Of a stretch of DNA of 64,000 nucleotides, positions 1 through 64,000 are shown one piece after another. The position numbers and the translations under genes are program-made. The first letter of the stretch is position 1. Every line of letters starts with the position of its first letter. This DNA comes from Firmicutes bacterium HGW-Firmicutes-7 (GTDB taxonomy: Bacteria; Bacillota; Clostridia; Lachnospirales; Vallitaleaceae): the NCBI GenBank assembly GCA_002841375.1, contig PGZO01000004.1, forward strand, positions 1 through 64,000, read 5' to 3'. The notes beneath the pieces are model-generated. The model had not been told where the DNA came from, searched no databases, and worked only from the letters and a program-made list of their open reading frames with translations.

Positions 1-268
1 AAACCTTTCATGAAATATATTCACCAACTAGAATGAAAATGAAACATGAAAGTTTCGACGTCACATATCAAGTTTATTTTCGTAGGAAAGTTCTACTTTA
101 CTACGAAGCCATAAAAGGAGCGTTGGAAAATTATAATCTTTTATAACGCGCTGACAAGCGCTCTTTTTCCAAATTCTCCTTAGCAGAAAATCGAATAGGG
201 GGTTCATGTCGGTTACTACTAGAAAACTAAGCAACTAAAAATAATCACACTATTAGGAGAATATTATT
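1..268 (+). promoter_or_regulatory. Structured leader upstream of thiC
   Basis: No gene is visible in this stretch. It holds an imperfect inverted repeat at the left edge (TTTCATG near 6-12 against CATGAAA near 45-51), a hairpin at 81-105 (CGTAG/CTACG with an inner AAAG/CTTT), and a nested structure at 115-181. In the nested structure AAGGAG and TTGGAAAA pair with TTTTCCAA and CTCCTT, enclosing two small hairpins (TTATAA-tctt-TTATAA at 131-146 and GCGCT-gaca-AGCGC at 148-161, the latter followed by TCTTTTT). The last hairpin is terminator-like, and its U-tract can be held by the outer stem. The TPP-riboswitch core is absent. The leftmost part may instead belong to an upstream gene outside the window. 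Confidence 0.45.
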
Positions 269-1576
269 ATGAAAACAACTTATTCAACACAGATGGATGC
301 CGCAAAAAAGGGTATTATTACTAAAGAAATGCTAATTGTTGCTCAGAAAGAGGGTATGTTACCAGAAGAACTTAGGGAAAAAATGTCAAAAGGTAAGATT
401 GTCATACCTGCAAATAAGAATCATAAAAATCTTGATCCGGAAGGTATAGGAGAAGGACTTCGTACGAAAATTAATGTTAATTTAGGAATTTCAAAGGATT
501 GTAATAACCTTGAAGCAGAATTATTAAAGGTTCAAACAGCAATTGATATGAAGGCTGAAGCCATTATGGATTTAAGTAATTATGGAAAAACCGAAGTGTT
601 TCGAAAAAAACTCGTCGAAATGTCACCAGCTATGATTGGAACGGTGCCAGTTTACGATGCGCTAGGATTTTATGAAAAAGAGTTGAAAGATATTCAAGGG
701 GAAGAATTCTTAAAAGTTGTAGAAAAACATGGGGAAGATGGTGTAGACTTTATTACCGTTCATGCGGGTATCAATCAAGAGACAGCTCGCATTTTCATGA
801 ATAATCCAAGATTAACAAATATTGTCTCAAGAGGTGGCTCACTTATGTTTGCTTGGATGCATTTAAACAAAAAAGAAAACCCCTTCTATGAGTACTATGA
901 TGAGCTATTAGATATCTGCCAAAAATATGATATGACACTAAGTTTAGGTGATGCATGCCGACCTGGTTCAATTAATGACTCAACAGATGCAAGCCAAGTG
1001 ATTGAACTTATAACCCTTGGAGAATTGACAAAAAGAGCTTGGGAGAAAAATGTTCAAGTAATTATAGAGGGGCCAGGTCATATGTCTTTAGACGAAATTG
1101 AAGCAAATATGATTCTAGAAAAAAAACTTTGTCATGGTGCGCCTTTTTATGTATTAGGCCCATTGGTAACAGACATTGCTCCAGGATATGATCATATTAC
1201 GGGTGCTATTGGTGGTGCGTTGGCTGCAGCAAAAGGGGCTGATTTCTTATGTTATGTAACACCCGCTGAGCATTTAAGGCTTCCTACGTTAGAGGATATG
1301 AAAGAAGGCATAATTGCATCTAAAATAGCGGCTCATGCAGGAGACATTGCGAAAAAAGTAAAGGGCTCAAGAAATTGGGACAATGAAATGAGTAAAGCAA
1401 GAGTTAGTTTAGATTGGGAAAAAATGTATGAACTTGCCATTGATCCAGAGAAAGCAAGAAGATTTAGAGAGAGTGCTGTTCTTGAAGATGAGACGACTTG
1501 TTCAATGTGTGGCAAAATGTGTGCTGTAAGAAACTTGAATAAAGTACTTAACGGCGAAGATGTGAATATTATTTAG
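269..1576 (+). CDS. thiC: Phosphomethylpyrimidine synthase ThiC (BzaF-type paralogue not excluded)
   Basis: This 435-residue protein belongs to the ThiC family of radical-SAM enzymes, which rearrange aminoimidazole ribotide into the hydroxymethylpyrimidine phosphate of thiamine. The short length without the N-terminal extension of the enterobacterial protein is normal for clostridial and archaeal forms. The EGPGHM and [16 protein letters not shown] segments, which carry metal-site histidines in the family, lie near residues 270 and 300-320. The C-terminal cluster motif is C411-x2-C414-x3-C418. An AGGAGA site precedes the ATG. No other thiamine gene is in the window. A close paralogue, BzaF, makes hydroxybenzimidazole for anaerobic cobamide synthesis. 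I cannot separate the two by eye, and the nearby corrinoid operon keeps that option open. Confidence 0.88.
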
Positions 1577-1593
1577 AAGTATAAAATTAGAAC

Positions 1594-1639
1594 AGCCTCC
1601 ATGAAGAGATAATGTAAAGTATTATCTTTAATGGGGGCT
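1594..1639 (+). terminator. Hairpin terminator-like structure after thiC
   Basis: Two stacked stems are visible: an outer AGCCTCCAT/ATGGGGGCT and an inner AGATAAT/ATTATCT. The following U-tract is weak (CTGTTCATT). Confidence 0.6.
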
Positions 1640-1690
1640 CTGTTCATTAACGGGATATCCTTTGACGCTGTATTTAAAGGAAATTATTTC

Positions 1691-1719
1691 TTGACACCCG
1701 TTATACCATACGGTATAAT
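1691..1719 (+). promoter_or_regulatory. SigA-type promoter with embedded operator for the TetR gene
   Basis: TTGACA (1691-1696) and TATAAT (1714-1719) are separated by exactly 17 bp. The palindrome TTATACC-atac-GGTATAA (1701-1718) fills the spacer and overlaps the -10 box. A repressor bound there would block RNA polymerase. A related palindrome lies before the next gene (2365-2382). Confidence 0.8.
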
Positions 1720-1746
1720 GAAAACACTTACTAGTGAGGTGAATTC

Positions 1747-2313
1747 ATGGATAATAGAATGCAAATAATGGAAGTTGCCCTTGATTTATTTTCTTTACAC
1801 GGTTTTGATGCTGTAGGCGTACAGGAAATTGTTGGGAGAGCGGGGATTACGAAGCCTACCCTATATCATTATTTTGGAAGTAAAAGTGGTCTATTACAAA
1901 CAATACTTAAAGAAAACTATAATAAACTTGAATTGTCAATTAAAGAGGCCGCAAAGTATGAAGGGGACTTACCCCTTACTTTACATAAAATTGTGACGGC
2001 CTATATATCTTTTTCTAATATAAATCACAGATTTTATCGTATGCATATCAGTATGATGTATTCGCCTACCGAAAGTGAAGCATTTAAGGCAGTATATCCA
2101 TATGTTCAAAACCAACTGGAAATTATAGAACAGCTTTTTATTTTAGCCGTAAAGGATCATGGCAACATGAGAGGAAGGCATAAACCATATGCGTTAAGTC
2201 TTCTTGGGCTGATTAATACTTATATTCAGATGTGCTTTTCAGGAAATATTGCCCTCGATAACGAAGTTGAATTTAAATTAGTTCATCAATTTATGCATGG
2301 AATTTACTCGTAA
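1747..2313 (+). CDS. TetR/AcrR-family transcriptional regulator
   Basis: A 188-residue protein with an N-terminal TetR helix-turn-helix at about residues 20-50 (VGRAGITKPTLYHYFGSK region). The recognition helix TKPTLYHYF is typical of the family. The remaining 130 residues form a divergent ligand-binding domain whose inducer cannot be predicted. The gene has its own consensus promoter with a palindrome inside the spacer, so it is probably autoregulated. The same half-site (ATACC-N4-GGTAT) precedes the downstream glycosidase, which suggests that gene is its second target. GAGGTGA precedes the ATG at a normal distance. Confidence 0.88.
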   Translation: MDNRMQIMEVALDLFSLHGFDAVGVQEIVGRAGITKPTLYHYFGSKSGLLQTILKENYNKLELSIKEAAKYEGDLPLTLHKIVTAYISFSNINHRFYRMHISMMYSPTESEAFKAVYPYVQNQLEIIEQLFILAVKDHGNMRGRHKPYALSLLGLINTYIQMCFSGNIALDNEVEFKLVHQFMHGIYS

Positions 2314-2324
2314 ATTTTTAGCCT

Positions 2325-2352
2325 AACGAAGGAAGTCCCCCACTTCTATAAG
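2325..2352 (+). repeat. Partial copy of a dispersed hairpin repeat
   Basis: The sequence AACGAAGGAAGTCCCCCACTTC matches, in reverse orientation, the fuller copy at 11734-11783. Related pieces occur at 25161-25200, 34893-34915 and 42584-42623. All are intergenic. Confidence 0.5.
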
Positions 2353-2364
2353 TTTAACGCATTA

Positions 2365-2382
2365 ACATACCTAACGGTATGT
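2365..2382 (+). promoter_or_regulatory. Candidate TetR operator before the glycosidase gene
   Basis: The palindrome ACATACC-taac-GGTATGT shares the ATACC-N4-GGTAT core with the operator inside the TetR promoter. It lies directly upstream of the ribosome site (AGGAGG) of the GH13 gene, over a possible -10 element TATGTA. Confidence 0.6.
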
Positions 2383-2400
2383 ACAAACAGGAGGTTATTT

Positions 2401-3768
2401 ATGTATCAATGGGAAGAATCAATATTTTATCATATTTATCCATTAGGATTTTGTGGGGCACCTAGTAGCAATGATGCTGTATTAAAGCCGTCGTTATTAC
2501 TTGATAAGACAATAGCGTGGGTTGATCATATTAAAGAACTTGGTGCAAATGCAATTTATTTTGGTCCTGTATTTGAGTCATTATCTCATGGGTACGATAC
2601 GGTGGATTACAAATTAATTGATAGAAGGTTAGGAACAAATCAATCATTTTCAGACTTAACAAGATTACTTCATAGAAATGGCATTAGAGTAGTAATTGAT
2701 GGTGTATTTAATCATGTTGGGAGAGGCTTCTGGGCATTTGAAGACGTAATCGAAAATGGACAAAATTCCAAGTATTGCAGTTGGTTTGAAAATCTGAATT
2801 TTAATGGGAAAAGTCCTTATGAAGATACTTTTAGTTATGAATCATGGAATGGATGTTATAACTTAATTAAACTGAATTTGAAAAACCTTGAGGTAAAAGC
2901 ATACTTGTTCGATGTGGTAAAAACATGGATTGAAGAATTTGATATAGATGGAATAAGACTCGACTGTGCTGATAGTTTAGATTTTGAATTTTTAAGACAA
3001 CTTAATTCATATAGTAAAGCTATTAAATCTGATTTTTGGCTTATGGGAGAAGTCGTGCATGGTGAAGGAGATTATAGAAGTTGGTTAAGTGATGGCGTAC
3101 TTGACTCCGTAACAAATTATGAATGCTATAAAGGGTTATACTCTAGTCATAATGATAGAAATTTTTTTGAAATTGCTTATTCATTGAATAGAGAGTTTAA
3201 TGTGAAAGATGGGCTGTATAAAGGAAAAGCGCTATACTCGTTTGTTGATAATCACGACGTAAATAGAATAGCCAGCACACTCAACAATGAAACACACTTA
3301 TATTCCCTCCATGCATTACTATTTACAATACCAGGGATACCATCTATTTACTATGGAAGTGAGTGGGGAATATACGGGAAAAGAACAAATGCTTCTGATG
3401 AATATTTGCGTCCAAAGCTTGATTTACTAGAGGTGGCAAATAATAGTCCAAACAAAGACCTCGTTAAAGTAATAAAGAAATTTGCAACAATTAGAAAGCA
3501 ATCAAATGCGTTGAAATACGGTGAATATAAACAGCTTTTAGTTACACATGAGCAGTTTAGCTTTGCTAGAATAACAGAGGATGAATGCATAATTGTAGTT
3601 GTAAATTCAGCGGACTCAATTGCTAAAATAGACTTGGATATTCCGGTTAGTGGAAGAAAAGTGATTGATATTTTAAATGATGAAGAAGCCTTTCCAATAA
3701 AAGATGGTAAATGTCATATTGGGGCCGTATATCCTTGTTGGGCTAGAATATTGAAAGTTATCCGTTAG
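2401..3768 (+). CDS. GH13 alpha-amylase-family glycosidase (cytoplasmic)
   Basis: A 455-residue TIM-barrel glycosidase without a signal peptide, so it probably acts on imported maltodextrins or other short alpha-glucans in the cytoplasm. The four GH13 regions are present in order: DGVFNHVG (about residue 100), GIRLDCAD with the nucleophile Asp (about 183-190), MGEVVHG with the acid/base Glu (about 216), and VDNHDVNRI with the transition-state Asp (about 282). The short C-terminal beta domain is present. The protein lacks the large N-terminal domain of classical cyclomaltodextrinases and neopullulanases, so exact specificity is open. The upstream palindrome matches that of the TetR gene, suggesting paired regulation. 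Confidence 0.85.
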   Translation: MYQWEESIFYHIYPLGFCGAPSSNDAVLKPSLLLDKTIAWVDHIKELGANAIYFGPVFESLSHGYDTVDYKLIDRRLGTNQSFSDLTRLLHRNGIRVVIDGVFNHVGRGFWAFEDVIENGQNSKYCSWFENLNFNGKSPYEDTFSYESWNGCYNLIKLNLKNLEVKAYLFDVVKTWIEEFDIDGIRLDCADSLDFEFLRQLNSYSKAIKSDFWLMGEVVHGEGDYRSWLSDGVLDSVTNYECYKGLYSSHNDRNFFEIAYSLNREFNVKDGLYKGKALYSFVDNHDVNRIASTLNNETHLYSLHALLFTIPGIPSIYYGSEWGIYGKRTNASDEYLRPKLDLLEVANNSPNKDLVKVIKKFATIRKQSNALKYGEYKQLLVTHEQFSFARITEDECIIVVVNSADSIAKIDLDIPVSGRKVIDILNDEEAFPIKDGKCHIGAVYPCWARILKVIR

Positions 3769-3808
3769 ATTTTATCTGGATTTTCACTGTTCATCTGTTA
3801 ACGAAGGA

Positions 3809-3838
3809 TTGACTTTAATGTATTGAATAGCTTATGAT
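3809..3838 (+). promoter_or_regulatory. Probable promoter for the Gfo/Idh gene
   Basis: TTGACT (3809-3814) and TATGAT (3833-3838) are separated by 18 bp, about 55 bp upstream of the next ATG. Confidence 0.5.
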
Positions 3839-3892
3839 AGATATAATTTGGGAAGGTTGTAATGAAAAGACGATAAGGGAGGTACATTTAAA

Positions 3893-4882
3893 ATGAATAC
3901 AATTAGATGGGGAATTATTGGTTGTGGTGATGTCACAGAGGTGAAAAGTGGACCAGGTTTTCAGAAGGCTGAGCATTCTGAGCTAATTGCCGTCATGAGA
4001 CGACAAGGTGCATTAGCAGAAGATTATGCGAAACGGCATAAGGTAAAAAAATGGTTTGATGACGCAGATGCACTGATTCATGACCCAGAGGTAGATATTG
4101 TATATATAGCTACACCGCCTGCTTATCATATGGAATACACACTTCGTTGTGCCAAGGCAGGGAAACCTGTATATGTTGAAAAACCTATGGCTAGAAATTA
4201 TGAGGAATGCGAGGCGATGATCGAAGCGTGTAAACAAGCAAAGGTGCCTTTGTTTGTAGCTTATTATAGAAGAGCGTTACCTCGATTTAATAAAATAAAA
4301 GAATTAATTGAACAAGGGAAGATTGGAGAAGTGCGTTTTGCAACGATAACCTTATATCAAAAACCTCGTGAGGATGAATATTCATCAGAAACAAGACCGT
4401 GGAGAGTGATTCCTGAGCTTGCAGGGGCGGGAAAGTTCATGGATCTAGCATCACATACTTTAGATATTTTTGATTTCATTTTAGGACCAGTAAGCGAAGT
4501 ACAGGGTATAGCATCTAATCAAGCTGAACTTTATACAGCAGAGGATATAGTCACATCTAATTTGATGTTTGGTTCGAAGGTCCATGGTGTAGGAACTTGG
4601 TGTTTTTCTGCCTTTGATGATTACGATATGAACGAAATAGTTGGAAGTAAAGGGAAACTTGTTTTTTCTACTTTTGGCAAAGAGCCTATTGAGTTAATAA
4701 CCAAGGATGAACGGCAATCATTTGCAATTGAAAACCCAGTGCATATTCAACAGCCCCTTATCCAGACAATTGTTGATGAGCTTAACGGGCAAGGTAGTTG
4801 TCCAAGTGTAGGAACAAGTGGTGCAAGAACGAATAAAGTAATGGATGATATCTTGAAAAAATACCGAGAGAGAAGTTTATAA
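3893..4882 (+). CDS. Gfo/Idh/MocA-family oxidoreductase
   Basis: A 329-residue NAD(P)-dependent sugar or cyclitol dehydrogenase of the Gfo/Idh/MocA family. The N-terminal Rossmann motif GIIGCGDV is at residues 8-15 and the family signature VEKPMA near residue 94. A catalytic-domain helix with DLASHTLDIFDF (near 184) places the expected Asp and His. AGGGAGG precedes the ATG. The gene stands alone, convergent with the corrinoid operon and sharing a terminator with it. It differs from the two iolG genes further right, so it may act on another cyclitol, inosose or sugar. The substrate cannot be assigned from sequence. Confidence 0.82.
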   Translation: MNTIRWGIIGCGDVTEVKSGPGFQKAEHSELIAVMRRQGALAEDYAKRHKVKKWFDDADALIHDPEVDIVYIATPPAYHMEYTLRCAKAGKPVYVEKPMARNYEECEAMIEACKQAKVPLFVAYYRRALPRFNKIKELIEQGKIGEVRFATITLYQKPREDEYSSETRPWRVIPELAGAGKFMDLASHTLDIFDFILGPVSEVQGIASNQAELYTAEDIVTSNLMFGSKVHGVGTWCFSAFDDYDMNEIVGSKGKLVFSTFGKEPIELITKDERQSFAIENPVHIQQPLIQTIVDELNGQGSCPSVGTSGARTNKVMDDILKKYRERSL

Positions 4883-4895
4883 TAAGTCCAAATTT

Positions 4896-4924
4896 AAACC
4901 TGTCCGTTTGGGGCAGGTTTTTGT
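4896..4924. terminator. Intrinsic terminator between convergent genes
   Basis: The stem AAACCTG-tcc/GGG-CAGGTTT is followed by a T-run on the plus strand. The A-rich 5' arm gives a T-run on the minus strand as well, so it may serve both genes. Confidence 0.8.
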
Positions 4925-4939
4925 GTTCCAAGTACATTA

Positions 4940-5857
4940 TTAGGTTTCTAGTTCATAAAGATCAGGTATCCATTCATTCGCAGCATTTACAATATAGGAT
5001 ACAGCATGAACGCCAATTGCAGAGATAAAAACAACCGTCTGTTCTGCAGTGCTAATACCACTATAAGTATTAATATCAACTTTTTGCTGAACAGTATCAA
5101 TTTTGAAACGGTTCTCGTCTTTACCGACAATGCCTTTGATTCGATGAAAATGTTCTTTAATCTGATGAATCATTTCTAAAAAAATATCTATTTTTATTTC
5201 TGTTTTTAAACGCATGACGATAACATATGGACGATTATTTTCTATATTAGTTGTATTTTGGTAGATTTTAGGACTTTGATTGAATACTAGGCTTTGAAAA
5301 TCAATAATACCAAAGCTCATGTTATAGATATTAGCTTCAGGATTAATCATTGTAACTTTTTTAATGATTTTTTGTAATTGAATGGCATCAATTAGGTCAG
5401 TTTTATTAATTAAAACAACTTGACTGTACTTAATTTGTCGTTCGACACTGACCATTTTATTTAGTTCTTGTTCAAAGTAGAGTCCGTCAATTAAGCAGAT
5501 GGACCCTACATATTCAAAAGGATAAAAGACCTGGGTACTTATCAGTTCGGTTATCTGAGCCATATTGGAAGGATCTGCTAGCCCAGAGCTTTCAATGAAA
5601 ATATAATTTAGTTTTTTGTTAATTAGATCCTTTAAGCTTTTAATAAAATGTTCTTTAATACAACTACAGAAAATAGATCCATTGTTAAGCTCAATCAGAT
5701 CCATTTGTTCTTGAAGAAGTAGGGATCCATCAATACTAATTTTTCCAAATTCATTGACTAGCACTCCAACTTTTTCTAAGCTTCCACCAAGTACATTTTT
5801 TAAAAAAGAGGTTTTGCCAGAACCAAGAAAGCCAGTAATTAAAAAAATACGTGTCAT
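4940..5857 (-). CDS. CobW/G3E-family GTPase, metallochaperone-like
   Basis: A 305-residue P-loop GTPase of the G3E (CobW/HypB/UreG) group. The Walker A motif GFLGSGKT lies at residues 8-15 and the guanine-specificity NKTD near residue 150. A SIFCSCI segment after the switch region resembles the CxCC metal site of COG0523 proteins. It is the last gene of the minus-strand corrinoid operon, 23 nt after the activator gene. Small G3E GTPases often accompany corrinoid methyltransferase systems and may deliver metal or cofactor, or help load the corrinoid protein. That role here is inferred from context. AAGGAAG precedes the ATG. Confidence 0.85.
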   Translation of the reverse strand: MTRIFLITGFLGSGKTSFLKNVLGGSLEKVGVLVNEFGKISIDGSLLLQEQMDLIELNNGSIFCSCIKEHFIKSLKDLINKKLNYIFIESSGLADPSNMAQITELISTQVFYPFEYVGSICLIDGLYFEQELNKMVSVERQIKYSQVVLINKTDLIDAIQLQKIIKKVTMINPEANIYNMSFGIIDFQSLVFNQSPKIYQNTTNIENNRPYVIVMRLKTEIKIDIFLEMIHQIKEHFHRIKGIVGKDENRFKIDTVQQKVDINTYSGISTAEQTVVFISAIGVHAVSYIVNAANEWIPDLYELET

Positions 5858-5880
5858 TATAATTTGCTTCCTTTCGTCAT

Positions 5881-8217
5881 CTAAAAGTTTATATGATTAA
5901 CAAAACAATCATAAAATTGTATGTGATTTGAAAGTTCAAGGTATTCACATTTTTGATTAATATCACTTAATGTTGATTGGGAATTTTTTTCTAGTAAGTA
6001 ACGGACAGTACCTCCTAATGAACTGTTACCAATCACTTTTGTTTTATTTTCTAAGCCTCCGGGTAACAACCCGATTCGAATGGCATTTTTAATGTTTAGA
6101 TGATGACCAAAGCCACCTGCAAGCAATAGACAATCTAAGTTTTCTATATTGCAGCCACTTTCTTGTAAGAGCACCTCGATGCCAGCAGCAATTGCCGCCT
6201 TAGCAAGTTGTAACTCGCGAATATCTTGTTGGGATAAATAAATAGATCCGTTTGATGGCAAAATAGGAATGATTTGCCCTTCCTGAATCCGACCAGTCTC
6301 ATCAACTAACCCTTGATTTAAGCAATGTGCCATTACATCAATAAGCCCTGAACCGCATATACCTTTAGGTGTACTATTTCCAATCACTTCTAATAGCCAG
6401 TCTCCATTATTCTGACTTGTTACGCCACATATGGCACCCTCTAAGCTACCCATACCAAAAGTAATGTTAGTCCCTTCAAAAGCCGGTCCAGCTGCTGTAG
6501 CCACACAAATAATACGATTATTTACTTTAATCGCTAGCTCACCATTTGTTCCAATGTCTATAAAAAGATAATTGCCCTCCATTTCAGTTATTCCTGAAAA
6601 GTAGAGACCTGATAAAATATCTGCACCAATATAGGCTGAAAGGCCAGGCATTAAAATAATGGGACAAGAGAGCCTCATATCTGCAAAAAGTTCTGAGAAA
6701 GATATGTTAATTAACCCCATGTGTGTAGTTGAAAAAGGACTTGAAGCCAAGCTTTTAGGATCAATACCTGTTAATAAATAAAGCATGGTTGTATTACCTG
6801 AAATTGCAATTTCTAAAATTTGACCCGATATTAATTGATGGGTATCCATTAAATGGGTTATGCCTTTCAGTAAAGCTTCAATCATTACATTCGTCAAAAC
6901 TTTATCTTGATGATCACCAACATATTGTATTCTACTAATGATGTCTGCCCCATATGTTTTTTGCGGATTTATACATTTATACATCGATACAACCTTTTCT
7001 TCTATGAGATCTACTAGAGCAATAACAATTGTAGTTGTACCGATATCAATACCAATTGTGAATAGGTTTTTGATATTTTCTTTTTCAATATGTACTATTT
7101 CTTTTTCGTCTTTAATCAGTGCAATAAGAGGCTCATTTGGAAGAATACTAGATAATTTTCTCAAAGCCGACAATGTATAAGTATATTTTTTACCAAATAA
7201 TTTGTGGATTAAGTCAGTTGAACTTTTATTGTTTTTAGAATACTTTAGAAGGCCTTTAATAATTTTTGATTTATATTTCTTTCTCTTGATATTAGGAAAA
7301 TGGAAATCAGAGAGTATTGTAGCTTCTAGATGTTTTATTTCTATAACTATATTTGTATTGACTTGTTGAAAACAGGCAAGTACGATCCCATCCGCTATTT
7401 CGGTATTTGATAAAATAAGTTTCTCGTTTTCAGAAGGCAGCAAATTTTTCGAAAGTATTTTTACTTTGCATTTGCCACAGATTTGCTTGCCGGAGCAATC
7501 TGCCTGAACAGGAAGTTTGGATTCCCTTAAGATGTCTAAAAGATTACTTCCTGATTTAACTTGTAAAACTAGTTCCTTTTCATCAGTTTTTACCGTTACA
7601 TATATTTTGCGCTGAGGACAATGAATATGATCGCATTGACTGCAATCATGGTCAAAGGGCGTATAGGCAATAGATTTACTTGCACCATAAAAATATCCTA
7701 TAGATTTAGTGGGATTTAGCATATAACCCGAGGTAATAGTTATATCCGTACGTTCTACAGCATTCACAGTATCAAGAATCCATTTTTGTGCAGTTACAGG
7801 AATATTACAAGTGCCAGGTTCTTTTCGCTTTGTCATCATCATACCTTGAGATTTAACTTCATCAAATACATGGTGATAAAGCTGATTGCTTGCGCTGAAA
7901 AGGATGAAATCAACAATACCATTTAGTAGGACACCTTTTAGATAATCGGATGCTTCAAAATAAGAATGGATTTTTACATCTACGGCTTTACCAAGAGTTA
8001 CAATGCAACAGACGGACATCTCAATGTTTGCTTCAGCCACTTCTTCCAGTTGGGGCGTCAGAACATAATAGCCTATGGGTATCAATATTTCAGCATTTTC
8101 ATAAAGAAGTTCATCATATAGTGCTGTGTATATTTGGTAGTTGGGTAAGTTTTCATAACATTGAATATTCTCTAAAATTTCCTTCTTATTACAATCAACT
8201 TGTAAGTCAATACGCAT
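5881..8217 (-). CDS. Reductive activator of corrinoid protein (RACo/DUF4445) with N-terminal MetH-activation-like domain
   Basis: A 778-residue three-part protein. Residues 1-185 resemble the activation domain of B12-dependent methionine synthase (VTLGKAVDVKI, YLKGVLLNGIVD, and SGYMLNPTKSIG segments). A C192-x2-C195-x4-C200 motif follows and may hold an extra cluster. Residues 205-290 are a [2Fe-2S] ferredoxin domain with C241-x5-C247-x2-C250 and C282. From about residue 388 the ASKHA ATPase-like domain starts with GIDIGTTT and ends with LAGGFGHHLN. RACo proteins use ATP and a ferredoxin electron to bring inactive Co(II) corrinoid back to Co(I). I chose the ATG at 8217 because GAGGTG sits five to six bases before it; a GTG three codons upstream overlaps that site. 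It is fourth in the operon. Confidence 0.85.
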   Translation of the reverse strand: MRIDLQVDCNKKEILENIQCYENLPNYQIYTALYDELLYENAEILIPIGYYVLTPQLEEVAEANIEMSVCCIVTLGKAVDVKIHSYFEASDYLKGVLLNGIVDFILFSASNQLYHHVFDEVKSQGMMMTKRKEPGTCNIPVTAQKWILDTVNAVERTDITITSGYMLNPTKSIGYFYGASKSIAYTPFDHDCSQCDHIHCPQRKIYVTVKTDEKELVLQVKSGSNLLDILRESKLPVQADCSGKQICGKCKVKILSKNLLPSENEKLILSNTEIADGIVLACFQQVNTNIVIEIKHLEATILSDFHFPNIKRKKYKSKIIKGLLKYSKNNKSSTDLIHKLFGKKYTYTLSALRKLSSILPNEPLIALIKDEKEIVHIEKENIKNLFTIGIDIGTTTIVIALVDLIEEKVVSMYKCINPQKTYGADIISRIQYVGDHQDKVLTNVMIEALLKGITHLMDTHQLISGQILEIAISGNTTMLYLLTGIDPKSLASSPFSTTHMGLINISFSELFADMRLSCPIILMPGLSAYIGADILSGLYFSGITEMEGNYLFIDIGTNGELAIKVNNRIICVATAAGPAFEGTNITFGMGSLEGAICGVTSQNNGDWLLEVIGNSTPKGICGSGLIDVMAHCLNQGLVDETGRIQEGQIIPILPSNGSIYLSQQDIRELQLAKAAIAAGIEVLLQESGCNIENLDCLLLAGGFGHHLNIKNAIRIGLLPGGLENKTKVIGNSSLGGTVRYLLEKNSQSTLSDINQKCEYLELSNHIQFYDCFVNHINF

Positions 8218-8249
8218 TGCTTTCACCTCAACAAATATAGAATGTATTT

Positions 8250-8276
8250 CAAGGCATGTTGATCTAACATGCCTTG
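8250..8276 (-). other. Perfect intergenic hairpin within the corrinoid operon
   Basis: An 11-bp perfect inverted repeat (CAAGGCATGTT / AACATGCCTTG) with a 5-nt loop lies in the 114-bp spacer between the MtaA-like gene and the activator gene. There is no clear U-tract on the minus strand, so RNA processing or stabilisation, or partial attenuation, is more likely than full termination. Confidence 0.7.
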
Positions 8277-8331
8277 ATTAAAAGAATAAGAACGATTTTA
8301 AATTAAAGGATTGAAATATCCAGTTAACTTA

Positions 8332-9690
8332 CTAGACTAATTTAGTATCTAGAATAACCTTAATAAATTCTTCTTTACTTGGAATAAGAGACGACCATTT
8401 TAACTTTCCATTGATGTAGATTGAGGGAAGATTGGTTACGCCCATTTTTTTACATCTTGCAATGTTAATTTTTTCAGTATATTTATATTCATTGACATTA
8501 ATTGCGTTGCCAAAGTAAGCTTTCATTTCATTAGCTGCACCCATCATATATGTACACGCTGCACAGGTTGCTGAATCAAGTGTAAAGACTTCAACAAATG
8601 GCTTAAGGAGATTATCATAATCAGGCAAGGATACGTCAACCACTTCCTTTGATGCTTTATAATTTGTCAAGATTCCTCTAACGGTTTCTGTTTCACGAAT
8701 GGCTTGCTGAACGCCAATAGCATTTTCAAAAGGAACTGCATAGGGCATATCACAGCCTGGGGCAATAATCAAATTGTTATGAGAAATTTGATCGAGCAAA
8801 TTTATGACATACAGCATATTATCTTGTTGTGTTCCATGGAGCATTAAAGTCGTTAATGGAATATTACCACCAATGGTAATGTTATGATCATCTGTAAGTT
8901 TTTTTGCTTCAATGATATTAACGTTTTCATCAATAGAGATAGAATCAGGTTTAGTGTTACACATTACTTCTAGTTGTCTTGTTGCATTACCACAGACGAA
9001 AAAAGAAGATTTTACCCCTTTAGAATGAATATAGTTAAAAATAGTGGAGAAGGAATCATTACACATACTTGTAAAATGATCTGGGGATATTTGGGATACT
9101 AACGGATCTACTACCGCAATTATATCCATTCCAGCACCAACATAGAGGTCAATCATTTTAAGGGCTACCTCAGTGCAAAAGTCCATCAATTCTTTAACGT
9201 ATCGCTCGTTTAATATGATATCCATGAACAGATTGTTTCCTCTTAAATGGGAGGCAAGCGTGAAGGGTCCACAAATTAGACCATACAGTGCAGTAGTTTC
9301 ACCAACGGTTTCTTTCATCTTTTTCATGGTTTCTAGAATCATAGGAAGTCTGCCATCAGTTTCTTTTGGAAGTAAACATCTGCAGGGTATCGTTGCTTCT
9401 TCTGAGCATGGATGACCTTTTACAGAAGGGGGTGCGTCAGTAGCCCAAGCGAGTTCACAACCTAATATTTCAGCTTCAACTTGAAGGTCAAAGATTACTG
9501 GCATGCCATCAGGTTGGTATAATTTATGAACCTCCATTAAGGAAGCAAATAATTTACTACTATCTTGTAATACTTCAGTTGCAGTATATCCTTTTAATGC
9601 ACCAGCATGAATGCCTGCAAAAGGTACCCAAGGTAACTTATCGGTTGATTTATGTTCTAGCGTGTTGATAATTCGTTCTTTTCCAGTCAT
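8332..9690 (-). CDS. MtaA/CmuA-like UroD-family methyltransferase fused to a C-terminal thioredoxin-like domain
   Basis: A 452-residue protein. Residues 1-340 belong to the uroporphyrinogen-decarboxylase fold group of corrinoid methyltransferases (MtaA, MtbA, CmuA). These move a methyl group between a corrinoid protein and an acceptor thiol or tetrahydrofolate. The zinc-site cysteines appear as FVCGN (C233) and PGCDMP (C313), but the histidine normally two residues before the first cysteine is Phe231. Residues 360-452 form a thioredoxin- or glutaredoxin-like domain with C376-x2-C379 (CAAC) and a cis-proline-like TNLPSIYI (P422). It is preceded by AGGAGG and starts 10 nt after the corrinoid protein gene. 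It may be the second methyltransferase of the pathway, but the acceptor is unknown. Confidence 0.8.
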   Translation of the reverse strand: MTGKERIINTLEHKSTDKLPWVPFAGIHAGALKGYTATEVLQDSSKLFASLMEVHKLYQPDGMPVIFDLQVEAEILGCELAWATDAPPSVKGHPCSEEATIPCRCLLPKETDGRLPMILETMKKMKETVGETTALYGLICGPFTLASHLRGNNLFMDIILNERYVKELMDFCTEVALKMIDLYVGAGMDIIAVVDPLVSQISPDHFTSMCNDSFSTIFNYIHSKGVKSSFFVCGNATRQLEVMCNTKPDSISIDENVNIIEAKKLTDDHNITIGGNIPLTTLMLHGTQQDNMLYVINLLDQISHNNLIIAPGCDMPYAVPFENAIGVQQAIRETETVRGILTNYKASKEVVDVSLPDYDNLLKPFVEVFTLDSATCAACTYMMGAANEMKAYFGNAINVNEYKYTEKINIARCKKMGVTNLPSIYINGKLKWSSLIPSKEEFIKVILDTKLV

Positions 9691-9700
9691 AGTAGGCCTC

Positions 9701-10330
9701 CTATATCATGTATTCTTTAGCTGTAATTGCAGCCGTTGCAGCATCATCAGTATAACAATCAGCACCAATTTCACGGGCATAAGCGTCTGTAACAGGTGCA
9801 CCACCAATCATAATTTTAACTTTAGTTCTTAGTCCTTTTTCATTAATTGCCGCAATAACCGTCTCCATATTGGTCATTGTCGTTGTTAATAATGCAGACA
9901 TAGCTACAATATCTGCATTATTTTCTTCCACAGCAGCAATGAATTTCTCAGGTGATACATCTACGCCTAAGTCTATGACTTCAAGACCAGCGCCAACCAT
10001 CATCATTTTTACTAAATTTTTACCAATATCATGTAAATCACCTTTTACAGTTCCGATTACAACTTTGCCGAGGGGTTGAACACCTTCTTGTTCCAGAAGT
10101 GGGGCTAAAATTGCAAGTCCACCGTTCATTGCTCTAGCTGCAACTAATACTTCAGGAACAAATACTTCATTATTCTTGAACTTGCCGCCAATAATGCTCA
10201 TTCCACTAAGTAATGCTTCGAGAATGATAGAAGTTTCAAAGCCTTGATCAACAGCTTGTTGCGTAAGTGATTTTACGTCGTTAAGTTTTCCTTTTTGGAG
10301 CATTTCAGAAATATCGTTTAATAATTGCAT
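9701..10330 (-). CDS. Corrinoid-binding methyl carrier protein (MttC/MtbC family)
   Basis: A 209-residue B12-binding protein of the type that carries the methyl group in three-component methyltransferase systems. Residues 1-85 form the helical cap domain. The Rossmann-like B12 domain follows, with the cobalt-ligand motif D98-L-H100-D-I-G103, the SALLTTTM loop near residue 145, and IGGAPV near 175. These are the canonical DxHxxG-SxL-GG positions. It sits between the two UroD-like methyltransferases, the usual arrangement for a substrate-specific system. AGGAGG precedes the ATG. Confidence 0.93.
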   Translation of the reverse strand: MQLLNDISEMLQKGKLNDVKSLTQQAVDQGFETSIILEALLSGMSIIGGKFKNNEVFVPEVLVAARAMNGGLAILAPLLEQEGVQPLGKVVIGTVKGDLHDIGKNLVKMMMVGAGLEVIDLGVDVSPEKFIAAVEENNADIVAMSALLTTTMTNMETVIAAINEKGLRTKVKIMIGGAPVTDAYAREIGADCYTDDAATAAITAKEYMI

Positions 10331-10369
10331 GGTTGGTTCCTCCTAGAAAGTTTTTGCATAATCGTTTCA

Positions 10370-11656
10370 CTAAATATTGTGCGCTTCTTCTTGCGCAATC
10401 GCACACCATCGAATAACGTTATTTGGGTTATTTGCTAGCGTATGATTGTCCTTCATGATGTACTCAGTTCGGCAATGTTTGCTGATTTGCATATCTTCTT
10501 TTAAAGATTTGCGAATATAATCTTCATTAAGGTGAGGGGTTGCTAGGTAGCTTGGGTTCATCTTTCTTGAATAAATGTACTGATCTTGTAGGTATTCAAC
10601 CATTTTATTTGGATTTGCCCAAGGAGAAACGCTAACTCTTCGTAATCTAGGAATTTTTTTGATATATTCCCACCTAGGATCAATTGCTTCACAGCATCCA
10701 TAACAATTTAAACCAAATCGTTCTAATACTTTTATTTGATAGGGTAAAATAAACTTCTGTACCATTGAGGGGGATACTTCACTTGTCATTTGGCTTTCTG
10801 AAAATCCCCACATATCCATCATTGTAATATGATTAGGATCAAAGTTTTTGCTTGGTAATTCGTTAGAATAACCGAGACCACCTGAGGCAATATATGTACC
10901 ATCATTGTTCAAGCTTAATAATCCTTCTTTTTCAAGGTACTCAAGTCGATGAATAAACCCATCCGTTAAAAATTGACTAAGCCGATGCAATTCATCGGGG
11001 TTATCGTACATATCTAACATCATTTCAGTCATTCCTCTTAGTTCACCCAATACATCTGTTGAACAAGTACTCCACCACCAGACCGATTTTTTTTGTAGGT
11101 TAAAAATATCTCCAAAAGTACTTTTTGCAGCTTCATACAAGCGATTAGTTCTATCGTGATCAACTGTAATAGTAGGAAATTTCAGCTTAGAAAAGTCTTC
11201 TTTATAATTTTTTAATGGAGAACAGTGTTTAAATGCGCCACCATTTTTACCCCCTTCTTTAGGGACTTCAAGTCCCCAGCCTGATTCATTAAAGATTATG
11301 GGCACATTAAAGATGGTTTCTATAGGCTTATCATCTCCCATTGAATCGCCCCAGAATATTTCTCTTCTTAGAAGAAACTCCCATTTACGAGCTAATTCCC
11401 CTTTGCAGATGAGTTGATCGTTTGTAATAATTTCATGCCAACCATTTTCAGGGTCACAAAGAATAAGTGGCTTTGTAGCTTGGAGTGAATTGTGCTTATA
11501 CCAAAGTTCCTTTTTGGTTACTTGTTCTGGTCTCATTGCAATGTCTACGATTTGATTAGATAGTTCTCTAAGAATGTAACGATCGTCTTCCGATACATTA
11601 AAATCTTTAATTGAATGATAATAGTCACGTATTGTTTCAGCAGCCTTTTCAAACAT
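10370..11656 (-). CDS. UroD-family substrate:corrinoid methyltransferase (candidate methyltransferase I)
   Basis: A 428-residue protein of the uroporphyrinogen-decarboxylase superfamily, which includes O-demethylase methyltransferase I components of acetogens and desulfitobacteria. Recognisable parts are the long N-terminal region, a WGDSMGDDKPIET segment (102-114), a WWWSTCSTDVLGE segment (193-205), and CYGCCEAIDPRW (318-329). The closely spaced Cys318, Cys321 and Cys322 lie where UroD-type methyltransferases hold zinc. It is first in the operon with a consensus promoter behind it. As the only component without a generic role, it should define the methyl donor. The neighbouring inositol locus suggests a methoxylated cyclitol, but vanillate-like aryl ethers or other methyl donors remain possible. 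Confidence 0.72.
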   Translation of the reverse strand: MFEKAAETIRDYYHSIKDFNVSEDDRYILRELSNQIVDIAMRPEQVTKKELWYKHNSLQATKPLILCDPENGWHEIITNDQLICKGELARKWEFLLRREIFWGDSMGDDKPIETIFNVPIIFNESGWGLEVPKEGGKNGGAFKHCSPLKNYKEDFSKLKFPTITVDHDRTNRLYEAAKSTFGDIFNLQKKSVWWWSTCSTDVLGELRGMTEMMLDMYDNPDELHRLSQFLTDGFIHRLEYLEKEGLLSLNNDGTYIASGGLGYSNELPSKNFDPNHITMMDMWGFSESQMTSEVSPSMVQKFILPYQIKVLERFGLNCYGCCEAIDPRWEYIKKIPRLRRVSVSPWANPNKMVEYLQDQYIYSRKMNPSYLATPHLNEDYIRKSLKEDMQISKHCRTEYIMKDNHTLANNPNNVIRWCAIAQEEAHNI

Positions 11657-11664
11657 AATATACC

Positions 11665-11716
11665 TCCGTGTACGTTAACAGTGATTTTAGTATAGCATTT
11701 TTATTTAAAATGTCAA
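11665..11716 (-). promoter_or_regulatory. Promoter of the corrinoid operon with a possible operator
   Basis: On the minus strand TTGACA (11711-11716) and TATACT (11689-11694) are 16 bp apart. Downstream of the -10 box lies TGTTAACGTACACG, a weak LacI-like half-palindrome centred on CG, just before the GGAGG of the first gene. The operator reading is tentative. Confidence 0.55.
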
Positions 11717-11785
11717 GGAGTTTTTGGGAAGCTAAAGGATACTCGCCACTCCTTCTTAAAGAAGTGGGGGACTGCCTTTGATAGG
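11717..11785 (-). repeat. Full copy of a dispersed hairpin repeat, IS200/IS605-end-like
   Basis: The core at 11734-11783 has AAAGGATACTCGCCACT followed by CTTCTTAAAGAAGTGGGGG and ACTGCCTTTGAT. CCAC...GTGG arms flank an inner TTCTTAAAGAA. It resembles the hairpin ends of IS200/IS605-group elements, but no transposase or tnpB gene is attached. It abuts the -35 box of the corrinoid operon promoter. Confidence 0.5.
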
Positions 11786-11841
11786 TTAAACAATACAAAT
11801 ATTAGATATAATTCTTGATTGTTTTGGATAAGAGTGAGAAC

Positions 11842-12870
11842 TTATTTAATATTCCATCTCACGCGAATATCTATTTTTGTATAGATAAATTCTTCTTTAG
11901 GTCTTTTGTTTTTGAAAATTAGATCAAATATAATTTTTATAGGTTCATAGCCTTGGGAAAACAAATCTTGCGCAATAGAAAAATCCATAATACCCTCATT
12001 AACTAATTGAATGACTTCAGGGTATAAATCATAACCGGAAAAAGAGATTTGGTGTTCTTTGCCCATGTTTTTAATAGCTTGTCCCATTTGCTCAAAACAA
12101 CCAGCTGTAGCATAAAGACCTTTTAAATCTTTATTTGTTTCTAATAATCTAATCACTTTATTATAGGTTGTGGTAGCATCTTCTAAGGTTTCGATCGTAT
12201 CAATAATTTGAATATTAGGATAGTAGGTTGACATGACATCAACAAAGCCTTTAATGCGTTCATTATGGGCTTTTACTTTTAAGAATCCGGTTAAAATAGC
12301 CACTTTTCCTGTTTTATTCATAATCTTACCTAATAATTCTGCGGCCACCTCACCAGATTTATACAGGTTCTGTCCGATAAAACAAAGTCTATTGCTGTTA
12401 TCGATATCAGAATTATATGTAATGACAGGTATTCCCGCATTAGTTGCCTCATTAATTTTATCACAAATAATAGGATCATCAATGGGACGTATGATAATGC
12501 CAGAAACACCTTGTTTAATCAACAGATCAAGTATTTTTATTTGTTCAGTGGCTAGGTGCTCGTTCATACTTAAAATTTCAACTTTTACACCAAAGTCCTT
12601 TAGTTCTTTTTCTGCTGCTTTAATCCCTTTTATAATGGTTTCGGCATAGGGGTGATAGTGTTCGTATACAATGACCCCAATGGTAACTGGTTTTTTGCGA
12701 AATGCTAATGCTTTAGCTGGAATATTAGGTTGATATCCTAATTCACCAGCGATTCGTTCTATTTCTTCTCTTTTTTCTGGGCGTACGCCAGGTCGATTGT
12801 GTAAAACTCGATCTACCGTTCCAATAGATACATTTGCTAAAGCTGCTATTTGTTTGATTGTCACAGACAT
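11842..12870 (-). CDS. LacI-family regulator (sugar-binding type), likely of the corrinoid operon
   Basis: A 342-residue repressor. The LacI DNA-binding domain is at residues 1-55 (VTIKQIAALANVSIGTVDRVL), where the usual TVSRVL is TVDRVL. A type-1 periplasmic-binding-protein-like effector domain follows, with an NSDIDNSNRLCFIGQN segment near 155. The protein at 32621-33649 is co-linear with it, shares the GTVD-VL helix and KKPxxIGV hinge, and has the same length, so the two are paralogues likely to sense related ligands. It is encoded upstream of, and in the same direction as, the corrinoid operon. Control of that operon is inferred. Confidence 0.87.
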   Translation of the reverse strand: MSVTIKQIAALANVSIGTVDRVLHNRPGVRPEKREEIERIAGELGYQPNIPAKALAFRKKPVTIGVIVYEHYHPYAETIIKGIKAAEKELKDFGVKVEILSMNEHLATEQIKILDLLIKQGVSGIIIRPIDDPIICDKINEATNAGIPVITYNSDIDNSNRLCFIGQNLYKSGEVAAELLGKIMNKTGKVAILTGFLKVKAHNERIKGFVDVMSTYYPNIQIIDTIETLEDATTTYNKVIRLLETNKDLKGLYATAGCFEQMGQAIKNMGKEHQISFSGYDLYPEVIQLVNEGIMDFSIAQDLFSQGYEPIKIIFDLIFKNKRPKEEFIYTKIDIRVRWNIK

Positions 12871-13029
12871 GTTAAATCCCCCTATATTTTGAAAGTCTAG
12901 CCTTTATTTGATGAATTAGCGCGATTAATAATTGATTATATCCGAAATATTAATTTTTATGTTCATTATAAAGTCTATTTTAACAAAAAAAACAAATAAC
13001 AAACAGATTTATTTTATTAAAGTAGATAC

Positions 13030-13087
13030 TTTACAAAGAGCTGATATTAATATATAATAAAAACAAGTCAAAGTGCAACCGGTTGCA
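13030..13087 (+). promoter_or_regulatory. Promoter and palindromic operator of the LacI gene
   Basis: TTTACA (13030-13035) and TATAAT (13053-13058) are 17 bp apart. The perfect 14-bp palindrome TGCAACCGGTTGCA (13074-13087) sits just downstream of the start site. Nearly the same palindrome precedes iolG at 14243-14256, which indicates autoregulation plus control of iolG. Confidence 0.82.
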
Positions 13088-13129
13088 AAGTGACTTGGTA
13101 ATAGGAATATGAAGTAAAGGTGAACAGTG

Positions 13130-14164
13130 ATGAGTGTAACAATAAGAGATATTGCTAAAATTGCAGGCGTTAGTCCATCTACAGTTTCAAGGTGTCTAAA
13201 TGATAGCACGGTAATATCAGAAAAGACTAAAAAAAGAATTAAGCAAATAGCTGAAGAACTGGGATTTGAGTTTAATGCAAATGCAAGAAGCTTGAGTACA
13301 AGTAAAACAGGTACAGTGGGTATTATTTATCCTGAGAATTACACAGAATTAGATGACAATCTATATTTTAACTCCTTACATAATCAGTTAAGAGATTCGT
13401 TGGAGCGAGAAGATTTGGATCTAATTGCTGCTTTTCCAGTTAATAAGTATACGAATAAGAGTAATATTCAGAAGTTAATAACCTGTAAAAAAGTTGATGG
13501 TCTCATTATTGTACATTCAAAAATGGATACTAAGACATTTGATTTATTGAATAAGTCTAAAATACCCTATGTATTTTTACATCATTTTCCAGAAATTTGT
13601 AAAGAAGAAGACGTAGATGTTGTTTACACGGATCACTTTATCGGCGGTTATTTGGCTACAGAGCATTTAATTAATATGGGACATAAAAAAATAATTTGTG
13701 TATCTACAATGGGAGATGAAGATGAGTTCAAGTTGAGAACAGAAGGGTATAAAAAGGCGCTATTAGATTATAATATAGAGTATGACGATAAGTTGCTTTT
13801 TTATGGTGATCATTCTTATCCATCAGGGTATCGCATAGTATATAAAAACTTTGAAGTATTTAAAGGCGTCTCAGCAGTATTTGCCCAAACAGATTTAATG
13901 GCATTTGGTATTATGGACGCGTTGCGGGAAAAAAACATTAAAGTGCCAAATGATATGGCGATCGTTGGGTATAATGATATCGAATTATGTACATGCGTTA
14001 AACCTAATTTAACAACCATACATCAACCCCGTGAAGAGATTGCACACTTAACTTGTGAACGTTTAATAGACTTAATGAATGCAAAGAAACCAAAGAAAAG
14101 CAAAAAAATCATCATCCAACCAAGACTCATAATTAGAGATTCCTGTGGAGCGAACAAGATATAA
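13130..14164 (+). CDS. LacI/GalR-family transcriptional regulator
   Basis: A 344-residue regulator with a classical LacI DNA-binding domain (residues 2-55: VTIRDIAKIAGVSPSTVSRCL, hinge-side NANARSLSTSKTGTVGII) and a sugar-binding domain that includes VVYTDHFIGGYLATEHL and VGYNDIELCTCVKPNLTTI. I prefer the ATG at 13130, with AAAGGTG eight bases upstream, over the adjacent GTG at 13127. A perfect TGCAACCGGTTGCA palindrome in its promoter and a one-mismatch copy before the downstream iolG make it the best candidate repressor of the first inositol dehydrogenase gene. Confidence 0.88.
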   Translation: MSVTIRDIAKIAGVSPSTVSRCLNDSTVISEKTKKRIKQIAEELGFEFNANARSLSTSKTGTVGIIYPENYTELDDNLYFNSLHNQLRDSLEREDLDLIAAFPVNKYTNKSNIQKLITCKKVDGLIIVHSKMDTKTFDLLNKSKIPYVFLHHFPEICKEEDVDVVYTDHFIGGYLATEHLINMGHKKIICVSTMGDEDEFKLRTEGYKKALLDYNIEYDDKLLFYGDHSYPSGYRIVYKNFEVFKGVSAVFAQTDLMAFGIMDALREKNIKVPNDMAIVGYNDIELCTCVKPNLTTIHQPREEIAHLTCERLIDLMNAKKPKKSKKIIIQPRLIIRDSCGANKI

Positions 14165-14242
14165 GAAGAAACGCATATGAAAAATAATTTGTAAGAGAGA
14201 GATACACAGTACAAAGTATTTGGTTTTTTATTTCCCCTTCAA

Positions 14243-14268
14243 TGCAACCGATTGCATTAATTGCAATA
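14243..14268 (+). promoter_or_regulatory. LacI-type operator and shared AATTGCAATA motif before iolG
   Basis: TGCAACCGATTGCA (14243-14256) is the second copy of the operator of the upstream LacI gene. AATTGCAATA (14259-14268) recurs at 16208-16217 and 21388-21397, both in inositol-gene promoters. I see no good -35 box at the standard distance. Confidence 0.65.
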
Positions 14269-14301
14269 TAAATAATAATCAATTTATGGAGGAAAGAAAG
14301 T

Positions 14302-15315
14302 ATGAAAAAAATTAAAGTTGGTGCAATAGGATTAGGTAGATTAGGTTATCAACACGCAGAGAATTTAGCTTTTAAGCTACCTGACGCAGAATTAATAGCA
14401 ATATGTGATGCAAATGAAACAAAATTAAACGAAGTTGCAAGTGCATGGGGAATTCCTTATGCGTATACAAATTATGATGATATGATTGCCAACAAAGAAC
14501 TTGATGCAGTAGTCATTACATCCCCTTCACATTTGCATACAGTACAGATTGCTAAAGCTTTAGAGGCAGGACTTCATGTGTTTTCTGAAAAACCCCTTGG
14601 AACTTCTGTTGAAGAGTGTAAGATTGCAGAAGAAGCAGTAGAGAAATATCCAAATCTTGTATTTATGTTAGGCTTTATGAGAAGATATGATCCTTCCTAT
14701 GTATATGCTAAAGAAAAGATTAAGAATGGTGAAATTGGTAAACCAATACTTTTTAGAGGGTATAGTCAAGATCCTGAGAGTTGTATCGCTGGCGCAATTG
14801 CTTATGCTGGACATAGCGGTGGTCAATTTATCGATATGGCTGTTCATGATATTGATCTTGCTAGATGGTTTTTAGAGTCAGAACCTAAAAGTATATTTGC
14901 AATAGGTGGGTGCTATGCACATCCAGAATTCGGACAATTTAAAGATGGTGATAATGTTTCAGCATTAATGCAATTTGAGAATGATTCAATGGCTTTTATT
15001 TTTGCTGGAAGAACGGCTCCTCATGGATACAATGTTGAAACAGAGATTATTGGAACAAAGGGTACGTTAAGAATTGCAAGTGTACCTGAAAAGAACCTTG
15101 TTGAGATACTTGATGAATATGGTGTTAGAAAAGAGTGTTCTCAAGACTTTTTAGAAAGATTTGGTGCAGCATATGTTGCTGAAATCAATGAGTTTATTGA
15201 TTGTATTAAGACAGGTAGAAAGCCAGAAGTAACAGTATATGACGGTACAAAGACAACAGAAATTGCTTATAAATGTAAAGAAGCTTTTGAAACGAATGAA
15301 TTGATTCGCTTATAG
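14302..15315 (+). CDS. iolG: Inositol 2-dehydrogenase (Gfo/Idh/MocA family)
   Basis: A 337-residue NAD-dependent dehydrogenase that would oxidise myo-inositol to 2-keto-myo-inositol, the first step of the pathway. The Rossmann motif GAIGLGRLGY is near residue 8, the signature SEKPLG near 96, and MLGFMRRYDPSY near 122. DMAVHDIDLARW (near 178) carries the expected catalytic Asp and His. GGAGGAAAG precedes the ATG. The LacI palindrome upstream is shared with the neighbouring regulator. A second iolG lies at 25568. The two copies are under different operators, so they may serve different inositol isomers or conditions. Confidence 0.88.
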   Translation: MKKIKVGAIGLGRLGYQHAENLAFKLPDAELIAICDANETKLNEVASAWGIPYAYTNYDDMIANKELDAVVITSPSHLHTVQIAKALEAGLHVFSEKPLGTSVEECKIAEEAVEKYPNLVFMLGFMRRYDPSYVYAKEKIKNGEIGKPILFRGYSQDPESCIAGAIAYAGHSGGQFIDMAVHDIDLARWFLESEPKSIFAIGGCYAHPEFGQFKDGDNVSALMQFENDSMAFIFAGRTAPHGYNVETEIIGTKGTLRIASVPEKNLVEILDEYGVRKECSQDFLERFGAAYVAEINEFIDCIKTGRKPEVTVYDGTKTTEIAYKCKEAFETNELIRL

Positions 15316-15342
15316 GAGTGGTATGGAATAAATTGTAGAAAA

Positions 15343-15385
15343 AAAGAGCAGAAATTTGTATTTTACAATTGACTGCTCTTTGTTT
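15343..15385. terminator. Bidirectional terminator between iolG and the DeoR gene
   Basis: The stem AAAGAGCAG/CTGCTCTTT has flanking A-rich and T-rich tracts on both sides and separates convergent genes. Confidence 0.82.
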
Positions 15386-15388
15386 TAT

Positions 15389-16144
15389 TTAGCAAATAAT
15401 TTGAATATTATTTGTTTTACAATATTCAATATACTTTCTTGGTGGTGCAAGATCTGTTATGATTCCTGTTGCCGCAGACAATTTTGCAAAAGTCATTAAT
15501 GAAACAATGCCCCATTTAGTGTGATCAGCCATTACATAAACAGATTTGCTTTTGTTTATAGCCACCTTTTTTATTGCTGTTTCAAGTGGTAATGAGTTTG
15601 AGAAACCTGCTTCAATTGATATACCTGTTGCAGCGATAAACGATTTTGATATATTTAATGAGGAGAGTGTGTTAACGGCCAAGTCACCTGTAAAAGACTT
15701 TGTAATTCTTGAAAGTTCCCCGCCTACAGATATAATATTTATATTTGAACAATCTACGCACTCGTTGATAAGATTTAGATTATTGGTAACAATAGTAATG
15801 CTCTTATCCTTGATATAATGGGATATTTGAAGCGTAGTTGTACCAGAATCAACATAAATGGTTTCACCGTCACGAATATATGTTGAAGCCATTTTTCCGA
15901 TATGAATTTTTTCATCGTGAAAATTAATTTCTCTTTGCATAAAAGGAACGGTTGAGGTTTGATTGCTTTTATTTATTGCAACGCCACCATAGACTTTTCT
16001 AATGTTCCCCATTTTTTCTAAGATATTAATATCTCTACGTAATGTTGTTTTTGAGATTTCAAAAACATCACATAGATGGTCTAAGGAGCATAATTCATGT
16101 TCACTAATGTAGTTTTCAATATATTTAATTCGTTCTTCCTTCAT
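15389..16144 (-). CDS. DeoR-family regulator (IolR-like)
   Basis: A 251-residue DeoR-family repressor. The N-terminal winged-helix motif (LDHLCDVFEISKTTLRRDINILEKMGNIRKVYGG) spans residues 19-54. The C-terminal sugar-phosphate-sensing domain shows YVDSGTTTLQI near 98 and MADHTKWG near 210, as in DeoR and IolR proteins. Bacillus IolR has the same size and responds to 2-deoxy-5-keto-gluconate 6-phosphate. It is divergent from the iolC operon across a 240-bp region with four 10-bp tandem repeats that could be its binding site. Only family membership is certain. Confidence 0.85.
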   Translation of the reverse strand: MKEERIKYIENYISEHELCSLDHLCDVFEISKTTLRRDINILEKMGNIRKVYGGVAINKSNQTSTVPFMQREINFHDEKIHIGKMASTYIRDGETIYVDSGTTTLQISHYIKDKSITIVTNNLNLINECVDCSNINIISVGGELSRITKSFTGDLAVNTLSSLNISKSFIAATGISIEAGFSNSLPLETAIKKVAINKSKSVYVMADHTKWGIVSLMTFAKLSAATGIITDLAPPRKYIEYCKTNNIQIIC

Positions 16145-16202
16145 GTTTTTAATCCACCTTGTCTATAAAATAAATAGTCTATTATTTATTATATATTTTT
16201 TC

Positions 16203-16231
16203 TTGCAAATTGCAATAGGATGTGATAAAAT
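16203..16231 (+). promoter_or_regulatory. Probable promoter of the iolC operon
   Basis: TTGCAA (16203-16208) and TAAAAT (16226-16231) are 17 bp apart. The spacer contains the recurring AATTGCAATA motif. Confidence 0.55.
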
Positions 16232-16290
16232 AATTTCAGAAGGTGACCAACATATTACCACTATATCACACAAACATAATCACAAAGTAT

Positions 16291-16330
16291 TCAACACATA
16301 GTAACACATAGCAACATATACTAACATTTA
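16291..16330 (+). promoter_or_regulatory. Four-copy 10-bp tandem repeat before iolC
   Basis: Four blocks align in register: TCAACACATA, GTAACACATA, GCAACATATA, CTAACATTTA. Looser copies (CAACATATTA at 16249, CAAACATAAT near 16271) lie upstream. The 10-bp period would place binding sites on one DNA face, fitting a cooperative DeoR-type repressor. Confidence 0.6.
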
Positions 16331-16384
16331 CCAATGAAAAGGTAAATGAAATCTATCATTTTTTGAGTAAAAGGAGATAATAAT

Positions 16385-17380
16385 ATGAACAATTTGGTTT
16401 TCCAAGAAAACAGATCTATTGATTTAATCCCTATCGGTAGGTTAGCAGTAGATTTAAACGCAAATGAAATAAACACACCAATGGAAGAGACGCTGAGCTT
16501 TTCAAAATACCTTGGAGGATCACCGGCAAACATAGCAGTCGCAGTTGCTAAGTTAGGTAAAAAGGCTGGCTTCATCGGAAGAGTAGCAGACGATCAGTTC
16601 GGTAGATTTATAGTCAATTATTTAAATAAGATAAATGTAGATACAACAGGTATCGTAACTGACAAATCTGGTGCAAAAACAGGATTAGCATTTACGGAGA
16701 TTAAATCCCCATCTGATTGTAGCATTTTAATGTATCGTGAAAATGCAGTTGATTTCAAATTAGAAGTTGGAGATGTTAGAGAAGAATACATTAAGTCTGC
16801 AAAAGCAATTTTGATTTCTGGTACTGCATTAGCGGCTAGCCCTTCTCGTGAAGCAGTATTTGCTGCAATAGAATTGGCTAGAAAAAACAATACAGTTATT
16901 TTCTTTGATATTGATTATAGACCGTATACTTGGAAATCTGTTGAAGAAACTGCAATTTATTACAGTTTAGTAGCTGAAAAATGTGATGTGATTATTGGTA
17001 CCAGAGAAGAATTTGACATGATGGAAATGATTACAAATCGAGGCAACACAGACGATGCCGTAACAGCTAAAAAATGGTTTGATTATAATGCTAAAATCGT
17101 TGTTATAAAACATGGAAAAGAAGGCTCATATGCATATACTAAAGATGGTGAAAAAGTCACAGGAGCTGTATTTCCTGTTACACCAGTTAAAACATTTGGT
17201 GCAGGAGATTCCTATGCAGGTGGATTTATTTATGGATTACTTCAAGGTTACTCTCCTGAGAAATCAATGGAAATTGGTGCAGGTTCAGCAGCGATCGTAG
17301 TTCAAAGCCATAGTTGTTCAGATGCAATGCCTACAATTGATCAAATTAATAACTTTATTAAAAATTACAATAAGAATTAA
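16385..17380 (+). CDS. iolC: 5-dehydro-2-deoxygluconokinase IolC
   Basis: A 331-residue PfkB-family sugar kinase. The N-terminal ribokinase-type signature (KYLGGSPANIAVAVAKLG) is near residues 40-57. The ATP and anion-hole motif FGAGDSYAGGF is near 271, with the catalytic Asp. It phosphorylates 2-deoxy-5-keto-gluconate, the product of IolB, just before the aldolase step. It is first in a four-gene operon with the aldehyde dehydrogenase, iolJ and a carboxyltransferase, 18 bp before the next start. AAAGGAG precedes the ATG. Assignment to IolC over other PfkB kinases rests on length, the PIGRLAVDLN start and context. Confidence 0.92.
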   Translation: MNNLVFQENRSIDLIPIGRLAVDLNANEINTPMEETLSFSKYLGGSPANIAVAVAKLGKKAGFIGRVADDQFGRFIVNYLNKINVDTTGIVTDKSGAKTGLAFTEIKSPSDCSILMYRENAVDFKLEVGDVREEYIKSAKAILISGTALAASPSREAVFAAIELARKNNTVIFFDIDYRPYTWKSVEETAIYYSLVAEKCDVIIGTREEFDMMEMITNRGNTDDAVTAKKWFDYNAKIVVIKHGKEGSYAYTKDGEKVTGAVFPVTPVKTFGAGDSYAGGFIYGLLQGYSPEKSMEIGAGSAAIVVQSHSCSDAMPTIDQINNFIKNYNKN

Positions 17381-17398
17381 ATTTTGGAGGACTATATT

Positions 17399-18784
17399 AT
17401 GTCAGAAGCAAAAATAGTAATTAGTGAACTAATAGAACGTGCAAAAAAAGCCCAAGCAATTGCTGAAGGGTATACGCAAGAACGAGTTGATGAACTTGTT
17501 GCAGCAATCGCTTGGTCAGTTGCCAACGAAGAAACTGCTAAAGTTATTGCACAAATGGCAGTTGATGAATCTCAACTTGGAAATTACCAAGGAAAATTTG
17601 TTAAAATTACTAAAAAGGTACGTGGTGCCCTTAGAGATATGAAGGATTGTAAATCTGTAGGCGTTATTGAAAGAGATGAAGCAAAAGGTTTAATTAAATT
17701 TGCAAAACCTGTTGGTATTATTGGTGCATTGGTGCCAACAACAAATCCAGAAGCAACACCTGTTATTAAGGGGATGAATGCAATTAAAGGACGTAATGCT
17801 ATTATTTTTGCGCCACATCCAAGATCTAAAAAAACAAATACTTTTATTGTCAATACTATGAGAGCTACACTTAAAAAATATGGTGCACCAGAGGATCTAT
17901 TAATTGCTATCGAAGAACCAACAATTGACTTGAGTAATGAGCTTATGAAGCAAGTAGACCTTGTTGTAGCAACAGGTGGTTCAGGGATGGTTAAGGCAGC
18001 TTATTCTTCAGGTACACCTGCATATGGAGTTGGTGCTGGAAACGCAGTTATTATTGTTGATGAAACAGCAGACTTAGACGATGCTGCACACAAAATTATG
18101 TTAAGCAAAACTTTTGATTATGCAACAAGCTGTTCAGCGGAAAATTCATTAGTAGTTGTAGAAAGTGTCTATGATCAACTAATTGAAAAGCTTCAAGCAG
18201 AAGGTGGCTATTTAACAAATAAAGATGAAAAAGCAAAATTACAAACAACAATGTGGGATGATGAAGGACATTTAAGTAGATTTATTGTTGCACAGCCTGC
18301 AGCTAAAATTGCTGAACTTGCATCATTTGAAATTCCTGAAAGCAAAAGCTTTATTATGGTAGAGGAAAGTGGCGTAGGCGCTGAGCATCCATTCTCAGGA
18401 GAAAAAATGTCTGTAGTTATGAGTTTATATAAAGTAAAAGACTTTTCCGAAGCAGTGGATCAAGTGAATACAATCACTGGATACCAAGGAACCGGTCACT
18501 CATGTGGGATTCATACGACTAAACTAGAAAGAATTGAAGAACTTGGTAATAGAGTTAAAGTAAGCCGTATTATGGTTAGACAATCACAATGTTATGGAAA
18601 TAGTGGTAACTGGGATAATGGTATGCCATTTACGTTAACACTTGGTTGTGGTACTTGGGGTGGGAATATCGCCTCAGAAAATATTACATGGAAACATTTC
18701 ATCAATGTGACATGGGCTTCTACACCAATTGAACCAGTGATTCCATCGGATGAGGAATTATTTGGATCAGCAATGCATAACTAA
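17399..18784 (+). CDS. CoA-acylating aldehyde dehydrogenase, SauS/AdhE-like (proposed malonate-semialdehyde dehydrogenase)
   Basis: A 461-residue aldehyde dehydrogenase of the CoA-acylating group (sulfoacetaldehyde dehydrogenase SauS, AdhE N-terminal part, EutE). The N-terminal GALVPTTNPEATPVIK is near residue 105, and the catalytic cysteine lies in ATSCSAENSLV (near 240). The GNSGNWDNGMPFTLTLGCG segment near 400 is also typical. It is not the 480-490-residue methylmalonate-semialdehyde dehydrogenase type of IolA, whose cysteine motif is GQRCMA. Its place between iolC and iolJ makes malonate semialdehyde the likely substrate and malonyl-CoA the likely product, an inference strengthened by the carboxyltransferase downstream. 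I chose the ATG at 17399, seven bases after GGAGG; an upstream in-frame TTG overlaps that site. Confidence 0.82.
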   Translation: MSEAKIVISELIERAKKAQAIAEGYTQERVDELVAAIAWSVANEETAKVIAQMAVDESQLGNYQGKFVKITKKVRGALRDMKDCKSVGVIERDEAKGLIKFAKPVGIIGALVPTTNPEATPVIKGMNAIKGRNAIIFAPHPRSKKTNTFIVNTMRATLKKYGAPEDLLIAIEEPTIDLSNELMKQVDLVVATGGSGMVKAAYSSGTPAYGVGAGNAVIIVDETADLDDAAHKIMLSKTFDYATSCSAENSLVVVESVYDQLIEKLQAEGGYLTNKDEKAKLQTTMWDDEGHLSRFIVAQPAAKIAELASFEIPESKSFIMVEESGVGAEHPFSGEKMSVVMSLYKVKDFSEAVDQVNTITGYQGTGHSCGIHTTKLERIEELGNRVKVSRIMVRQSQCYGNSGNWDNGMPFTLTLGCGTWGGNIASENITWKHFINVTWASTPIEPVIPSDEELFGSAMHN

Positions 18785-18800
18785 TCAAAGGAGAAACCAG

Positions 18801-19631
18801 ATGTTAGTAACATTAAAAGAAATGTGTACGGAAGCAGCAAGTACGAATAAGGTTGTTCCTAGCTTTAATGTTTTCGGATACGAAGACGCAAAGGTGATTA
18901 TTGAAGTAGCAGAGGAATTAAATGCGCCTGTTATTCTTATGTCGAATAAAGATGCAGTTGCACATATGGATTTAAAATATTCAGCAAGTCTATATAGAAG
19001 CATGGCACTAGAAACAAAGGTACCTGTATGTATTCACCTTGATCACGGTCAAGATTTTGAGTTGTGTGCAAAAGCCATCCAAGCAGGATATACATCGGTA
19101 ATGTATGATGGATCACAACTACCGCTTGAAGAGAATATGAAAAATACCATTGAAATTGTAAAAATGGCTCATGCATGTGGTATATCTGTTGAGGCCGAAA
19201 TTGGATCAGTTGGGTACAGCGATCCTAATATCAAGGCCAAAAGGATTTATACTGAACCTGAGGAAGCAAAATTATTTGCAGAAAAAACAGGCGTTGATGC
19301 ACTTGCTGTTGCAGTGGGAACGTTACATAGAATGACTGAGCAAGCAGCGGTGTTGCAATATGATAGATTAGAAGCAATTCAAAATATAACTTCAATACCA
19401 CTGGTGATTCATGGATCTACTGGTTTGACAGATGAGGATCTTGTGAAGCTTACTGCGTATAGTATTGGTAAAATAAATTTAGGCACGGCACTTCGTATGA
19501 CTTTTGGCAATACCTTAAGAGATGAAATGAATGCCAACCCAAAAGAATTTGATCGAATTAAATTCTTTAAACAACCTATGATTGAAGTTAAAAAAGTTGT
19601 AAAAGAAAAATACCAGTTATTGGGTTGGTAG
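18801..19631 (+). CDS. iolJ: Class II aldolase IolJ (6-phospho-5-dehydro-2-deoxy-D-gluconate aldolase)
   Basis: A 276-residue class II fructose-bisphosphate-aldolase-family protein. Zinc and catalytic elements include HLDHGQD (near 79), MYDGSQLPLEEN (near 100), and VIHGSTGL (near 203). IolJ splits the phosphorylated deoxyketogluconate into dihydroxyacetone phosphate and malonate semialdehyde. Its position between iolC and the acyl-CoA-forming genes favours IolJ over glycolytic aldolase. The start is the ATG at 18801 behind AAAGGAG, 16 bp after the previous stop. Confidence 0.9.
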   Translation: MLVTLKEMCTEAASTNKVVPSFNVFGYEDAKVIIEVAEELNAPVILMSNKDAVAHMDLKYSASLYRSMALETKVPVCIHLDHGQDFELCAKAIQAGYTSVMYDGSQLPLEENMKNTIEIVKMAHACGISVEAEIGSVGYSDPNIKAKRIYTEPEEAKLFAEKTGVDALAVAVGTLHRMTEQAAVLQYDRLEAIQNITSIPLVIHGSTGLTDEDLVKLTAYSIGKINLGTALRMTFGNTLRDEMNANPKEFDRIKFFKQPMIEVKKVVKEKYQLLGW

Positions 19632-19660
19632 GGAAAAATCTACATATGGAGGAAAAAAAG

Positions 19661-21214
19661 GTGTCTGATATGCTTAAAAAGATTGAAGAACTTTATGAAA
19701 AAAAAGAACGCATCTCCCAAGGTGGTGTAATAGAAAAGATTAAGCAACAACATGCAGCAGGAAAAATGACAGCTAGAGAACGTATTACAATGCTATTAGA
19801 ACCTGATTCATTTGTAGAGGTTGGTGCATTCAGAGTTCATAAATCAAGGGATTTTGGAATGGATAAAGTGGAGGCACCCTCCGATGGAGTTGTAACAGGT
19901 TATGGTAGTATTTTGGGGACACTTGTTTTTGTATATGCCCAAGATTTTACTGTTTTAGGTGGTTCCTTGGGAGAAGTTCATGCAGATAAGATATGTACCA
20001 TTATGGACATGGCATTAAAAATGGGTGCACCTATTATTGGAATAAATGACTCAGGTGGTGCAAGAGTACAGGAAGGTATTGATGCATTAAGTGGTTTTGG
20101 TAATATTTTTTATCGTAACACGCTGGCATCAGGTGTAATACCTCAAATATCAGTTATTATGGGTCCTTGTGCAGGCGGTGCAGTTTATTCACCAGCAATT
20201 ACAGATTTTGTTTTTATGGTTGATCATACAAGCCAAATGTTTATAACAGGGCCAGAAGTAATAAAAACAGTAACGAACGAAGAAATCTCTAAAGAAGCAT
20301 TAGGTGGAGCAAGTGTACATGCGAGTAAAAGTGGTGTTGTGCATTTTAGATATCCGAATGAAGAAAGCTGTTTGCAGGCAATTCGCCAGCTCATTCAGTT
20401 TTTACCACCTAATAATAAAGACGATGCTATGATAGTTGCTTTAAATGATGATCCCAATAGACAATCCTCTTACTTAACAGAAATTCTACCTGACTCAGCC
20501 AATAAGGGTTATGATATGAAAGCGATTATTTCTGAGATAATTGACCAAGGTACGTTTATTGAAGTTCATAAGGATTATGCGCCAAATATAATCGTTGGTT
20601 TTGCTAAAATGAATAGTGATACGGTAGGAATTGTTGCAAATCAGCCAAAGGTTTTAGCAGGATCGTTAGATGTAAATGCCTCTGACAAAGCTGCAAGATT
20701 TATTCGGTTTTGTGATTGCTTTAATATACCGATATTAACTTTAACGGATGTTCCAGGATATTTTCCAGGAGTTGCTCAAGAGCACCAAGGTATTATAAGA
20801 CATGGCGCAAAATTATTGTATGCGTATGCAGAAGCAACAGTACCAAAGATTAATGTTATATTAAGAAAAGCTTATGGTGGGGCATATATTGCAATGAGTA
20901 GTAAACATTTAGGTGCTGATCTAGTACTTGCATGGCCTACAGCAGAGATTGCAGTTATGGGACCTCAAGGCGCTGCAAATATAATTTTTAGAAAAGAAAT
21001 TAATAATGCAGAAAATCCAGAAGAAATGCGTGCTCAGAAAATTAAAGAATATCAAGAGAACTTTTCCAATCCATATGTGGCGGCAGAAAGAGGTTATGTA
21101 GATAATGTTATTGAGCCTGCTATGACTAGACCATATATTATATCTGCTCTTGAAGCACTTAAAAGCAAGCACGAAGTACGTCCAAAGAAAAAGCATGGGA
21201 ATATTCCCTTATAA
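19661..21214 (+). CDS. Acyl-CoA carboxyltransferase (methylmalonyl-CoA decarboxylase alpha / propionyl-CoA carboxylase beta type)
   Basis: A 517-residue carboxyltransferase of the biotin-dependent family (MmdA, PccB, transcarboxylase 12S). The N-terminal crotonase-like half contains GGSLGEVHADK (near 106), INDSGGARVQEG (near 129) and GPCAGGAVYSPA (near 169). The C-terminal half shows PGYFPGVAQEHQGI and RKAYGGAYIAMSSK with ADLVLAWPTAEIAVMGPQGA. Length matches stand-alone MmdA. It is last in the iolC operon and followed by a strong terminator. Such subunits move carboxyl groups between malonyl- or methylmalonyl-CoA and biotin. No biotin carrier, membrane subunit or biotin carboxylase is in the window. 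I prefer GTG at 19661, eight bases after GGAGG; ATG at 19646 or 19670 is possible. Confidence 0.85.
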   Translation: MSDMLKKIEELYEKKERISQGGVIEKIKQQHAAGKMTARERITMLLEPDSFVEVGAFRVHKSRDFGMDKVEAPSDGVVTGYGSILGTLVFVYAQDFTVLGGSLGEVHADKICTIMDMALKMGAPIIGINDSGGARVQEGIDALSGFGNIFYRNTLASGVIPQISVIMGPCAGGAVYSPAITDFVFMVDHTSQMFITGPEVIKTVTNEEISKEALGGASVHASKSGVVHFRYPNEESCLQAIRQLIQFLPPNNKDDAMIVALNDDPNRQSSYLTEILPDSANKGYDMKAIISEIIDQGTFIEVHKDYAPNIIVGFAKMNSDTVGIVANQPKVLAGSLDVNASDKAARFIRFCDCFNIPILTLTDVPGYFPGVAQEHQGIIRHGAKLLYAYAEATVPKINVILRKAYGGAYIAMSSKHLGADLVLAWPTAEIAVMGPQGAANIIFRKEINNAENPEEMRAQKIKEYQENFSNPYVAAERGYVDNVIEPAMTRPYIISALEALKSKHEVRPKKKHGNIPL

Positions 21215-21216
21215 TT

Positions 21217-21308
21217 GCCAATTTCATTACCCTCCTATATAATATAAATGTTTGTATTGAGCAGTGTTGTTAAAGTACAACACTGCTTAATTCAATCTAA
21301 CCATTCAT
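21217..21308 (+). terminator. Terminator at the end of the iolC operon, duplicated at 32302-32390
   Basis: The perfect stem GCAGTGTTGT (21261-21270) / ACAACACTGC (21277-21286) has TTGA/TTAA extensions. About 90 bp around it, starting GCCAATTTCATT, is clearly similar to the region after iolE. Confidence 0.82.
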
Positions 21309-21372
21309 AGTTTGTTTGAGGCTTTTAGGGTTTTTATTGCATAGAAAAGGGAAAGATGTATTTATAAAAATA

Positions 21373-21425
21373 TTGACAATGGAAATGAATTGCAATATAA
21401 TTCTAGTATATCGTGCCCGAGCACG
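21373..21425 (+). promoter_or_regulatory. Promoter and LacI-type operator of iolHBD
   Basis: TTGACA (21373-21378) and TATAAT (21396-21401) are separated by 17 bp. The near-perfect palindrome CGTGCCCGAGCACG (21412-21425) covers the start site. It differs by one base from the operator at 25474-25487. AATTGCAATA (21388-21397) overlaps the -10 box. Confidence 0.88.
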
Positions 21426-21483
21426 TAGTTGAAAAACCGAAGGTTATTCATCAACCTATTAATTGTTTTAAGGAGGTAGTAAA

Positions 21484-22344
21484 ATGAAAATAGCATTTGA
21501 TCCAGACGTAATTAGAAACACATCAATAACCAACATGGTACATAAAATTTCGGAGATGGGTTTTGAATATATTGAACAATCACCCCATCCTCAAATTTTA
21601 CCTTTTTATAAGCATCCGAAGGCGAGCAAGGAAATTATTAAAGAATATAAAGAAGCACTAAAAGAAACAGGTGTTAAAATCTCTTCCTTGATACCAATTT
21701 ATAATTGGTCAGGTCCAGAAGAAGCTCGTCGACAAGCAGCAGTTAAAAATTGGAAGAGAGCTATAGAAATTGCAGTTGAATTAGATGTTAATGTAATGAA
21801 TACAGAACTTGCAGGAGATCCACTTCAACCAGTAATTTGTGAAGAAATGTTTTATAGATCCATGGAAGAGCTTTTGCCGATATTTGAACGTGAAGGAATC
21901 CGTCTTGATATTCAATCCCATCCTTATGATTTTTGTGAAAATGGGAACGAGACAGTTGATATTGTTAAGTCTTTTCGTAGTGATTATGTAAAATACCTGT
22001 ACTGTGCGGCACATACATTCTTTTATGATGATGGAGTAGGTGATGTTGCAAGCATGCTAGACTATGCTGGGGATGATCTTTCCCATGTCATTATTGCGGA
22101 TACTTTAAATCAAACAAAATCTTGTCGTTATATTGTTAATCCTCCGGGCGTGAATGCTACGGTACATCAACATGTTGGACTTGGCGAAGGAGATGTTAAC
22201 TTCGAAGCCTTCTTTAAAAAATTACGCGAGATGAAATTTGCTGAAAAAGACACCATTGCTTCTGTATCTTTATTTGGTTTTCCAGAAAAGATTGGCTATC
22301 AAGCGCCAGAGATTCTCGAAAGAATTAAAAAAGAATTGCACTAG
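21484..22344 (+). CDS. iolH: IolH, inositol-locus sugar-phosphate isomerase/epimerase-like protein
   Basis: A 286-residue TIM-barrel protein of the AP-endonuclease-2 (xylose-isomerase-like) superfamily. The start (MKIAFDPDVIRNTSITNMV), IEQSPHPQILPFYKHPKASKE and the NWKRAIEIAVELDVNVMNTEL region closely follow Bacillus IolH as I recall it. Its length matches that protein (about 289 residues). The biochemical role of IolH is not firmly established. It is first in an operon with iolB and iolD behind a strong promoter and a palindromic operator. AAGGAGG precedes the ATG. Confidence 0.9.
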   Translation: MKIAFDPDVIRNTSITNMVHKISEMGFEYIEQSPHPQILPFYKHPKASKEIIKEYKEALKETGVKISSLIPIYNWSGPEEARRQAAVKNWKRAIEIAVELDVNVMNTELAGDPLQPVICEEMFYRSMEELLPIFEREGIRLDIQSHPYDFCENGNETVDIVKSFRSDYVKYLYCAAHTFFYDDGVGDVASMLDYAGDDLSHVIIADTLNQTKSCRYIVNPPGVNATVHQHVGLGEGDVNFEAFFKKLREMKFAEKDTIASVSLFGFPEKIGYQAPEILERIKKELH

Positions 22345-22404
22345 CCACCAAATCCCTTACAATAATACACAGGGAAAATAATAGAAATTAAGGAGGTAGA
22401 TTAA

Positions 22405-23199
22405 ATGGTAATTAAACAAAGTGAACCGTATAAGTACGGATATAATCCTATTACAGAATTAGAAGGTTATCATGCAGATATGCAGATGGATGTTGGCATT
22501 ATTAAAATTTCCGGAGATGATAATTACTCGAATTCTGAAGCAAAAGAGAGAGCAATTCTTCTTATTGAAGGGGAGGTTACTTTCAAGTGGGAATCCAATG
22601 AGGTAACGGTCGTAAGGAATAGCTGTTTTGATGAAAACCCAGTGTGCCTACATTTACCTAAAGATGTTAAAGTTACAATTGAAGGTAGAAGAGAATCTGA
22701 ATTATGTTACCAGGCTGTATATAATGATAAAGTGTTTGAATCAAAGTTATTTACACAGGAAATGGGTGTAAGTGATGTATTTGGTAAAGATACGTTAGGT
22801 AATACCTCAATAAGAACAGTTAGAACGGTCATTGATGACGATATCGCTCCATATTCTAATCTAGTTATTGGGGAAGTTATCAATCATCCAGGAAAATGGT
22901 CATCCTACCCTCCACATCACCATGTTCAACCAGAAGTGTATCATTACCGTTTCTTGCCAGAACAAGGTTTTGGCGTTAGTATCGTTGGTGATGAAGCACA
23001 GAAAATAGAAAATAGAAGTACGACTTGTGTAACAAGTAGTTTAGTACATCCACAATGTAGTGCACCAGGATATGCAATGTATTATATATGGATGATACCC
23101 CATATTAAAGAAAAAAGATGGTTAAAAGATAGAACTTTTGAAACACAACATGAATGGTTGCTGGATCCGGATGCTAAAATATGGTCGATAAATAGTTAG
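22405..23199 (+). CDS. iolB: 5-deoxy-glucuronate isomerase IolB
   Basis: A 264-residue bicupin isomerase converting 5-deoxy-D-glucuronate to 2-deoxy-5-keto-D-gluconate. The C-terminal cupin carries the metal motif SYPPHHHVQPEVYHYRF at about residues 168-184, with histidines and glutamate in the usual spacing. The ending with AMYYIWMIPH and a Trp-rich tail is typical. AAGGAGG precedes the ATG; iolD follows after 12 bp. Confidence 0.95.
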   Translation: MVIKQSEPYKYGYNPITELEGYHADMQMDVGIIKISGDDNYSNSEAKERAILLIEGEVTFKWESNEVTVVRNSCFDENPVCLHLPKDVKVTIEGRRESELCYQAVYNDKVFESKLFTQEMGVSDVFGKDTLGNTSIRTVRTVIDDDIAPYSNLVIGEVINHPGKWSSYPPHHHVQPEVYHYRFLPEQGFGVSIVGDEAQKIENRSTTCVTSSLVHPQCSAPGYAMYYIWMIPHIKEKRWLKDRTFETQHEWLLDPDAKIWSINS

Positions 23200-23211
23200 G
23201 AGGATGCGTAA

Positions 23212-25146
23212 ATGGAAACAATTCGTTTAACAATGGCACAAGCATTAATTAAGTTCCTAGATCAACAATACGTAGAATTTGATGGTGTAGAGCAAAAATT
23301 TGTAAAAGGTGTTTTTACTATTTTTGGTCATGGAAATGTAGTAGGTCTTGGACAGGCCCTTGAAGAATATGAAGGTGATTTAGTAATGTACCAAGGACGA
23401 AGCGAACAAGGTATGGCGCATGCTGCTATTGGTTTTGCAAAGCAAAGTCATAGAAAACAAATTATTGCTTGTAGCTCCTCCGTAGGGCCAGGTTCGGCAA
23501 ATATGGTAACGGCTGCAGCAACTGCCACTGCAAATAGAATACCTTTATTACTATTACCAGGAGATGTTTTTGCATCACGTCAGCCAGATCCCGTTTTACA
23601 ACAACTTGAGCAATTTAATAGCTTAAGCATTTCAACGAACGATGCTTTTAAAGCTGTGAGTAAATACTGGGATAGAGTACAAAGACCAGAACAATTAATG
23701 ACAGCAATGATTCATGCAATGCGAGTACTAACAGATCCAGCAGATACAGGTGCTGTAACCGTTGCATTACCGCAAGATGTACAAGGTGAAGCGTATGACT
23801 ATCCAGTTCATTTTTTCAAGAAACGTATTCACAGAATTGATAGAAGACCCGTGACTGCTTCAAGGATTAATGACGCAGTGGAGGTAATTAAGAATAAGAA
23901 GAAACCAATTTTAATTTGTGGTGGTGGTGTTCGATATGCTGAAGCACAAGAAGCATTTAAAGCCTTTGCTGAAAAATTTAATATTCCATTTGGAGAAACC
24001 CAAGCAGGTAAAAGTGCCATCGTATTTGACCATGAATTTAATTTAGGTGGTGTTGGTACGACAGGAAATTTAGCAGCGAATATTATTGCACACGAGGCAG
24101 ATTTAGTTATTGGTGTTGGCACAAGGTACACGGACTTTACAACTGCATCAAAATGGATTTTTAGAAATCCAGAAGTAGAATATGTTAACATCAATGTGGC
24201 AAGTTTTGATGCATATAAAATGGACGGAGTGCAAGTCGTAGGGGATGCTAAGGTTGCACTTGAAGCCTTGGCAGAAGCCCTTGAAAAGATAAACTATCGT
24301 GCAGCGTATGTAGATGAAATTAAGGAAGCAAAAGATAAATGGGCAACGGAATTAGACCGATTATTTCATATACAATATACACCAGATAAATTTGTCCCAG
24401 AAGTTGCAGGTGATCTTGACGAAGCAATTCCAGAATATATAGAAGTACTTGGCTCAAGTATGACACAAACGAGAGTGCTTGGAATTTTAGATGAATTCTT
24501 AGAAGATGATGCAATTGTTGTAGGTGCAGCAGGAAGCTTGCCAGGTGATTTGCAACGTGTATGGTGTCCAAAGGTACCAAACACTTACCATTTAGAATAT
24601 GGCTATTCCTGTATGGGCTATGAAATCAATGCTTCATTGGGTGCAAAAATGGCGAAGCCAAAGCAACCAGTTTATGCAATGGTTGGAGATGGTTCTTATT
24701 TAATGCTTCACTCAGAACTTGTAACAGCAATACAAGAAGGAATTAAAATCAATGTTCTATTATTTGATAATAATGAGTTTGGATGTATTAACAACCTTCA
24801 AATGGAACAAGGTATGGGAAGCTATGGAACAGAGATGAGAAGTAGAAACCCTAAAACAGGCTTATTAGATGGACCATTGGTACCGATTAATTTTGCAATG
24901 AGCGCAGCAGCTTATGGTTGTAAAACCTATACAGCAAAAACAGAAGAAGAGCTCATTCATGCAATAGAAGATGCGAAGAAACAGACAGTATCAACGCTCA
25001 TTGATATCAAAGTGCTACCAAAGACGATGACAAATGGATATGAAAGCTGGTGGCGCGTTGGAACAGCACAAGTAGCTAAAAGTGAAAGTGTATTAGAAGC
25101 AGTTAAAGTATTAAATAAACACATTAGTGAAGCACGTCGGTATTAA
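23212..25146 (+). CDS. iolD: 3D-(3,5/4)-trihydroxycyclohexane-1,2-dione hydrolase IolD
   Basis: A 644-residue thiamine-diphosphate enzyme that opens the cyclitol ring to 5-deoxyglucuronate. The catalytic glutamate lies in [17 protein letters not shown] (near residue 67). The central NAD/FAD-like domain starts near 215. The ThDP-binding motif [13 protein letters not shown] with following [13 protein letters not shown] is near 490-525. The characteristic IolD tail with [15 protein letters not shown] is present. It is third in the iolH-iolB-iolD unit, which ends in a strong terminator. TAGGAGG precedes the ATG. Confidence 0.96.
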
Positions 25147-25160
25147 TTGAAATGAATGAA

Positions 25161-25200
25161 ATGCTTACCCCCATTTAAAGACCTGGGGGACTCACTTCAT
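25161..25200. repeat. Divergent copy of the dispersed hairpin repeat
   Basis: CTTACCCCC-atttaaagacct-GGGGGACTCACTTCATT shares the GGGGGACT block and central TTTAAAG with the copy at 11734-11783. Confidence 0.4.
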
Positions 25201-25228
25201 TATGTTAAATATATGTCAATAAAATGAT

Positions 25229-25282
25229 AAAGATCATGAGAGAATGTAGTTAATTTTACATACTCGTCATGATCTTTTTTTG
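25229..25282 (+). terminator. Strong terminator after iolD
   Basis: The outer stem AAAGATCATGA/TCATGATCTTT encloses an inner ATGTA/TTACAT hairpin and is followed by TTTTTTG. Confidence 0.88.
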
Positions 25283-25434
25283 TTTTAAACGTTTAGTATG
25301 ATCAAATCCAGGTGAAAAAAGGAAATATTCGCCTATAAAAGAATGTGATTAGATAATTTTTAGTGAAATACAGCCATATTATTACGAGGTAATTGAATGT
25401 TGATTTGATTATTGTTAAATATTAATAATGAGTG

Positions 25435-26575
<1,141 letters not shown>

Positions 26576-26659
26576 ACATTTTACATATAAGTAAGGAGTT
26601 AAGGTGAAAATATAAGCATTAAACAAAGAATTGATCTCCAAAACTACAGGTAAATTTTT

Positions 26660-26701
26660 AATTTCTAGGGGGTATCACATCTCCGAGAAATTGAATTTTT
26701 A
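26660..26701 (+). terminator. Attenuator-like hairpin between iolG and the binding protein
   Basis: The stem AATTTCT-GGGG / CTCC-AGAAATT is followed by GAATTTTTA. It could partly terminate transcription or protect RNA ends. Confidence 0.55.
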
Positions 26702-26731
26702 TAAAACCAATTATCTTAAGGAGGTATTAGA

Positions 26732-27715
26732 ATGAATTTAAGAAGAATTGTATCATTAGTATTAGTTGTTTTGATGATTATCGGGGTATCGGTAGGATGT
26801 AGTACTGATAAAAAAGCAGTAGACTCAAATGAATCTGGTCCTAGCCCTACAACTAAAAATGAAACGAAAAAGATTGGTGTTGCAATTGCAGACTTTAGCG
26901 ACCAATTTCAAGTGTACTTAATGGAAGGTATGAAGGATGCTGCCGCAAATTTAGATGGTATTGAGGTCGTTTATGTGGATGCAAAATATGATGCAAACAA
27001 GCAAATGGCACAAGTTGAGAACTTCATCGCACAAGAAATGGATGCAATTGTTTTAATGGCTGTTGATACAGAAGCGTCTGTACCAATGGTTAAAGCAATT
27101 AAAGATGCAGGAATTCCACTTATTAGTGTAAACAGAAAACTACAAAATCAAGAACTTGCAGTGTCATATGTAGGTTCAGACAGTTACATATCAGGTAGAC
27201 TTGAAATGGAAGCTGTAGGTGAAGCTATGGGTGGTCAAGGTAATATTGCAATCCTTATGGGTAGCTTTGGACATGAACCAGCGATTCTTAGAACACAAGG
27301 ATATAAAGATGTTATTGCTGAAAAATATCCAGATATTAAAGTAGTAGCAGAAGAAACAGGCGATTGGTATAGAGATAAAGGTATGGAAATAGCTGAGAAC
27401 TGGTTACAATCAAACTTAGTAATAAATGCAATAGTAGCGAACAACGATGAAATGGCACTAGGTGCTATTAAAGCTGCAGAAGATGCTGGTGTAAGAGATA
27501 AATTAATCATCGCAGGTATCGATGCAACACCAGAGGCACTTGAATACTTAAAAGCTGGAAGATTAGACTTTACAGTATTCCAAGACGCTAAAGGACAAGG
27601 GGGCGGATCCATTGAAGTCGCTGCAAAAGTAGCAAAAGGTGAAACAGTAGATGAATTATACGATATTCCTTATGTACTTGTTAGACCAGAAGATGTGGAT
27701 AAATATTTAAAATAA
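26732..27715 (+). CDS. Sugar ABC transporter substrate-binding lipoprotein (probable inositol binder)
   Basis: A 327-residue type-1 periplasmic-binding protein (RbsB-like). The signal peptide at residues 1-22 ends in the lipobox SVGC with C23 as the lipidated cysteine. A Ser/Thr/Asn/Lys-rich linker follows, then the two-domain binding fold from KKIGVAIADFSDQF. Its position between iolG and the cognate ATPase and permease, in a unit with iolI and iolE, makes inositol the likely ligand; other cyclitols are possible. AAGGAGG precedes the ATG. Confidence 0.9.
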   Translation: MNLRRIVSLVLVVLMIIGVSVGCSTDKKAVDSNESGPSPTTKNETKKIGVAIADFSDQFQVYLMEGMKDAAANLDGIEVVYVDAKYDANKQMAQVENFIAQEMDAIVLMAVDTEASVPMVKAIKDAGIPLISVNRKLQNQELAVSYVGSDSYISGRLEMEAVGEAMGGQGNIAILMGSFGHEPAILRTQGYKDVIAEKYPDIKVVAEETGDWYRDKGMEIAENWLQSNLVINAIVANNDEMALGAIKAAEDAGVRDKLIIAGIDATPEALEYLKAGRLDFTVFQDAKGQGGGSIEVAAKVAKGETVDELYDIPYVLVRPEDVDKYLK

Positions 27716-27748
27716 GGTTTATGTTATTTAGTACTTAGTTTATCTGAA

Positions 27749-27783
27749 GTTGCAAGTGTACCCTATGCGGTACATCTTGCAAC
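27749..27783 (+). other. Stable hairpin between binding-protein and ATPase genes
   Basis: GTTGCAAG-t-GTACC / GGTAC-at-CTTGCAAC with a 6-nt loop and no U-tract. An analogous hairpin occupies the same position in the second ABC operon (46168-46195). Confidence 0.75.
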
Positions 27784-27860
27784 AGAAGATACGTGATCAT
27801 ATTAAAATAAAGGATGATCTAAATGATTAATTCATCCAGATTATGAAAGGATTGACTTCT

Positions 27861-29354
27861 ATGACTAGTGAATTCATACTTGAAATGAGTCAAATATCCA
27901 AAACATTTCCAGGAGTTAAAGCGCTGCAAGAGGTTCAGCTTAACGTAAGAAAAGGGACAGTCCATTCTTTGATGGGTGAAAATGGAGCTGGAAAATCTAC
28001 CTTAATGAAAATATTAATCGGAATTCATCCTGCTGATTCTGGTGGTCAAATATTATTTAAAGGTAATCCAGTTACCATACATTCTACAAATGATGCACTT
28101 GGTATGGGCATTTCAATGATTCATCAAGAATTAAGCCCTGTGCCTTTTATGACTATTTCTGAAAACATATTTTTAGGACGTGAGTCTACCTATGGAAAAA
28201 GTTTTTGGGTAAATGATAAAGAGATGAATCAAAGAACAGAGGAATTGTTAAATCAGTTGGAAATTTCACTGGATCCCAAAATGCTTATGAAGGATTTAAG
28301 TATTGCTAATACACAAATGGTAGAAATTGCGAAAGCTATTTCTTATAATTCTGAACTGATAATAATGGATGAGCCAACATCGGCAATTACTGAAAAAGAA
28401 GTAAAACATTTGTTTAAAATAATTAGAGGTTTAAAAGATAAAGGCGTATCAATCATCTATATTTCTCACAAAATGGATGAAATATTTAAAATATCTGATG
28501 ATATTACAATATTTCGAGACGGTCAATATATTGGAACAAAACATGTAGATGAACTTGATACAAATAAACTGATCTCAATGATGGTAGGTCGTGAACTAAA
28601 GGAAATGTTTCCAAAAGAACATGCTGAAATTGGTGATATATTATTAGAGGCCAAAAACTTAAGCAGAAAAGGATTTTTTTCTAATATCAGTTTTAATGTT
28701 AGAAAAGGAGAAATATTAGGATTTGCAGGATTAATGGGTGCAGGACGTACAGAAGTTATGGAAAGTATCTTTGGTATTACTAAGCTTGATGAAGGTGAAA
28801 TTTTTATTCACGGTAATAAAGTAAATATTAGACATCCAAAAGATGCGATTGGGCATAAGATGGCGTTATTAACAGAAGATAGAAAGTTAACAGGATGTTT
28901 CCTTCCTCTTTCAGTACGAGATAATATTGCAATTGCAAGTATGGATAAATATACTACAAGTGGATTTATAAATCCAAAGAAAATAAATACAGAATGTGCA
29001 GAGGCTAGTATAAAGCTTAATGTTAAAACACCAAGTATGGAGCAATTAATAAAGAATTTAAGTGGTGGTAATCAACAAAAGGTATTGGTAGCAAGGTGGC
29101 TTCAGACAGATCCCGAAATTTTAATTGTTGATGAACCGACGAGAGGAATTGATGTTGGGGCAAAGGCAGAGATTCACAGATTATTATGTCAACTAGCAAA
29201 GGCAGGAAAGGCCGTTATCATGATTTCTTCAGAGCTTCCTGAAGTATTAGGAATGAGTGATAGAGTCGTTGTTATGCATAATGGTAAAATTACCGGAGAA
29301 GTAAAACGTGATGAAGCAACACAAGAAAGAGTAATGGAATTAGCTATTGGTTAA
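27861..29354 (+). CDS. Sugar ABC transporter ATP-binding protein (RbsA/MglA type)
   Basis: A 497-residue protein with two fused ABC domains. The first has Walker [10 protein letters not shown] near residue 38 and Walker [12 protein letters not shown] near 168. The second has a degenerate P-loop region GLMGAGRTE (near 288), signature [10 protein letters not shown] (near 400) and [11 protein letters not shown]. This layout is typical of ribose/galactose/inositol-class importers. I chose ATG 27861 with AAAGGA nine bases upstream; ATG 27843 would add six residues. Confidence 0.93.
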
Positions 29355-29390
29355 TAGCATAACTAATATTTTTGAGAGGAAGCGAAAAGT

Positions 29391-30368
29391 ATGAAATCAG
29401 AAAGTATAGTTGAGAAAAAAAACAATGAACAGTTTAAGGCAATGCTAAACATTTTCATGAAAAAATATGCTATATTGCTAATTTTTATTGTTATGGTCAT
29501 CATATTGTCGATTTTATCTCCGGCATTTTTAAGACCTAGAAATATCATGAATGTCTTTAGACAAATTTCTATTATAGCAGTTATTGCAATGGGCGTTACC
29601 TTTATCATTATCACGGGAGGAATTGACCTGTCATCTGGATCTGTAGTAGCTTTGGTTGCAGTTGTAGCAGCTAGCTTAGCTCATCCTAATCAATTTCCAC
29701 TAATTTTTGCTATTATTGGAGGTATGTTAGTTGGAGCTTTAACAGGATGTATTTCAGGGACAATTGTTACAAAACAAAAAATACCGGCGTTTATAGCCAC
29801 ATTAGGTATGATGATTGTGGCAAGAGGTGCGGCATTAATTTATAGTGATGGGAGACCTATTACGAACTTTACTCCATCCTTTGATTTTATTAGTGGTGGA
29901 TATATATTTGGAATTCCAACACCAATTTATATTTTAGCCTTGGTTACGGTAGTAAGTCATATTTTATTAAAACATACTAAATTTGGGAAATATGTTTATG
30001 CGATAGGTGGAAATTCAAATGCGGCACTTGTATCAGGTATCAATTCAACAAGAGTCGTTATTATGGTTTATACATATGCAGGATTATTAACTGGATTAGC
30101 AGGTGTAATGCTTGCATCTCGACTCAGTGCAGGTCAACCAACAGCTGGGGTTGGATATGAATTAGATGCTATTGCAGCTGCAACAATTGGTGGTGTAAGC
30201 CATTCAGGTGGTATTGGAACGATATTTGGAACAATTGTTGGTGCACTGATTATTGGTGTTTTGAATAATGGATTAGACTTACTTAATGTATCAGCTTATT
30301 GGCAACAAATTATCAAGGGTGTAATAATCGTTGGTGCAGTAATAATGGATAAAAGGAAAAACCGTTAG
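29391..30368 (+). CDS. Sugar ABC transporter permease (RbsC type)
   Basis: A 325-residue polytopic membrane protein of the RbsC/XylH permease family, with eight to ten hydrophobic segments beginning near residue 24. Conserved stretches are [15 protein letters not shown] (near 79) and [15 protein letters not shown] (near 204), the latter in the cytoplasmic loop contacting the ATPase. It completes the transporter encoded with iolG, iolI and iolE. GAGGAAG precedes the ATG. Confidence 0.93.
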
Positions 30369-30417
30369 TTATTAAATTAAAATAAAACACAAAAAGAATA
30401 TTGGAGGTAATTTATTT

Positions 30418-31248
30418 ATGAAAATTTGTTTTAATCAAGCGACAACACTTGAAAATTCTAATTTAGTGAAAGACTTAGACTTATGTGAGAAACATGGATA
30501 TGATTTGATAGAAATCAGAACAATGGATAAATTAAAAGAATACCTTGAGACTCATACAATTGAAGAGCTTGCAGAATATTTTAAAACCCATCACATTAAG
30601 CCATATGCTTTTAATGCGCTTGTATTTTTTAATAATAGAGATGCAGCGGGATATAAGGAAATTAAAGAAGAATTGCAATATATGTGTGAAGTTGGACAAA
30701 AAATAGGATGTAAAAACATTGTAGTTGTACCGTTAGTAACAACAAAGAAGTTTACATTAACTCAAATTAAAGAAAGTGCTGTAAAAGTATTAAATGAACT
30801 AGCAGACATTGCAAAACCTTATGGAATTAGATTGGGAATTGAATTTGTAGGGCATCCAGAATGTACAATCAATACTTTTGGCCAAGCATATGATGTGGTA
30901 AAGGCTGTAAACAGAGATAATGTAGGTGTGGTTTTAGATTGTTTCCATTTCCATGCAATGGGTTCTAGAATGGAAGATTTAAAAAAGGCGGATGCGGCAA
31001 AGATATTTAATGTACATATTGATGATACAGAAGACTTCCCAATTGGTTTATTAAGAGATGACGACAGATTATGGCCTGGTGAAGGCGCGATAGATTTAGA
31101 CGGTATTTTTTCAACGCTTAAAGAAATTGGTTATAGTGATATGGTATCAGTTGAATTATTCAGGCCTGAATATTATACATGGGAGGCTGAAAAAGCTATC
31201 AAGGTTGGTAAAGAAAAAACAGAAGCAGTTATTAACAAGTACTTTTAA
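30418..31248 (+). CDS. iolI: Inosose isomerase IolI
   Basis: A 276-residue TIM-barrel isomerase. The opening MKICFNQATTLENSNL, the EIRTMDKLKEYL and YAFNALVFFNNRD segments, and DCFHFHAMGS with IDDTEDFPIG follow Bacillus IolI very closely. Metal ligands are expected among Glu and His of IEFVGHPE, LDCFHFHAM and HIDDTED. IolI interconverts 2-keto-myo-inositol and 1-keto-D-chiro-inositol, so its presence implies use of D-chiro-inositol. That isomer is also the parent of pinitol. TTGGAGG precedes the ATG. Confidence 0.95.
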   Translation: MKICFNQATTLENSNLVKDLDLCEKHGYDLIEIRTMDKLKEYLETHTIEELAEYFKTHHIKPYAFNALVFFNNRDAAGYKEIKEELQYMCEVGQKIGCKNIVVVPLVTTKKFTLTQIKESAVKVLNELADIAKPYGIRLGIEFVGHPECTINTFGQAYDVVKAVNRDNVGVVLDCFHFHAMGSRMEDLKKADAAKIFNVHIDDTEDFPIGLLRDDDRLWPGEGAIDLDGIFSTLKEIGYSDMVSVELFRPEYYTWEAEKAIKVGKEKTEAVINKYF

Positions 31249-31369
31249 CGATACCAAGAATAGAACAAATCTTTAAATCGGTTCAAAGTTAAGTAACAAA
31301 AAACTCATTTCTAAAGAAATATCTTATATAAGCATATGAATATTAATGAATTGAAAGGATGATGAAAAC

Positions 31370-32269
31370 ATGTTAGATGCAAAGAAAGTAAGACTAGGTA
31401 TAGCGCCAATTGCTTGGACAAATGATGACATGCCAGAGCTTGGAAAAGAAAATACCTTTGAACAATGTATTAGTGAAATGGCACTTGCTGGTTTTACAGG
31501 CAGTGAAGTCGGTTGTAAATATCCAACAGATCCAACGGTATTAAAGAAAGCGATAGGCTTAAGAGGCATCCAAATCTGTAATGCATGGTTCTCAACTTTA
31601 TTTACCTCTGAACCAGAGGAAGTAACGATTGAAAACTTTATCAAACATAGAGATTTCTTACACGCAGTAGGTGCTAGAATGATTGGTTGCTCTGAACAAG
31701 GGAATAGTATTCAAGGTACAACAAAAGCAGTATTTGATGAAAAACCAGTGTATACAGAAGAAGAATGGCTTAAAGTAACAAAGGGTATGAATAAGTTGGC
31801 AGATCTTGCAGCAGAAAAAGGTATGAAGTTATCCTACCATCATCATATGGGTACTGGCATTCAAACACCAGAAGAAATTGATAAATTCATGGAAATGACA
31901 GCGGATAATGTTTACTTATTATTTGACTCAGGTCATTTAGCATATTCAGAAGGTAACGTTGAAGCAGCTTATGACGTATTAGAAAAACATATAGCTCGAA
32001 CAGCGCATGTTCATTTAAAAGACATTCGCAAGGACGTTGTTGATAAAGTCAAGACAGAAAAAAGAAGTTTCCTTGAAGGGGTTAGACTAGGCGCTTTCAC
32101 AATTCCAGGAGACGGTGTTATTGATTTTACACCTATTTTCAATATTTTAGAAAAGGCGAAATATGAAGGCTGGATGGTAGTTGAAGCAGAACAAGATCCT
32201 GCCGTGGCAAATCCATTTGAATATGCACTGAAAGCAAGAGCATATATCAGAGATAAAAGCGGACTCTAA
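31370..32269 (+). CDS. iolE: Inosose dehydratase IolE
   Basis: A 299-residue sugar-phosphate-isomerase-fold dehydratase that converts 2-keto-myo-inositol into the trihydroxycyclohexanedione used by IolD. Typical segments are [17 protein letters not shown] (near 9), [28 protein letters not shown] (near 161) and [13 protein letters not shown], with metal ligands among these His, Asp and Glu residues. It is last in the 25.5-32.3 kb unit and followed by the duplicated terminator. AAAGGATGA precedes the ATG. Confidence 0.95.
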
Positions 32270-32301
32270 CAGTCTTACAACAGCATTTTAGAAATCAAAT
32301 A

Positions 32302-32390
32302 GCCAATTTCATTTATTCTCCTATAGTAATAATGATAGTATTGGGCAGTGTTGTTTAATTATAGCACTGCTTAATACAATTATAGCCATA
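32302..32390 (+). terminator. Terminator after iolE, related to 21217-21308
   Basis: GCAGTG/CACTGC stem (32345-32370) within about 90 bp that matches the terminator of the iolC operon, including the GCCAATTTCATT start and the CTTAAT-CAAT end. Confidence 0.75.
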
Positions 32391-32454
32391 AAAAAATCAT
32401 AAAGTCTATTACCTTTTAGCATCAAAGAGATGGATTAAGTTGCATAGCTGCTTA

Positions 32455-32546
32455 TTGACTTATCCCTAGGTATATTGTAATATATGATGTATTACTTAGG
32501 TTATAATTAAATTGAGGTTGGGTATACTTGCGCTAATAAGTGTACC
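32455..32546 (+). promoter_or_regulatory. Probable promoter and inverted repeat before the LacI gene
   Basis: TTGACT (32455-32460), 17 bp, TAATAT (32478-32483). Downstream GGTATACTT / AAGTGTACC (32521-32546) is an imperfect inverted repeat that could be an autoregulatory site. Confidence 0.45.
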
Positions 32547-32620
32547 AATCAATAAGCTAATTCATCCTTACAGATAACTGGTAATATTATAACTTGCATA
32601 TGCACATAAAGGAGAAAGCT

Positions 32621-33649
32621 GTGAAGATTACAATAAGGTCAATAGCTGAAGCGGCTAATGTATCTAGAGGAACAGTTGATAAAGTTTTAAACCAAAGAAC
32701 TGGTGTAAGTAAAGCAGTAAGAGAAAAGGTAATGAAGATTGCCGACGAAATGGGTTATAGTCCCAACCTTGCCGGGAAGGCATTGGCATTGCAAAAAAAA
32801 CCAATAATAATAGGCGTTGTTATATTAAGTGGAGAAGACCCGCTGTTTATAGAAGTTCTTGAAGGTGTAAAAAAGGCTTCCCATGATATAAAAGGATTTG
32901 GTTTCGACATTAAGTGTTGTGTTATGCACAATGTTACTGCGAATGACCAAATAAAGTGTATCCAAAAACTACGTAAGATGGATATATCTGCATTAGTTGT
33001 ATCTCCGCTTGATGAGGAAATTATTAGGACAGAGCTTAATGAGCTGACCTTACATAATATAAAGATAGTAACTTATAATACGGATATTTCAGGTATAAAT
33101 CGTTTGTGCTATGTAGGACAGAATGCAATAAAGAGTGGTCGAGTAGCTGGAGATTTAGTTGGAAAAATGCTTCCTAATGGAGGCAACGTAATTCTAATTA
33201 CCGGGTATGAACAGATCAAAGGGTTAGAAGAAAGGGTGTTGGGATTTGAAGAAGTAATAGCAAGCAATTACCCAAATATTAGGGTAATAAATAAAGTTAA
33301 AAATGTTGATAATGATGATACAGCATATTCAAATACTATAAAGTTGTTAAAAGATAATAAAGATATAGATGCAATATTTATTACGGGAAGAGGTATTAGC
33401 GGAGTTGGAAGGGCGATTAAGGAGCTAAATAGAAAACATATACTATTTGTTTGCTATGATAAAGCCGCAGAGACGATACAACTGATAGAAGATAACATCA
33501 TTGATTTTTCAATAACGCAAGAACCAACTATACAAGGGTACTTACCTATTAAAATTTTATTTGAATATTTTTTTCATTCTAAGCCGCCGGAAAATGAACA
33601 ACTTTACACGAAGCTAGAAATAATAACAAAGGAAAATTTAGATAACTAA
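32621..33649 (+). CDS. LacI-family regulator, paralogue of the 11842-12870 protein
   Basis: A 342-residue LacI-type protein with DNA-binding helix VSRGTVDKVL (near residue 16) and hinge-side GYSPNLAGKALALQKKP. The effector domain contains YNTDISGINRLCYVGQNAIKSG, matching its paralogue at 11842-12870 in spacing and sequence. The start is GTG at 32621 behind AAAGGAG; an upstream TTG reading frame would cover that site. It follows the iolE terminator and precedes another LacI gene. It may control the inositol locus or sense an inositol derivative. Its operator is not assigned. Confidence 0.85.
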   Translation: MKITIRSIAEAANVSRGTVDKVLNQRTGVSKAVREKVMKIADEMGYSPNLAGKALALQKKPIIIGVVILSGEDPLFIEVLEGVKKASHDIKGFGFDIKCCVMHNVTANDQIKCIQKLRKMDISALVVSPLDEEIIRTELNELTLHNIKIVTYNTDISGINRLCYVGQNAIKSGRVAGDLVGKMLPNGGNVILITGYEQIKGLEERVLGFEEVIASNYPNIRVINKVKNVDNDDTAYSNTIKLLKDNKDIDAIFITGRGISGVGRAIKELNRKHILFVCYDKAAETIQLIEDNIIDFSITQEPTIQGYLPIKILFEYFFHSKPPENEQLYTKLEIITKENLDN

Positions 33650-33848
33650 ATAATAAGTAAAGGTAAAAGAGATAAAGTGCAAAAAAAGGTGTTTTTTTTA
33701 GTTAGGATTGACAATAGTTTAACGAAGCTAAGAATATAGGTTTGAATTTTGCAAGAATAAAAAACAAATTTGTATATAATAAAAATACTATTGATTTATA
33801 AGTGGTGGAGAAAAATTATATATGGATCATCTAATTGGAGACAATAGC

Positions 33849-34889
33849 GTGAAAGTTACAATAACAGATATAGCGAAAATGGGTAATGTTTCTGTTGCAA
33901 CAGTATCTAGAGTAATTAACAATAAAGCAAAAGGCGTTAGTGATGAAAATAGGGTGAGGATTTTAGGTATTATTGATAAATACAACTTTCAACCTAGTGC
34001 AGTGGCAAGGGGATTAGTAACGAAAAAATCAAATATTATAGGACTTATCATACCAGATATATCAAATCCTTATTATACAAGACTAGCAAAGGCTGTTGAG
34101 GATGAAGTGAACGAAAAGGGGTATAATGTTATTTTATGTGATGGCAGTAGCTCGGAAAAGGTTATTAATTATCTTGATTTTTTGAATAAGCACTATGTCT
34201 CCGGAATCGTCTATACGAATATTCATTGCATATGTAATAGTATATTAGATAAATTAACGAAGAGCTCCTTGCCAGTAGTATTTCTTGATTTAAAAAGCAA
34301 TATTTCAAATAGTCGATCCGTTTATATTGACAATAAGAAGGCAATGTATGATTTGATGTGTTACTTAATAAGTGTGGGACACAAAGATATCGCTTTAATG
34401 ACTGGTCCTATAGACAGTTATTCAACGAGTGAGCGGTATAAAGGATATATACAAGCATTAGAAGAATATCAAATTCCTTTGGATGAAGCGCTAATTATTG
34501 AAGGTGATTTTTCAATAGAAAAGGGCTATGAGACGATGGGCAAATTGCTAGATAGAAAAAAGAGTATATCAGTAGTTGCTTGCTGTAATGATTTGATGGC
34601 AATTGGAGCCATAAATATGCTAGAAGACAGCGGTATAAAAGTGCCAGATGAGATTTCAATTGTTGGCTTTGATAATATTGAAATGTCAAGAATCATTAGA
34701 CCAAAGCTTACCACCGTAGCACAACCCAATTATGAAATGGGGCGAGAAGCAGCACGAATGGTTATCGATATCATTGAAGGAAATAGCAACATGGAAAATG
34801 GAGATAAAGTTTTTGAAGCAAAATTACTAATTAGAGATAGCGTCAAAAATTTAAATAGTGTCCAAGAAGAATGTGCGATAAGTATTTAA
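33849..34889 (+). CDS. LacI/GalR-family regulator, candidate reader of the CGTGCCCGRGCACG operators
   Basis: A 346-residue regulator with a canonical LacI helix-turn-helix (VTITDIAKMGNVSVATVSRVI) at residues 2-22 and a complete sugar-binding domain from NIIGLIIPDISNPYYTRL to GFDNIEMSRIIRPKLTTV. The central CG-rich palindromes before iolH and iolG2 are the type bound by GalR/CcpA-like proteins with this TVSRVI helix, so it is the best local candidate for that role. This is inference. I chose the GTG at 33849 (TTGGAGA seven bases upstream). ATG 33822 would add nine residues not usual for the family. Confidence 0.83.
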   Translation: MKVTITDIAKMGNVSVATVSRVINNKAKGVSDENRVRILGIIDKYNFQPSAVARGLVTKKSNIIGLIIPDISNPYYTRLAKAVEDEVNEKGYNVILCDGSSSEKVINYLDFLNKHYVSGIVYTNIHCICNSILDKLTKSSLPVVFLDLKSNISNSRSVYIDNKKAMYDLMCYLISVGHKDIALMTGPIDSYSTSERYKGYIQALEEYQIPLDEALIIEGDFSIEKGYETMGKLLDRKKSISVVACCNDLMAIGAINMLEDSGIKVPDEISIVGFDNIEMSRIIRPKLTTVAQPNYEMGREAARMVIDIIEGNSNMENGDKVFEAKLLIRDSVKNLNSVQEECAISI

Positions 34890-34892
34890 CAT

Positions 34893-34961
34893 AACGAAGG
34901 AAGTTCCCTACCTTTAGACCAGGAAGAATGTTTAGTACATTCAATCTGGTCCCTTTTAAAT
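34893..34961 (+). terminator. Repeat fragment followed by intrinsic terminator after the LacI gene
   Basis: AACGAAGGAAGTTCCCTACC (34893-34912) is a copy of the dispersed repeat start. GACCAG...GAATGT / ACATTC...CTGGTC (34917-34951) then forms a two-part stem followed by CCTTTT. Confidence 0.7.
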
Positions 34962-35051
34962 TGCGCCAAAATATGATATAATATTATATTAAATAATTTC
35001 ATAATCATTAATATTCCAACCTAAATAACTTGAATTAAGAAGGTGAGAACT

Positions 35052-36878
35052 ATGATGCATCATAATCAGCGGTTTTTGATGAAACTATTGGGAAGAAAAT
35101 CTATTCGCATGTCATTTACAATACCTTTTATTATTCAAATAATTTTTGCGACTGGGTTAATTGGATTCTTTTTATTACAAGGGAGCAAGAATGTATCTCA
35201 TCTGATACTAAAAGAATTACAACAGCAAATGCTTCAGCAGGTTAATAATCAACTTTCTCAACGTATGCAAGAAGCATTGCAATTAAATCAAATCAATTAT
35301 GATTCTTTTCAATCTGGACTGTTAAACCTTGAATCTAATGAGGAGAGAGAACGATATTTTATAACGCATATAAAATCTTTTCCAGACGTAGCAATGACCT
35401 TTATAGGACTAGAGGATGGTTCTTTTTATGGTGCACGACATACCTTAGAAGGTGAATATCAAGTGGTTCGTAATAATAAGGATACAGGAGGCGCGTCTTG
35501 GTATTATAGAACTACTAATTTAGGCGAAGGGATTGAGGTTGTAGATGAATTTTTGGATTTTGATGCACGTATGCGTCCTTGGTATATAAAAGCCAAAGAG
35601 ATAGGCGGGCCGACTTTTAGTAGTATATATGGTCATTTTGTTTTTCATGAACCAACAGTAACTGCCAGTTACCCAATATATGATCAGAATAATAAACTAA
35701 TTGGTGTCTTTGGTGTAGATTATCTGTTATCCTGGTTAGGCAATACACTAGGTGAATTACCTATTGGTGATTCGGGACAAGTTTTTGTAACGGATGATTC
35801 AGGCTTTCTGATTGCCACTTCATTTGATGGAACATCTTATAAAATGGTAGATAATAAATCTCAGTTAATTCCAGCAAATGAAAGTGAAAGTATACTAATA
35901 CAATCTGCAATATCTTTATCCTTTGAAGAATATGAAAATGATTTAAGAGGATTCAAGGTGAAGGGGGATAAATATTATGTTGGACTTCAGAAATTTCAAG
36001 ATTATGGCATAGATTGGAAAATATATGTAATACTTGCAGAAGCTGATTTTCTTGGCGGGATGAATAGCGCAACGAAGCAAACTGTAGTCGTTATGATTTT
36101 TTCTATCATACTCTTTTTCTTTTTTGCATATTGGACTGCAAAAGGTGTTACTATGCCTATTATAAGATTAAATGAAGCGGCGAAGGAGTTAACTCAAGGA
36201 AAGCTAATGCTTGTCACAGATGTTGAAAGAACCGATGAGCTGGGTGAATTAAGTCGTTCCTTTAATACAATGGGAAAACAATTAACGAATATGGTTGCCC
36301 ATCTTGAAGAAGAGGTAAAAGCAAGAACGTTTGAGTTGGAAGAGCGTAATGACTCATTGCAAAGGCTATCCTTTTTAGATGGTCTAACGGGTATTGCAAA
36401 TAGGCGCAAGTTTGATAGTACATTGGAAAGCGCTTGGAACTTCGCTTTACGTCATAAAAGATCTATCGCATTAATTATGCTAGACATAGATTTCTTTAAA
36501 AACTATAACGATACTTATGGACATTTGGCTGGTGATGATTGCTTGAAATCTATAGGGCGTTTATTAAGTGAAAAAGTTCGTCGATTATCTGACTTGGTTG
36601 CAAGATATGGTGGTGAAGAATTCGTAATTATATTGCAAGATACTGAAGTGAATAAGATCGTGGGTTTTGCTGAAGATATCAGAAAAGGCATACAAGATTT
36701 AAGGATTGAACATGCGACATCTCCTTTTGAGATAGTAACACTAAGTATGGGGATCGCTTATATGATTCCTAATATGAATACTACACCATTAGCACTCATT
36801 GAGATGGCAGATAATGCATTATATCTAGCCAAAGATAATGGACGAAATCGTGTAGAAATAGATGAAATCAATCATTGA
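35052..36878 (+). CDS. Membrane diguanylate cyclase with Cache sensor, HAMP and GGDEF domains
   Basis: A 608-residue signalling protein. A membrane segment near residues 20-40 precedes an extracellular double-Cache sensor (about 45-325, with DFDARMRPWYIKAKE and YPIYDQNNKLIGVFGVDY). A second membrane segment near 338-358, a HAMP domain and a coiled coil follow. The GGDEF domain has DGLTGIANRRKFD near 440 and the active-site GGEEF near 520-524, with an RxxD inhibitory site (RLSD) just before it. It is therefore probably an active, product-inhibited maker of cyclic di-GMP. The ligand of the sensor is unknown. ATG 35052 follows AGGTGA. Confidence 0.9.
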   Translation: MMHHNQRFLMKLLGRKSIRMSFTIPFIIQIIFATGLIGFFLLQGSKNVSHLILKELQQQMLQQVNNQLSQRMQEALQLNQINYDSFQSGLLNLESNEERERYFITHIKSFPDVAMTFIGLEDGSFYGARHTLEGEYQVVRNNKDTGGASWYYRTTNLGEGIEVVDEFLDFDARMRPWYIKAKEIGGPTFSSIYGHFVFHEPTVTASYPIYDQNNKLIGVFGVDYLLSWLGNTLGELPIGDSGQVFVTDDSGFLIATSFDGTSYKMVDNKSQLIPANESESILIQSAISLSFEEYENDLRGFKVKGDKYYVGLQKFQDYGIDWKIYVILAEADFLGGMNSATKQTVVVMIFSIILFFFFAYWTAKGVTMPIIRLNEAAKELTQGKLMLVTDVERTDELGELSRSFNTMGKQLTNMVAHLEEEVKARTFELEERNDSLQRLSFLDGLTGIANRRKFDSTLESAWNFALRHKRSIALIMLDIDFFKNYNDTYGHLAGDDCLKSIGRLLSEKVRRLSDLVARYGGEEFVIILQDTEVNKIVGFAEDIRKGIQDLRIEHATSPFEIVTLSMGIAYMIPNMNTTPLALIEMADNALYLAKDNGRNRVEIDEINH

Positions 36879-37006
36879 TATGCGAGCTGTATTTTCTTAA
36901 ATAGAAGACAACCTTTTTTGCTTTATATCATCGCAAATAATGCGTTGTGAGCTAGTACATGGTATAATAATAACAAACACAAACTTTCAAGGAGGTTTTA
37001 TATACA

Positions 37007-37858
37007 GTGAATCATAAAGAAACAACTAGAAAGCTGAATAATGGAGTAGATATACCAGTTGTAGGTTTTGGAACCTTCAAAATTGACGACAAAAATGTTA
37101 AAGAATTAGTATTGAGTGCTGTAGATATTGGTTACCGACATATTGATACTGCCTCTTATTATAATAATGAAAAAGGTATTGGAGAAGCAATCAAAGATTG
37201 TGGATTAAAACGTGAAGAATTATTTATAACGAGTAAACTATGGATGGATGATTTAGGTTATAATAATACAATCAAGGCGTTTGAAAAAACCATGGAAAAC
37301 TTGAAATTAGACTATATTGATCTTTACTTAGTTCATTGGCCAAGGCCGTTAGCAGTAGAGAGCTGGAAGGCATTGGAAGAATTTGTTCAGCAAAAAAGAG
37401 CACGGGCTATTGGCGTGTGCAATTATAAAAAACAACACTTAGAAGAACTTATTGCGAGTACTAACATCATTCCTGCTATAAATCAAATAGAAATACATCC
37501 GAAATTACAACAGCAAGAAACTTATGAATACTGTATGAAGAATAACATTGCAGTTGAAGCGTGGTCGCCTATAATGAAAGGCAAAGTAGCAGAGATGGAA
37601 ATTTTAATAACAATCGGACATAAGTATAATAAGTCGCCAGCCCAAGTCGCTTTGCGATGGCATTTGCAAAAAAATATTATCGTCATACCAAAATCTTCAC
37701 ATCAGGAGCGTATGAAACAAAATATGGATATTTTCGATTTTAATTTATCAGATGAAGATATGTTAAGTATTGCAACCCTAGAAGAAGACATTCGATTAGG
37801 TTTTGACCCAGATTATATATATAAAAACGGATTTGATCCAAAGAGAGATTTAAAGTAA
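37007..37858 (+). CDS. Aldo/keto reductase
   Basis: A 283-residue NADPH-dependent aldo/keto reductase. The catalytic tetrad is visible as Asp and Tyr in DTASYYNNEKGIG (near 47-52), Lys in ITSKLWMDD (near 77) and His in YLVHWPRP (near 109). The C-terminal cofactor motif IPKSSHQERMKQN is near 230. It starts with GTG, with AAGGAGG 11 bases upstream. It stands alone between the diguanylate cyclase and L25 genes. The substrate is unknown. Confidence 0.9.
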   Translation: MNHKETTRKLNNGVDIPVVGFGTFKIDDKNVKELVLSAVDIGYRHIDTASYYNNEKGIGEAIKDCGLKREELFITSKLWMDDLGYNNTIKAFEKTMENLKLDYIDLYLVHWPRPLAVESWKALEEFVQQKRARAIGVCNYKKQHLEELIASTNIIPAINQIEIHPKLQQQETYEYCMKNNIAVEAWSPIMKGKVAEMEILITIGHKYNKSPAQVALRWHLQKNIIVIPKSSHQERMKQNMDIFDFNLSDEDMLSIATLEEDIRLGFDPDYIYKNGFDPKRDLK

Positions 37859-37973
37859 ATAGCTAAAAAGAGTTGTTGCAATATGGAATGTGAGAATTAG
37901 AAAATATTATGATATTTAAATATTCAGAAAATTAGTTCAATAATATGTGGTATATGCAATCGTCAGAAATATA

Positions 37974-38036
37974 TTGACGTGCTAAACATATAAAGGTATA
38001 ATAAAACTATTAGCACTCAAATTTGGGGAGTGCTAA
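37974..38036 (+). promoter_or_regulatory. Promoter with perfect CIRCE element before the L25/Ctc gene
   Basis: TTGACG (37974-37979), 17 bp, TATAAT (37997-38002). The CIRCE inverted repeat TTAGCACTC-N9-GAGTGCTAA (38010-38036) sits at the start site with both arms perfect. CIRCE is the operator of the heat-shock repressor HrcA. Apart from this, the 340-bp gap from 37859 to 38197 shows nothing I recognise. Confidence 0.92.
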
Positions 38037-38197
38037 TAGGGTGATTGTATTGGACTTTTCATAGAGTTATTCCGTCTGGATTTGATAAACGCAGCCTAAT
38101 ATCTTACTAAAGAGTATAACTTTATGCGTTTATCTTAAACATGTAAATATAAATTGTAAAGATTAATGGCTTAGCAGGCCCCAAAAGGAGAAATTTT

Positions 38198-38779
38198 ATG
38201 AATGAAATAATTTTAGAGGCATCGGAAAGACTGAAACAAAAGGGCAGATTTAGAGAAATTGGATTTATTCCAGGAGTACTTTATGGAGATAATGTTGCGG
38301 GTGCAACTTCTATAAAATTTGAAGCTACAGCCTTAAAGAAAGTTATTGCCAACCAAGGTATGAGTGCTAAAATCTGGATAAAGTATAACGACAATAAGAA
38401 ATATGGATTTATTAAGGAAGTGCAGCAACATCCAATTTCAAAGAGTATAATACATATTGATGTTCAGATTGTATCAAAAGAGCATGAGATAAAAATGCAA
38501 ATACCTATTAACTATAATGGTGATGACAATTTGAAGCATAGACAACTACAGCTACAAATATATAAACCTGAAGTAGCTGTATTAGGAAAGATGGCTTTAA
38601 TGCCTGATACAATCGAATTAGATGTAGCGGATATGAATTTAGGTGATACAATCACAGTAAATGATTTAAAGTTAGATAAACTATTAAAGGTGAATGAGGT
38701 AGAAGACGCAATTTATGCAACGATTGTTCATTTGAAGAATCAATCTGTTGAAGTGGTTGAGGAAACTGAAGCCGAGTAA
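38198..38779 (+). CDS. rplY: 50S ribosomal protein L25 / general stress protein Ctc
   Basis: A 193-residue L25/TL5/Ctc-family protein that binds 5S rRNA. The N-terminal L25 domain covers about residues 1-90 (FIPGVLYGDNVAG, QQHPISKSIIHIDVQIV). The C-terminal TL5-type beta domain ends in an acidic tail (VVEETEAE). Residues 1-15 are shorter than in many homologues. It stands alone between its own CIRCE-controlled promoter and a terminator, so it is probably induced by heat or protein-folding stress. AAAAGGAG precedes the ATG. Confidence 0.9.
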   Translation: MNEIILEASERLKQKGRFREIGFIPGVLYGDNVAGATSIKFEATALKKVIANQGMSAKIWIKYNDNKKYGFIKEVQQHPISKSIIHIDVQIVSKEHEIKMQIPINYNGDDNLKHRQLQLQIYKPEVAVLGKMALMPDTIELDVADMNLGDTITVNDLKLDKLLKVNEVEDAIYATIVHLKNQSVEVVEETEAE

Positions 38780-38818
38780 TAACTTATGCTATGCATTAAA
38801 TATAAAATTACAACTAAA

Positions 38819-38860
38819 TGAACTGTGATCATCATTTCGGTCACAGTTCAAATTTATATT
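38819..38860 (+). terminator. Terminator after L25/Ctc
   Basis: Perfect 10-bp stem TGAACTGTGA/TCACAGTTCA followed by an A/T-rich tail. The rest of the 38780-39137 gap holds only a weak hairpin (ATAGGTTT/AAACCTAT near 38911-38931). Confidence 0.75.
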
Positions 38861-39137
38861 TATCGATTGATACTTTATCATATAGATGATGTTTTTGTCT
38901 AATCTAGATTATAGGTTTATCCAAAACCTATCTAAAATCTTAAAAACCACAACACTTCGAAACTTCAATTGTCCTATTGCATAAATAACAAACAAACTGA
39001 GTCGGATTAATTAACACAACTATTGAGTACAATAGTTGTTCAAGTATCCTTTGACATGCCATGTACGTTAATTTAAATGAAATAACTTTAAGCGTCACTT
39101 TTTCATTAATGAAAAAACATGAAAGGAAGTAATCGAA

Positions 39138-40313
39138 TTGAAACAAGTAAAAGTATATGGAAATATTGCATTTTTAAGTACGTATCCACCAAGCGAATGT
39201 GGAATCGCTACATTCACAGAAAATCTCATTACCACGATTGATCATATCGAGATCATTAATACACATGTCATTGCTATTCGCAATTCCGATAACTGTATTT
39301 ACAGCGACAAAGTTATGGGAGAGATTAATCGAAACGAAAAAAGTGATTATATTGAGATGGCAAAAACTTTGAATGCTTCCAATGTTGATCTATTAGTAAT
39401 TGAGCATGAATATGGGATTTATGGTGGCAATCATGGTGACTATATTCTTGATTTAGTAAATAATCTTGAAATCCCGATTGTAACAACAATCCATACTATT
39501 TTATCTGAGCCTAATGCGAAGCAACGACAAATTATTCATGAACTTGGAAAAAAGAGTGAAAAAATCATTACGATGGCCCGAAACACCAAACTAATGCTTC
39601 GATCTATTTATGGTATAGAAACTGAAAAAATAGAGGTTATTCATCATGGTGTTCCAAAAAAACCCCTTCAAAACAGACAAATACTAAAAAAGAAGTTGGG
39701 ATATGAGAATCAACATATTATAATCAGCTTTGGATTTATTGGACCTAAGAAAGGGCTAGAATATGGTATTGAAGCAATTGACAAAGTAATTCATTCATAT
39801 ACGGATAGTGATATTTTGTATCTTATTCTTGGCCAAACACCGGATGAACTTAAAGAAGAAGGAATCGCATATAGAAAGAAGCTAGAAGATCTTGTCGATA
39901 CACTTGATTTAAGTAGAAATGTAAAATTTATTAATAAGTATCTCTCAAAAGATGAAATAATACAGTACTTACAGTTAGCAGATATTTGTTTGACCCCGTA
40001 TGTGGAAAAAGATCAAGCAGTGAGTGGTACGTTAGCTTATGCAGTAGGTTATGGAAAGGCGATTGTATCAACACCATACTTATATGCGCAAGAAATGTTA
40101 GCAGATGGACATGGGTTATTTGCTGAGTTTAATGATCCCGACTCTTTGGCTGGGTGTATAAAAGATATTATTGATCATCCTATTAAGAAATTGAAGATGG
40201 AAAGAAACATTTCAAAGATTGGAAGAACAATGTACTGGGATAAAATAGCGCTACGCTATACAAAAGTTTTGCTAAGTATTATTACTTCCGTTACTGGTAT
40301 TGGTGCGGTGTAA
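39138..40313 (+). CDS. GT4-family glycosyltransferase
   Basis: A 391-residue GT-B glycosyltransferase. The N-terminal FLSTYPPSECGIATFTENL (residues 11-29) is the nucleotide-sugar-side signature of a GT4 subgroup that transfers mannose or glucose. EHEYGIYGG (near 92), IHHGVPKKP (near 172) and the C-terminal SGTLAYAVGYGKAIVSTPY (near 296) with E-x7-E-like spacing complete the fold. It begins with TTG behind AAAGGAAG. The nearby mannose-1-phosphate guanylyltransferase suggests a GDP-mannose donor. The acceptor is unknown. Confidence 0.85.
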   Translation: MKQVKVYGNIAFLSTYPPSECGIATFTENLITTIDHIEIINTHVIAIRNSDNCIYSDKVMGEINRNEKSDYIEMAKTLNASNVDLLVIEHEYGIYGGNHGDYILDLVNNLEIPIVTTIHTILSEPNAKQRQIIHELGKKSEKIITMARNTKLMLRSIYGIETEKIEVIHHGVPKKPLQNRQILKKKLGYENQHIIISFGFIGPKKGLEYGIEAIDKVIHSYTDSDILYLILGQTPDELKEEGIAYRKKLEDLVDTLDLSRNVKFINKYLSKDEIIQYLQLADICLTPYVEKDQAVSGTLAYAVGYGKAIVSTPYLYAQEMLADGHGLFAEFNDPDSLAGCIKDIIDHPIKKLKMERNISKIGRTMYWDKIALRYTKVLLSIITSVTGIGAV

Positions 40314-40334
40314 GGCTATGATAAGTAAAAGAAT

Positions 40335-40376
40335 AAACCCTCCTAGATTACTCGTGATTTAGAAGGGTTTTGTTTA
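40335..40376. terminator. Bidirectional terminator
   Basis: AAACCCT-cCTA ... TAg-AAGGGTTT with T-runs on both strands, between the converging glycosyltransferase and the small starch-binding-like gene. Confidence 0.8.
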
Positions 40377-40382
40377 TTCGTT

Positions 40383-40691
40383 TTATCTTTCTTGAACTTC
40401 AAAGGTATAGTTATTTGTATTGTTATTATCCCAATTATTTGCACTATCTTTGAATGCCATATTTAATTGTTGTTGGCTTGTAACAGGAACTTTAGCCTCA
40501 AATCCATCGTATGTTTTTGTCATTTTGATATCTTTAGTATTGTCCCATGAGTTACCATATCCTGCGTGTAAATAAACTGTATCTGCTCCAGAGTTGCAAA
40601 GTAGGCCATTATATATAACAGTTGCATCGTCGCCCTTTGCTATTACATTTGGTTTTATCACAACACCATTATCTACATATAAGTTGTACAT
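40383..40691 (-). CDS. Small carbohydrate-binding (CBM25-like) protein
   Basis: A 102-residue protein consisting almost entirely of one beta-sandwich resembling starch-binding modules of family CBM25. It has the aromatic-rich YLHAGYGNSWDN (near 55) and the NWDNNNTNNYTFEV ending (near 86). No signal peptide or enzyme domain is present, so it is probably cytoplasmic. It may bind glycogen or another alpha-glucan, perhaps alongside the GH13 enzyme. I chose ATG 40691 behind AAAGGAGAG; the longer frame upstream crosses a terminator and is not coding. A separate promoter and terminator upstream may regulate it. Confidence 0.75.
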   Translation of the reverse strand: MYNLYVDNGVVIKPNVIAKGDDATVIYNGLLCNSGADTVYLHAGYGNSWDNTKDIKMTKTYDGFEAKVPVTSQQQLNMAFKDSANNWDNNNTNNYTFEVQER

Positions 40692-40860
40692 ATTAATCTC
40701 TCCTTTTATAATTGTAAAATTATCAAGTTGTTTTCTAACAATCACTATGCATATACTTTGCACAACAGTATTATCTCCGAGATTCAGAATAATTATCCCC
40801 AGTAAAAAAACAACGTTAAATATAATTCTGTTTAAGATTTTTTGTTTTAAAAAAGTGTAA

Positions 40861-40974
40861 AAAAAAAGCACCTACGATCGGTGCTTTTAAAAGGATGAGG
40901 GGGAGAGTATTTAATATGTAAGAGGTAACTATTCTTACAAGAGTAATTATATAATATTTGTCGAAGAATGTCAA
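40861..40974 (-). ncRNA. Candidate C-rich small RNA or attenuated leader
   Basis: On the minus strand TTGACA (40969-40974) and TATAAT (40946-40951) are 17 bp apart. About 80 nt after the expected start lies a strong intrinsic terminator, GCACC-gatcgta-GGTGC plus at least nine T residues. Between them are a 7-bp hairpin (TGTAAGA/TCTTACA) and a single-stranded CTCCCCCTCATCC stretch. This order matches base-pairing small RNAs of Gram-positive bacteria. Read-through would reach the CBM25-like gene 170 nt further on, so it may instead be an attenuator. No open frame of note is inside it. Confidence 0.5.
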
Positions 40975-41100
40975 CTAGTAAAAATATAGGGATAATAAGA
41001 ATTGGGAATATTGGGTTAAAGTTCGTGGCCAAAATGCCACGAGACGAGGTAAATGACTGCTAACAGATGATAAGATGGAAAATGATGTCATATATTCTTC

Positions 41101-41171
41101 TTGACATTATTGGTTGAAAATTATATAATTACAGAGGAATTTGTATAATTAAGAGGCGTCTAGTGTATAAT
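41101..41171 (+). promoter_or_regulatory. Consensus promoter and three spaced TATAATTA repeats
   Basis: TTGACA (41101-41106), 17 bp, TATAAT (41124-41129). TATAATTA recurs at 41144 and 41166, giving 20-22-bp spacing. The next gene starts 350 bp downstream. The rest of the 40975-41520 gap shows no gene or known RNA family. Confidence 0.55.
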
Positions 41172-41520
41172 TATTAGATGGATTAGCAAATTTCAAAGAA
41201 TTATTGGGGCTTTAATAAAGAGGGAAATGCAATAGTGGCTATAATACTTCTTATGTTAGGAAGTTGTTAAACAATTTGAGGTAGATTTAACCATATTGAA
41301 GGGTGCGTATCATGTGATTATTGATTCCACCTGTATTTGCTATACAATTTACTCTCCTATCTATTAGTCCTTAAATGAATCCCCATTTCTGATTTCTACT
41401 TAAATATAAAGAATGAGTGCAGTATCAAAACTAAGTTCGTTCTTAAGACTTAATTATTAGGTGTGTGCTTGAGTACGATTAAGGATTACGTAAGAGATAC
41501 TATTTAAGGGAGGATAGATT

Positions 41521-42570
41521 ATGAATAATGCGATTCTAATAATGGCTGGAGGGAGTGGGCAACGTTTTTGGCCTTTATCTACACAAGAAAGACCAAAGCA
41601 ACTTTTAAGCTTGCTTTCTGAAAGAACCATGATACGAGAGACGGTGGACAGAGTATTACCATTAATCAATACAGATAGAATTTTTATTGCAACAAATGCT
41701 ACACAAAGCAAGGCGATTATGAGTGAATTACCCTTTATTCCAAAGAAGAATATTATTATTGAACCAGTCTTCAAGGATACGGCTGCGGCAATTGGCTACG
41801 CAAGCATATATATAAACCATTGTTACCCAGATGCTGTAGTAATTGTTTTAGCTTCTAATCATTTAATTGAAAATGAAGAATGTTTTAGAAGTGTATTACG
41901 TACTGCCGTTCAAGAAGCCCATAATAATAGTTCGATTGTAACCCTTGGAATTAAACCCAATAAACCTGAGACGGGATTGGGATATATTGAAATTATACCA
42001 AATGCAGAACGCGGATGTGTTGTAGAGGCGAGGAGATTTTGTGAAAAGCCATGTTACGAGCAAGCAAAGGAGTATATGGCGCAAGGCAATTTTCTGTGGA
42101 ATAGTGGCATGTTTATCTTTAAGATTAAAACGATTATGGAGGAATTTAAGGAATATTTACCAAATCATTATCAAATATTAATGCAAATACAGGATTATAT
42201 TGAAGCTGATTTGTGGGGAGAATCGCTAGCAGATGAAATTCCTTTTTATTTTGAAGCATTTGAAAAGACTTCTATAGATTTGGGTATTATGGAGCATTCT
42301 AAGGTAATTAAAGTGATCCCTTCTGATTTTGGATGGAATGACATAGGAAGTTTTACTTCGCTTGAGGAAATATTTGAACCAAATGAGAATGGAACAGTAT
42401 GTAGAGCAGCTAATATTAAAGAACTTAATTCTAGAAACAATATTATTATTGGAACAAATAAGTATATAGCAACTATAGGGATAGAGGATGTAGTGATTGT
42501 ACAGACAGATGATACGATTTTGATATGCAAAAAGGATCAAGTACAGGATATTAAAAAATTATTGTTATAG
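41521..42570 (+). CDS. manC: Mannose-1-phosphate guanylyltransferase
   Basis: A 349-residue nucleotidyltransferase making GDP-mannose from mannose 1-phosphate and GTP. The signature AGGSGQRFWPLSTQERPKQ is at residues 9-27. VLASNHLIEN (near 110), RFCEKPCYEQAKEY (near 171), FLWNSGMFIFK (near 191) and SDFGWNDIGSF (near 264) follow the usual order. The C-terminal isomerase domain of bifunctional forms is absent, as is normal for this length. GGGAGG precedes the ATG. With the upstream glycosyltransferase it suggests mannosyl transfer. Confidence 0.92.
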   Translation: MNNAILIMAGGSGQRFWPLSTQERPKQLLSLLSERTMIRETVDRVLPLINTDRIFIATNATQSKAIMSELPFIPKKNIIIEPVFKDTAAAIGYASIYINHCYPDAVVIVLASNHLIENEECFRSVLRTAVQEAHNNSSIVTLGIKPNKPETGLGYIEIIPNAERGCVVEARRFCEKPCYEQAKEYMAQGNFLWNSGMFIFKIKTIMEEFKEYLPNHYQILMQIQDYIEADLWGESLADEIPFYFEAFEKTSIDLGIMEHSKVIKVIPSDFGWNDIGSFTSLEEIFEPNENGTVCRAANIKELNSRNNIIIGTNKYIATIGIEDVVIVQTDDTILICKKDQVQDIKKLLL

Positions 42571-42583
42571 AAATATTAATAAA

Positions 42584-42650
42584 ACAAAGGAAGTCCTCCT
42601 ATGGAGGGTGAGTATTCTTTGAAGTTTAAGACCATAGGGTCTTTTTTTTT
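42584..42650 (+). terminator. Dispersed-repeat copy plus terminator
   Basis: AAAGGAAGTCC-TCC/GGA-GGGTGAGTATTCTTTG (42586-42622) is a short copy of the dispersed repeat. AAGACC-atag-GGTCTT (42628-42643) followed by T-8 or more is a clear terminator. Confidence 0.8.
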
Positions 42651-42810
42651 GCTTATAGCAATTTCACTAAACTTTTTTAATTTATGAGGATAAAAATATA
42701 ATAAGTGCTCAAGGCGTGATATCATATTGACAAAAGAAACCGTGGGGTATACTATATACTTAATTAATAAAGTTAAATAAGTAAGTACTAGCATAAAGGG
42801 TGGTGTTTAT

Positions 42811-44004
42811 ATGGAAAATAAAGCAGGTAATCCAAAAACGATTAGGGAAAATAACCAGAAGGTTTTAGCCCAATATTTATTCAAACATGGAACTACATCC
42901 AGAGCTCAACTTTCAAAGGTATTTCATTTAAGTTCACCTAGCGTTTATAAAAATATTGCCCAACTGATTGATCAGAACATCGTATTAGAAATTGGAGAGG
43001 GTGGCTCAGCAGGTGGTAGAAGGCCAATGCTCATCAGTTTCAATTATGATATGGGGTACATAGTAAGTATGGATTTAAAAGGGGAATACCTTAAATTGGC
43101 ACTAGCTAACCTAGAATTAACCGTTATTGGAAGAGATGAAATTCTCATACGAGATTATCAAAGTGGTCAAGATTTATTTGCTAAAAGTATTGAAATTATT
43201 AACGATTTAATGCAAAAAAATCATATTAATGCAAGTAATCTTTTATCAATAGTAATGGGTGTACCGGGTTCAGTAAATCAACAGACAGGCCAAGTGAACA
43301 TGCCACCAATTTGGTTTAATGTTGGAGATATGAAACGTATTGAAGATTTAATTTGTCAGGCCTATCCAACATGCAAGGTAATCATAAAAAATGATATTAA
43401 CTTAGCTGCAATTGGTGAAATGCGGTATGGAATTGGAACAGGTTGTAAGAATCTTATTTATGTTAGTGTGGACATGGGCGTTGGTGCTGGCATGATTATG
43501 GATGGAAACTTGTATGAAGGCAGTCGCTTTTCTTCAGGAGAAATTGGATATTCAAGAACAAGTCTTCAAACAACAAAAACCTTAGAAGATGAAATTTCTA
43601 TTAGAGCTATTACAGAGCACATAAAAGAACACGAAGGAATCAATCAAGATGGACGCATTGATAAGTTTCTTTCAAAAGATCGAAAAACCATTAATATTCC
43701 TGAAATTAATAAAGCATTAGTAAAGCAAGATGTTGATCTATTGAAAATTATGGAAGATGCAATTAATAAACTAGGGCTAATTTTATCAAATATCTGTGCA
43801 CTATTGGACATTGAGCTAATTATTATCGGTGGGAAGATTGTAGATATCGATTATGATATTAAAACAAAATTAGATCAAATAATTAATACAAATATTCCAA
43901 TTGAAGTAAAAACAGGGTTTTCTTCCTTAAATGATGATGAAATTATTTTTGGGGGATTTGCATTATCCTTAGATGAGATATTAAAGAAGATTGCAATTTA
44001 TTAA
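42811..44004 (+). CDS. ROK-family transcriptional regulator (NagC/XylR type)
   Basis: A 397-residue ROK protein with an N-terminal winged helix (QYLFKHGTTSRAQLSKVFHLSSPSVYKNI, residues 19-47) and a sugar-kinase-like effector domain. The domain includes VMGVPGSVNQQTG (near 149), NDINLAAIGEMRYGIG (near 194) and SGEIGYSR (near 247). The usual cysteine-rich ROK zinc motif is not evident. It precedes a ROK kinase and a monosaccharide ABC transporter on the same strand and probably regulates them. AGGGTGG precedes the ATG. Confidence 0.88.
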   Translation: MENKAGNPKTIRENNQKVLAQYLFKHGTTSRAQLSKVFHLSSPSVYKNIAQLIDQNIVLEIGEGGSAGGRRPMLISFNYDMGYIVSMDLKGEYLKLALANLELTVIGRDEILIRDYQSGQDLFAKSIEIINDLMQKNHINASNLLSIVMGVPGSVNQQTGQVNMPPIWFNVGDMKRIEDLICQAYPTCKVIIKNDINLAAIGEMRYGIGTGCKNLIYVSVDMGVGAGMIMDGNLYEGSRFSSGEIGYSRTSLQTTKTLEDEISIRAITEHIKEHEGINQDGRIDKFLSKDRKTINIPEINKALVKQDVDLLKIMEDAINKLGLILSNICALLDIELIIIGGKIVDIDYDIKTKLDQIINTNIPIEVKTGFSSLNDDEIIFGGFALSLDEILKKIAIY

Positions 44005-44042
44005 GTCAAATATGTAGCCAATTGAAGGAACGAGGAATCAAA

Positions 44043-44984
44043 ATGATTATAAAAGATAAAAAAAAGTATGCTATTGGAGTAGATATTGGTGGTACAAAAA
44101 TATTGCTCATGATTGCAAATAAGTTTGGAAAAGTCATACATAAAAAGAAAGTGGATTCAACAGGTGATTTGAATGACATATTGAAAATTATCGATGTCTT
44201 TTTAGATGAAGTCAATATTGGAATCAACGAAATCGTAGGTATGGGTATTGGTGTGCCAGGAGAAATCAATAGCTTAGATGGTATTGTGAGAGTCTCAGTT
44301 CAAATGGGATGGAAGGATACGAATATTAAAGAAGTATTTAGTGACCGTTATGCTTTTCCAGTTTACATAAAAAATGATGTTAACTTCTCCGCGCTGGGAG
44401 AAAGATGGATAGGGAATGGTGATAATAGTGATAATCTGGTTTACATCTCTATTGGAACTGGAGTTGGTGGAGCAATTATCGCAAATGGCCATCTTATAGA
44501 AGGTTACAATTTTTCAGCGGGAGAACTCGGTTATATAGTTGATAAGGATGATTTTGATAAAGAGTCAATTAACGATCTTGAAGGCTTTGGAAGCTTAGAG
44601 AGGAAGATATCTGGCCATACATTGACCCAAAAGGTAAGTGAAATGGGCATATCGCCGGAGGAGTTATTTATAGAGTTTAAGAAAGGTGAACAATCAGCAG
44701 TGGATATAATCGAGGTTTTTATAAGAGATTTATCTATTGCAATAGCAAATTTGGTTAGTACACTTAATCCAGAGTTTGTCATAATTGGAGGTGGTGTTTC
44801 AGAATCCATGCATTGTATTATTGACCAAATTATTACTTGTGTAAATCGACTTACAATTTTTCCGACAAACGTTAAATTATCAAAGTTGGGAGGTGAAGCA
44901 GGTGCGTATGGATGTATTTATTATGTGTTTTTTGAAGCAACAGAAGATACAACATCATCCATAAAGAAAGTACGCAGTAAATAG
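44043..44984 (+). CDS. ROK-family sugar kinase (glucokinase-like)
   Basis: A 313-residue ROK kinase without a DNA-binding domain. The ATP motif GVDIGGTKILLMI is near residue 11, MGIGVPGEIN near 67, the catalytic Asp lies in IKNDVNFSALGERW (near 112), and SIGTGVGGAII follows near 139. The zinc-binding cysteine motif of many ROK kinases is missing. It probably phosphorylates the sugar imported by the downstream ABC transporter. I chose ATG 44043 behind GAGGA; a TTG seven codons upstream is less likely. Confidence 0.86.
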   Translation: MIIKDKKKYAIGVDIGGTKILLMIANKFGKVIHKKKVDSTGDLNDILKIIDVFLDEVNIGINEIVGMGIGVPGEINSLDGIVRVSVQMGWKDTNIKEVFSDRYAFPVYIKNDVNFSALGERWIGNGDNSDNLVYISIGTGVGGAIIANGHLIEGYNFSAGELGYIVDKDDFDKESINDLEGFGSLERKISGHTLTQKVSEMGISPEELFIEFKKGEQSAVDIIEVFIRDLSIAIANLVSTLNPEFVIIGGGVSESMHCIIDQIITCVNRLTIFPTNVKLSKLGGEAGAYGCIYYVFFEATEDTTSSIKKVRSK

Positions 44985-45097
44985 CCTACAGTAATAAAAA
45001 AATTCCTTAAAGTGTGTAACCATAGGAATTAAAGAGACTGCAATATACCTTTACATAAAGCAGTAAAATTGTAACTAATAATAAGGAGGATATGAAA

Positions 45098-46132
45098 ATG
45101 AAAAATGCAACAAAATTTTTTGCTTTAATACTAACAATTATTATGATGACAGGATTGTTTACAGGATGTGGTTCAACAACTGAAACATCAAAAACAGGGG
45201 AAAATAAGATTTTGGTGGGGATATCTTTACCAACCCAAAGGGAAGAAAGATGGGTTTTAGACAAGGAAAACTTTGAAAAGGTAGCAGAGGAGCTAGACGT
45301 AGAACTAGCAATTCAAATTGCAGACAATGATGCGGCAAAACAGCAATCACAATGTGAAAACTTAATTGCTCAAGGTATTGATGTTCTAATTTTAGCACCA
45401 CACGATGGGACTGCAGCAGCTAACATTGTCACAATGGCGCATGATGCAGGCATCAAAGTTGTTTCTTATGATCGACTTGTAATGAATGCTGATGTAGATC
45501 TTTATCTTACTTTTGATAGCTTAATAGTAGGCGAAATGCAAGCTGAGTGGTTACTAAGTCAAGCACCAAAAGGTAATATTGTACTTCTTGCCGGAGACCC
45601 TGGTGACAGCTGTGCAGTACTTTATCGCCAAGGTGCAATAAATGTACTTCAACCTAAAGTTGACAGCGGAGATATTACAATTGTTCTTGATCAAGAATGT
45701 AAAGATTGGCAACCAGTAGAAGCACTTAAGCATATGGAAAATGCACTAACTGTAAATAACAATAATATTCAAGGAGTTCTTGCTCCAAATGATGGTACTG
45801 CTGGAGCAGCAATTCAAGCACTTGCAGCACAAGGCTTGGATGGTAAAGTACCTGTAACAGGTCAAGATGCTGAAGTAGATGCAGTTAAAAGAATTATAGA
45901 AGGAACTCAAGGTATTACTGTATTTAATGACATCAGAACATTAGGCAGAGAAGCTATGATTTCAGCTATTAAACTTGCAAAGGGCGAAAACCCAGAGGCG
46001 AAAAAGGTAAATAATAATGGCAAGTATGATGTGCCTTCTATTGAAGTATCACCTGTGGTTGTAGATATAAACAACTATAAAGAACAATTAATTGATAGTG
46101 GTTTTATTTCAGAAGACAAGCTTAATAAGTAA
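45098..46132 (+). CDS. Monosaccharide ABC transporter substrate-binding lipoprotein (XylF/ChvE type)
   Basis: A 344-residue binding protein with a signal peptide ending in the lipobox LFTGC (C24). The fold begins at NKILVGISLPTQREERW and includes DNDAAKQQSQCENLIAQG, APNDGTAGAAIQAL and VTGQDAEVDAVKRI, as in xylose- and glucose-binding ChvE/XylF proteins. The ligand is probably an aldose. ATG 45098 is eight bases after GGAGG; ATG 45092 is too close to that site. Confidence 0.9.
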   Translation: MKNATKFFALILTIIMMTGLFTGCGSTTETSKTGENKILVGISLPTQREERWVLDKENFEKVAEELDVELAIQIADNDAAKQQSQCENLIAQGIDVLILAPHDGTAAANIVTMAHDAGIKVVSYDRLVMNADVDLYLTFDSLIVGEMQAEWLLSQAPKGNIVLLAGDPGDSCAVLYRQGAINVLQPKVDSGDITIVLDQECKDWQPVEALKHMENALTVNNNNIQGVLAPNDGTAGAAIQALAAQGLDGKVPVTGQDAEVDAVKRIIEGTQGITVFNDIRTLGREAMISAIKLAKGENPEAKKVNNNGKYDVPSIEVSPVVVDINNYKEQLIDSGFISEDKLNK

Positions 46133-46167
46133 TCGTATTAAACAAACACAAATTAAGAATATGAATG

Positions 46168-46195
46168 TTTGGAACAGTGCTTGCACTGTTCCAAA
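46168..46195 (+). other. Perfect hairpin between binding-protein and ATPase genes
   Basis: TTTGGAACAGTGC and its exact reverse complement flank a two-base centre; no U-tract follows. The placement equals that of the hairpin at 27749-27783 in the inositol transporter. Confidence 0.8.
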
Positions 46196-46216
46196 ATTCA
46201 ATAAAGGTGGAGCGTT

Positions 46217-47734
46217 ATGAGCGAATACATTCTTGAAATGAGAAATATAACAAAAGAGTTTCCTGGAGTTAAGGCATTAGACAATGTAAATTTAAAAGTA
46301 AGAAAAGGGGAGATTCATGCATTGATTGGAGAAAATGGTGCGGGTAAATCTACCTTAATGAAAATACTAAGTGGTGTTTATCCCTTTGGTACTTATAGCG
46401 GAGATATTGTTGTTAATGGACAAGAACAAACCTTTAGCAGTATCAAGGATAGTGAGCATAAAGGCATTACCATCATTTATCAGGAATTGGCTATGATTAA
46501 GCAAATGAATGTTTGTGAAAACATCTTTTTAGGTAGTGAAATATGTACAAATGGTGTTATAGATTGGGAGAAATCCTTTGTAGAAACAAAAAAGGTATTA
46601 AAGGAAGTACGTTTGGATATTAATCCGAACACAAAAATTATTCAACTTGGAATCGGTCAGCAACAATTAATTGAAGTAGCGAAGGCGATTTCAAAAAAAA
46701 CTGAGTTGCTCATTCTTGATGAGCCCACTTCGGCATTAACTGAAGCAGAAACAGATAATCTTTTAAATCTTTTAAAAGAATTTAAAGAAAAAGGAGTTAC
46801 TTGCATCTATATTTCTCATAAATTAAATGAAGTATTCAAAATTGCTGATCGTATTACAGTTCTAAGAGATGGGCAGACCGTTACGACCCGAGCAGCAGAA
46901 GAATTAGATGAAGATAAGCTCATTACTTTAATGGTTGGTAGGGAGTTAACTCAAAGATTTCCAAGGGTAGAACATAGTCCAGGAGAAGTGGTTATGGAAA
47001 TAAAGAATTGGACAGTATATGATCCGGAGATACCCGATAAAAAAATTATTGACAATGTAAGCTTTACTGTAGCTAAAGGTGAAATTCTTGGTATATCTGG
47101 TTTGATGGGTGCAGGTAGAACTGAATTGTTTATGAGCATATTTGGTTGTTATGGAAGCAATGTATCAGGCGAGATATGGCTAAATGGCGTAGAGATTAAG
47201 AAGAGAAATCCAAGTGATATTATAAAAGAAGGAATTAGTTATTTATCAGAAGATAGAAAAGGCAATGGGCTTATTTTAATGCAGAGTATTAAACAAAACA
47301 TATCCATTGCGAGTTTAAATAGTTTATCAAAAATGACAGTCATCAACGAGAATAAGGAAGTTAAGGCTGTTGAGAAGTACATATCGAACCTTCATATAAA
47401 AACCCCTTCCATTGAGCAAAAAGTGGAAAATTTAAGTGGAGGCAATCAACAAAAGGTTGTTTTAGGGAAGTGGTTAATGACTGAACCAAAGGTTTTAATA
47501 TTAGATGAACCTACTAGAGGAATAGATGTTGGAGCTAAATATGAAATTTATAGTATTATGAACAGATTAATTGATGAAGGTGTTTGTGTAATCATGATTT
47601 CATCTGAATTACCGGAAGTGTTAGGAATGAGCGACAGGATACTCGTAATGAACGAAGGCAAAATCACTGGGAATATTCCTTGGACAGAAGCTAGTCAAGA
47701 AAAAGTAATTTATTATGCAACAGGAGGTAAGTAA
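46217..47734 (+). CDS. Monosaccharide ABC transporter ATP-binding protein (GguA/XylG type)
   Basis: A 505-residue double ABC ATPase. The first domain has GENGAGKST (near 36), the YPFGTYSGDI insertion characteristic of the GguA/XylG subgroup, and LLILDEPTSALTE (near 165). The second has GLMGAGRTE (near 295), [13 protein letters not shown] (near 407) and [13 protein letters not shown]. It energises sugar uptake with the flanking binding protein and permease. AAGGTGG precedes the ATG. Confidence 0.94.
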   Translation: MSEYILEMRNITKEFPGVKALDNVNLKVRKGEIHALIGENGAGKSTLMKILSGVYPFGTYSGDIVVNGQEQTFSSIKDSEHKGITIIYQELAMIKQMNVCENIFLGSEICTNGVIDWEKSFVETKKVLKEVRLDINPNTKIIQLGIGQQQLIEVAKAISKKTELLILDEPTSALTEAETDNLLNLLKEFKEKGVTCIYISHKLNEVFKIADRITVLRDGQTVTTRAAEELDEDKLITLMVGRELTQRFPRVEHSPGEVVMEIKNWTVYDPEIPDKKIIDNVSFTVAKGEILGISGLMGAGRTELFMSIFGCYGSNVSGEIWLNGVEIKKRNPSDIIKEGISYLSEDRKGNGLILMQSIKQNISIASLNSLSKMTVINENKEVKAVEKYISNLHIKTPSIEQKVENLSGGNQQKVVLGKWLMTEPKVLILDEPTRGIDVGAKYEIYSIMNRLIDEGVCVIMISSELPEVLGMSDRILVMNEGKITGNIPWTEASQEKVIYYATGGK

Positions 47735-47736
47735 CA

Positions 47737-48960
47737 ATGAATAAACGCGGTGAAACGATAAATAGCGGAGAAGCTATTCGAAATAAAGGTTCTTTTAGTC
47801 AATTAATTTCTAATTCTATAAAGCAAAATATTAGACAATATACAATGATCATTGCCTTGTTATCGATATGGATTATATTTGCGCTTCTCACTAAAGGTAT
47901 ATTTCTTACCTCAAGAAACTTATCCAATTTATTTTTACAAATGGTAACGATTGGTTTTCTAGCATGTGGAATGGTTTTGGTTATTGTTGCTACGCATATA
48001 GATCTATCTGTAGGTTCTGTTGCTGGAACATTAGGTGCGGTTTCTGCGGTATTAATGACTAAAGCAGGATTGAATCCACTACTCACAATAGTACTTACAC
48101 TTGGGTGTGGAATTTTGGTTGGTTGCTGGCATGGATTTTGGATTTCTTATAGGGGTGTACCTGCCTTCATCGTTACTTTAGCAAGTATGACTGCCTTTAA
48201 AGGTATTACACTTGCCATTACAAAAGGTGCAACAATTGGTGAATTTCCATTAGCATTTAAAGCACTTGGACAAGGCTATGTACCAAAGCTTTTTTTCAAA
48301 AATGCAAATTTCAATGATACAAGCATAATTATTGGTGTTATATTTATCATACTATTTATCATTATTGATTTAAAGAAACGTAATGCTAGAATCAAACATG
48401 AACTCGAAGTATTATCAGTACCACTTCAAACTTTAAGAATAGTGCTTATATCTGTTGTTATTGCTATTCCTTGTATGGTAATGATTAGTTATAGAGGCAT
48501 ACCTTACGCTGTACTACTGCTTATTGGTGTCGTAGTAATTTTTACCTTTATGACAAATAAAACAAAATTTGGAAGATATGTATATGCAATTGGTGGTAAT
48601 AAGCAAGCGGCAAGACTTTCAGGTGTAAATATAAAGCGAATAAATTTCTTTATTTTTGTATTAATGGGTCTATTAACTGCACTAGCATCCATTGTATTTA
48701 CAGGCAGATTAAACGCAGCAACGACATCAGCTGGAAATCTTTTTGAACTAGATGCTATCGCCGCTTGCTATATTGGTGGTACTAGTTCTACGGGAGGTGT
48801 TGGTACGATATTTGGCGCAATTATTGGTGCATTAGTTATGGCGAGTTTAGATAACGGAATGAGCTTAATGAACGTTGAAATTATGTATCAGTACATTATT
48901 AAAGGTGCTATCCTCCTGTTTGCAGTATGGATTGATTTTGTGACGAATAAAAAGGCTTAG
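47737..48960 (+). CDS. Monosaccharide ABC transporter permease (GguB/XylH type)
   Basis: A 407-residue membrane protein of the XylH/GguB branch, longer than RbsC-type permeases by extra segments in the middle. Conserved stretches are VATHIDLSVGSVAGTLGAVSA (near 87-107) and the cytoplasmic coupling loop [18 protein letters not shown] (near 281). About ten hydrophobic segments can be counted. It starts two bases after the ATPase stop, with AGGAGG inside that gene, indicating translational coupling. Confidence 0.94.
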   Translation: MNKRGETINSGEAIRNKGSFSQLISNSIKQNIRQYTMIIALLSIWIIFALLTKGIFLTSRNLSNLFLQMVTIGFLACGMVLVIVATHIDLSVGSVAGTLGAVSAVLMTKAGLNPLLTIVLTLGCGILVGCWHGFWISYRGVPAFIVTLASMTAFKGITLAITKGATIGEFPLAFKALGQGYVPKLFFKNANFNDTSIIIGVIFIILFIIIDLKKRNARIKHELEVLSVPLQTLRIVLISVVIAIPCMVMISYRGIPYAVLLLIGVVVIFTFMTNKTKFGRYVYAIGGNKQAARLSGVNIKRINFFIFVLMGLLTALASIVFTGRLNAATTSAGNLFELDAIAACYIGGTSSTGGVGTIFGAIIGALVMASLDNGMSLMNVEIMYQYIIKGAILLFAVWIDFVTNKKA

Positions 48961-49081
48961 AGATGGTTAATTTTATAGGCAGGAAAAATTGATTCGTATA
49001 TTGCATAGACGGCATTAATTAGGTAAAGATATAGAAGATGAAAATATTTTTATTCTAGCTTATTAATTGGAGGTCTTGCAT

Positions 49082-49234
49082 ATGGGTTTATTAAAATGGA
49101 TAGGTGGTATCGTAGTGTGTTTTTGGCTACTTGGATTGATGTTTAGGATTGGAGGAGGCCTTATACATTTACTTCTTCTAGTAGCTGCCATTGTGTTTAT
49201 TATAGACTTTGTTAAAAGAAAAGTTAGAGATTAA
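49082..49234 (+). CDS. Small lmo0937-family membrane protein
   Basis: A 50-residue protein starting MGLLKWIGGIVVCFWLLGL. Two short hydrophobic segments flank a RIGGGLIHLLLL turn, and the end is basic (FVKRKVRD). The IGGGLIHLLL core is the hallmark of the lmo0937/DUF5670 family of unknown function, common in Firmicutes. GGAGG lies eight bases before the ATG, and a perfect hairpin follows the gene, so it is a complete small transcription unit. The family is often linked to envelope stress, but nothing here proves that. Confidence 0.8.
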   Translation: MGLLKWIGGIVVCFWLLGLMFRIGGGLIHLLLLVAAIVFIIDFVKRKVRD

Positions 49235-49291
49235 ATTATTAATTAGAATAATTTGCTTTTGATACTACAACCATATTATTGATCGCATCAA

Positions 49292-49328
49292 AGAAGGAGA
49301 AAGGGCTTTTATAGACCTTTCTCCTTCT
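49292..49328 (+). terminator. Perfect 13-bp hairpin after the small membrane protein
   Basis: AGAAGGAGAAAGG and CCTTTCTCCTTCT with an 11-nt loop. No U-run follows, so termination is probable rather than certain. Confidence 0.65.
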
Positions 49329-49456
49329 ACTTATGCATTTAGAAGATTTTTAATGATTTTCTAATCTTTTTCTAAACATGAAGTAATGATTAGCGTATAT
49401 ACTAAGTAAAACAATGGAATTTTATGGAATTAGAAACATTAATTTTGGAGGTAATT

Positions 49457-50638
49457 ATGGAAAAAACGGGTTCAAATTTAAAGAGTGTACTTATTTTGGT
49501 GATTTTACTTGGTCTAGTATCAATTACAATACTTATAAGTGGTTGTCAAAAAAGCACGATTGTCGCTGCAACAGAAGAAATACTCACTCCTGTAAAAACA
49601 GAGAAAGTTACGATAGGTACTATAGAAAAAAACATGACCTATGCAGGATACTTAAAACCTGTAAAAGAAGTTGATATAAGTACTAAATCAATGGGCATCG
49701 TTGAGCGAATATTTTTTGATGTGGGGGATGAGGTAAAAGCTGGAGAAATATTATTCAGTATGGATAAAAAAACAGCAAACAATAGCCTTATGGTACTTGA
49801 AAATCAGATGGATACACAAGCAAATCAGATTACGTCATCCTTGAAGATGGCAGAGATGCAATTTAATGATGCAAAAAAGAGACTTGAGGACATGTCCGTA
49901 TTATTGAGTGAAGGCGTGATTTCCAGCCAACAATTTGAAGATATAAAGATTGGATATGATCAAGCAAAACTTACTTATGAAACAGCGCAGCAATCTTATG
50001 ATTTGTTTTATAATAATCCTTCGAAGACTTCCATCGAAGCCCAAGTGAGTACTGCAAAGGAAAATCTACAAGATCATGAAGTAAGAAGTCCATTAAGTGG
50101 TGTAATTGCTCAAAGAAATATAGAAGAAGGAGAGTTAGCTGGATCGCTCCCTGCTTTCAAGGTAGTTCAACTGGAAAAAGTGATTTTAGAAGTTAATGTT
50201 TCTGAAAGTGTTATATCTAAAATTGTATTAAATCAACAAGTTGAAGTTGAGATAAAGAGACTAGGAGATGAGGTTGTTGTAGGTAAGGTGGTTGAAATTT
50301 CTCCATCAGTAGATAAACGCACTTTTACCTATCCAGTAAAAATAGAAATTGATAATAAAAAAGGATTGCTTAAAGATGGCATGTATGCAGAGGTTTCCAT
50401 TGAATTAGAAAAAAGTGATGAAGCCATATTGATCAATAGAAATGCGATTCTCTTAGATAATATTCAGAAGTATATTTATGTGGTTGAAGACGATAAATCA
50501 AAAAGAGTGAATATTGAAATAGGCGTTGATAATGGTACGAAAATCGAAGTAATAAAGGGACTATATGAAGGGCAGGAGGTTATTATTAAGGGACAGGATT
50601 ATTTGACAGATGGAGAAAAGGTTCAGATTATTCAATAA
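49457..50638 (+). CDS. RND efflux periplasmic-adaptor-type lipoprotein (membrane fusion protein)
   Basis: A 393-residue HlyD/AcrA-family adaptor. A signal segment at residues 13-32 ends in the lipobox ISGC (about C33). The lipoyl-like domain (MGIVERIFFDVGDEVKAGEILFSMD, near 80-104) and a coiled-coil hairpin (about 110-200) follow. The second lipoyl half is HEVRSPLSGVIAQRNIEEGEL, and a beta-barrel and membrane-proximal domain end the protein. It is 27 bp upstream of the RND pump and almost surely its partner. ATG 49457 follows GGAGG. No outer-membrane channel gene is nearby. Confidence 0.88.
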   Translation: MEKTGSNLKSVLILVILLGLVSITILISGCQKSTIVAATEEILTPVKTEKVTIGTIEKNMTYAGYLKPVKEVDISTKSMGIVERIFFDVGDEVKAGEILFSMDKKTANNSLMVLENQMDTQANQITSSLKMAEMQFNDAKKRLEDMSVLLSEGVISSQQFEDIKIGYDQAKLTYETAQQSYDLFYNNPSKTSIEAQVSTAKENLQDHEVRSPLSGVIAQRNIEEGELAGSLPAFKVVQLEKVILEVNVSESVISKIVLNQQVEVEIKRLGDEVVVGKVVEISPSVDKRTFTYPVKIEIDNKKGLLKDGMYAEVSIELEKSDEAILINRNAILLDNIQKYIYVVEDDKSKRVNIEIGVDNGTKIEVIKGLYEGQEVIIKGQDYLTDGEKVQIIQ

Positions 50639-50665
50639 AACTGATGAGTATTTGGAGGCAACACA

Positions 50666-53600
50666 ATGAATGTGAAGGATAATGAAAAGAGTATCCATAG
50701 TCATGAAGTTAATCGTGAAGAGATACCAGAATTGTATTTAAAAAAGAATTTTTTAGGAAAATGGTCTGCATTTTTCATAGAAAGATATAGAGTAACGCTT
50801 CTTTTAGTTGCAATTATACTTATATGGGGCGTATATCAGTATGCTACTATAAAAAGAGAAGCACAACCAGAGGTCATTTTACCTATGGCATTTGTTAGTA
50901 CTATTTATGTTGGGGCATCACCAGAGGAAGTTGAAACGCTAATAACAGATAAAATTGAGCGTAAATTAGAAGATTTAGATGATATCAATAATTTGACATC
51001 GGTATCTGGATTTGGTTATTCTTCAGTAGCCGTTGAATTTGATCCAGGAGCGGATATTGATGAAAAGATTAGGGATATCAGAGAGAAGTTATCGAATATT
51101 AGTAGTGAACTACCTAAAGATGCGGAGCTACCGGTGGCTTCAGACTATGAAATTGGTAAGTCACCAGTTGTAATCTATACTGTTAGTGGCGATGAGGATC
51201 TAATGACCTTGCAAAACATTGCTGATAATGTAAAAAAAGAACTTGAAACGATCGATGTTGTTAGTGAAGTTCTACTTATTGGCGATATTGAAAGAGAAAT
51301 TAACATTACTGTCGACCCCCAAACGCTTCAAGTTTATGGGATTACCATGGAAGAAATACAAAATGCAGTTGCAGGTTCGAATATCAACATGCCAGGTGGA
51401 GAGACAGAACTAAACAATAAGTTATATTCAATTCGAACAGTAGGTAGATTTGATCAAATTGAAGAGCTTCAAAACGTTATTGTTAAATCAGAGGATTCCG
51501 GGCAAGTTCTATTAAGAGATATTTCAATTATTGAAGACGCATACAAAGATCAAGAAATTTTTGTATCAAAATCATACTATACGAGTGATGGCATAAAGGA
51601 AATGAACCATGGAATAGGCATTGCTGTGAAAAAACGTGATTCAGCAGATGATATTACTGTTAGAAATAAAGTTCGAGAAGTCATGGAAGCGAAAAATACG
51701 GAGCTGATACCTGAGAATGTACACTTTGATTTAGTAGGTGATAAAGCAGAATATATTGAAGATATAGTCAATGAAGTAACAGACAATGCAAAATCAGGAT
51801 TCTTTCTTGTTATAGTAGTACTCTTTTTGTTCATTGGATTTGGTGAATCGCTCGTTGTATCCTTTGTTATACCATTGTCTCTTTTTACAGCCTTTGGATT
51901 GATGAAAGTAACCGGCATGACAATTAATAACGTAACGATGTTTTCAATGATCTTGGCTGTCGGAATGTTAGTTGATAATGCGATTGTAATAATGGAAAAT
52001 GTAGATAGGTTAAGATTTAAAGGATTGTCGGCAAAAGAAGCAGCAGAAGTAGGTACAAATCAAATTGCTCCTGCAATTCTTGCTTCAACATTAACGACAT
52101 TAGCTGCATTTTATCCAATTGCGCTGACTTCAGGAATAATGGGGGATTTCATAAAGCATATTCCCTTCACAGTTATTTTTGCATTAAGTGCTTCATTTTT
52201 CATGGCAATTACCATTACACCTTGCATATGTTCATTGGCATTAAAGAAACATCGGAGTCAAGATAGTGAGAAAAAACATCCAGCTAGGAGAAGAATAACT
52301 ATTACCTTGTCCGTTCTATTAGTTTTTATACTATCTGCGGCAGCATTCATGGATAATGGTAAGGAAGGTCTGGCTAAGATTGGGCCTTTAGCTATAATTG
52401 TGGCTATTCTTTTTGCTACAGGAATGTTCTTAAGGCAGATTAAATCGAACAACTCTCATGAACCAGGAAGGATTATTAAAAAATACTTATCTCTAATGCA
52501 ATGGATACTTAATAAAACTCGCAGAAAACTTTTGGTTCTTGGAACAGTTTCCATAGTATTTGTTTTATGTGTTGGAATGATACCTGCCGGGCTTTTGAAG
52601 GTAGAAATGTTTCCTGCTACAGATTCTCCGTGGCTATTTCTATATGTTAGAACGCCAGAAGGTACAACGGTAGAAGAAACAGATAAAAGTGTAAAAGAAG
52701 TTGAAAAGAAACTATTTTCTGTGCCTGAAGTAAAAAGCTTTGTTACATATGTTGGTAATAATGGGGCAAATGTTTGGGAGGATTATAGAGATGAAGATAG
52801 AGGTATTCCTAACCGTGCAATGGTGTTAGTTGATTTACTTGATGAAGAGGATAGAGAACGTTCTAGTATGGAAGTTGCAGCAGATATACAATTTTTATTG
52901 AGAGCTATACCAGGTATTGATTTTGATGTTGTTGAAATGGAAGGTGGACCACCAACTGGTGATCCAGTGTATATTAGAATTAAAGGAAATAATTTGGAAA
53001 GCATTAGAAAAGTTGAAACAGATTTTTCTAATATACTTAAGAATATAAATGGAATTGGAGATGTTGAAATAAGCACAAAAAGAGGCAAAAATATTTTAGA
53101 AGTTAAAATAGATAAAGAAATGGCAAGAAGGTTTGGGTTAGATGATATTACAATCGCCATGGGTATTCGCAATTCAATTCATGGTATTACAGCAACAACC
53201 TTTAGACAAGACCAAGAAGAAATAGATATTGTCATTAAACTGGCGGGACATAAAATCAACACCGTATACGACCTAGAAAAATTAAATTTTTATAATCATA
53301 GTGGGGATGTTATTTCTTTCTCTCAAGTTGCAAGTATTGTTGAAACAGAAAGCATAACAGCAATATCTCATGAAGATGGAAAAAGAGTCGTTGCGGTTTC
53401 GGCTAATATATTACCTAACATTAACCCAGAGATTGTGACAGCTACGGATGCTGTTAATGTATTCAAAACAGCTATTAAAGATTATAATCTCCCAGACAAT
53501 GTTACCATTGAGTTTGGCGGTGAGATGGAAATGATGGGAGATTCCTTTGGAGATATGATGATTAATATGATCATTGCTGTCCTGTTGGTATTTATTATCT

Positions 53601-54079
53601 TATCAATCAAATTTAACTCGTTGTCACAACCGTTTATCATATTGTTAACTTTACCATTGGCCTTGATTGGCGTATTGCCAGGGTTGTTTATTACGGGGAA
53701 TACATTTGGGTTCTTTGCGTTTGTTGGAGTGGTGGCGCTTGTCGGAATTGCCGTTAATGATGCAATTGTACTCGTAGATTACATTAACTATTTAAGAAGT
53801 AGTGGTTATGATTTGAATGAGGCAATAGTTGAAACAGGAAAAACACGATTTGTTCCGGTATTTGCCACAACCATAACAACTGTAGGAGGAATTTTGCCAA
53901 TTACTTTGCAAGATCCATTTCTTGCACCAATGGGGATTGCACTAATTTTTGGGTTAACCATGGCAACTGTGCTGACATTAGTGATTGTACCGACCATTTA
54001 CTCTATATTGGAAGGAAAGAAGATTAAAAGTAATGTTAGAAGGCAAGCAAAGCTTGAAAGTATTATGGTTGCTAATTAA
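50666..54079 (+). CDS. RND-family efflux transporter
   Basis: An 1137-residue resistance-nodulation-division pump. One membrane helix near residue 45 precedes a large extracytoplasmic loop, then a helix block with VGMLVDNAIVIMENV (near 431). A charged linker (near 525-545) follows, then a second loop and a second helix block with GIAVNDAIVLVDYINYL (near 1028). The Asp residues in these TM4 and TM10 stretches carry the proton relay. It is longer than AcrB by inserted hydrophobic sequence around 545-590, which suggests extra helices in the middle. Substrates are unknown. Its partner adaptor is directly upstream. Confidence 0.92.
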   Translation: MNVKDNEKSIHSHEVNREEIPELYLKKNFLGKWSAFFIERYRVTLLLVAIILIWGVYQYATIKREAQPEVILPMAFVSTIYVGASPEEVETLITDKIERKLEDLDDINNLTSVSGFGYSSVAVEFDPGADIDEKIRDIREKLSNISSELPKDAELPVASDYEIGKSPVVIYTVSGDEDLMTLQNIADNVKKELETIDVVSEVLLIGDIEREINITVDPQTLQVYGITMEEIQNAVAGSNINMPGGETELNNKLYSIRTVGRFDQIEELQNVIVKSEDSGQVLLRDISIIEDAYKDQEIFVSKSYYTSDGIKEMNHGIGIAVKKRDSADDITVRNKVREVMEAKNTELIPENVHFDLVGDKAEYIEDIVNEVTDNAKSGFFLVIVVLFLFIGFGESLVVSFVIPLSLFTAFGLMKVTGMTINNVTMFSMILAVGMLVDNAIVIMENVDRLRFKGLSAKEAAEVGTNQIAPAILASTLTTLAAFYPIALTSGIMGDFIKHIPFTVIFALSASFFMAITITPCICSLALKKHRSQDSEKKHPARRRITITLSVLLVFILSAAAFMDNGKEGLAKIGPLAIIVAILFATGMFLRQIKSNNSHEPGRIIKKYLSLMQWILNKTRRKLLVLGTVSIVFVLCVGMIPAGLLKVEMFPATDSPWLFLYVRTPEGTTVEETDKSVKEVEKKLFSVPEVKSFVTYVGNNGANVWEDYRDEDRGIPNRAMVLVDLLDEEDRERSSMEVAADIQFLLRAIPGIDFDVVEMEGGPPTGDPVYIRIKGNNLESIRKVETDFSNILKNINGIGDVEISTKRGKNILEVKIDKEMARRFGLDDITIAMGIRNSIHGITATTFRQDQEEIDIVIKLAGHKINTVYDLEKLNFYNHSGDVISFSQVASIVETESITAISHEDGKRVVAVSANILPNINPEIVTATDAVNVFKTAIKDYNLPDNVTIEFGGEMEMMGDSFGDMMINMIIAVLLVFIILSIKFNSLSQPFIILLTLPLALIGVLPGLFITGNTFGFFAFVGVVALVGIAVNDAIVLVDYINYLRSSGYDLNEAIVETGKTRFVPVFATTITTVGGILPITLQDPFLAPMGIALIFGLTMATVLTLVIVPTIYSILEGKKIKSNVRRQAKLESIMVAN

Positions 54080-54155
54080 AAAAAGATAATAACTGACTAT
54101 GAACCGACCGACTCCTGGCAAATAGACAGGTAAAAAAATTTAAATATATAAGATG

Positions 54156-54186
54156 ATGCGACCGCATAGTTGGTCGCATTTCTTAT
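54156..54186 (+). terminator. Terminator after the RND gene
   Basis: ATGCGACC / GGTCGCAT stem with an 8-nt loop, followed by TTCTTATT. Confidence 0.75.
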
Positions 54187-54251
54187 TCGGTTTGTTTTTT
54201 GCTTCTTTGCTAGATTTATTTTTGACGAGTATTATTTGGCTCTCTGGTTTT

Positions 54252-55001
54252 TTATGAGAAAAAAATATCCACTGCATTTACTTTTAACTCTTTAAAATGA
54301 TAGGAATGTATTTGATCGACTTCTTTATAGGAAGCGAATTCGTCCATTTTCAGTTCATTAAAGCCATAAACTAGTATTGTTTTTTTCTTGGGGTCAACAA
54401 TCCAAAATTCTTTTACCCCAGATAGCATATAAGTATTCAGCTTTTCAACCATATCTTTAGATCTAGTACTTTTGGATAAAATTTCAACAACCAGTGAAGG
54501 TGTACCCATATAGCGACCGCTTTCATTAACGGAGTCCTCTATATCACATGCAATTAGTAAATCAGGTTGCATAACGTCAGGATCTTTAAAGTTGGGCTTG
54601 TAGAAATGTACATCAAACGGTGCGTAAAAAACTTTGCATTTTTTATCCTTCAAAAAATTCTTGAAAATAATATGGAGGTTACCTGAAATCTCTTGATGAT
54701 ACGTATTTGGAGATGCTAATAGATAAATTTCACCGTTAATAAATTCCATACGCAGTTCGCTTTTCTCATAGATTTCCATAAACTCTTCATAAGAAACTTT
54801 TTTTCCTCCATATTGATAATCCAAGGCTTCTTCCTTTACAAATAAATAACGATCGATATCTGTAATATATGGAGAGAGTCTTGCAGCTTTTTTTCCGTTC
54901 TTCATGATTACTACTTCATGGTTGTCAATTACATAGTCTAAGTATTTTCCTAAATTTGTTTTGAATTCTGTAGCACTAATTATTTTTTTGAATTCATCCA
55001 T
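54252..55001 (-). CDS. Phd/YefM antitoxin-like domain fused to a Uma2 (DUF820) endonuclease-fold domain
   Basis: A 249-residue fusion. Residues 1-55 resemble Phd/YefM antitoxins (ISATEFKTNLGKYLDYVIDNHEVVIMKNGKKAARLSPY). Residues 70-249 are a Uma2-family domain of the PD-(D/E)XK fold, with ELRMEFINGEIYLLASP, VMQPDLLIACDIED, TPSLVVEILSKSTRSKD and KEFWIVDPKKKTILVY. The Asp, Glu and Lys of these blocks form the presumed nuclease site. Uma2 proteins are abundant but their biological role is unclear. I chose the ATG at 55001 behind GAGGTGA; upstream codons cross the promoter. No separate toxin is beside it. Confidence 0.82.
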   Translation of the reverse strand: MDEFKKIISATEFKTNLGKYLDYVIDNHEVVIMKNGKKAARLSPYITDIDRYLFVKEEALDYQYGGKKVSYEEFMEIYEKSELRMEFINGEIYLLASPNTYHQEISGNLHIIFKNFLKDKKCKVFYAPFDVHFYKPNFKDPDVMQPDLLIACDIEDSVNESGRYMGTPSLVVEILSKSTRSKDMVEKLNTYMLSGVKEFWIVDPKKKTILVYGFNELKMDEFASYKEVDQIHSYHFKELKVNAVDIFFS

Positions 55002-55023
55002 AACAACATCACCTCGCACGATT

Positions 55024-55067
55024 ATTATAACATATCGAACGATAAAATGCAATAAAAATATAATCGT
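55024..55067 (-). promoter_or_regulatory. Promoter of the Phd-Uma2 gene with palindrome in the spacer
   Basis: On the minus strand TTGCAT (55047-55052) and TATAAT (55024-55029) are 17 bp apart. TATCG-tt-CGATA (55033-55044) lies between them. A wider inverted repeat ACGATTAT (55018-55025) / ATAATCGT (55060-55067) brackets the promoter. Autorepression by the Phd-like domain is plausible. Confidence 0.6.
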
Positions 55068-55229
55068 ACGAAATATCACAAGTGCTATGAAGTAATATAT
55101 AATTCTTTGTCACTATAATCAAGTTCGATTCATTCTAAATACACCATTTGCTTGACATAATAATATAATTAACATATTATGAAATAGCTGAAGAACGATG
55201 ATTTGAGGTGCTAGAATAAGGAGAATAAA

Positions 55230-56573
55230 ATGGCGTTTGAATTTAAAAACAAAGATATTCTTGAACTGCTGTTAAAGGGTAAACGTGAACAGATTCAAGA
55301 ACAAATTGATGATATACATCCAGCAAACATTCTCTCTATTTTAAGAGAATACAATGGAGACAAACTAAATCTATTACATCACTTTACAGATGAAATGATT
55401 GCTTTAATTATTGATTATGCTGAAGATGATGAAAAATACGAAATATTATCACTGTTTCCATCTTCCAAACAAATGGAAATAGTAGAAGAGATGGCGTCAG
55501 ATGAGTTAGTTGATTTACTTGGTGCGATACAACCGGATGAAGCAAATGAAATTCTTGATAAAATGAGTCGAGAGGATGCAAAAGAGCTTGTAGAGCTGAT
55601 GCATTACGATCAAGATAGTGCTGGCGGTATCATGGCAAAAGAGTATATTTCAGTAATGAGAAATATGACTGTGAAAGAAACGCTGGAACTCTTAAGAAAA
55701 GAAGAGCCTGAGGCAGAAACAGCCTATTATTTGTATGTGCTAAATGAAAGCGGACAGCTTAATGGTGTTGTATCTCTTAGAGATTTAGTTATTAGTGATT
55801 TAGATGTGCGAATTTCTGATATTATGCATGAAAAAATCATTACGGTTCCTGTACATATGGACCAGGAAGAAGTTGGAAGAATTTTTGAAAAATATGACTA
55901 TTTGTCTATGCCAGTTGTAGATGACGAGGATCGGATGCTTGGTATCATTAGTATTGATGATATTATGGATGTTTTACGATTTGAAAATACTGAAGATATT
56001 TTTAAATTAGCAGGTATTGGTGAAGGTGAAAGCCTTAATAATTCCTTGAAAGAATCTATAAGTAAGCGACTACCGTGGTTATTCGTTAACTTGATGACTG
56101 CATTGATTGCTTCAGCTACAGTTAACCTGTTTCAAGGGACGATTCAAAAAGTTGTAGTACTTGCGACTTTGATGCCGATTATTGCTGGAATGGGTGGCAA
56201 TGCAGGAACTCAAACATTAACAATAATTGTTAGAGGTATAGCGCTTGGAGAATTGACCTTTGAAAATGCCAAAAGAGTTTTAATTAAGGAAGTTGGTGTA
56301 GGATTGCTAGCGGGAACTTCTATAGGTATTACAGTAGGACTTCTTGCATTTTTTTGGGATCAAAATCCTATTTTAGGGGTAGTAATTGGATTAGCAATGC
56401 TTTTGAATATGATTGTTGCAACAATTTCAGGATATTTCGTTCCTGTTATTCTGAAAAAGTTTCATATTGATCCAGCACTTGCTTCAGCTGTTTTTGTTAC
56501 TACGGTAACAGATGTTCTGGGATTCTTCTTTTTCCTTGGTTTAGCAACGCTATTTATAGAATACTTAATATAA
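55230..56573 (+). CDS. mgtE: Magnesium transporter MgtE
   Basis: A 447-residue MgtE channel. The cytoplasmic N domain spans residues 10-130, with acidic SREDAKELVELMHYDQDSAGGIM leading into two CBS domains (130-255). A plug helix follows, then five membrane helices from about 285. The pore motif PIIAGMGGNAGTQTLTIIVRG near 314-334 supplies the Mg-selectivity residues. AAGGAG precedes the ATG. There is no room for an M-box riboswitch in the 150 bp upstream, so expression control is elsewhere. Confidence 0.95.
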   Translation: MAFEFKNKDILELLLKGKREQIQEQIDDIHPANILSILREYNGDKLNLLHHFTDEMIALIIDYAEDDEKYEILSLFPSSKQMEIVEEMASDELVDLLGAIQPDEANEILDKMSREDAKELVELMHYDQDSAGGIMAKEYISVMRNMTVKETLELLRKEEPEAETAYYLYVLNESGQLNGVVSLRDLVISDLDVRISDIMHEKIITVPVHMDQEEVGRIFEKYDYLSMPVVDDEDRMLGIISIDDIMDVLRFENTEDIFKLAGIGEGESLNNSLKESISKRLPWLFVNLMTALIASATVNLFQGTIQKVVVLATLMPIIAGMGGNAGTQTLTIIVRGIALGELTFENAKRVLIKEVGVGLLAGTSIGITVGLLAFFWDQNPILGVVIGLAMLLNMIVATISGYFVPVILKKFHIDPALASAVFVTTVTDVLGFFFFLGLATLFIEYLI

Positions 56574-56657
56574 AAAAAGCTTATAATGATGATCCAATTG
56601 TAGCTCTTTCACTATATGATATAGACTGATTAAATTAAAATATGAATAAAAAAACTG

Positions 56658-56706
56658 GACTAGCGTCAAAAATAATTGTATTCTAATTGATGCTAAGTCC
56701 TTAAAA
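56658..56706 (+). terminator. Hairpin after mgtE
   Basis: GGACT-AGCGTCA / TGATGCT-AAGTCC with a long loop. Only a short T pair follows, so termination is likely but weak. Confidence 0.5.
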
Positions 56707-56909
56707 ATAAATTAAAATATAAAAATATTGTTGGTAAGTTACAATAAATACAAAGAAAATGTTGCAGTATGAGTGAAAAACGATGTATATATATTTGTAT
56801 TTATAAAAAAATAGATAATAGTATATTGGGAACTTATGTTAGAGTAGTGAAAATGACGAAGGATTAAATGAAGGATAAGAGAGTTCAACTTGCAAATACT
56901 TGATTTGTA

Positions 56910-57047
56910 TGAAGTATCATGCTATAATCTCAATAGTACCATAGGTTAAGTAAAGATAATGCTGTCTTTATAGCAATAGCAATGAGGGCGTAGGAGCTCT
57001 AACAAATTTACATACGTAAAGTATGTGCATTTGTTAGGGCTTTTTTG
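56910..57047 (+). promoter_or_regulatory. nif promoter and attenuator leader
   Basis: TTGATT (56910-56915), 17 bp, TATAAT (56933-56938). About 50 nt into the transcript is a very strong terminator: AGCTCTAACAAAT pairs with ATTTGTTAGGGCT, with an inner TTACATAC/GTATGT, followed by T-6 (56995-57047). Before it are hairpin 1 (TGCTG-tcttta-TAGCA, 56960-56975) and hairpin 2 (AGGGC-gtagga-GCTCT, 56985-57000). The 3' arm of hairpin 2 is the 5' arm of the terminator, so the two exclude each other. nifH begins 100 bp further on. Confidence 0.7.
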
Positions 57048-57135
57048 TTTATAAAGAAAATCTTCCATAAACAAGGAAAAACTCTATTCGAAAAAGTAAA
57101 GAGATTTATAGTCAAACAAACAAATTATTATTTGA

Positions 57136-57969
<834 letters not shown>

Positions 57970-57981
57970 TCATATAAGGTT

Positions 57982-58135
57982 GGACGCCAAATGAGCGTCT
58001 ACATCCCAAATTCCATAGGCACATTGTGCCAGTATATTTTAACATAATTAAAGGGATTAAGCAACTTATAGTCCCATAATGTACTAAAGCAAAACAACAT
58101 AAAAGTTAAACAACATAAAGTAAAACAACAAAACC
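57982..58135 (+). other. Three hairpins and A-rich direct repeats between nifH and nifI1
   Basis: GGACGC/GCGTCT (57982-58000), GGCAC-att-GTGCC (58018-58030) and GGGATTAAG/CTTATAGTCCC (58053-58075) follow nifH. Three imperfect copies of an AAACAACATAAAG unit lie at 58090-58135. No U-tract is present, so transcription probably continues. Confidence 0.6.
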
Positions 58136-58178
58136 AATGAAAGAAAATATGCAAAACTATTATATAGGAGTGAATGCC

Positions 58179-58505
58179 ATGAAAATGATTAGAGCCATTG
58201 TTCGACCAGAAAAAGCAACAGAAATTATGACGGAATTATCCGATGCAGGTTATCCTTCAGTAACGAAAATTGATGTTGTAGGTAGAGGTAAACAACGTGG
58301 TGTAAAGGTTGGAGATATGCATTACGATGAAATACCTAAAGAAATTTTAATGATTGTAGTAAAAGATGATGGAGCAAAAGAAGAAGTAGTCAGTATCATT
58401 CAAAAAACAGCTAAAACAGGAAATGGTACCTTTGGTGACGGTAAAATATTTGTTACTGAAGTTGAAGAATCTTATACCATTAGTACAGGTGTAAAGGAAC
58501 TTTAA
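58179..58505 (+). CDS. nifI1: NifI1, PII-family regulator of nitrogenase
   Basis: A 108-residue PII-family protein (also called GlnB-like, NifHD1). The start MKMIRAIVRPEKATEIMTELSD and VGRGKQRGVKVGDM T-loop region (near 31-44) are typical, as is the C-terminal GDGKIFVTEVEESYTI. With NifI2 it binds dinitrogenase and blocks it when fixed nitrogen is available, with 2-oxoglutarate and ATP relieving the block in methanogens. ATG 58179 follows TAGGAGTG; an upstream in-frame ATG adds a non-conserved leader. Confidence 0.94.
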   Translation: MKMIRAIVRPEKATEIMTELSDAGYPSVTKIDVVGRGKQRGVKVGDMHYDEIPKEILMIVVKDDGAKEEVVSIIQKTAKTGNGTFGDGKIFVTEVEESYTISTGVKEL

Positions 58506-58536
58506 TAAACGGAAATCATAATAGGGAGTGAACCTT

Positions 58537-58920
58537 ATGAAAGAAATATCAGCAATAATAAGAATGAACAAAGTGAATGAAACGAAAAGAGCCTTATCAG
58601 AAGCGGGGTTTCCAGCAATTACTTGTAGAAAGGTATCTGGTCGTGGAAAAAAAGCAGTTAATTTTGAAATCATTCAAGAATTGCTTGAAGGCCATGATAT
58701 TCAAGCACCAACCTTGATGGAGTCTATAACAGAAGGACATCGTTTGATTACAAAAAGAATGATCATGATGGTTGTTTTAGATAGCGAAGTGGATAGTGCA
58801 GTGAAAGCGATTATTGATGCAAATCAAACGGGTAATATGGGTGATGGTAAAATATTTATTTGCCCTATTTCAGAAACGATTAGAATAAGAACCGGTGAAA
58901 CTGGTGATGAAGCAGTATAA
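58537..58920 (+). CDS. nifI2: NifI2, PII-family regulator of nitrogenase
   Basis: A 127-residue PII-family protein, slightly longer than NifI1 because of an extended T-loop (SGRGKKAVNFEIIQELLEGHD, near 33-53). RLITKRMIMMVVLDSEV and the ending GDGKIFICPISETIRIRTGE are typical. The nifI1-nifI2 pair between nifH and nifD is diagnostic of the archaeal/clostridial switch-off system. I chose ATG 58537 behind GGGAGTG. Confidence 0.94.
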   Translation: MKEISAIIRMNKVNETKRALSEAGFPAITCRKVSGRGKKAVNFEIIQELLEGHDIQAPTLMESITEGHRLITKRMIMMVVLDSEVDSAVKAIIDANQTGNMGDGKIFICPISETIRIRTGETGDEAV

Positions 58921-58998
58921 CTCAAACCATTTAGACGATCAGCTTAATAACTTTTAAGCGAAAGAGGTCGTTAATAGACGTAGAAAGAGGTGATAATT

Positions 58999-60609
58999 AT
59001 GCCGCAAAATATAAATAAGGCTGTTGAGAAGGTGTTAGACGCTTATCCTGCCAAGGTTATGAAAAACAGAAAGAGTCACATGGTTATTAGAGAGACAGAG
59101 AAGATTCAAGAAATAGATGCGAATACAAGAACAATACCTGGGATTATTACAAATAGGGGTTGTGCCTACGCAGGATGTAAAGGTGTTGTTATTGGGCCAA
59201 TTATTGATATGGTGCATATCGTTCATGGACCAATTGGTTGCGCTTATTATACCTGGGGAACAAGAAGAAATAAAGGAAAGACAAGAGAAGGTGGGCAAAA
59301 CTTTCTAGAGTATTCTTTCTGTACGGATCTAGGTGAAAGCGATATTGTATTCGGTGGAGAAAAAAAGCTTATCAAAGCTATAGATGAAGCTGTTGCATTA
59401 TTTCATCCAAAAGCAATTTCCATTAGTGCTACCTGTCCCGTTGGCTTAATTGGAGATGACATCCATCAAGTGGCAAAGCAAGCCACCAAGGAATATGGTA
59501 TACCGGTTTTATCCTTTAGCTGTGAAGGTTATAAAGGTGTTAGTCAATCCGCAGGTCATCATATTGCCAATAATAAATTAATGTCCGAGGTCATAGGTAA
59601 AAACGAAGCATATGAAGCGAAGGCTTATTCTATCAACATGTTAGGTGAATATAACATCGGTGGTGATGAGTGGGAGATTTCTAGAGTCATGAATAAGATT
59701 GGCTATCATGTCATCACTTCGATGACAGGTAACTCGGTTTATGATGAAATTGCAGCAGCTCATAAAGCAGATTTAAACATTGTTCAATGTCATCGTTCTA
59801 TTAACTATATTGCAGAAATGATTGAAAAAAAATATGGGCTACCTTGGATCAAAGTGAATTTTATTGGAATTGCATCGATGAGTAAATCCTTAAGGGATAT
59901 GGCCAAATACTTTGGAGATGAAGAGCTTATTAATAGAACTGAACAAGTTATCGCAGAGGAAATTGCTGAAATTGAAGAAGATATTACACATTATAAAAAA
60001 ATGTGCGAAGGAAAGACTGCGATGTTATTTGTCGGGGGATCTCGTGCCCATCATTATCAAGGGTTGTTAAAGGAATTAGGTATGGAAACGATATTGGCTG
60101 GTTATCAATTTGGCCATAGAGATGATTATGAAGGTAGAGATGTTATACCAAATATAAAACTGGATGCAGATAGTAGAAATATCGAAGAAATAAAAGTTGA
60201 AAAAGATCAAGACAATTATCAACTTAGAATTTCTGAAGAAAAATATAAACAATTACAAGAAGAAATTCCTCTTGGGAACTACAAAGGTATGATTAGTGAA
60301 ATGGGAGATGGAACAGTTGTCATTGATGACTTAAACCATTTTGAAACAGAACAATTTGTGAAAGCCTTGAAGCCAGATATGTTTGGTTCAGGTATAAAGG
60401 ATAAGTATATGGTTCAGAAAATGGGCGTTTATTCTAAGCAAATCCATTCCTATGATTACGCAGGCCCTTATGCAGGATTCAGAGGTGCAGTAAACTTTGC
60501 TAGAGACATTGCTGCAGGTATGAATACCTCTGCATGGAAATACATTATTTCACCCTGGAAGAAAGAACCAATTATTACAGGCAAGATGGGAGTTGATCAA
60601 GTATGTTAA
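58999..60609 (+). CDS. nifD: Nitrogenase molybdenum-iron protein alpha chain NifD
   Basis: A 536-residue NifD. P-cluster cysteines are in NRGCAYAGCKG, GPIGCAYYTW and SATCPVGLIGDD. The FeMo-cofactor cysteine is in NIVQCHRSINYI and the cofactor histidine in QIHSYDYAGPY. The residues lining the cofactor in GYKGVSQSAGHHIAN (Gln and His) are kept. It is about 45 residues longer than Azotobacter NifD because of an insertion near 380-440 (between HRDDYEGRDVIPN and GTVVIDDLNHFE), as in Clostridium pasteurianum. The beta-chain gene overlaps its end by 7 bp. ATG 58999 follows AGGTG. Confidence 0.97.
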   Translation: MPQNINKAVEKVLDAYPAKVMKNRKSHMVIRETEKIQEIDANTRTIPGIITNRGCAYAGCKGVVIGPIIDMVHIVHGPIGCAYYTWGTRRNKGKTREGGQNFLEYSFCTDLGESDIVFGGEKKLIKAIDEAVALFHPKAISISATCPVGLIGDDIHQVAKQATKEYGIPVLSFSCEGYKGVSQSAGHHIANNKLMSEVIGKNEAYEAKAYSINMLGEYNIGGDEWEISRVMNKIGYHVITSMTGNSVYDEIAAAHKADLNIVQCHRSINYIAEMIEKKYGLPWIKVNFIGIASMSKSLRDMAKYFGDEELINRTEQVIAEEIAEIEEDITHYKKMCEGKTAMLFVGGSRAHHYQGLLKELGMETILAGYQFGHRDDYEGRDVIPNIKLDADSRNIEEIKVEKDQDNYQLRISEEKYKQLQEEIPLGNYKGMISEMGDGTVVIDDLNHFETEQFVKALKPDMFGSGIKDKYMVQKMGVYSKQIHSYDYAGPYAGFRGAVNFARDIAAGMNTSAWKYIISPWKKEPIITGKMGVDQVC

Positions 60610-61970
60610 ATGCTACACCAAAAGATCAAATAGAAAGAACAGGACTAACTATCAATCCGGCTAAAACTTGTCAACCTATAGGAGCTATGTATGCAGCCCT
60701 AGGGATTAACAAGTGTTTACCTCATAGTCATGGTTCACAAGGCTGTTGTTCCTTTCATAGAATGCACCTAACAAGGCATTATAGAGATCCGATCATTGCA
60801 TCTACAAGCTCCTTTACAGAAGGTTCTTGTGTATTCGGTGGCAAGTCCAATTTAACACAAGGTTTAACAAATATATTTAGTATTTACAATCCAGATGTTG
60901 TTGCAATCAATACTACCTGCTTGTCGGAGACGATTGGTGATGATGTAGGCGAAATTGTTAGAGATGCTAAAGTTCCGGAGGGTAAAACAGTAATTTATGC
61001 TAGTACGCCAAGCTATCAAGGTTCTCATATTACTGGTTTTTCTAACATGTGCAAGTCAATGGTTAGCCAATTGGCTGTCAAAGAAGAAGATAAAGCCAAT
61101 GGAAAAATCAACATTTTCCCAGGCTTTGTAGAACCGAGTGATATGAAAGAAATAAAACGTATCGCAAAGGAACTAAAAATAGAATTCATTATGTACCCAG
61201 ATACAAGTGAAGTTGTGAATACACCTAATACAGGTAAATACGAAATGTATCCTAGTGGTGGTACGACAATTGCAGATATTAAAGATTCTGGTAATTCGAT
61301 AGCAACCTTAGCGTTAGGCTCATATGCGTCCCAAGATGCTGCATTTACCCTTGAAAAACAATGTGAGGTAGTGCCATATGTTTTAAAAACACCTATTGGG
61401 ATTAAAGCAACAGATGCTATGGTTATGAATCTATTAGAATTAACTGGAGGATCAGTTTCTAAGGAATTAGAAATAGAGAGAGGTCAATTAGTAGATTTAA
61501 TGGTTGATATACATCATCATTATCATAATAAAAAGGTTGCGATCTATGGTGATCCAGATATTATATTGGCTTTAACGGAGTTTGTAATTGATCTCGGAAT
61601 GGTTCCAAAGTACGTTATAACAGGAACGCCTGGAAAAGCCTTCGAGAAAGAAATAAAAGAAGTATTAGAAGCAGCTGAAATAAAGGACTGTATCGTAAAG
61701 ATAGAAGGCGATTTGTTTGGACTTCATCAAATGATCAAAAACGATCCAGTTGACATGCTTATAGGGAATACCTATGGAAAATATATTGCAAGAGCAGAAA
61801 ATATTCCACTTGTAAGAATTGGCTTTCCGATTCTTGACAGAGTAGGACATAGTTTTTTTCCAACGGTAGGCTACAAAGGCGCTATGAGATTGATTGAAAA
61901 AATCAGTACTGCCTTCTTAGATAAGGTCGATATGGAATGTCTTGAGGAAGATTTTGAGCTTGTTATGTAA
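60603..61970 (+). CDS. nifK: Nitrogenase molybdenum-iron protein beta chain NifK
   Basis: A 455-residue NifK, close to the short clostridial form and lacking the N-terminal extension of the Azotobacter protein. P-cluster cysteines lie in NPAKTCQPIGA (near 22), GSQGCCSFHRMHL (near 47) and NTTCLSETIGDD (near 105), with the serine in TPSYQGSHITGF. The start overlaps the last codons of nifD, so translation is coupled and gives equal subunits. The ending of the protein (FLDKVDMECLEEDFELVM) is complete. Confidence 0.97.
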   Translation: MLNATPKDQIERTGLTINPAKTCQPIGAMYAALGINKCLPHSHGSQGCCSFHRMHLTRHYRDPIIASTSSFTEGSCVFGGKSNLTQGLTNIFSIYNPDVVAINTTCLSETIGDDVGEIVRDAKVPEGKTVIYASTPSYQGSHITGFSNMCKSMVSQLAVKEEDKANGKINIFPGFVEPSDMKEIKRIAKELKIEFIMYPDTSEVVNTPNTGKYEMYPSGGTTIADIKDSGNSIATLALGSYASQDAAFTLEKQCEVVPYVLKTPIGIKATDAMVMNLLELTGGSVSKELEIERGQLVDLMVDIHHHYHNKKVAIYGDPDIILALTEFVIDLGMVPKYVITGTPGKAFEKEIKEVLEAAEIKDCIVKIEGDLFGLHQMIKNDPVDMLIGNTYGKYIARAENIPLVRIGFPILDRVGHSFFPTVGYKGAMRLIEKISTAFLDKVDMECLEEDFELVM

Positions 61971-62012
61971 GGGCCAAGAGGGAGTAGATCATTAATCATT
62001 TATAAATCCATT

Positions 62013-62080
62013 TCGAGATGTTGCTGCACAGTAATGCGTGTTACATATTAATGCGATGGTTTCATCTCGAGATGCTTTTT
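62013..62080 (+). terminator. Hairpin with T-run between nifK and nifE
   Basis: TCGAGATG (62013-62020) / CATCTCGA (62063-62070) with a 42-nt loop that can itself fold (GTAA/TTAC). TTTTT at 62076-62080 follows six bases later. It probably lowers expression of the assembly genes relative to nifHDK. Confidence 0.5.
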
Positions 62081-62152
62081 AAACAATATGTGATGTTGCT
62101 ATTTCATAGTTGTTTAATTCTCAAATAAAATAAAAGAATTGTGGTGATTCTA

Positions 62153-63490
62153 GTGGAAAAGAACGGCTTATTAGAGGGTAGAAAAAAATTCATTATGCAC
62201 AAGGAAAATGAGGTGCCTATAACCATCAGCTGTGATGAGAACAGCTTGTCAGGTGCAGTAAGCCAAAGAGCATGTGTTTACTGTGGTGCTAGAGTTGTAC
62301 TAAATCCAATAACAGATGCAATACACCTTGTACATGGTCCCATTGGTTGTGCTAGTTATACCTGGGATATTAGAGGGAGTCTTAGTAGTGATTCCCAGTT
62401 GTATAGAAATAGCTTTTCCACTGATTTAAGAGAAAAGGATATCGTTTTTGGTGGAGAAAAAAAGCTGGCTTCTGCAATTACTGAAGCTTACGCCGAGTAT
62501 CATCCTAAGGTGATTTTTGTCTATGCAACTTGTGTTGTAGGAGTTATCGGTGATGATATTGATGCGGTTTGTAAAAATGCTGAGAAGGAGTTAGGAATTC
62601 GTGTTCTTCCTGTTAAATCACCAGGATTTTCAGGAAATAAAAGGAGTGGTTATAAGGCTGGATGTAACGCTATTTTACAGTTAATGGGAGAAACCAAGAT
62701 TGTTGAAACAATACCTGGATCTATTAATTATTTAGGGGATTTTAACTTAGCTGCAGAAGCTTGGATTATTAAAAGCTATCTTAATGAGATGGGTGTTAAG
62801 CTTCTAACGGTGCTTACAGGTGACTCGAATTATGAAAGCCTATTGCAAGCACCAAGAGCGGAGTTGAATATTGTCCAATGTGCAGGCTCGATGACCTATT
62901 TAGCCAAACAAATGCAAAGTGCTTATCAAATCCCTTTTGATAAAGTTCGATTTCTAGGAGTTGATGAGACTGTAATTGCGTTAAGGAAAATTGCCAATCT
63001 ACTTGGTGATACAGATATTATTAAAAGAACAGAGAAGCTTATAGAAAGAAAATTAACCGAAGTAACTGAAGTGTTAAAACAATATCGTGAAAGGGTTCAA
63101 GGACATAAAGCGGCTATCTATGTTGGTGGTGGATTTAAGGCGATTGCACTGATAAAGCAGTTCAACAATTTAGGCATAGATACAGTTGTAATAGGAACTC
63201 AAACAGGAGATCAAGAGGAGTATGAAATGATACGAAGCTTGACCAAAGAGGGTACTGTCATACTTGACGATACCAATCCGAATGAATTGCAAAAATTTAT
63301 GCTTGAAAAAGGTGCTGATATTCTTGTAGGTGGTGTCAAGGAAAGACCCTTAGCCTACAAACTTGGATTGGCTTTTATAGACCATAATCATGAAAGAAAA
63401 CATGCGCTATCAGGCTTTGAAGGTGCAATTAATTTTGCAAAAGAAGTAGATTTGACTGTCAATAGCCCAGTATGGGACTATATAAACTAA
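62153..63490 (+). CDS. nifE: Nitrogenase cofactor scaffold protein NifE
   Basis: A 445-residue homologue of NifD used as the scaffold on which NifB-cofactor is matured to FeMo-cofactor with NifN. Conserved parts are QRACVYCGARVVLNPITDA (near 39), HGPIGCASYTWDIRG (near 62), ATCVVGVIGDD (near 124), NIVQCAGSMTYLA (near 240) and HERKHALSGFEGA (near 414). The cysteine in NIVQC is kept, but the HSYDY cofactor histidine of NifD is replaced by the NifE-type sequence. I chose GTG 62153, with GGTGAT six bases upstream; GTG 62141 would add four residues. Confidence 0.93.
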   Translation: MEKNGLLEGRKKFIMHKENEVPITISCDENSLSGAVSQRACVYCGARVVLNPITDAIHLVHGPIGCASYTWDIRGSLSSDSQLYRNSFSTDLREKDIVFGGEKKLASAITEAYAEYHPKVIFVYATCVVGVIGDDIDAVCKNAEKELGIRVLPVKSPGFSGNKRSGYKAGCNAILQLMGETKIVETIPGSINYLGDFNLAAEAWIIKSYLNEMGVKLLTVLTGDSNYESLLQAPRAELNIVQCAGSMTYLAKQMQSAYQIPFDKVRFLGVDETVIALRKIANLLGDTDIIKRTEKLIERKLTEVTEVLKQYRERVQGHKAAIYVGGGFKAIALIKQFNNLGIDTVVIGTQTGDQEEYEMIRSLTKEGTVILDDTNPNELQKFMLEKGADILVGGVKERPLAYKLGLAFIDHNHERKHALSGFEGAINFAKEVDLTVNSPVWDYIN

Positions 63491-63572
63491 TGGAAATAAG
63501 TTCGTAAGCGAATGCGGAGGTTTTGTAACATTGACAATAAATGCATAATATCTGAAAGGAGAGTAAATCCAT

Positions 63573-64000
63573 ATGGCTAAATCAAAGTCAAGAAATCTCG
63601 TTAATTTAAATGTCAATCCTTGTAAAATGTGCATGCCAATGGGCGCAGCGTTGGCCTTTGAAGGCGTTGAAGATAGCATGGTGCTCATTCACGGTTCTCA
63701 AGGCTGCAGTACCTACATAAGGCGACATATTGCAACTCATTTTAATGAACCTATAGATATTGCCTCCTCTTCTTTAAGTGAGCAAGGGACTGTTTATGGA
63801 GGTGCTGCAAATTTAGTTCAAGGTCTTAAAAATGTTGCAGCGATTTATAGCCCTAAGGTCATAGGCGTATTAACTACTTGCCTGGCAGAAACCATTGGGG
63901 AAGATATTACCCATATCATAAAGGAAAGTGGTGTTGCTAGTGAACTAAAAGGAATTGATATTATTCCGGTGCCCACACCAGGTTATGCAGCAAGTGAATA
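63573..64000 (+). CDS. nifN: NifN (5' part, cut by the window edge)
   Basis: The first 142 residues are visible, beginning MAKSKSRNLVNLNVNPCKMC. NPCKMCMPMGAALAF, IHGSQGCSTYIRRH and TTCLAETIGEDITHI follow, the NifK/NifN cysteine-containing blocks. ATG 63573 stands behind AAAGGAG. In some clostridia NifN is fused to NifB, and that cannot be judged here because the gene continues past the right edge. Confidence 0.9.
   Translation, partial: MAKSKSRNLVNLNVNPCKMCMPMGAALAFEGVEDSMVLIHGSQGCSTYIRRHIATHFNEPIDIASSSLSEQGTVYGGAANLVQGLKNVAAIYSPKVIGVLTTCLAETIGEDITHIIKESGVASELKGIDIIPVPTPGYAASE

Follow-up and report, generated by a model that had tools for sequence, protein, structure and literature searches.

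An inositol (iol) operon in the window, by which we mean the whole 64,000-nucleotide stretch of bacterial DNA analysed here, encodes a CoA-acylating aldehyde dehydrogenase (ALDH) and an MmdA-type carboxyltransferase (CT) that probably take malonate semialdehyde to malonyl-CoA and on to acetyl-CoA, with the carboxyl group handed to biotin and Na+ exported when it is released. IolJ would release malonate semialdehyde, which the ALDH, using NAD(P)+ and CoA, would oxidise to malonyl-CoA without losing the carboxylate as IolA would; the CT would then move the carboxyl of malonyl-CoA to a biotin carrier, leaving acetyl-CoA, and a membrane beta subunit would decarboxylate the carboxybiotin, exporting Na+. 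The initial annotation had arrived at the same conversion, and comparative genomics supports it through the lack of IolA, the recurrence of the ALDH-CT pair in iol operons, loci that include a pump, and the contexts of ALDH relatives. From sequence, we infer both reactions as well as the use by the iol CT of subunits encoded on another contig, C17. Each part of the pathway is of a known kind, and the whole ALDH-CT malonyl-CoA pathway was not found in the literature searched.

The gene order iolC-ALDH-iolJ-CT is confirmed, with gaps of 18 bp (iolC/ALDH), 16 bp (ALDH/iolJ) and 29 bp (iolJ/CT) that agree with the 16-29 bp noted initially; the last of these presumes that the CT starts with the GTG at 19661, the alternatives being ATG at 19646 or 19670. 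There is a GGAG-like ribosome site at each start in the operon. The single terminator initially placed at its end stands in part: a strong hairpin is found there, with 0 of 200 shuffles equally stable, but it is missing from the output of the terminator scan and its T-run is weak. The iolJ product is under all the equivalog cut-offs listed (class II aldolase models) and is named from its operon; it is 57-70% identical to IolJ in nine other ALDH-bearing iol operons. A 42% relative of the DeoR-type regulator is also divergent from iolC in Acidaminobacter (L051), and a relative (67%) of the downstream TIM-barrel protein lies close to the G103 iol operon (L141).

Table 1. Features of the inositol region, in window coordinates
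Feature	Coordinates	Strand	Basis
Second iolG-like dehydrogenase, upstream	14302..15315	+	Relatives: 83% beside G423 iol operon, 80% in G015
DeoR-type regulator, divergent from iolC	15389..16144	-	ORF; IolR-like by position
iolC, 5-dehydro-2-deoxygluconokinase	16385..17380	+	TIGR04382 416.6 bits, cut-off 300
CoA-acylating ALDH, proposed malonate-semialdehyde dehydrogenase (malonyl-CoA forming)	17399..18784	+	NF047625 584.1 bits, cut-off 600; contexts; tree
iolJ, class II aldolase giving DHAP + malonate semialdehyde	18801..19631	+	Class II aldolase models
MmdA/PccB-type CT, proposed malonyl-CoA:biotin carboxyltransferase	19661..21214	+	TIGR01117 854 bits, cut-off 998.8; PF01039 655 bits
Hairpin 3' of the iolC-ALDH-iolJ-CT operon	21256..21291	+	-23.4 kcal/mol over 61-nt stretch; z -7.5
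Promoter-like site before next iol operon, TTGACA-17-TATAAT	21373..21401	+	12/12 matches
Xylose-isomerase-like TIM-barrel protein, perhaps inosose isomerase	21484..22344	+	PF01261
iolB-like 5-deoxyglucuronate isomerase	22405..23199	+	TIGR04378 84.1 bits, below cut-off 205
iolD	23212..25146	+	TIGR04377 963.9 bits, cut-off 715
iolG, myo/D-chiro-inositol dehydrogenase	25565..26575	+	NF052679 571 bits, cut-off 540
ABC sugar transporter (binding protein, ATPase, permease)	26732..30368	+	ORFs, named by eye; relatives adjoin other iol operons
iolE, inosose dehydratase	31370..32269	+	TIGR04379 404.4 bits, cut-off 290

No protein of the window genome (99.18% complete) scores over the TIGR01722 (IolA) cut-off of 448.5; the best match, a C75 ALDH nearest to betaine-aldehyde dehydrogenase, reaches 286 bits, and the window ALDH is absent from the matches at E 0.001. 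A check for a true iolA elsewhere gave the same result in all the genomes with this ALDH family (0/17 over the cut-off), and five of 14 control genomes exceed it. The window ALDH occupies the pathway position of IolA/MmsA and, by our proposal, acts on the same substrate, but it belongs to the SauS/AdhE/SucD family. The initial statement that known inositol pathways finish with IolA is too wide, since Anaerostipes and Mitsuokella differ. The Anaerostipes pathway from myo-inositol to propionate (OxcT) is likewise anaerobic and avoids IolA, a 3-oxoacid CoA-transferase activating 3-oxopropionate ahead of its reduction (PMC8355322), whereas here 3-oxopropionate would be oxidised to malonyl-CoA and then decarboxylated; in Mitsuokella, an induced reductase converts 3-oxopropionate to 3-hydroxypropionate (PMC7618129).

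The ATSCSAENS motif, read initially as the active site of sulfoacetaldehyde/AdhE-type acylating enzymes, starts at ALDH residue 242, with Cys245 as the catalytic cysteine, and 6tqh, 8cei and other chains of the CoA-acylating superfamily (AdhE/SucD/SauS) match over most of the length. NF047625, the model for acylating sulfoacetaldehyde dehydrogenase SauS, fits best, with its cut-off narrowly missed. With a profile of 18 relatives, the closest solved chain is 8cei, an acetylating succinate-semialdehyde dehydrogenase (467 bits); in single-sequence comparison AdhE 6tqh (338.5) is slightly ahead of 8cei (333.5). Acetylating succinate-semialdehyde dehydrogenase retains the carboxylate of its substrate in the acyl-CoA product, and we therefore count this relationship in favour of a malonyl-CoA-forming ALDH. 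Among more distant relatives, L055 (65%) and L147 (63%) belong to uracil clusters and others (55-59%) to valine operons, in which methylmalonate semialdehyde arises; these contexts should also make malonate or methylmalonate semialdehyde, which supports the proposed substrate. The model matched by the L055 and L146 aminotransferases carries no name beyond hypothetical protein, and it is from context that we assign them beta-alanine as substrate. Judging from these relatives, the window ALDH most likely makes malonyl-CoA from malonate semialdehyde.

The CT has TIGR01117 (mmdA) as its best model, though under the subfamily cut-off, in keeping with its initial description as the type found in Na+-pumping methylmalonyl-CoA decarboxylase, and its closest solved chain is 1vrg. 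It carries DSGGAR and AYGGAY, glycine motifs that we take to be the active-site motifs of PccB/MmdA carboxyltransferases, and Ile410 at the ScPccB D422 position; model and motifs are those of the alpha subunit of an MmdA-type Na+-translocating decarboxylase. Methylmalonyl-CoA mutase (PF01642), which would supply a methylmalonyl-CoA decarboxylase proper, goes unmatched in the window genome (G000), a result that argues against the textbook substrate of the CT, and in nine more of the 17 ALDH-family genomes. A CT at least 60% identical is present in 17 of the 17. Those linked to an ALDH take three separate placements in the CT tree (the window clade, G012 and G176).

Looking for mmdB/C/D-like subunits, as the initial annotation had advised, we found one full Na+-decarboxylase set (delta, biotin carrier and beta) in the window genome, on contig C17; the window iol operon has the CT alone, with no carrier or pump genes. 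The C17 delta subunit scores 66.8 bits with PF04277, and MmdB keeps GGADGPT and N-x3-G-x4-S-x6-R, presumably its Na+ sites, as the carrier keeps AMKM, presumably its biotin site. The set carries its own, divergent alpha subunit and, next to beta and carrier, a 5S-like subunit (PRK12331, 773.6 bits, cut-off 718; best model oxaloacetate decarboxylase alpha), a relative of which ends the matching clusters of G012 C10, G013, G015, G423, G103, G200, G076 and G131. Carrier, delta and beta would come from this single set, shared with the iol CT, in the window genome, and from the iol operon itself in G012. MmdB is over its cut-off in 17/17 ALDH-family genomes (as contig-end pieces only in G767), which were chosen for having the ALDH, and in 2/14 controls.

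A survey for the ALDH-CT pair, also advised initially, found it in six of the 13 iol operons with this ALDH, one of them with the whole pump; five related genomes besides the window's keep both genes in the iol operon. The other seven, one of which (L053) ends with its contig, showed no CT in the neighbourhood of the ALDH, and G002, of the same genus, gave no match at E 1e-80. The G012 contig reads iolD-iolE-iolG-ALDH-CT-delta-BCCP-MmdB, a complete four-subunit decarboxylase, and carrier, delta and beta stand beside the ALDH in the two dedicated-pump loci, L043 and L146, of G012 and G176. One G176 locus groups an ALDH (65%), an aminotransferase (74% identical to one of a uracil/beta-alanine cluster), CT, delta, BCCP and MmdB; BCCP and MmdB are 100%, the CT 97.3% and the 3,853-bp module 98.6% (DNA) identical to a second copy, which adjoins methylmalonyl-CoA mutase, MeaB and a glyoxalase-fold protein. 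We read this as a pump copied into an apparent malonate-semialdehyde operon. Fourteen residues separate the ALDH-linked CT from its mutase-linked twin, and at three of these the former (F146, I410 at the ScPccB D422 position, and H416) agrees with the iol CTs, G012 excepted, and with mutase-less CTs; the residue signature shared by the others is missing from the G012 CT.

Malonyl-CoA could instead be formed and its carboxyl passed by the CT, through the C17 carrier and 5S-like subunit, to pyruvate, yielding acetyl-CoA and oxaloacetate as in a transcarboxylase. The 5S-like subunit beside beta and carrier raises this possibility, as does its relative at the end of matching clusters in eight genomes. 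We think it the less likely of the two: a 5S-like gene is not seen around the ALDH in either dedicated-pump locus, L146 or L043 (the contig of the latter ends 1.8 kb after MmdB), and the gene may just make the C17 set an oxaloacetate decarboxylase, its best model. It is more doubtful still that the ALDH acts like IolA, giving acetyl-CoA and CO2 directly, while the CT serves another purpose by carboxylating acetyl-CoA or propionyl-CoA. Classical IolA/MmsA also yields a CoA thioester, and the seven ALDH-bearing iol operons with no adjacent CT seen would fit; however, two of the three tree placements of ALDH-linked CTs come with a decarboxylase pump, no mutase match points to a use for methylmalonyl-CoA, and acetyl-CoA carboxylase is encoded in the genome alongside fatty-acid genes (AccC and AccD are over their model cut-offs; AccA and AccB were assigned via PF01039/PF00364 and by eye).

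That the ALDH is a sulfoacetaldehyde dehydrogenase lying by chance in an iol operon is very improbable. SauS/SqwD is the named family closest to it (PMC12890257), its substrate differing in sulfonate versus carboxylate, and an iol relative in L040 scores 607 with NF047625, 7 bits over the cut-off. Four iol enzymes score 578-607, compared with 810.7 for the ligase-linked SauS of L238; ligase-linked L044 and L045 (sulfo-transketolase arrangement) score 543.9 and 539.0, so that only L238 is clearly separated by score. Context and clade differ as well: the window ALDH lies between iolC and iolJ, its relatives turn up repeatedly in iol, uracil and valine settings, and its named neighbours include no CoA ligase pair, whereas the ALDHs of L044, L045 and L238 are beside a succinate-CoA-ligase-like pair (sulfoacetate arrangement) and branch outside a 39-row group (support 100/96), the place of L238 being unsure because of its long branch. 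Glu118, Asn357 and Tyr362, picked post hoc, are constant across the iol, beta-alanine-labelled and valine rows (26/26), and none of the ligase-linked rows (0/3) has them. We give hardly any credence to malonyl-CoA feeding fatty-acid synthesis with the CT only balancing the pool; genes for that synthesis are present (named by eye), but dedicated pumps lie beside the ALDH in two loci, and growth-substrate flux exceeds lipid need.

The decarboxylase favoured here differs from the Na+-pumping malonate decarboxylase of the Malonomonas MadB type, which couples malonyl thioester decarboxylation to Na+ and uses malonyl-ACP: with TIGR03136 (malonate decarboxylase beta) the betas score 184.8 (C17) and 156.2 bits (L043), far below the cut-off of 596.9. 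Its mmdA-subfamily CT, with delta, carrier and beta beside the ALDH in G012 and G176, resembles the Na+-translocating methylmalonyl-CoA decarboxylase (MmdABCD; Veillonella, Propionigenium), a type described in PMC8473912; unlike that enzyme, its proposed substrate is malonyl-CoA from malonate semialdehyde, there is no mutase match in the window genome, and the CT is alone in the window operon. If the proposal is right, the fermentation of inositol and of beta-alanine would include a Na+-motive step missing from classical schemes, with decarboxylation energy that could be stored as a Na+ gradient and not lost as heat; PMC8473912 reports up to 2 Na+ per decarboxylation for K. pneumoniae oxaloacetate decarboxylase. 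This scattered enzyme family, which NCBIfam matches best to sulfoacetaldehyde dehydrogenase, would gain a function, and sulfonate-metabolism calls made from scores barely above the NF047625 cut-off would be corrected. More tentatively, the malonyl-CoA-forming dehydrogenase and a Na+-translocating malonyl-CoA decarboxylase may be a recurrent module of anaerobes, placed more than once behind inositol and uracil/beta-alanine pathways, with ALDH relatives replacing MmsA in valine operons of marine proteobacteria and the CT having needed few changes to move from methylmalonyl-CoA to malonyl-CoA. Where a pathway ends in malonate semialdehyde, such a module would turn the decarboxylation wasted by IolA into an extra energy-conserving step, and the near-identical enzyme pair in the two G176 contexts would allow specificity for malonyl-CoA and for methylmalonyl-CoA to be compared directly.

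The four genes iolC, a CoA-acylating aldehyde dehydrogenase (ALDH), iolJ and an MmdA/PccB-type carboxyltransferase (CT) are separated by gaps of only 18, 16 and 29 bp, with a ribosome-site-like sequence at each, bearing out the tight spacing reported in the initial annotation. iolC, iolD, iolE and iolG (25565) score above their NCBIfam cut-offs, iolB falls under its own, and iolJ matches general class II aldolase models only; the nearest NCBIfam models are SauS (acylating sulfoacetaldehyde dehydrogenase, NF047625) for the ALDH (584.1 of 600 bits) and mmdA for the CT (854 of 998.8 bits). A route as far as malonate semialdehyde and DHAP can be traced from this gene content, and IolA, the usual malonate-semialdehyde dehydrogenase, is missing from the window. 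Promoter-like and terminator-like sites in the region are no more frequent than in shuffled sequence (30 versus 31.2 and 4 versus 3.5, respectively), so we used only one perfect promoter-like site and a separately folded, stable hairpin 3′ of the CT; Rfam at gathering scores gave zero families within the 64-kb window. Just upstream of the iol genes is a corrinoid methyltransferase set, and we would guess that it may demethylate O-methyl inositols, supplying the iol operon.

Features of the window, of its genome (G000) and of related loci
Feature	Location	Strand	Remarks
Corrinoid methyltransferase set	window 4940-11656	-	
RACo-type activator; URO-D methyltransferase; corrinoid protein; CobW GTPase	within 4940-11656	-	activator with 2Fe-2S domain; methyltransferase with thioredoxin-like tail
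428-aa protein	within 4940-11656	-	zero Pfam matches at E 0.001; URO-D-type methyltransferase-like by eye
ALDH	window 17399-18784	+	
CT	window 19661-21214	+	PF01039
Nitrogenase cluster	window 57145-63490		NifH (PF00142); two PII-like proteins, NifD/K- and NifE-like ORFs by eye
PRK15398-type ALDH	C35:102736		PF00171
EutE-type acetaldehyde dehydrogenase	C55		PF00171; BMC protein adjoins
ProA	C30		PF00171
Alpha of pump cluster	C17		PF01039
Acetyl-CoA carboxylase	C74		PF01039; among fatty-acid genes
AccD-like protein	C8		PF01039; close to polyketide-synthase-like gene (named by eye)
Polyketide-synthase-like ORF (2,431 aa), then iron alcohol-dehydrogenase-like gene and the above AccD-like protein, a second one	C8, L008:205-9620		named by eye
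iol operon with pump genes	JAOZKH010000087.1 (L043 = L052)		G012, Vallitaleaceae bacterium
iol-operon ALDH	L040:9422-10801		NF047625 607 bits
Transketolase halves immediately 5′ of iolC-iolJ-iolB-ALDH	L075:5499-11377		[Clostridium] ultunense; first half PF00456; branched-chain-type ABC transporter genes (by eye)
Transaldolase-like protein	L141:4862-5941		G103; PF00923
Transaldolase-like protein	L143:4994-6070		G200; by eye
Transaldolase-like protein	L051:12776-13852		Acidaminobacter; by eye
ECH_2 family gene	L051:11531-12598		Acidaminobacter; PF16113; directly after iol ALDH
ALDH, 57% CT, FAD-binding and CCG-domain proteins	L058:1378-13494		Treponema; TRAP-transporter-like genes (by eye)

The initial annotation proposed that the ALDH turns malonate semialdehyde into malonyl-CoA and the CT turns this into acetyl-CoA, in place of IolA, with the decarboxylation energy kept as a Na+ gradient or a transferred carboxyl group. 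In agreement with this, the IolA/MmsA model TIGR01722 gives zero proteins over cut-off in the 4.08-Mb genome (89 contigs, 99.18% complete; the window is C35:1-64000), and one PF03977 match over cut-off, a Na+-pump beta subunit (MmdB), is present on contig C17, in the order CT-like alpha, delta (PF04277), biotin carrier, beta and 5S-like. The best TIGR01722 score (286 of 448.5 bits) belongs to an ALDH on contig C75 that is nearest to betaine-aldehyde dehydrogenase; we rejected it as a distant iolA, along with the remaining PF00171 proteins. Methylmalonyl-CoA was discarded as the CT substrate in this genome, which has zero matches to methylmalonyl-CoA mutase (PF01642), as was glutaconyl-CoA, whose decarboxylase alphas score 109.9 bits at best versus 735.6 for 1vrg. 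The C17 alpha was also dropped as a candidate for the malonyl-CoA enzyme: its identity to the iol CT is 46%, and in place of the usual glycine motifs, DSGGAR and AYGGAY in the window CT, it carries DSAGLR and AYGSAY. Since the C17 alpha is divergent and its glycine motifs are altered, redundancy alone does not account for the iol CT.

The pairing of ALDH and CT recurs, as the initial annotation's proposed survey of iol operons brings out: of 13 iol operons that carry this ALDH, 6 also have the CT and one the whole pump. Organisms with the ALDH in an iol operon include [Clostridium] ultunense, Acidaminobacter sp. and Schnuerera sp. Four genomes (G013, G014, G015 and G423) have the order iolC-ALDH-iolJ-iolB-iolD-iolE-iolG-CT, with 76-77% identity to the window ALDH and 74-75% to its CT, and the G012 contig has iolD-iolE-iolG-ALDH-CT-delta-BCCP-MmdB, where BCCP is the biotin carrier and delta matches PF04277. 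No CT was seen in the fetched stretch of seven further iol loci with the ALDH (L051, L053, L068, L070, L075, L141 and L143); L053 lies within L142, and its contig stops after iolJ. Several of these loci have additional genes in or near the iol operon, including transaldolase-like proteins and, in L075, transketolase halves that may mark another point of entry to the iol pathway. PF16113, the family of the gene following the Acidaminobacter ALDH, is also that of the 3-hydroxyisobutyryl-CoA hydrolase found in the valine operon.

Related ALDHs are also found outside inositol operons. In L055, an ALDH 65% identical to that of the window is accompanied by a cytosine/uracil-type permease, PreA, dihydropyrimidinase and an aminotransferase, and L147 (genome G130) has the same gene company with a 63% identical ALDH; reductive breakdown of uracil yields beta-alanine and then malonate semialdehyde. 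In L146 (genome G176), TRAP-transporter-like genes (by eye) are followed by ALDH-aminotransferase-CT-delta-BCCP-MmdB, with an aminotransferase 74% identical to that of L055; the model that both aminotransferases pass is named hypothetical protein, so we infer their substrate. G176 has a second CT-BCCP-MmdB adjoining methylmalonyl-CoA mutase, MeaB and a glyoxalase-fold protein taken for the epimerase. Over 3,853 bp the two modules share 98.6% identity (carrier and beta 100%, CT 97.3%), which we read as duplication of a methylmalonyl-CoA decarboxylase into an apparent malonate-semialdehyde operon. The similarity may instead reflect an assembly error, although the copies are on separate contigs and have different neighbours. 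An ALDH frame was called in 72 of the surveyed loci (the best 80 of 327), the other eight being left uncounted; 26 of the 72 have a gene of the 3-hydroxyisobutyrate-dehydrogenase cluster three to five genes downstream, and the ALDH there is 55-59% identical to the window ALDH. The one such locus whose genes we named, L087, encodes an acyl-CoA dehydrogenase (meeting zero equivalog cut-offs), enoyl-CoA hydratase, 3-hydroxyisobutyryl-CoA hydrolase and 3-hydroxyisobutyrate dehydrogenase, the valine route to methylmalonate semialdehyde. The Treponema locus L058 is possibly another source of malonate semialdehyde.

The proximity of the window ALDH to the SauS model raises the alternative that it is a sulfoacetaldehyde dehydrogenase. 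SqwD and SauS, enzymes of that activity, act with an ADP-forming CoA ligase, according to PMC12890257. An ADP-forming CoA ligase pair is annotated at locus L238, and succinate-CoA-ligase-like pairs at L044 (which also has a transketolase half) and L045. In the ALDH tree, in which the context labels are our own, 14 rows are labelled other and L237 was left out because it gave no reading frame, these three branch outside a 39-row group (100/96), although L238 is a long branch of unsure placement. That group includes, among others, 13 iol rows, 9 valine rows and three of the four rows labelled beta-alanine; the fourth, L073, falls outside and owes its label solely to its aminotransferase, and L057, inside the group, has a sulfo label resting solely on transketolase halves. 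Glu118, Asn357 and Tyr362 are invariant across the 26 rows labelled iol, beta-alanine or valine and missing from all 3 ligase-linked rows, a post hoc comparison. SauS-model scores (cut-off 600) place one ligase-linked SauS, L238 (810.7), far above four iol enzymes (578-607), which sit at the cut-off; the sulfo-transketolase enzymes of L044 (544) and L045 (539) score below the iol enzymes, three enzymes of uracil/beta-alanine context score 553-563, and one valine enzyme 484. The L040 iol-operon ALDH lies just over the cut-off, and its naming by NF047625 as an acylating sulfoacetaldehyde dehydrogenase is probably a misannotation.

For the CT, PMC7835884 describes acyl-CoA choice as affected by D422 of Streptomyces PccB, or I420 of an acetyl-CoA-using relative. 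By our count, residue 422 of chain 1xnw is the residue following GGAY; it is Ile in 1xnw and Val in 3iav, which we take to be mutants at this position. The window CT has Ile410 here, and the mutase-linked CTs have Leu in 4/4. The ALDH-linked CT twin of G176 has Ile together with Phe146 and His416, as in 9/9 iol (G012 excepted) and mutase-less CTs. Of the 14 residues at which the twins differ, three lie in 18 fixed columns and carry the matching residue; the probability of this by chance is 0.010 when all columns are counted and 0.035 when variable ones are (post hoc). The iol CT of G012 lacks this signature and retains the alternative state, and L227, whose genome encodes the mutase, shows Ile410 only.

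In the proposed route, malonate semialdehyde, NAD(P)+ and CoA would give malonyl-CoA; malonyl-CoA and the biotin carrier would give acetyl-CoA and carboxybiotin; and carboxybiotin with Na+ inside would give CO2 and Na+ outside. Na+ export has its most direct route in G012 and G176; for the window genome it would require the C17 subunits to accept a second alpha, and the carboxyl may go instead to pyruvate via the 5S-like subunit. Each enzyme type of the proposed route is already known. Among the open-licence PMC papers listed, judged mostly by title and start of abstract, none describes malonate semialdehyde being turned into malonyl-CoA during inositol catabolism, and none connects inositol or beta-alanine breakdown with a Na+-pumping malonyl-CoA decarboxylase.

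Seventeen genomes were chosen because they carry this ALDH. All 17 have an MmdB above its cut-off (in G767 as contig-end pieces only) and a CT at least 60% identical; IolA is over cut-off in 0/17 and the mutase is found in seven. The ten lacking a mutase match are G000, G012, G013, G014, G015, G423, G103, G131, G200 and G076. In G103, G200 and G076 the CT lies together with carrier, beta and 5S at a single site whose flanking genes are similar, a set that G131 has divided between two contigs; G000, G012, G013, G015 and G423 have a divergent alpha at the matching site and the CT in the iol operon. The ALDH is rare in the class and order: at E 1e-175, with at most four candidates scored per genome and the window's own genome included, it is present in at least 8 of 391 genomes of the class and at least 6 of 392 of the order, both lower bounds.
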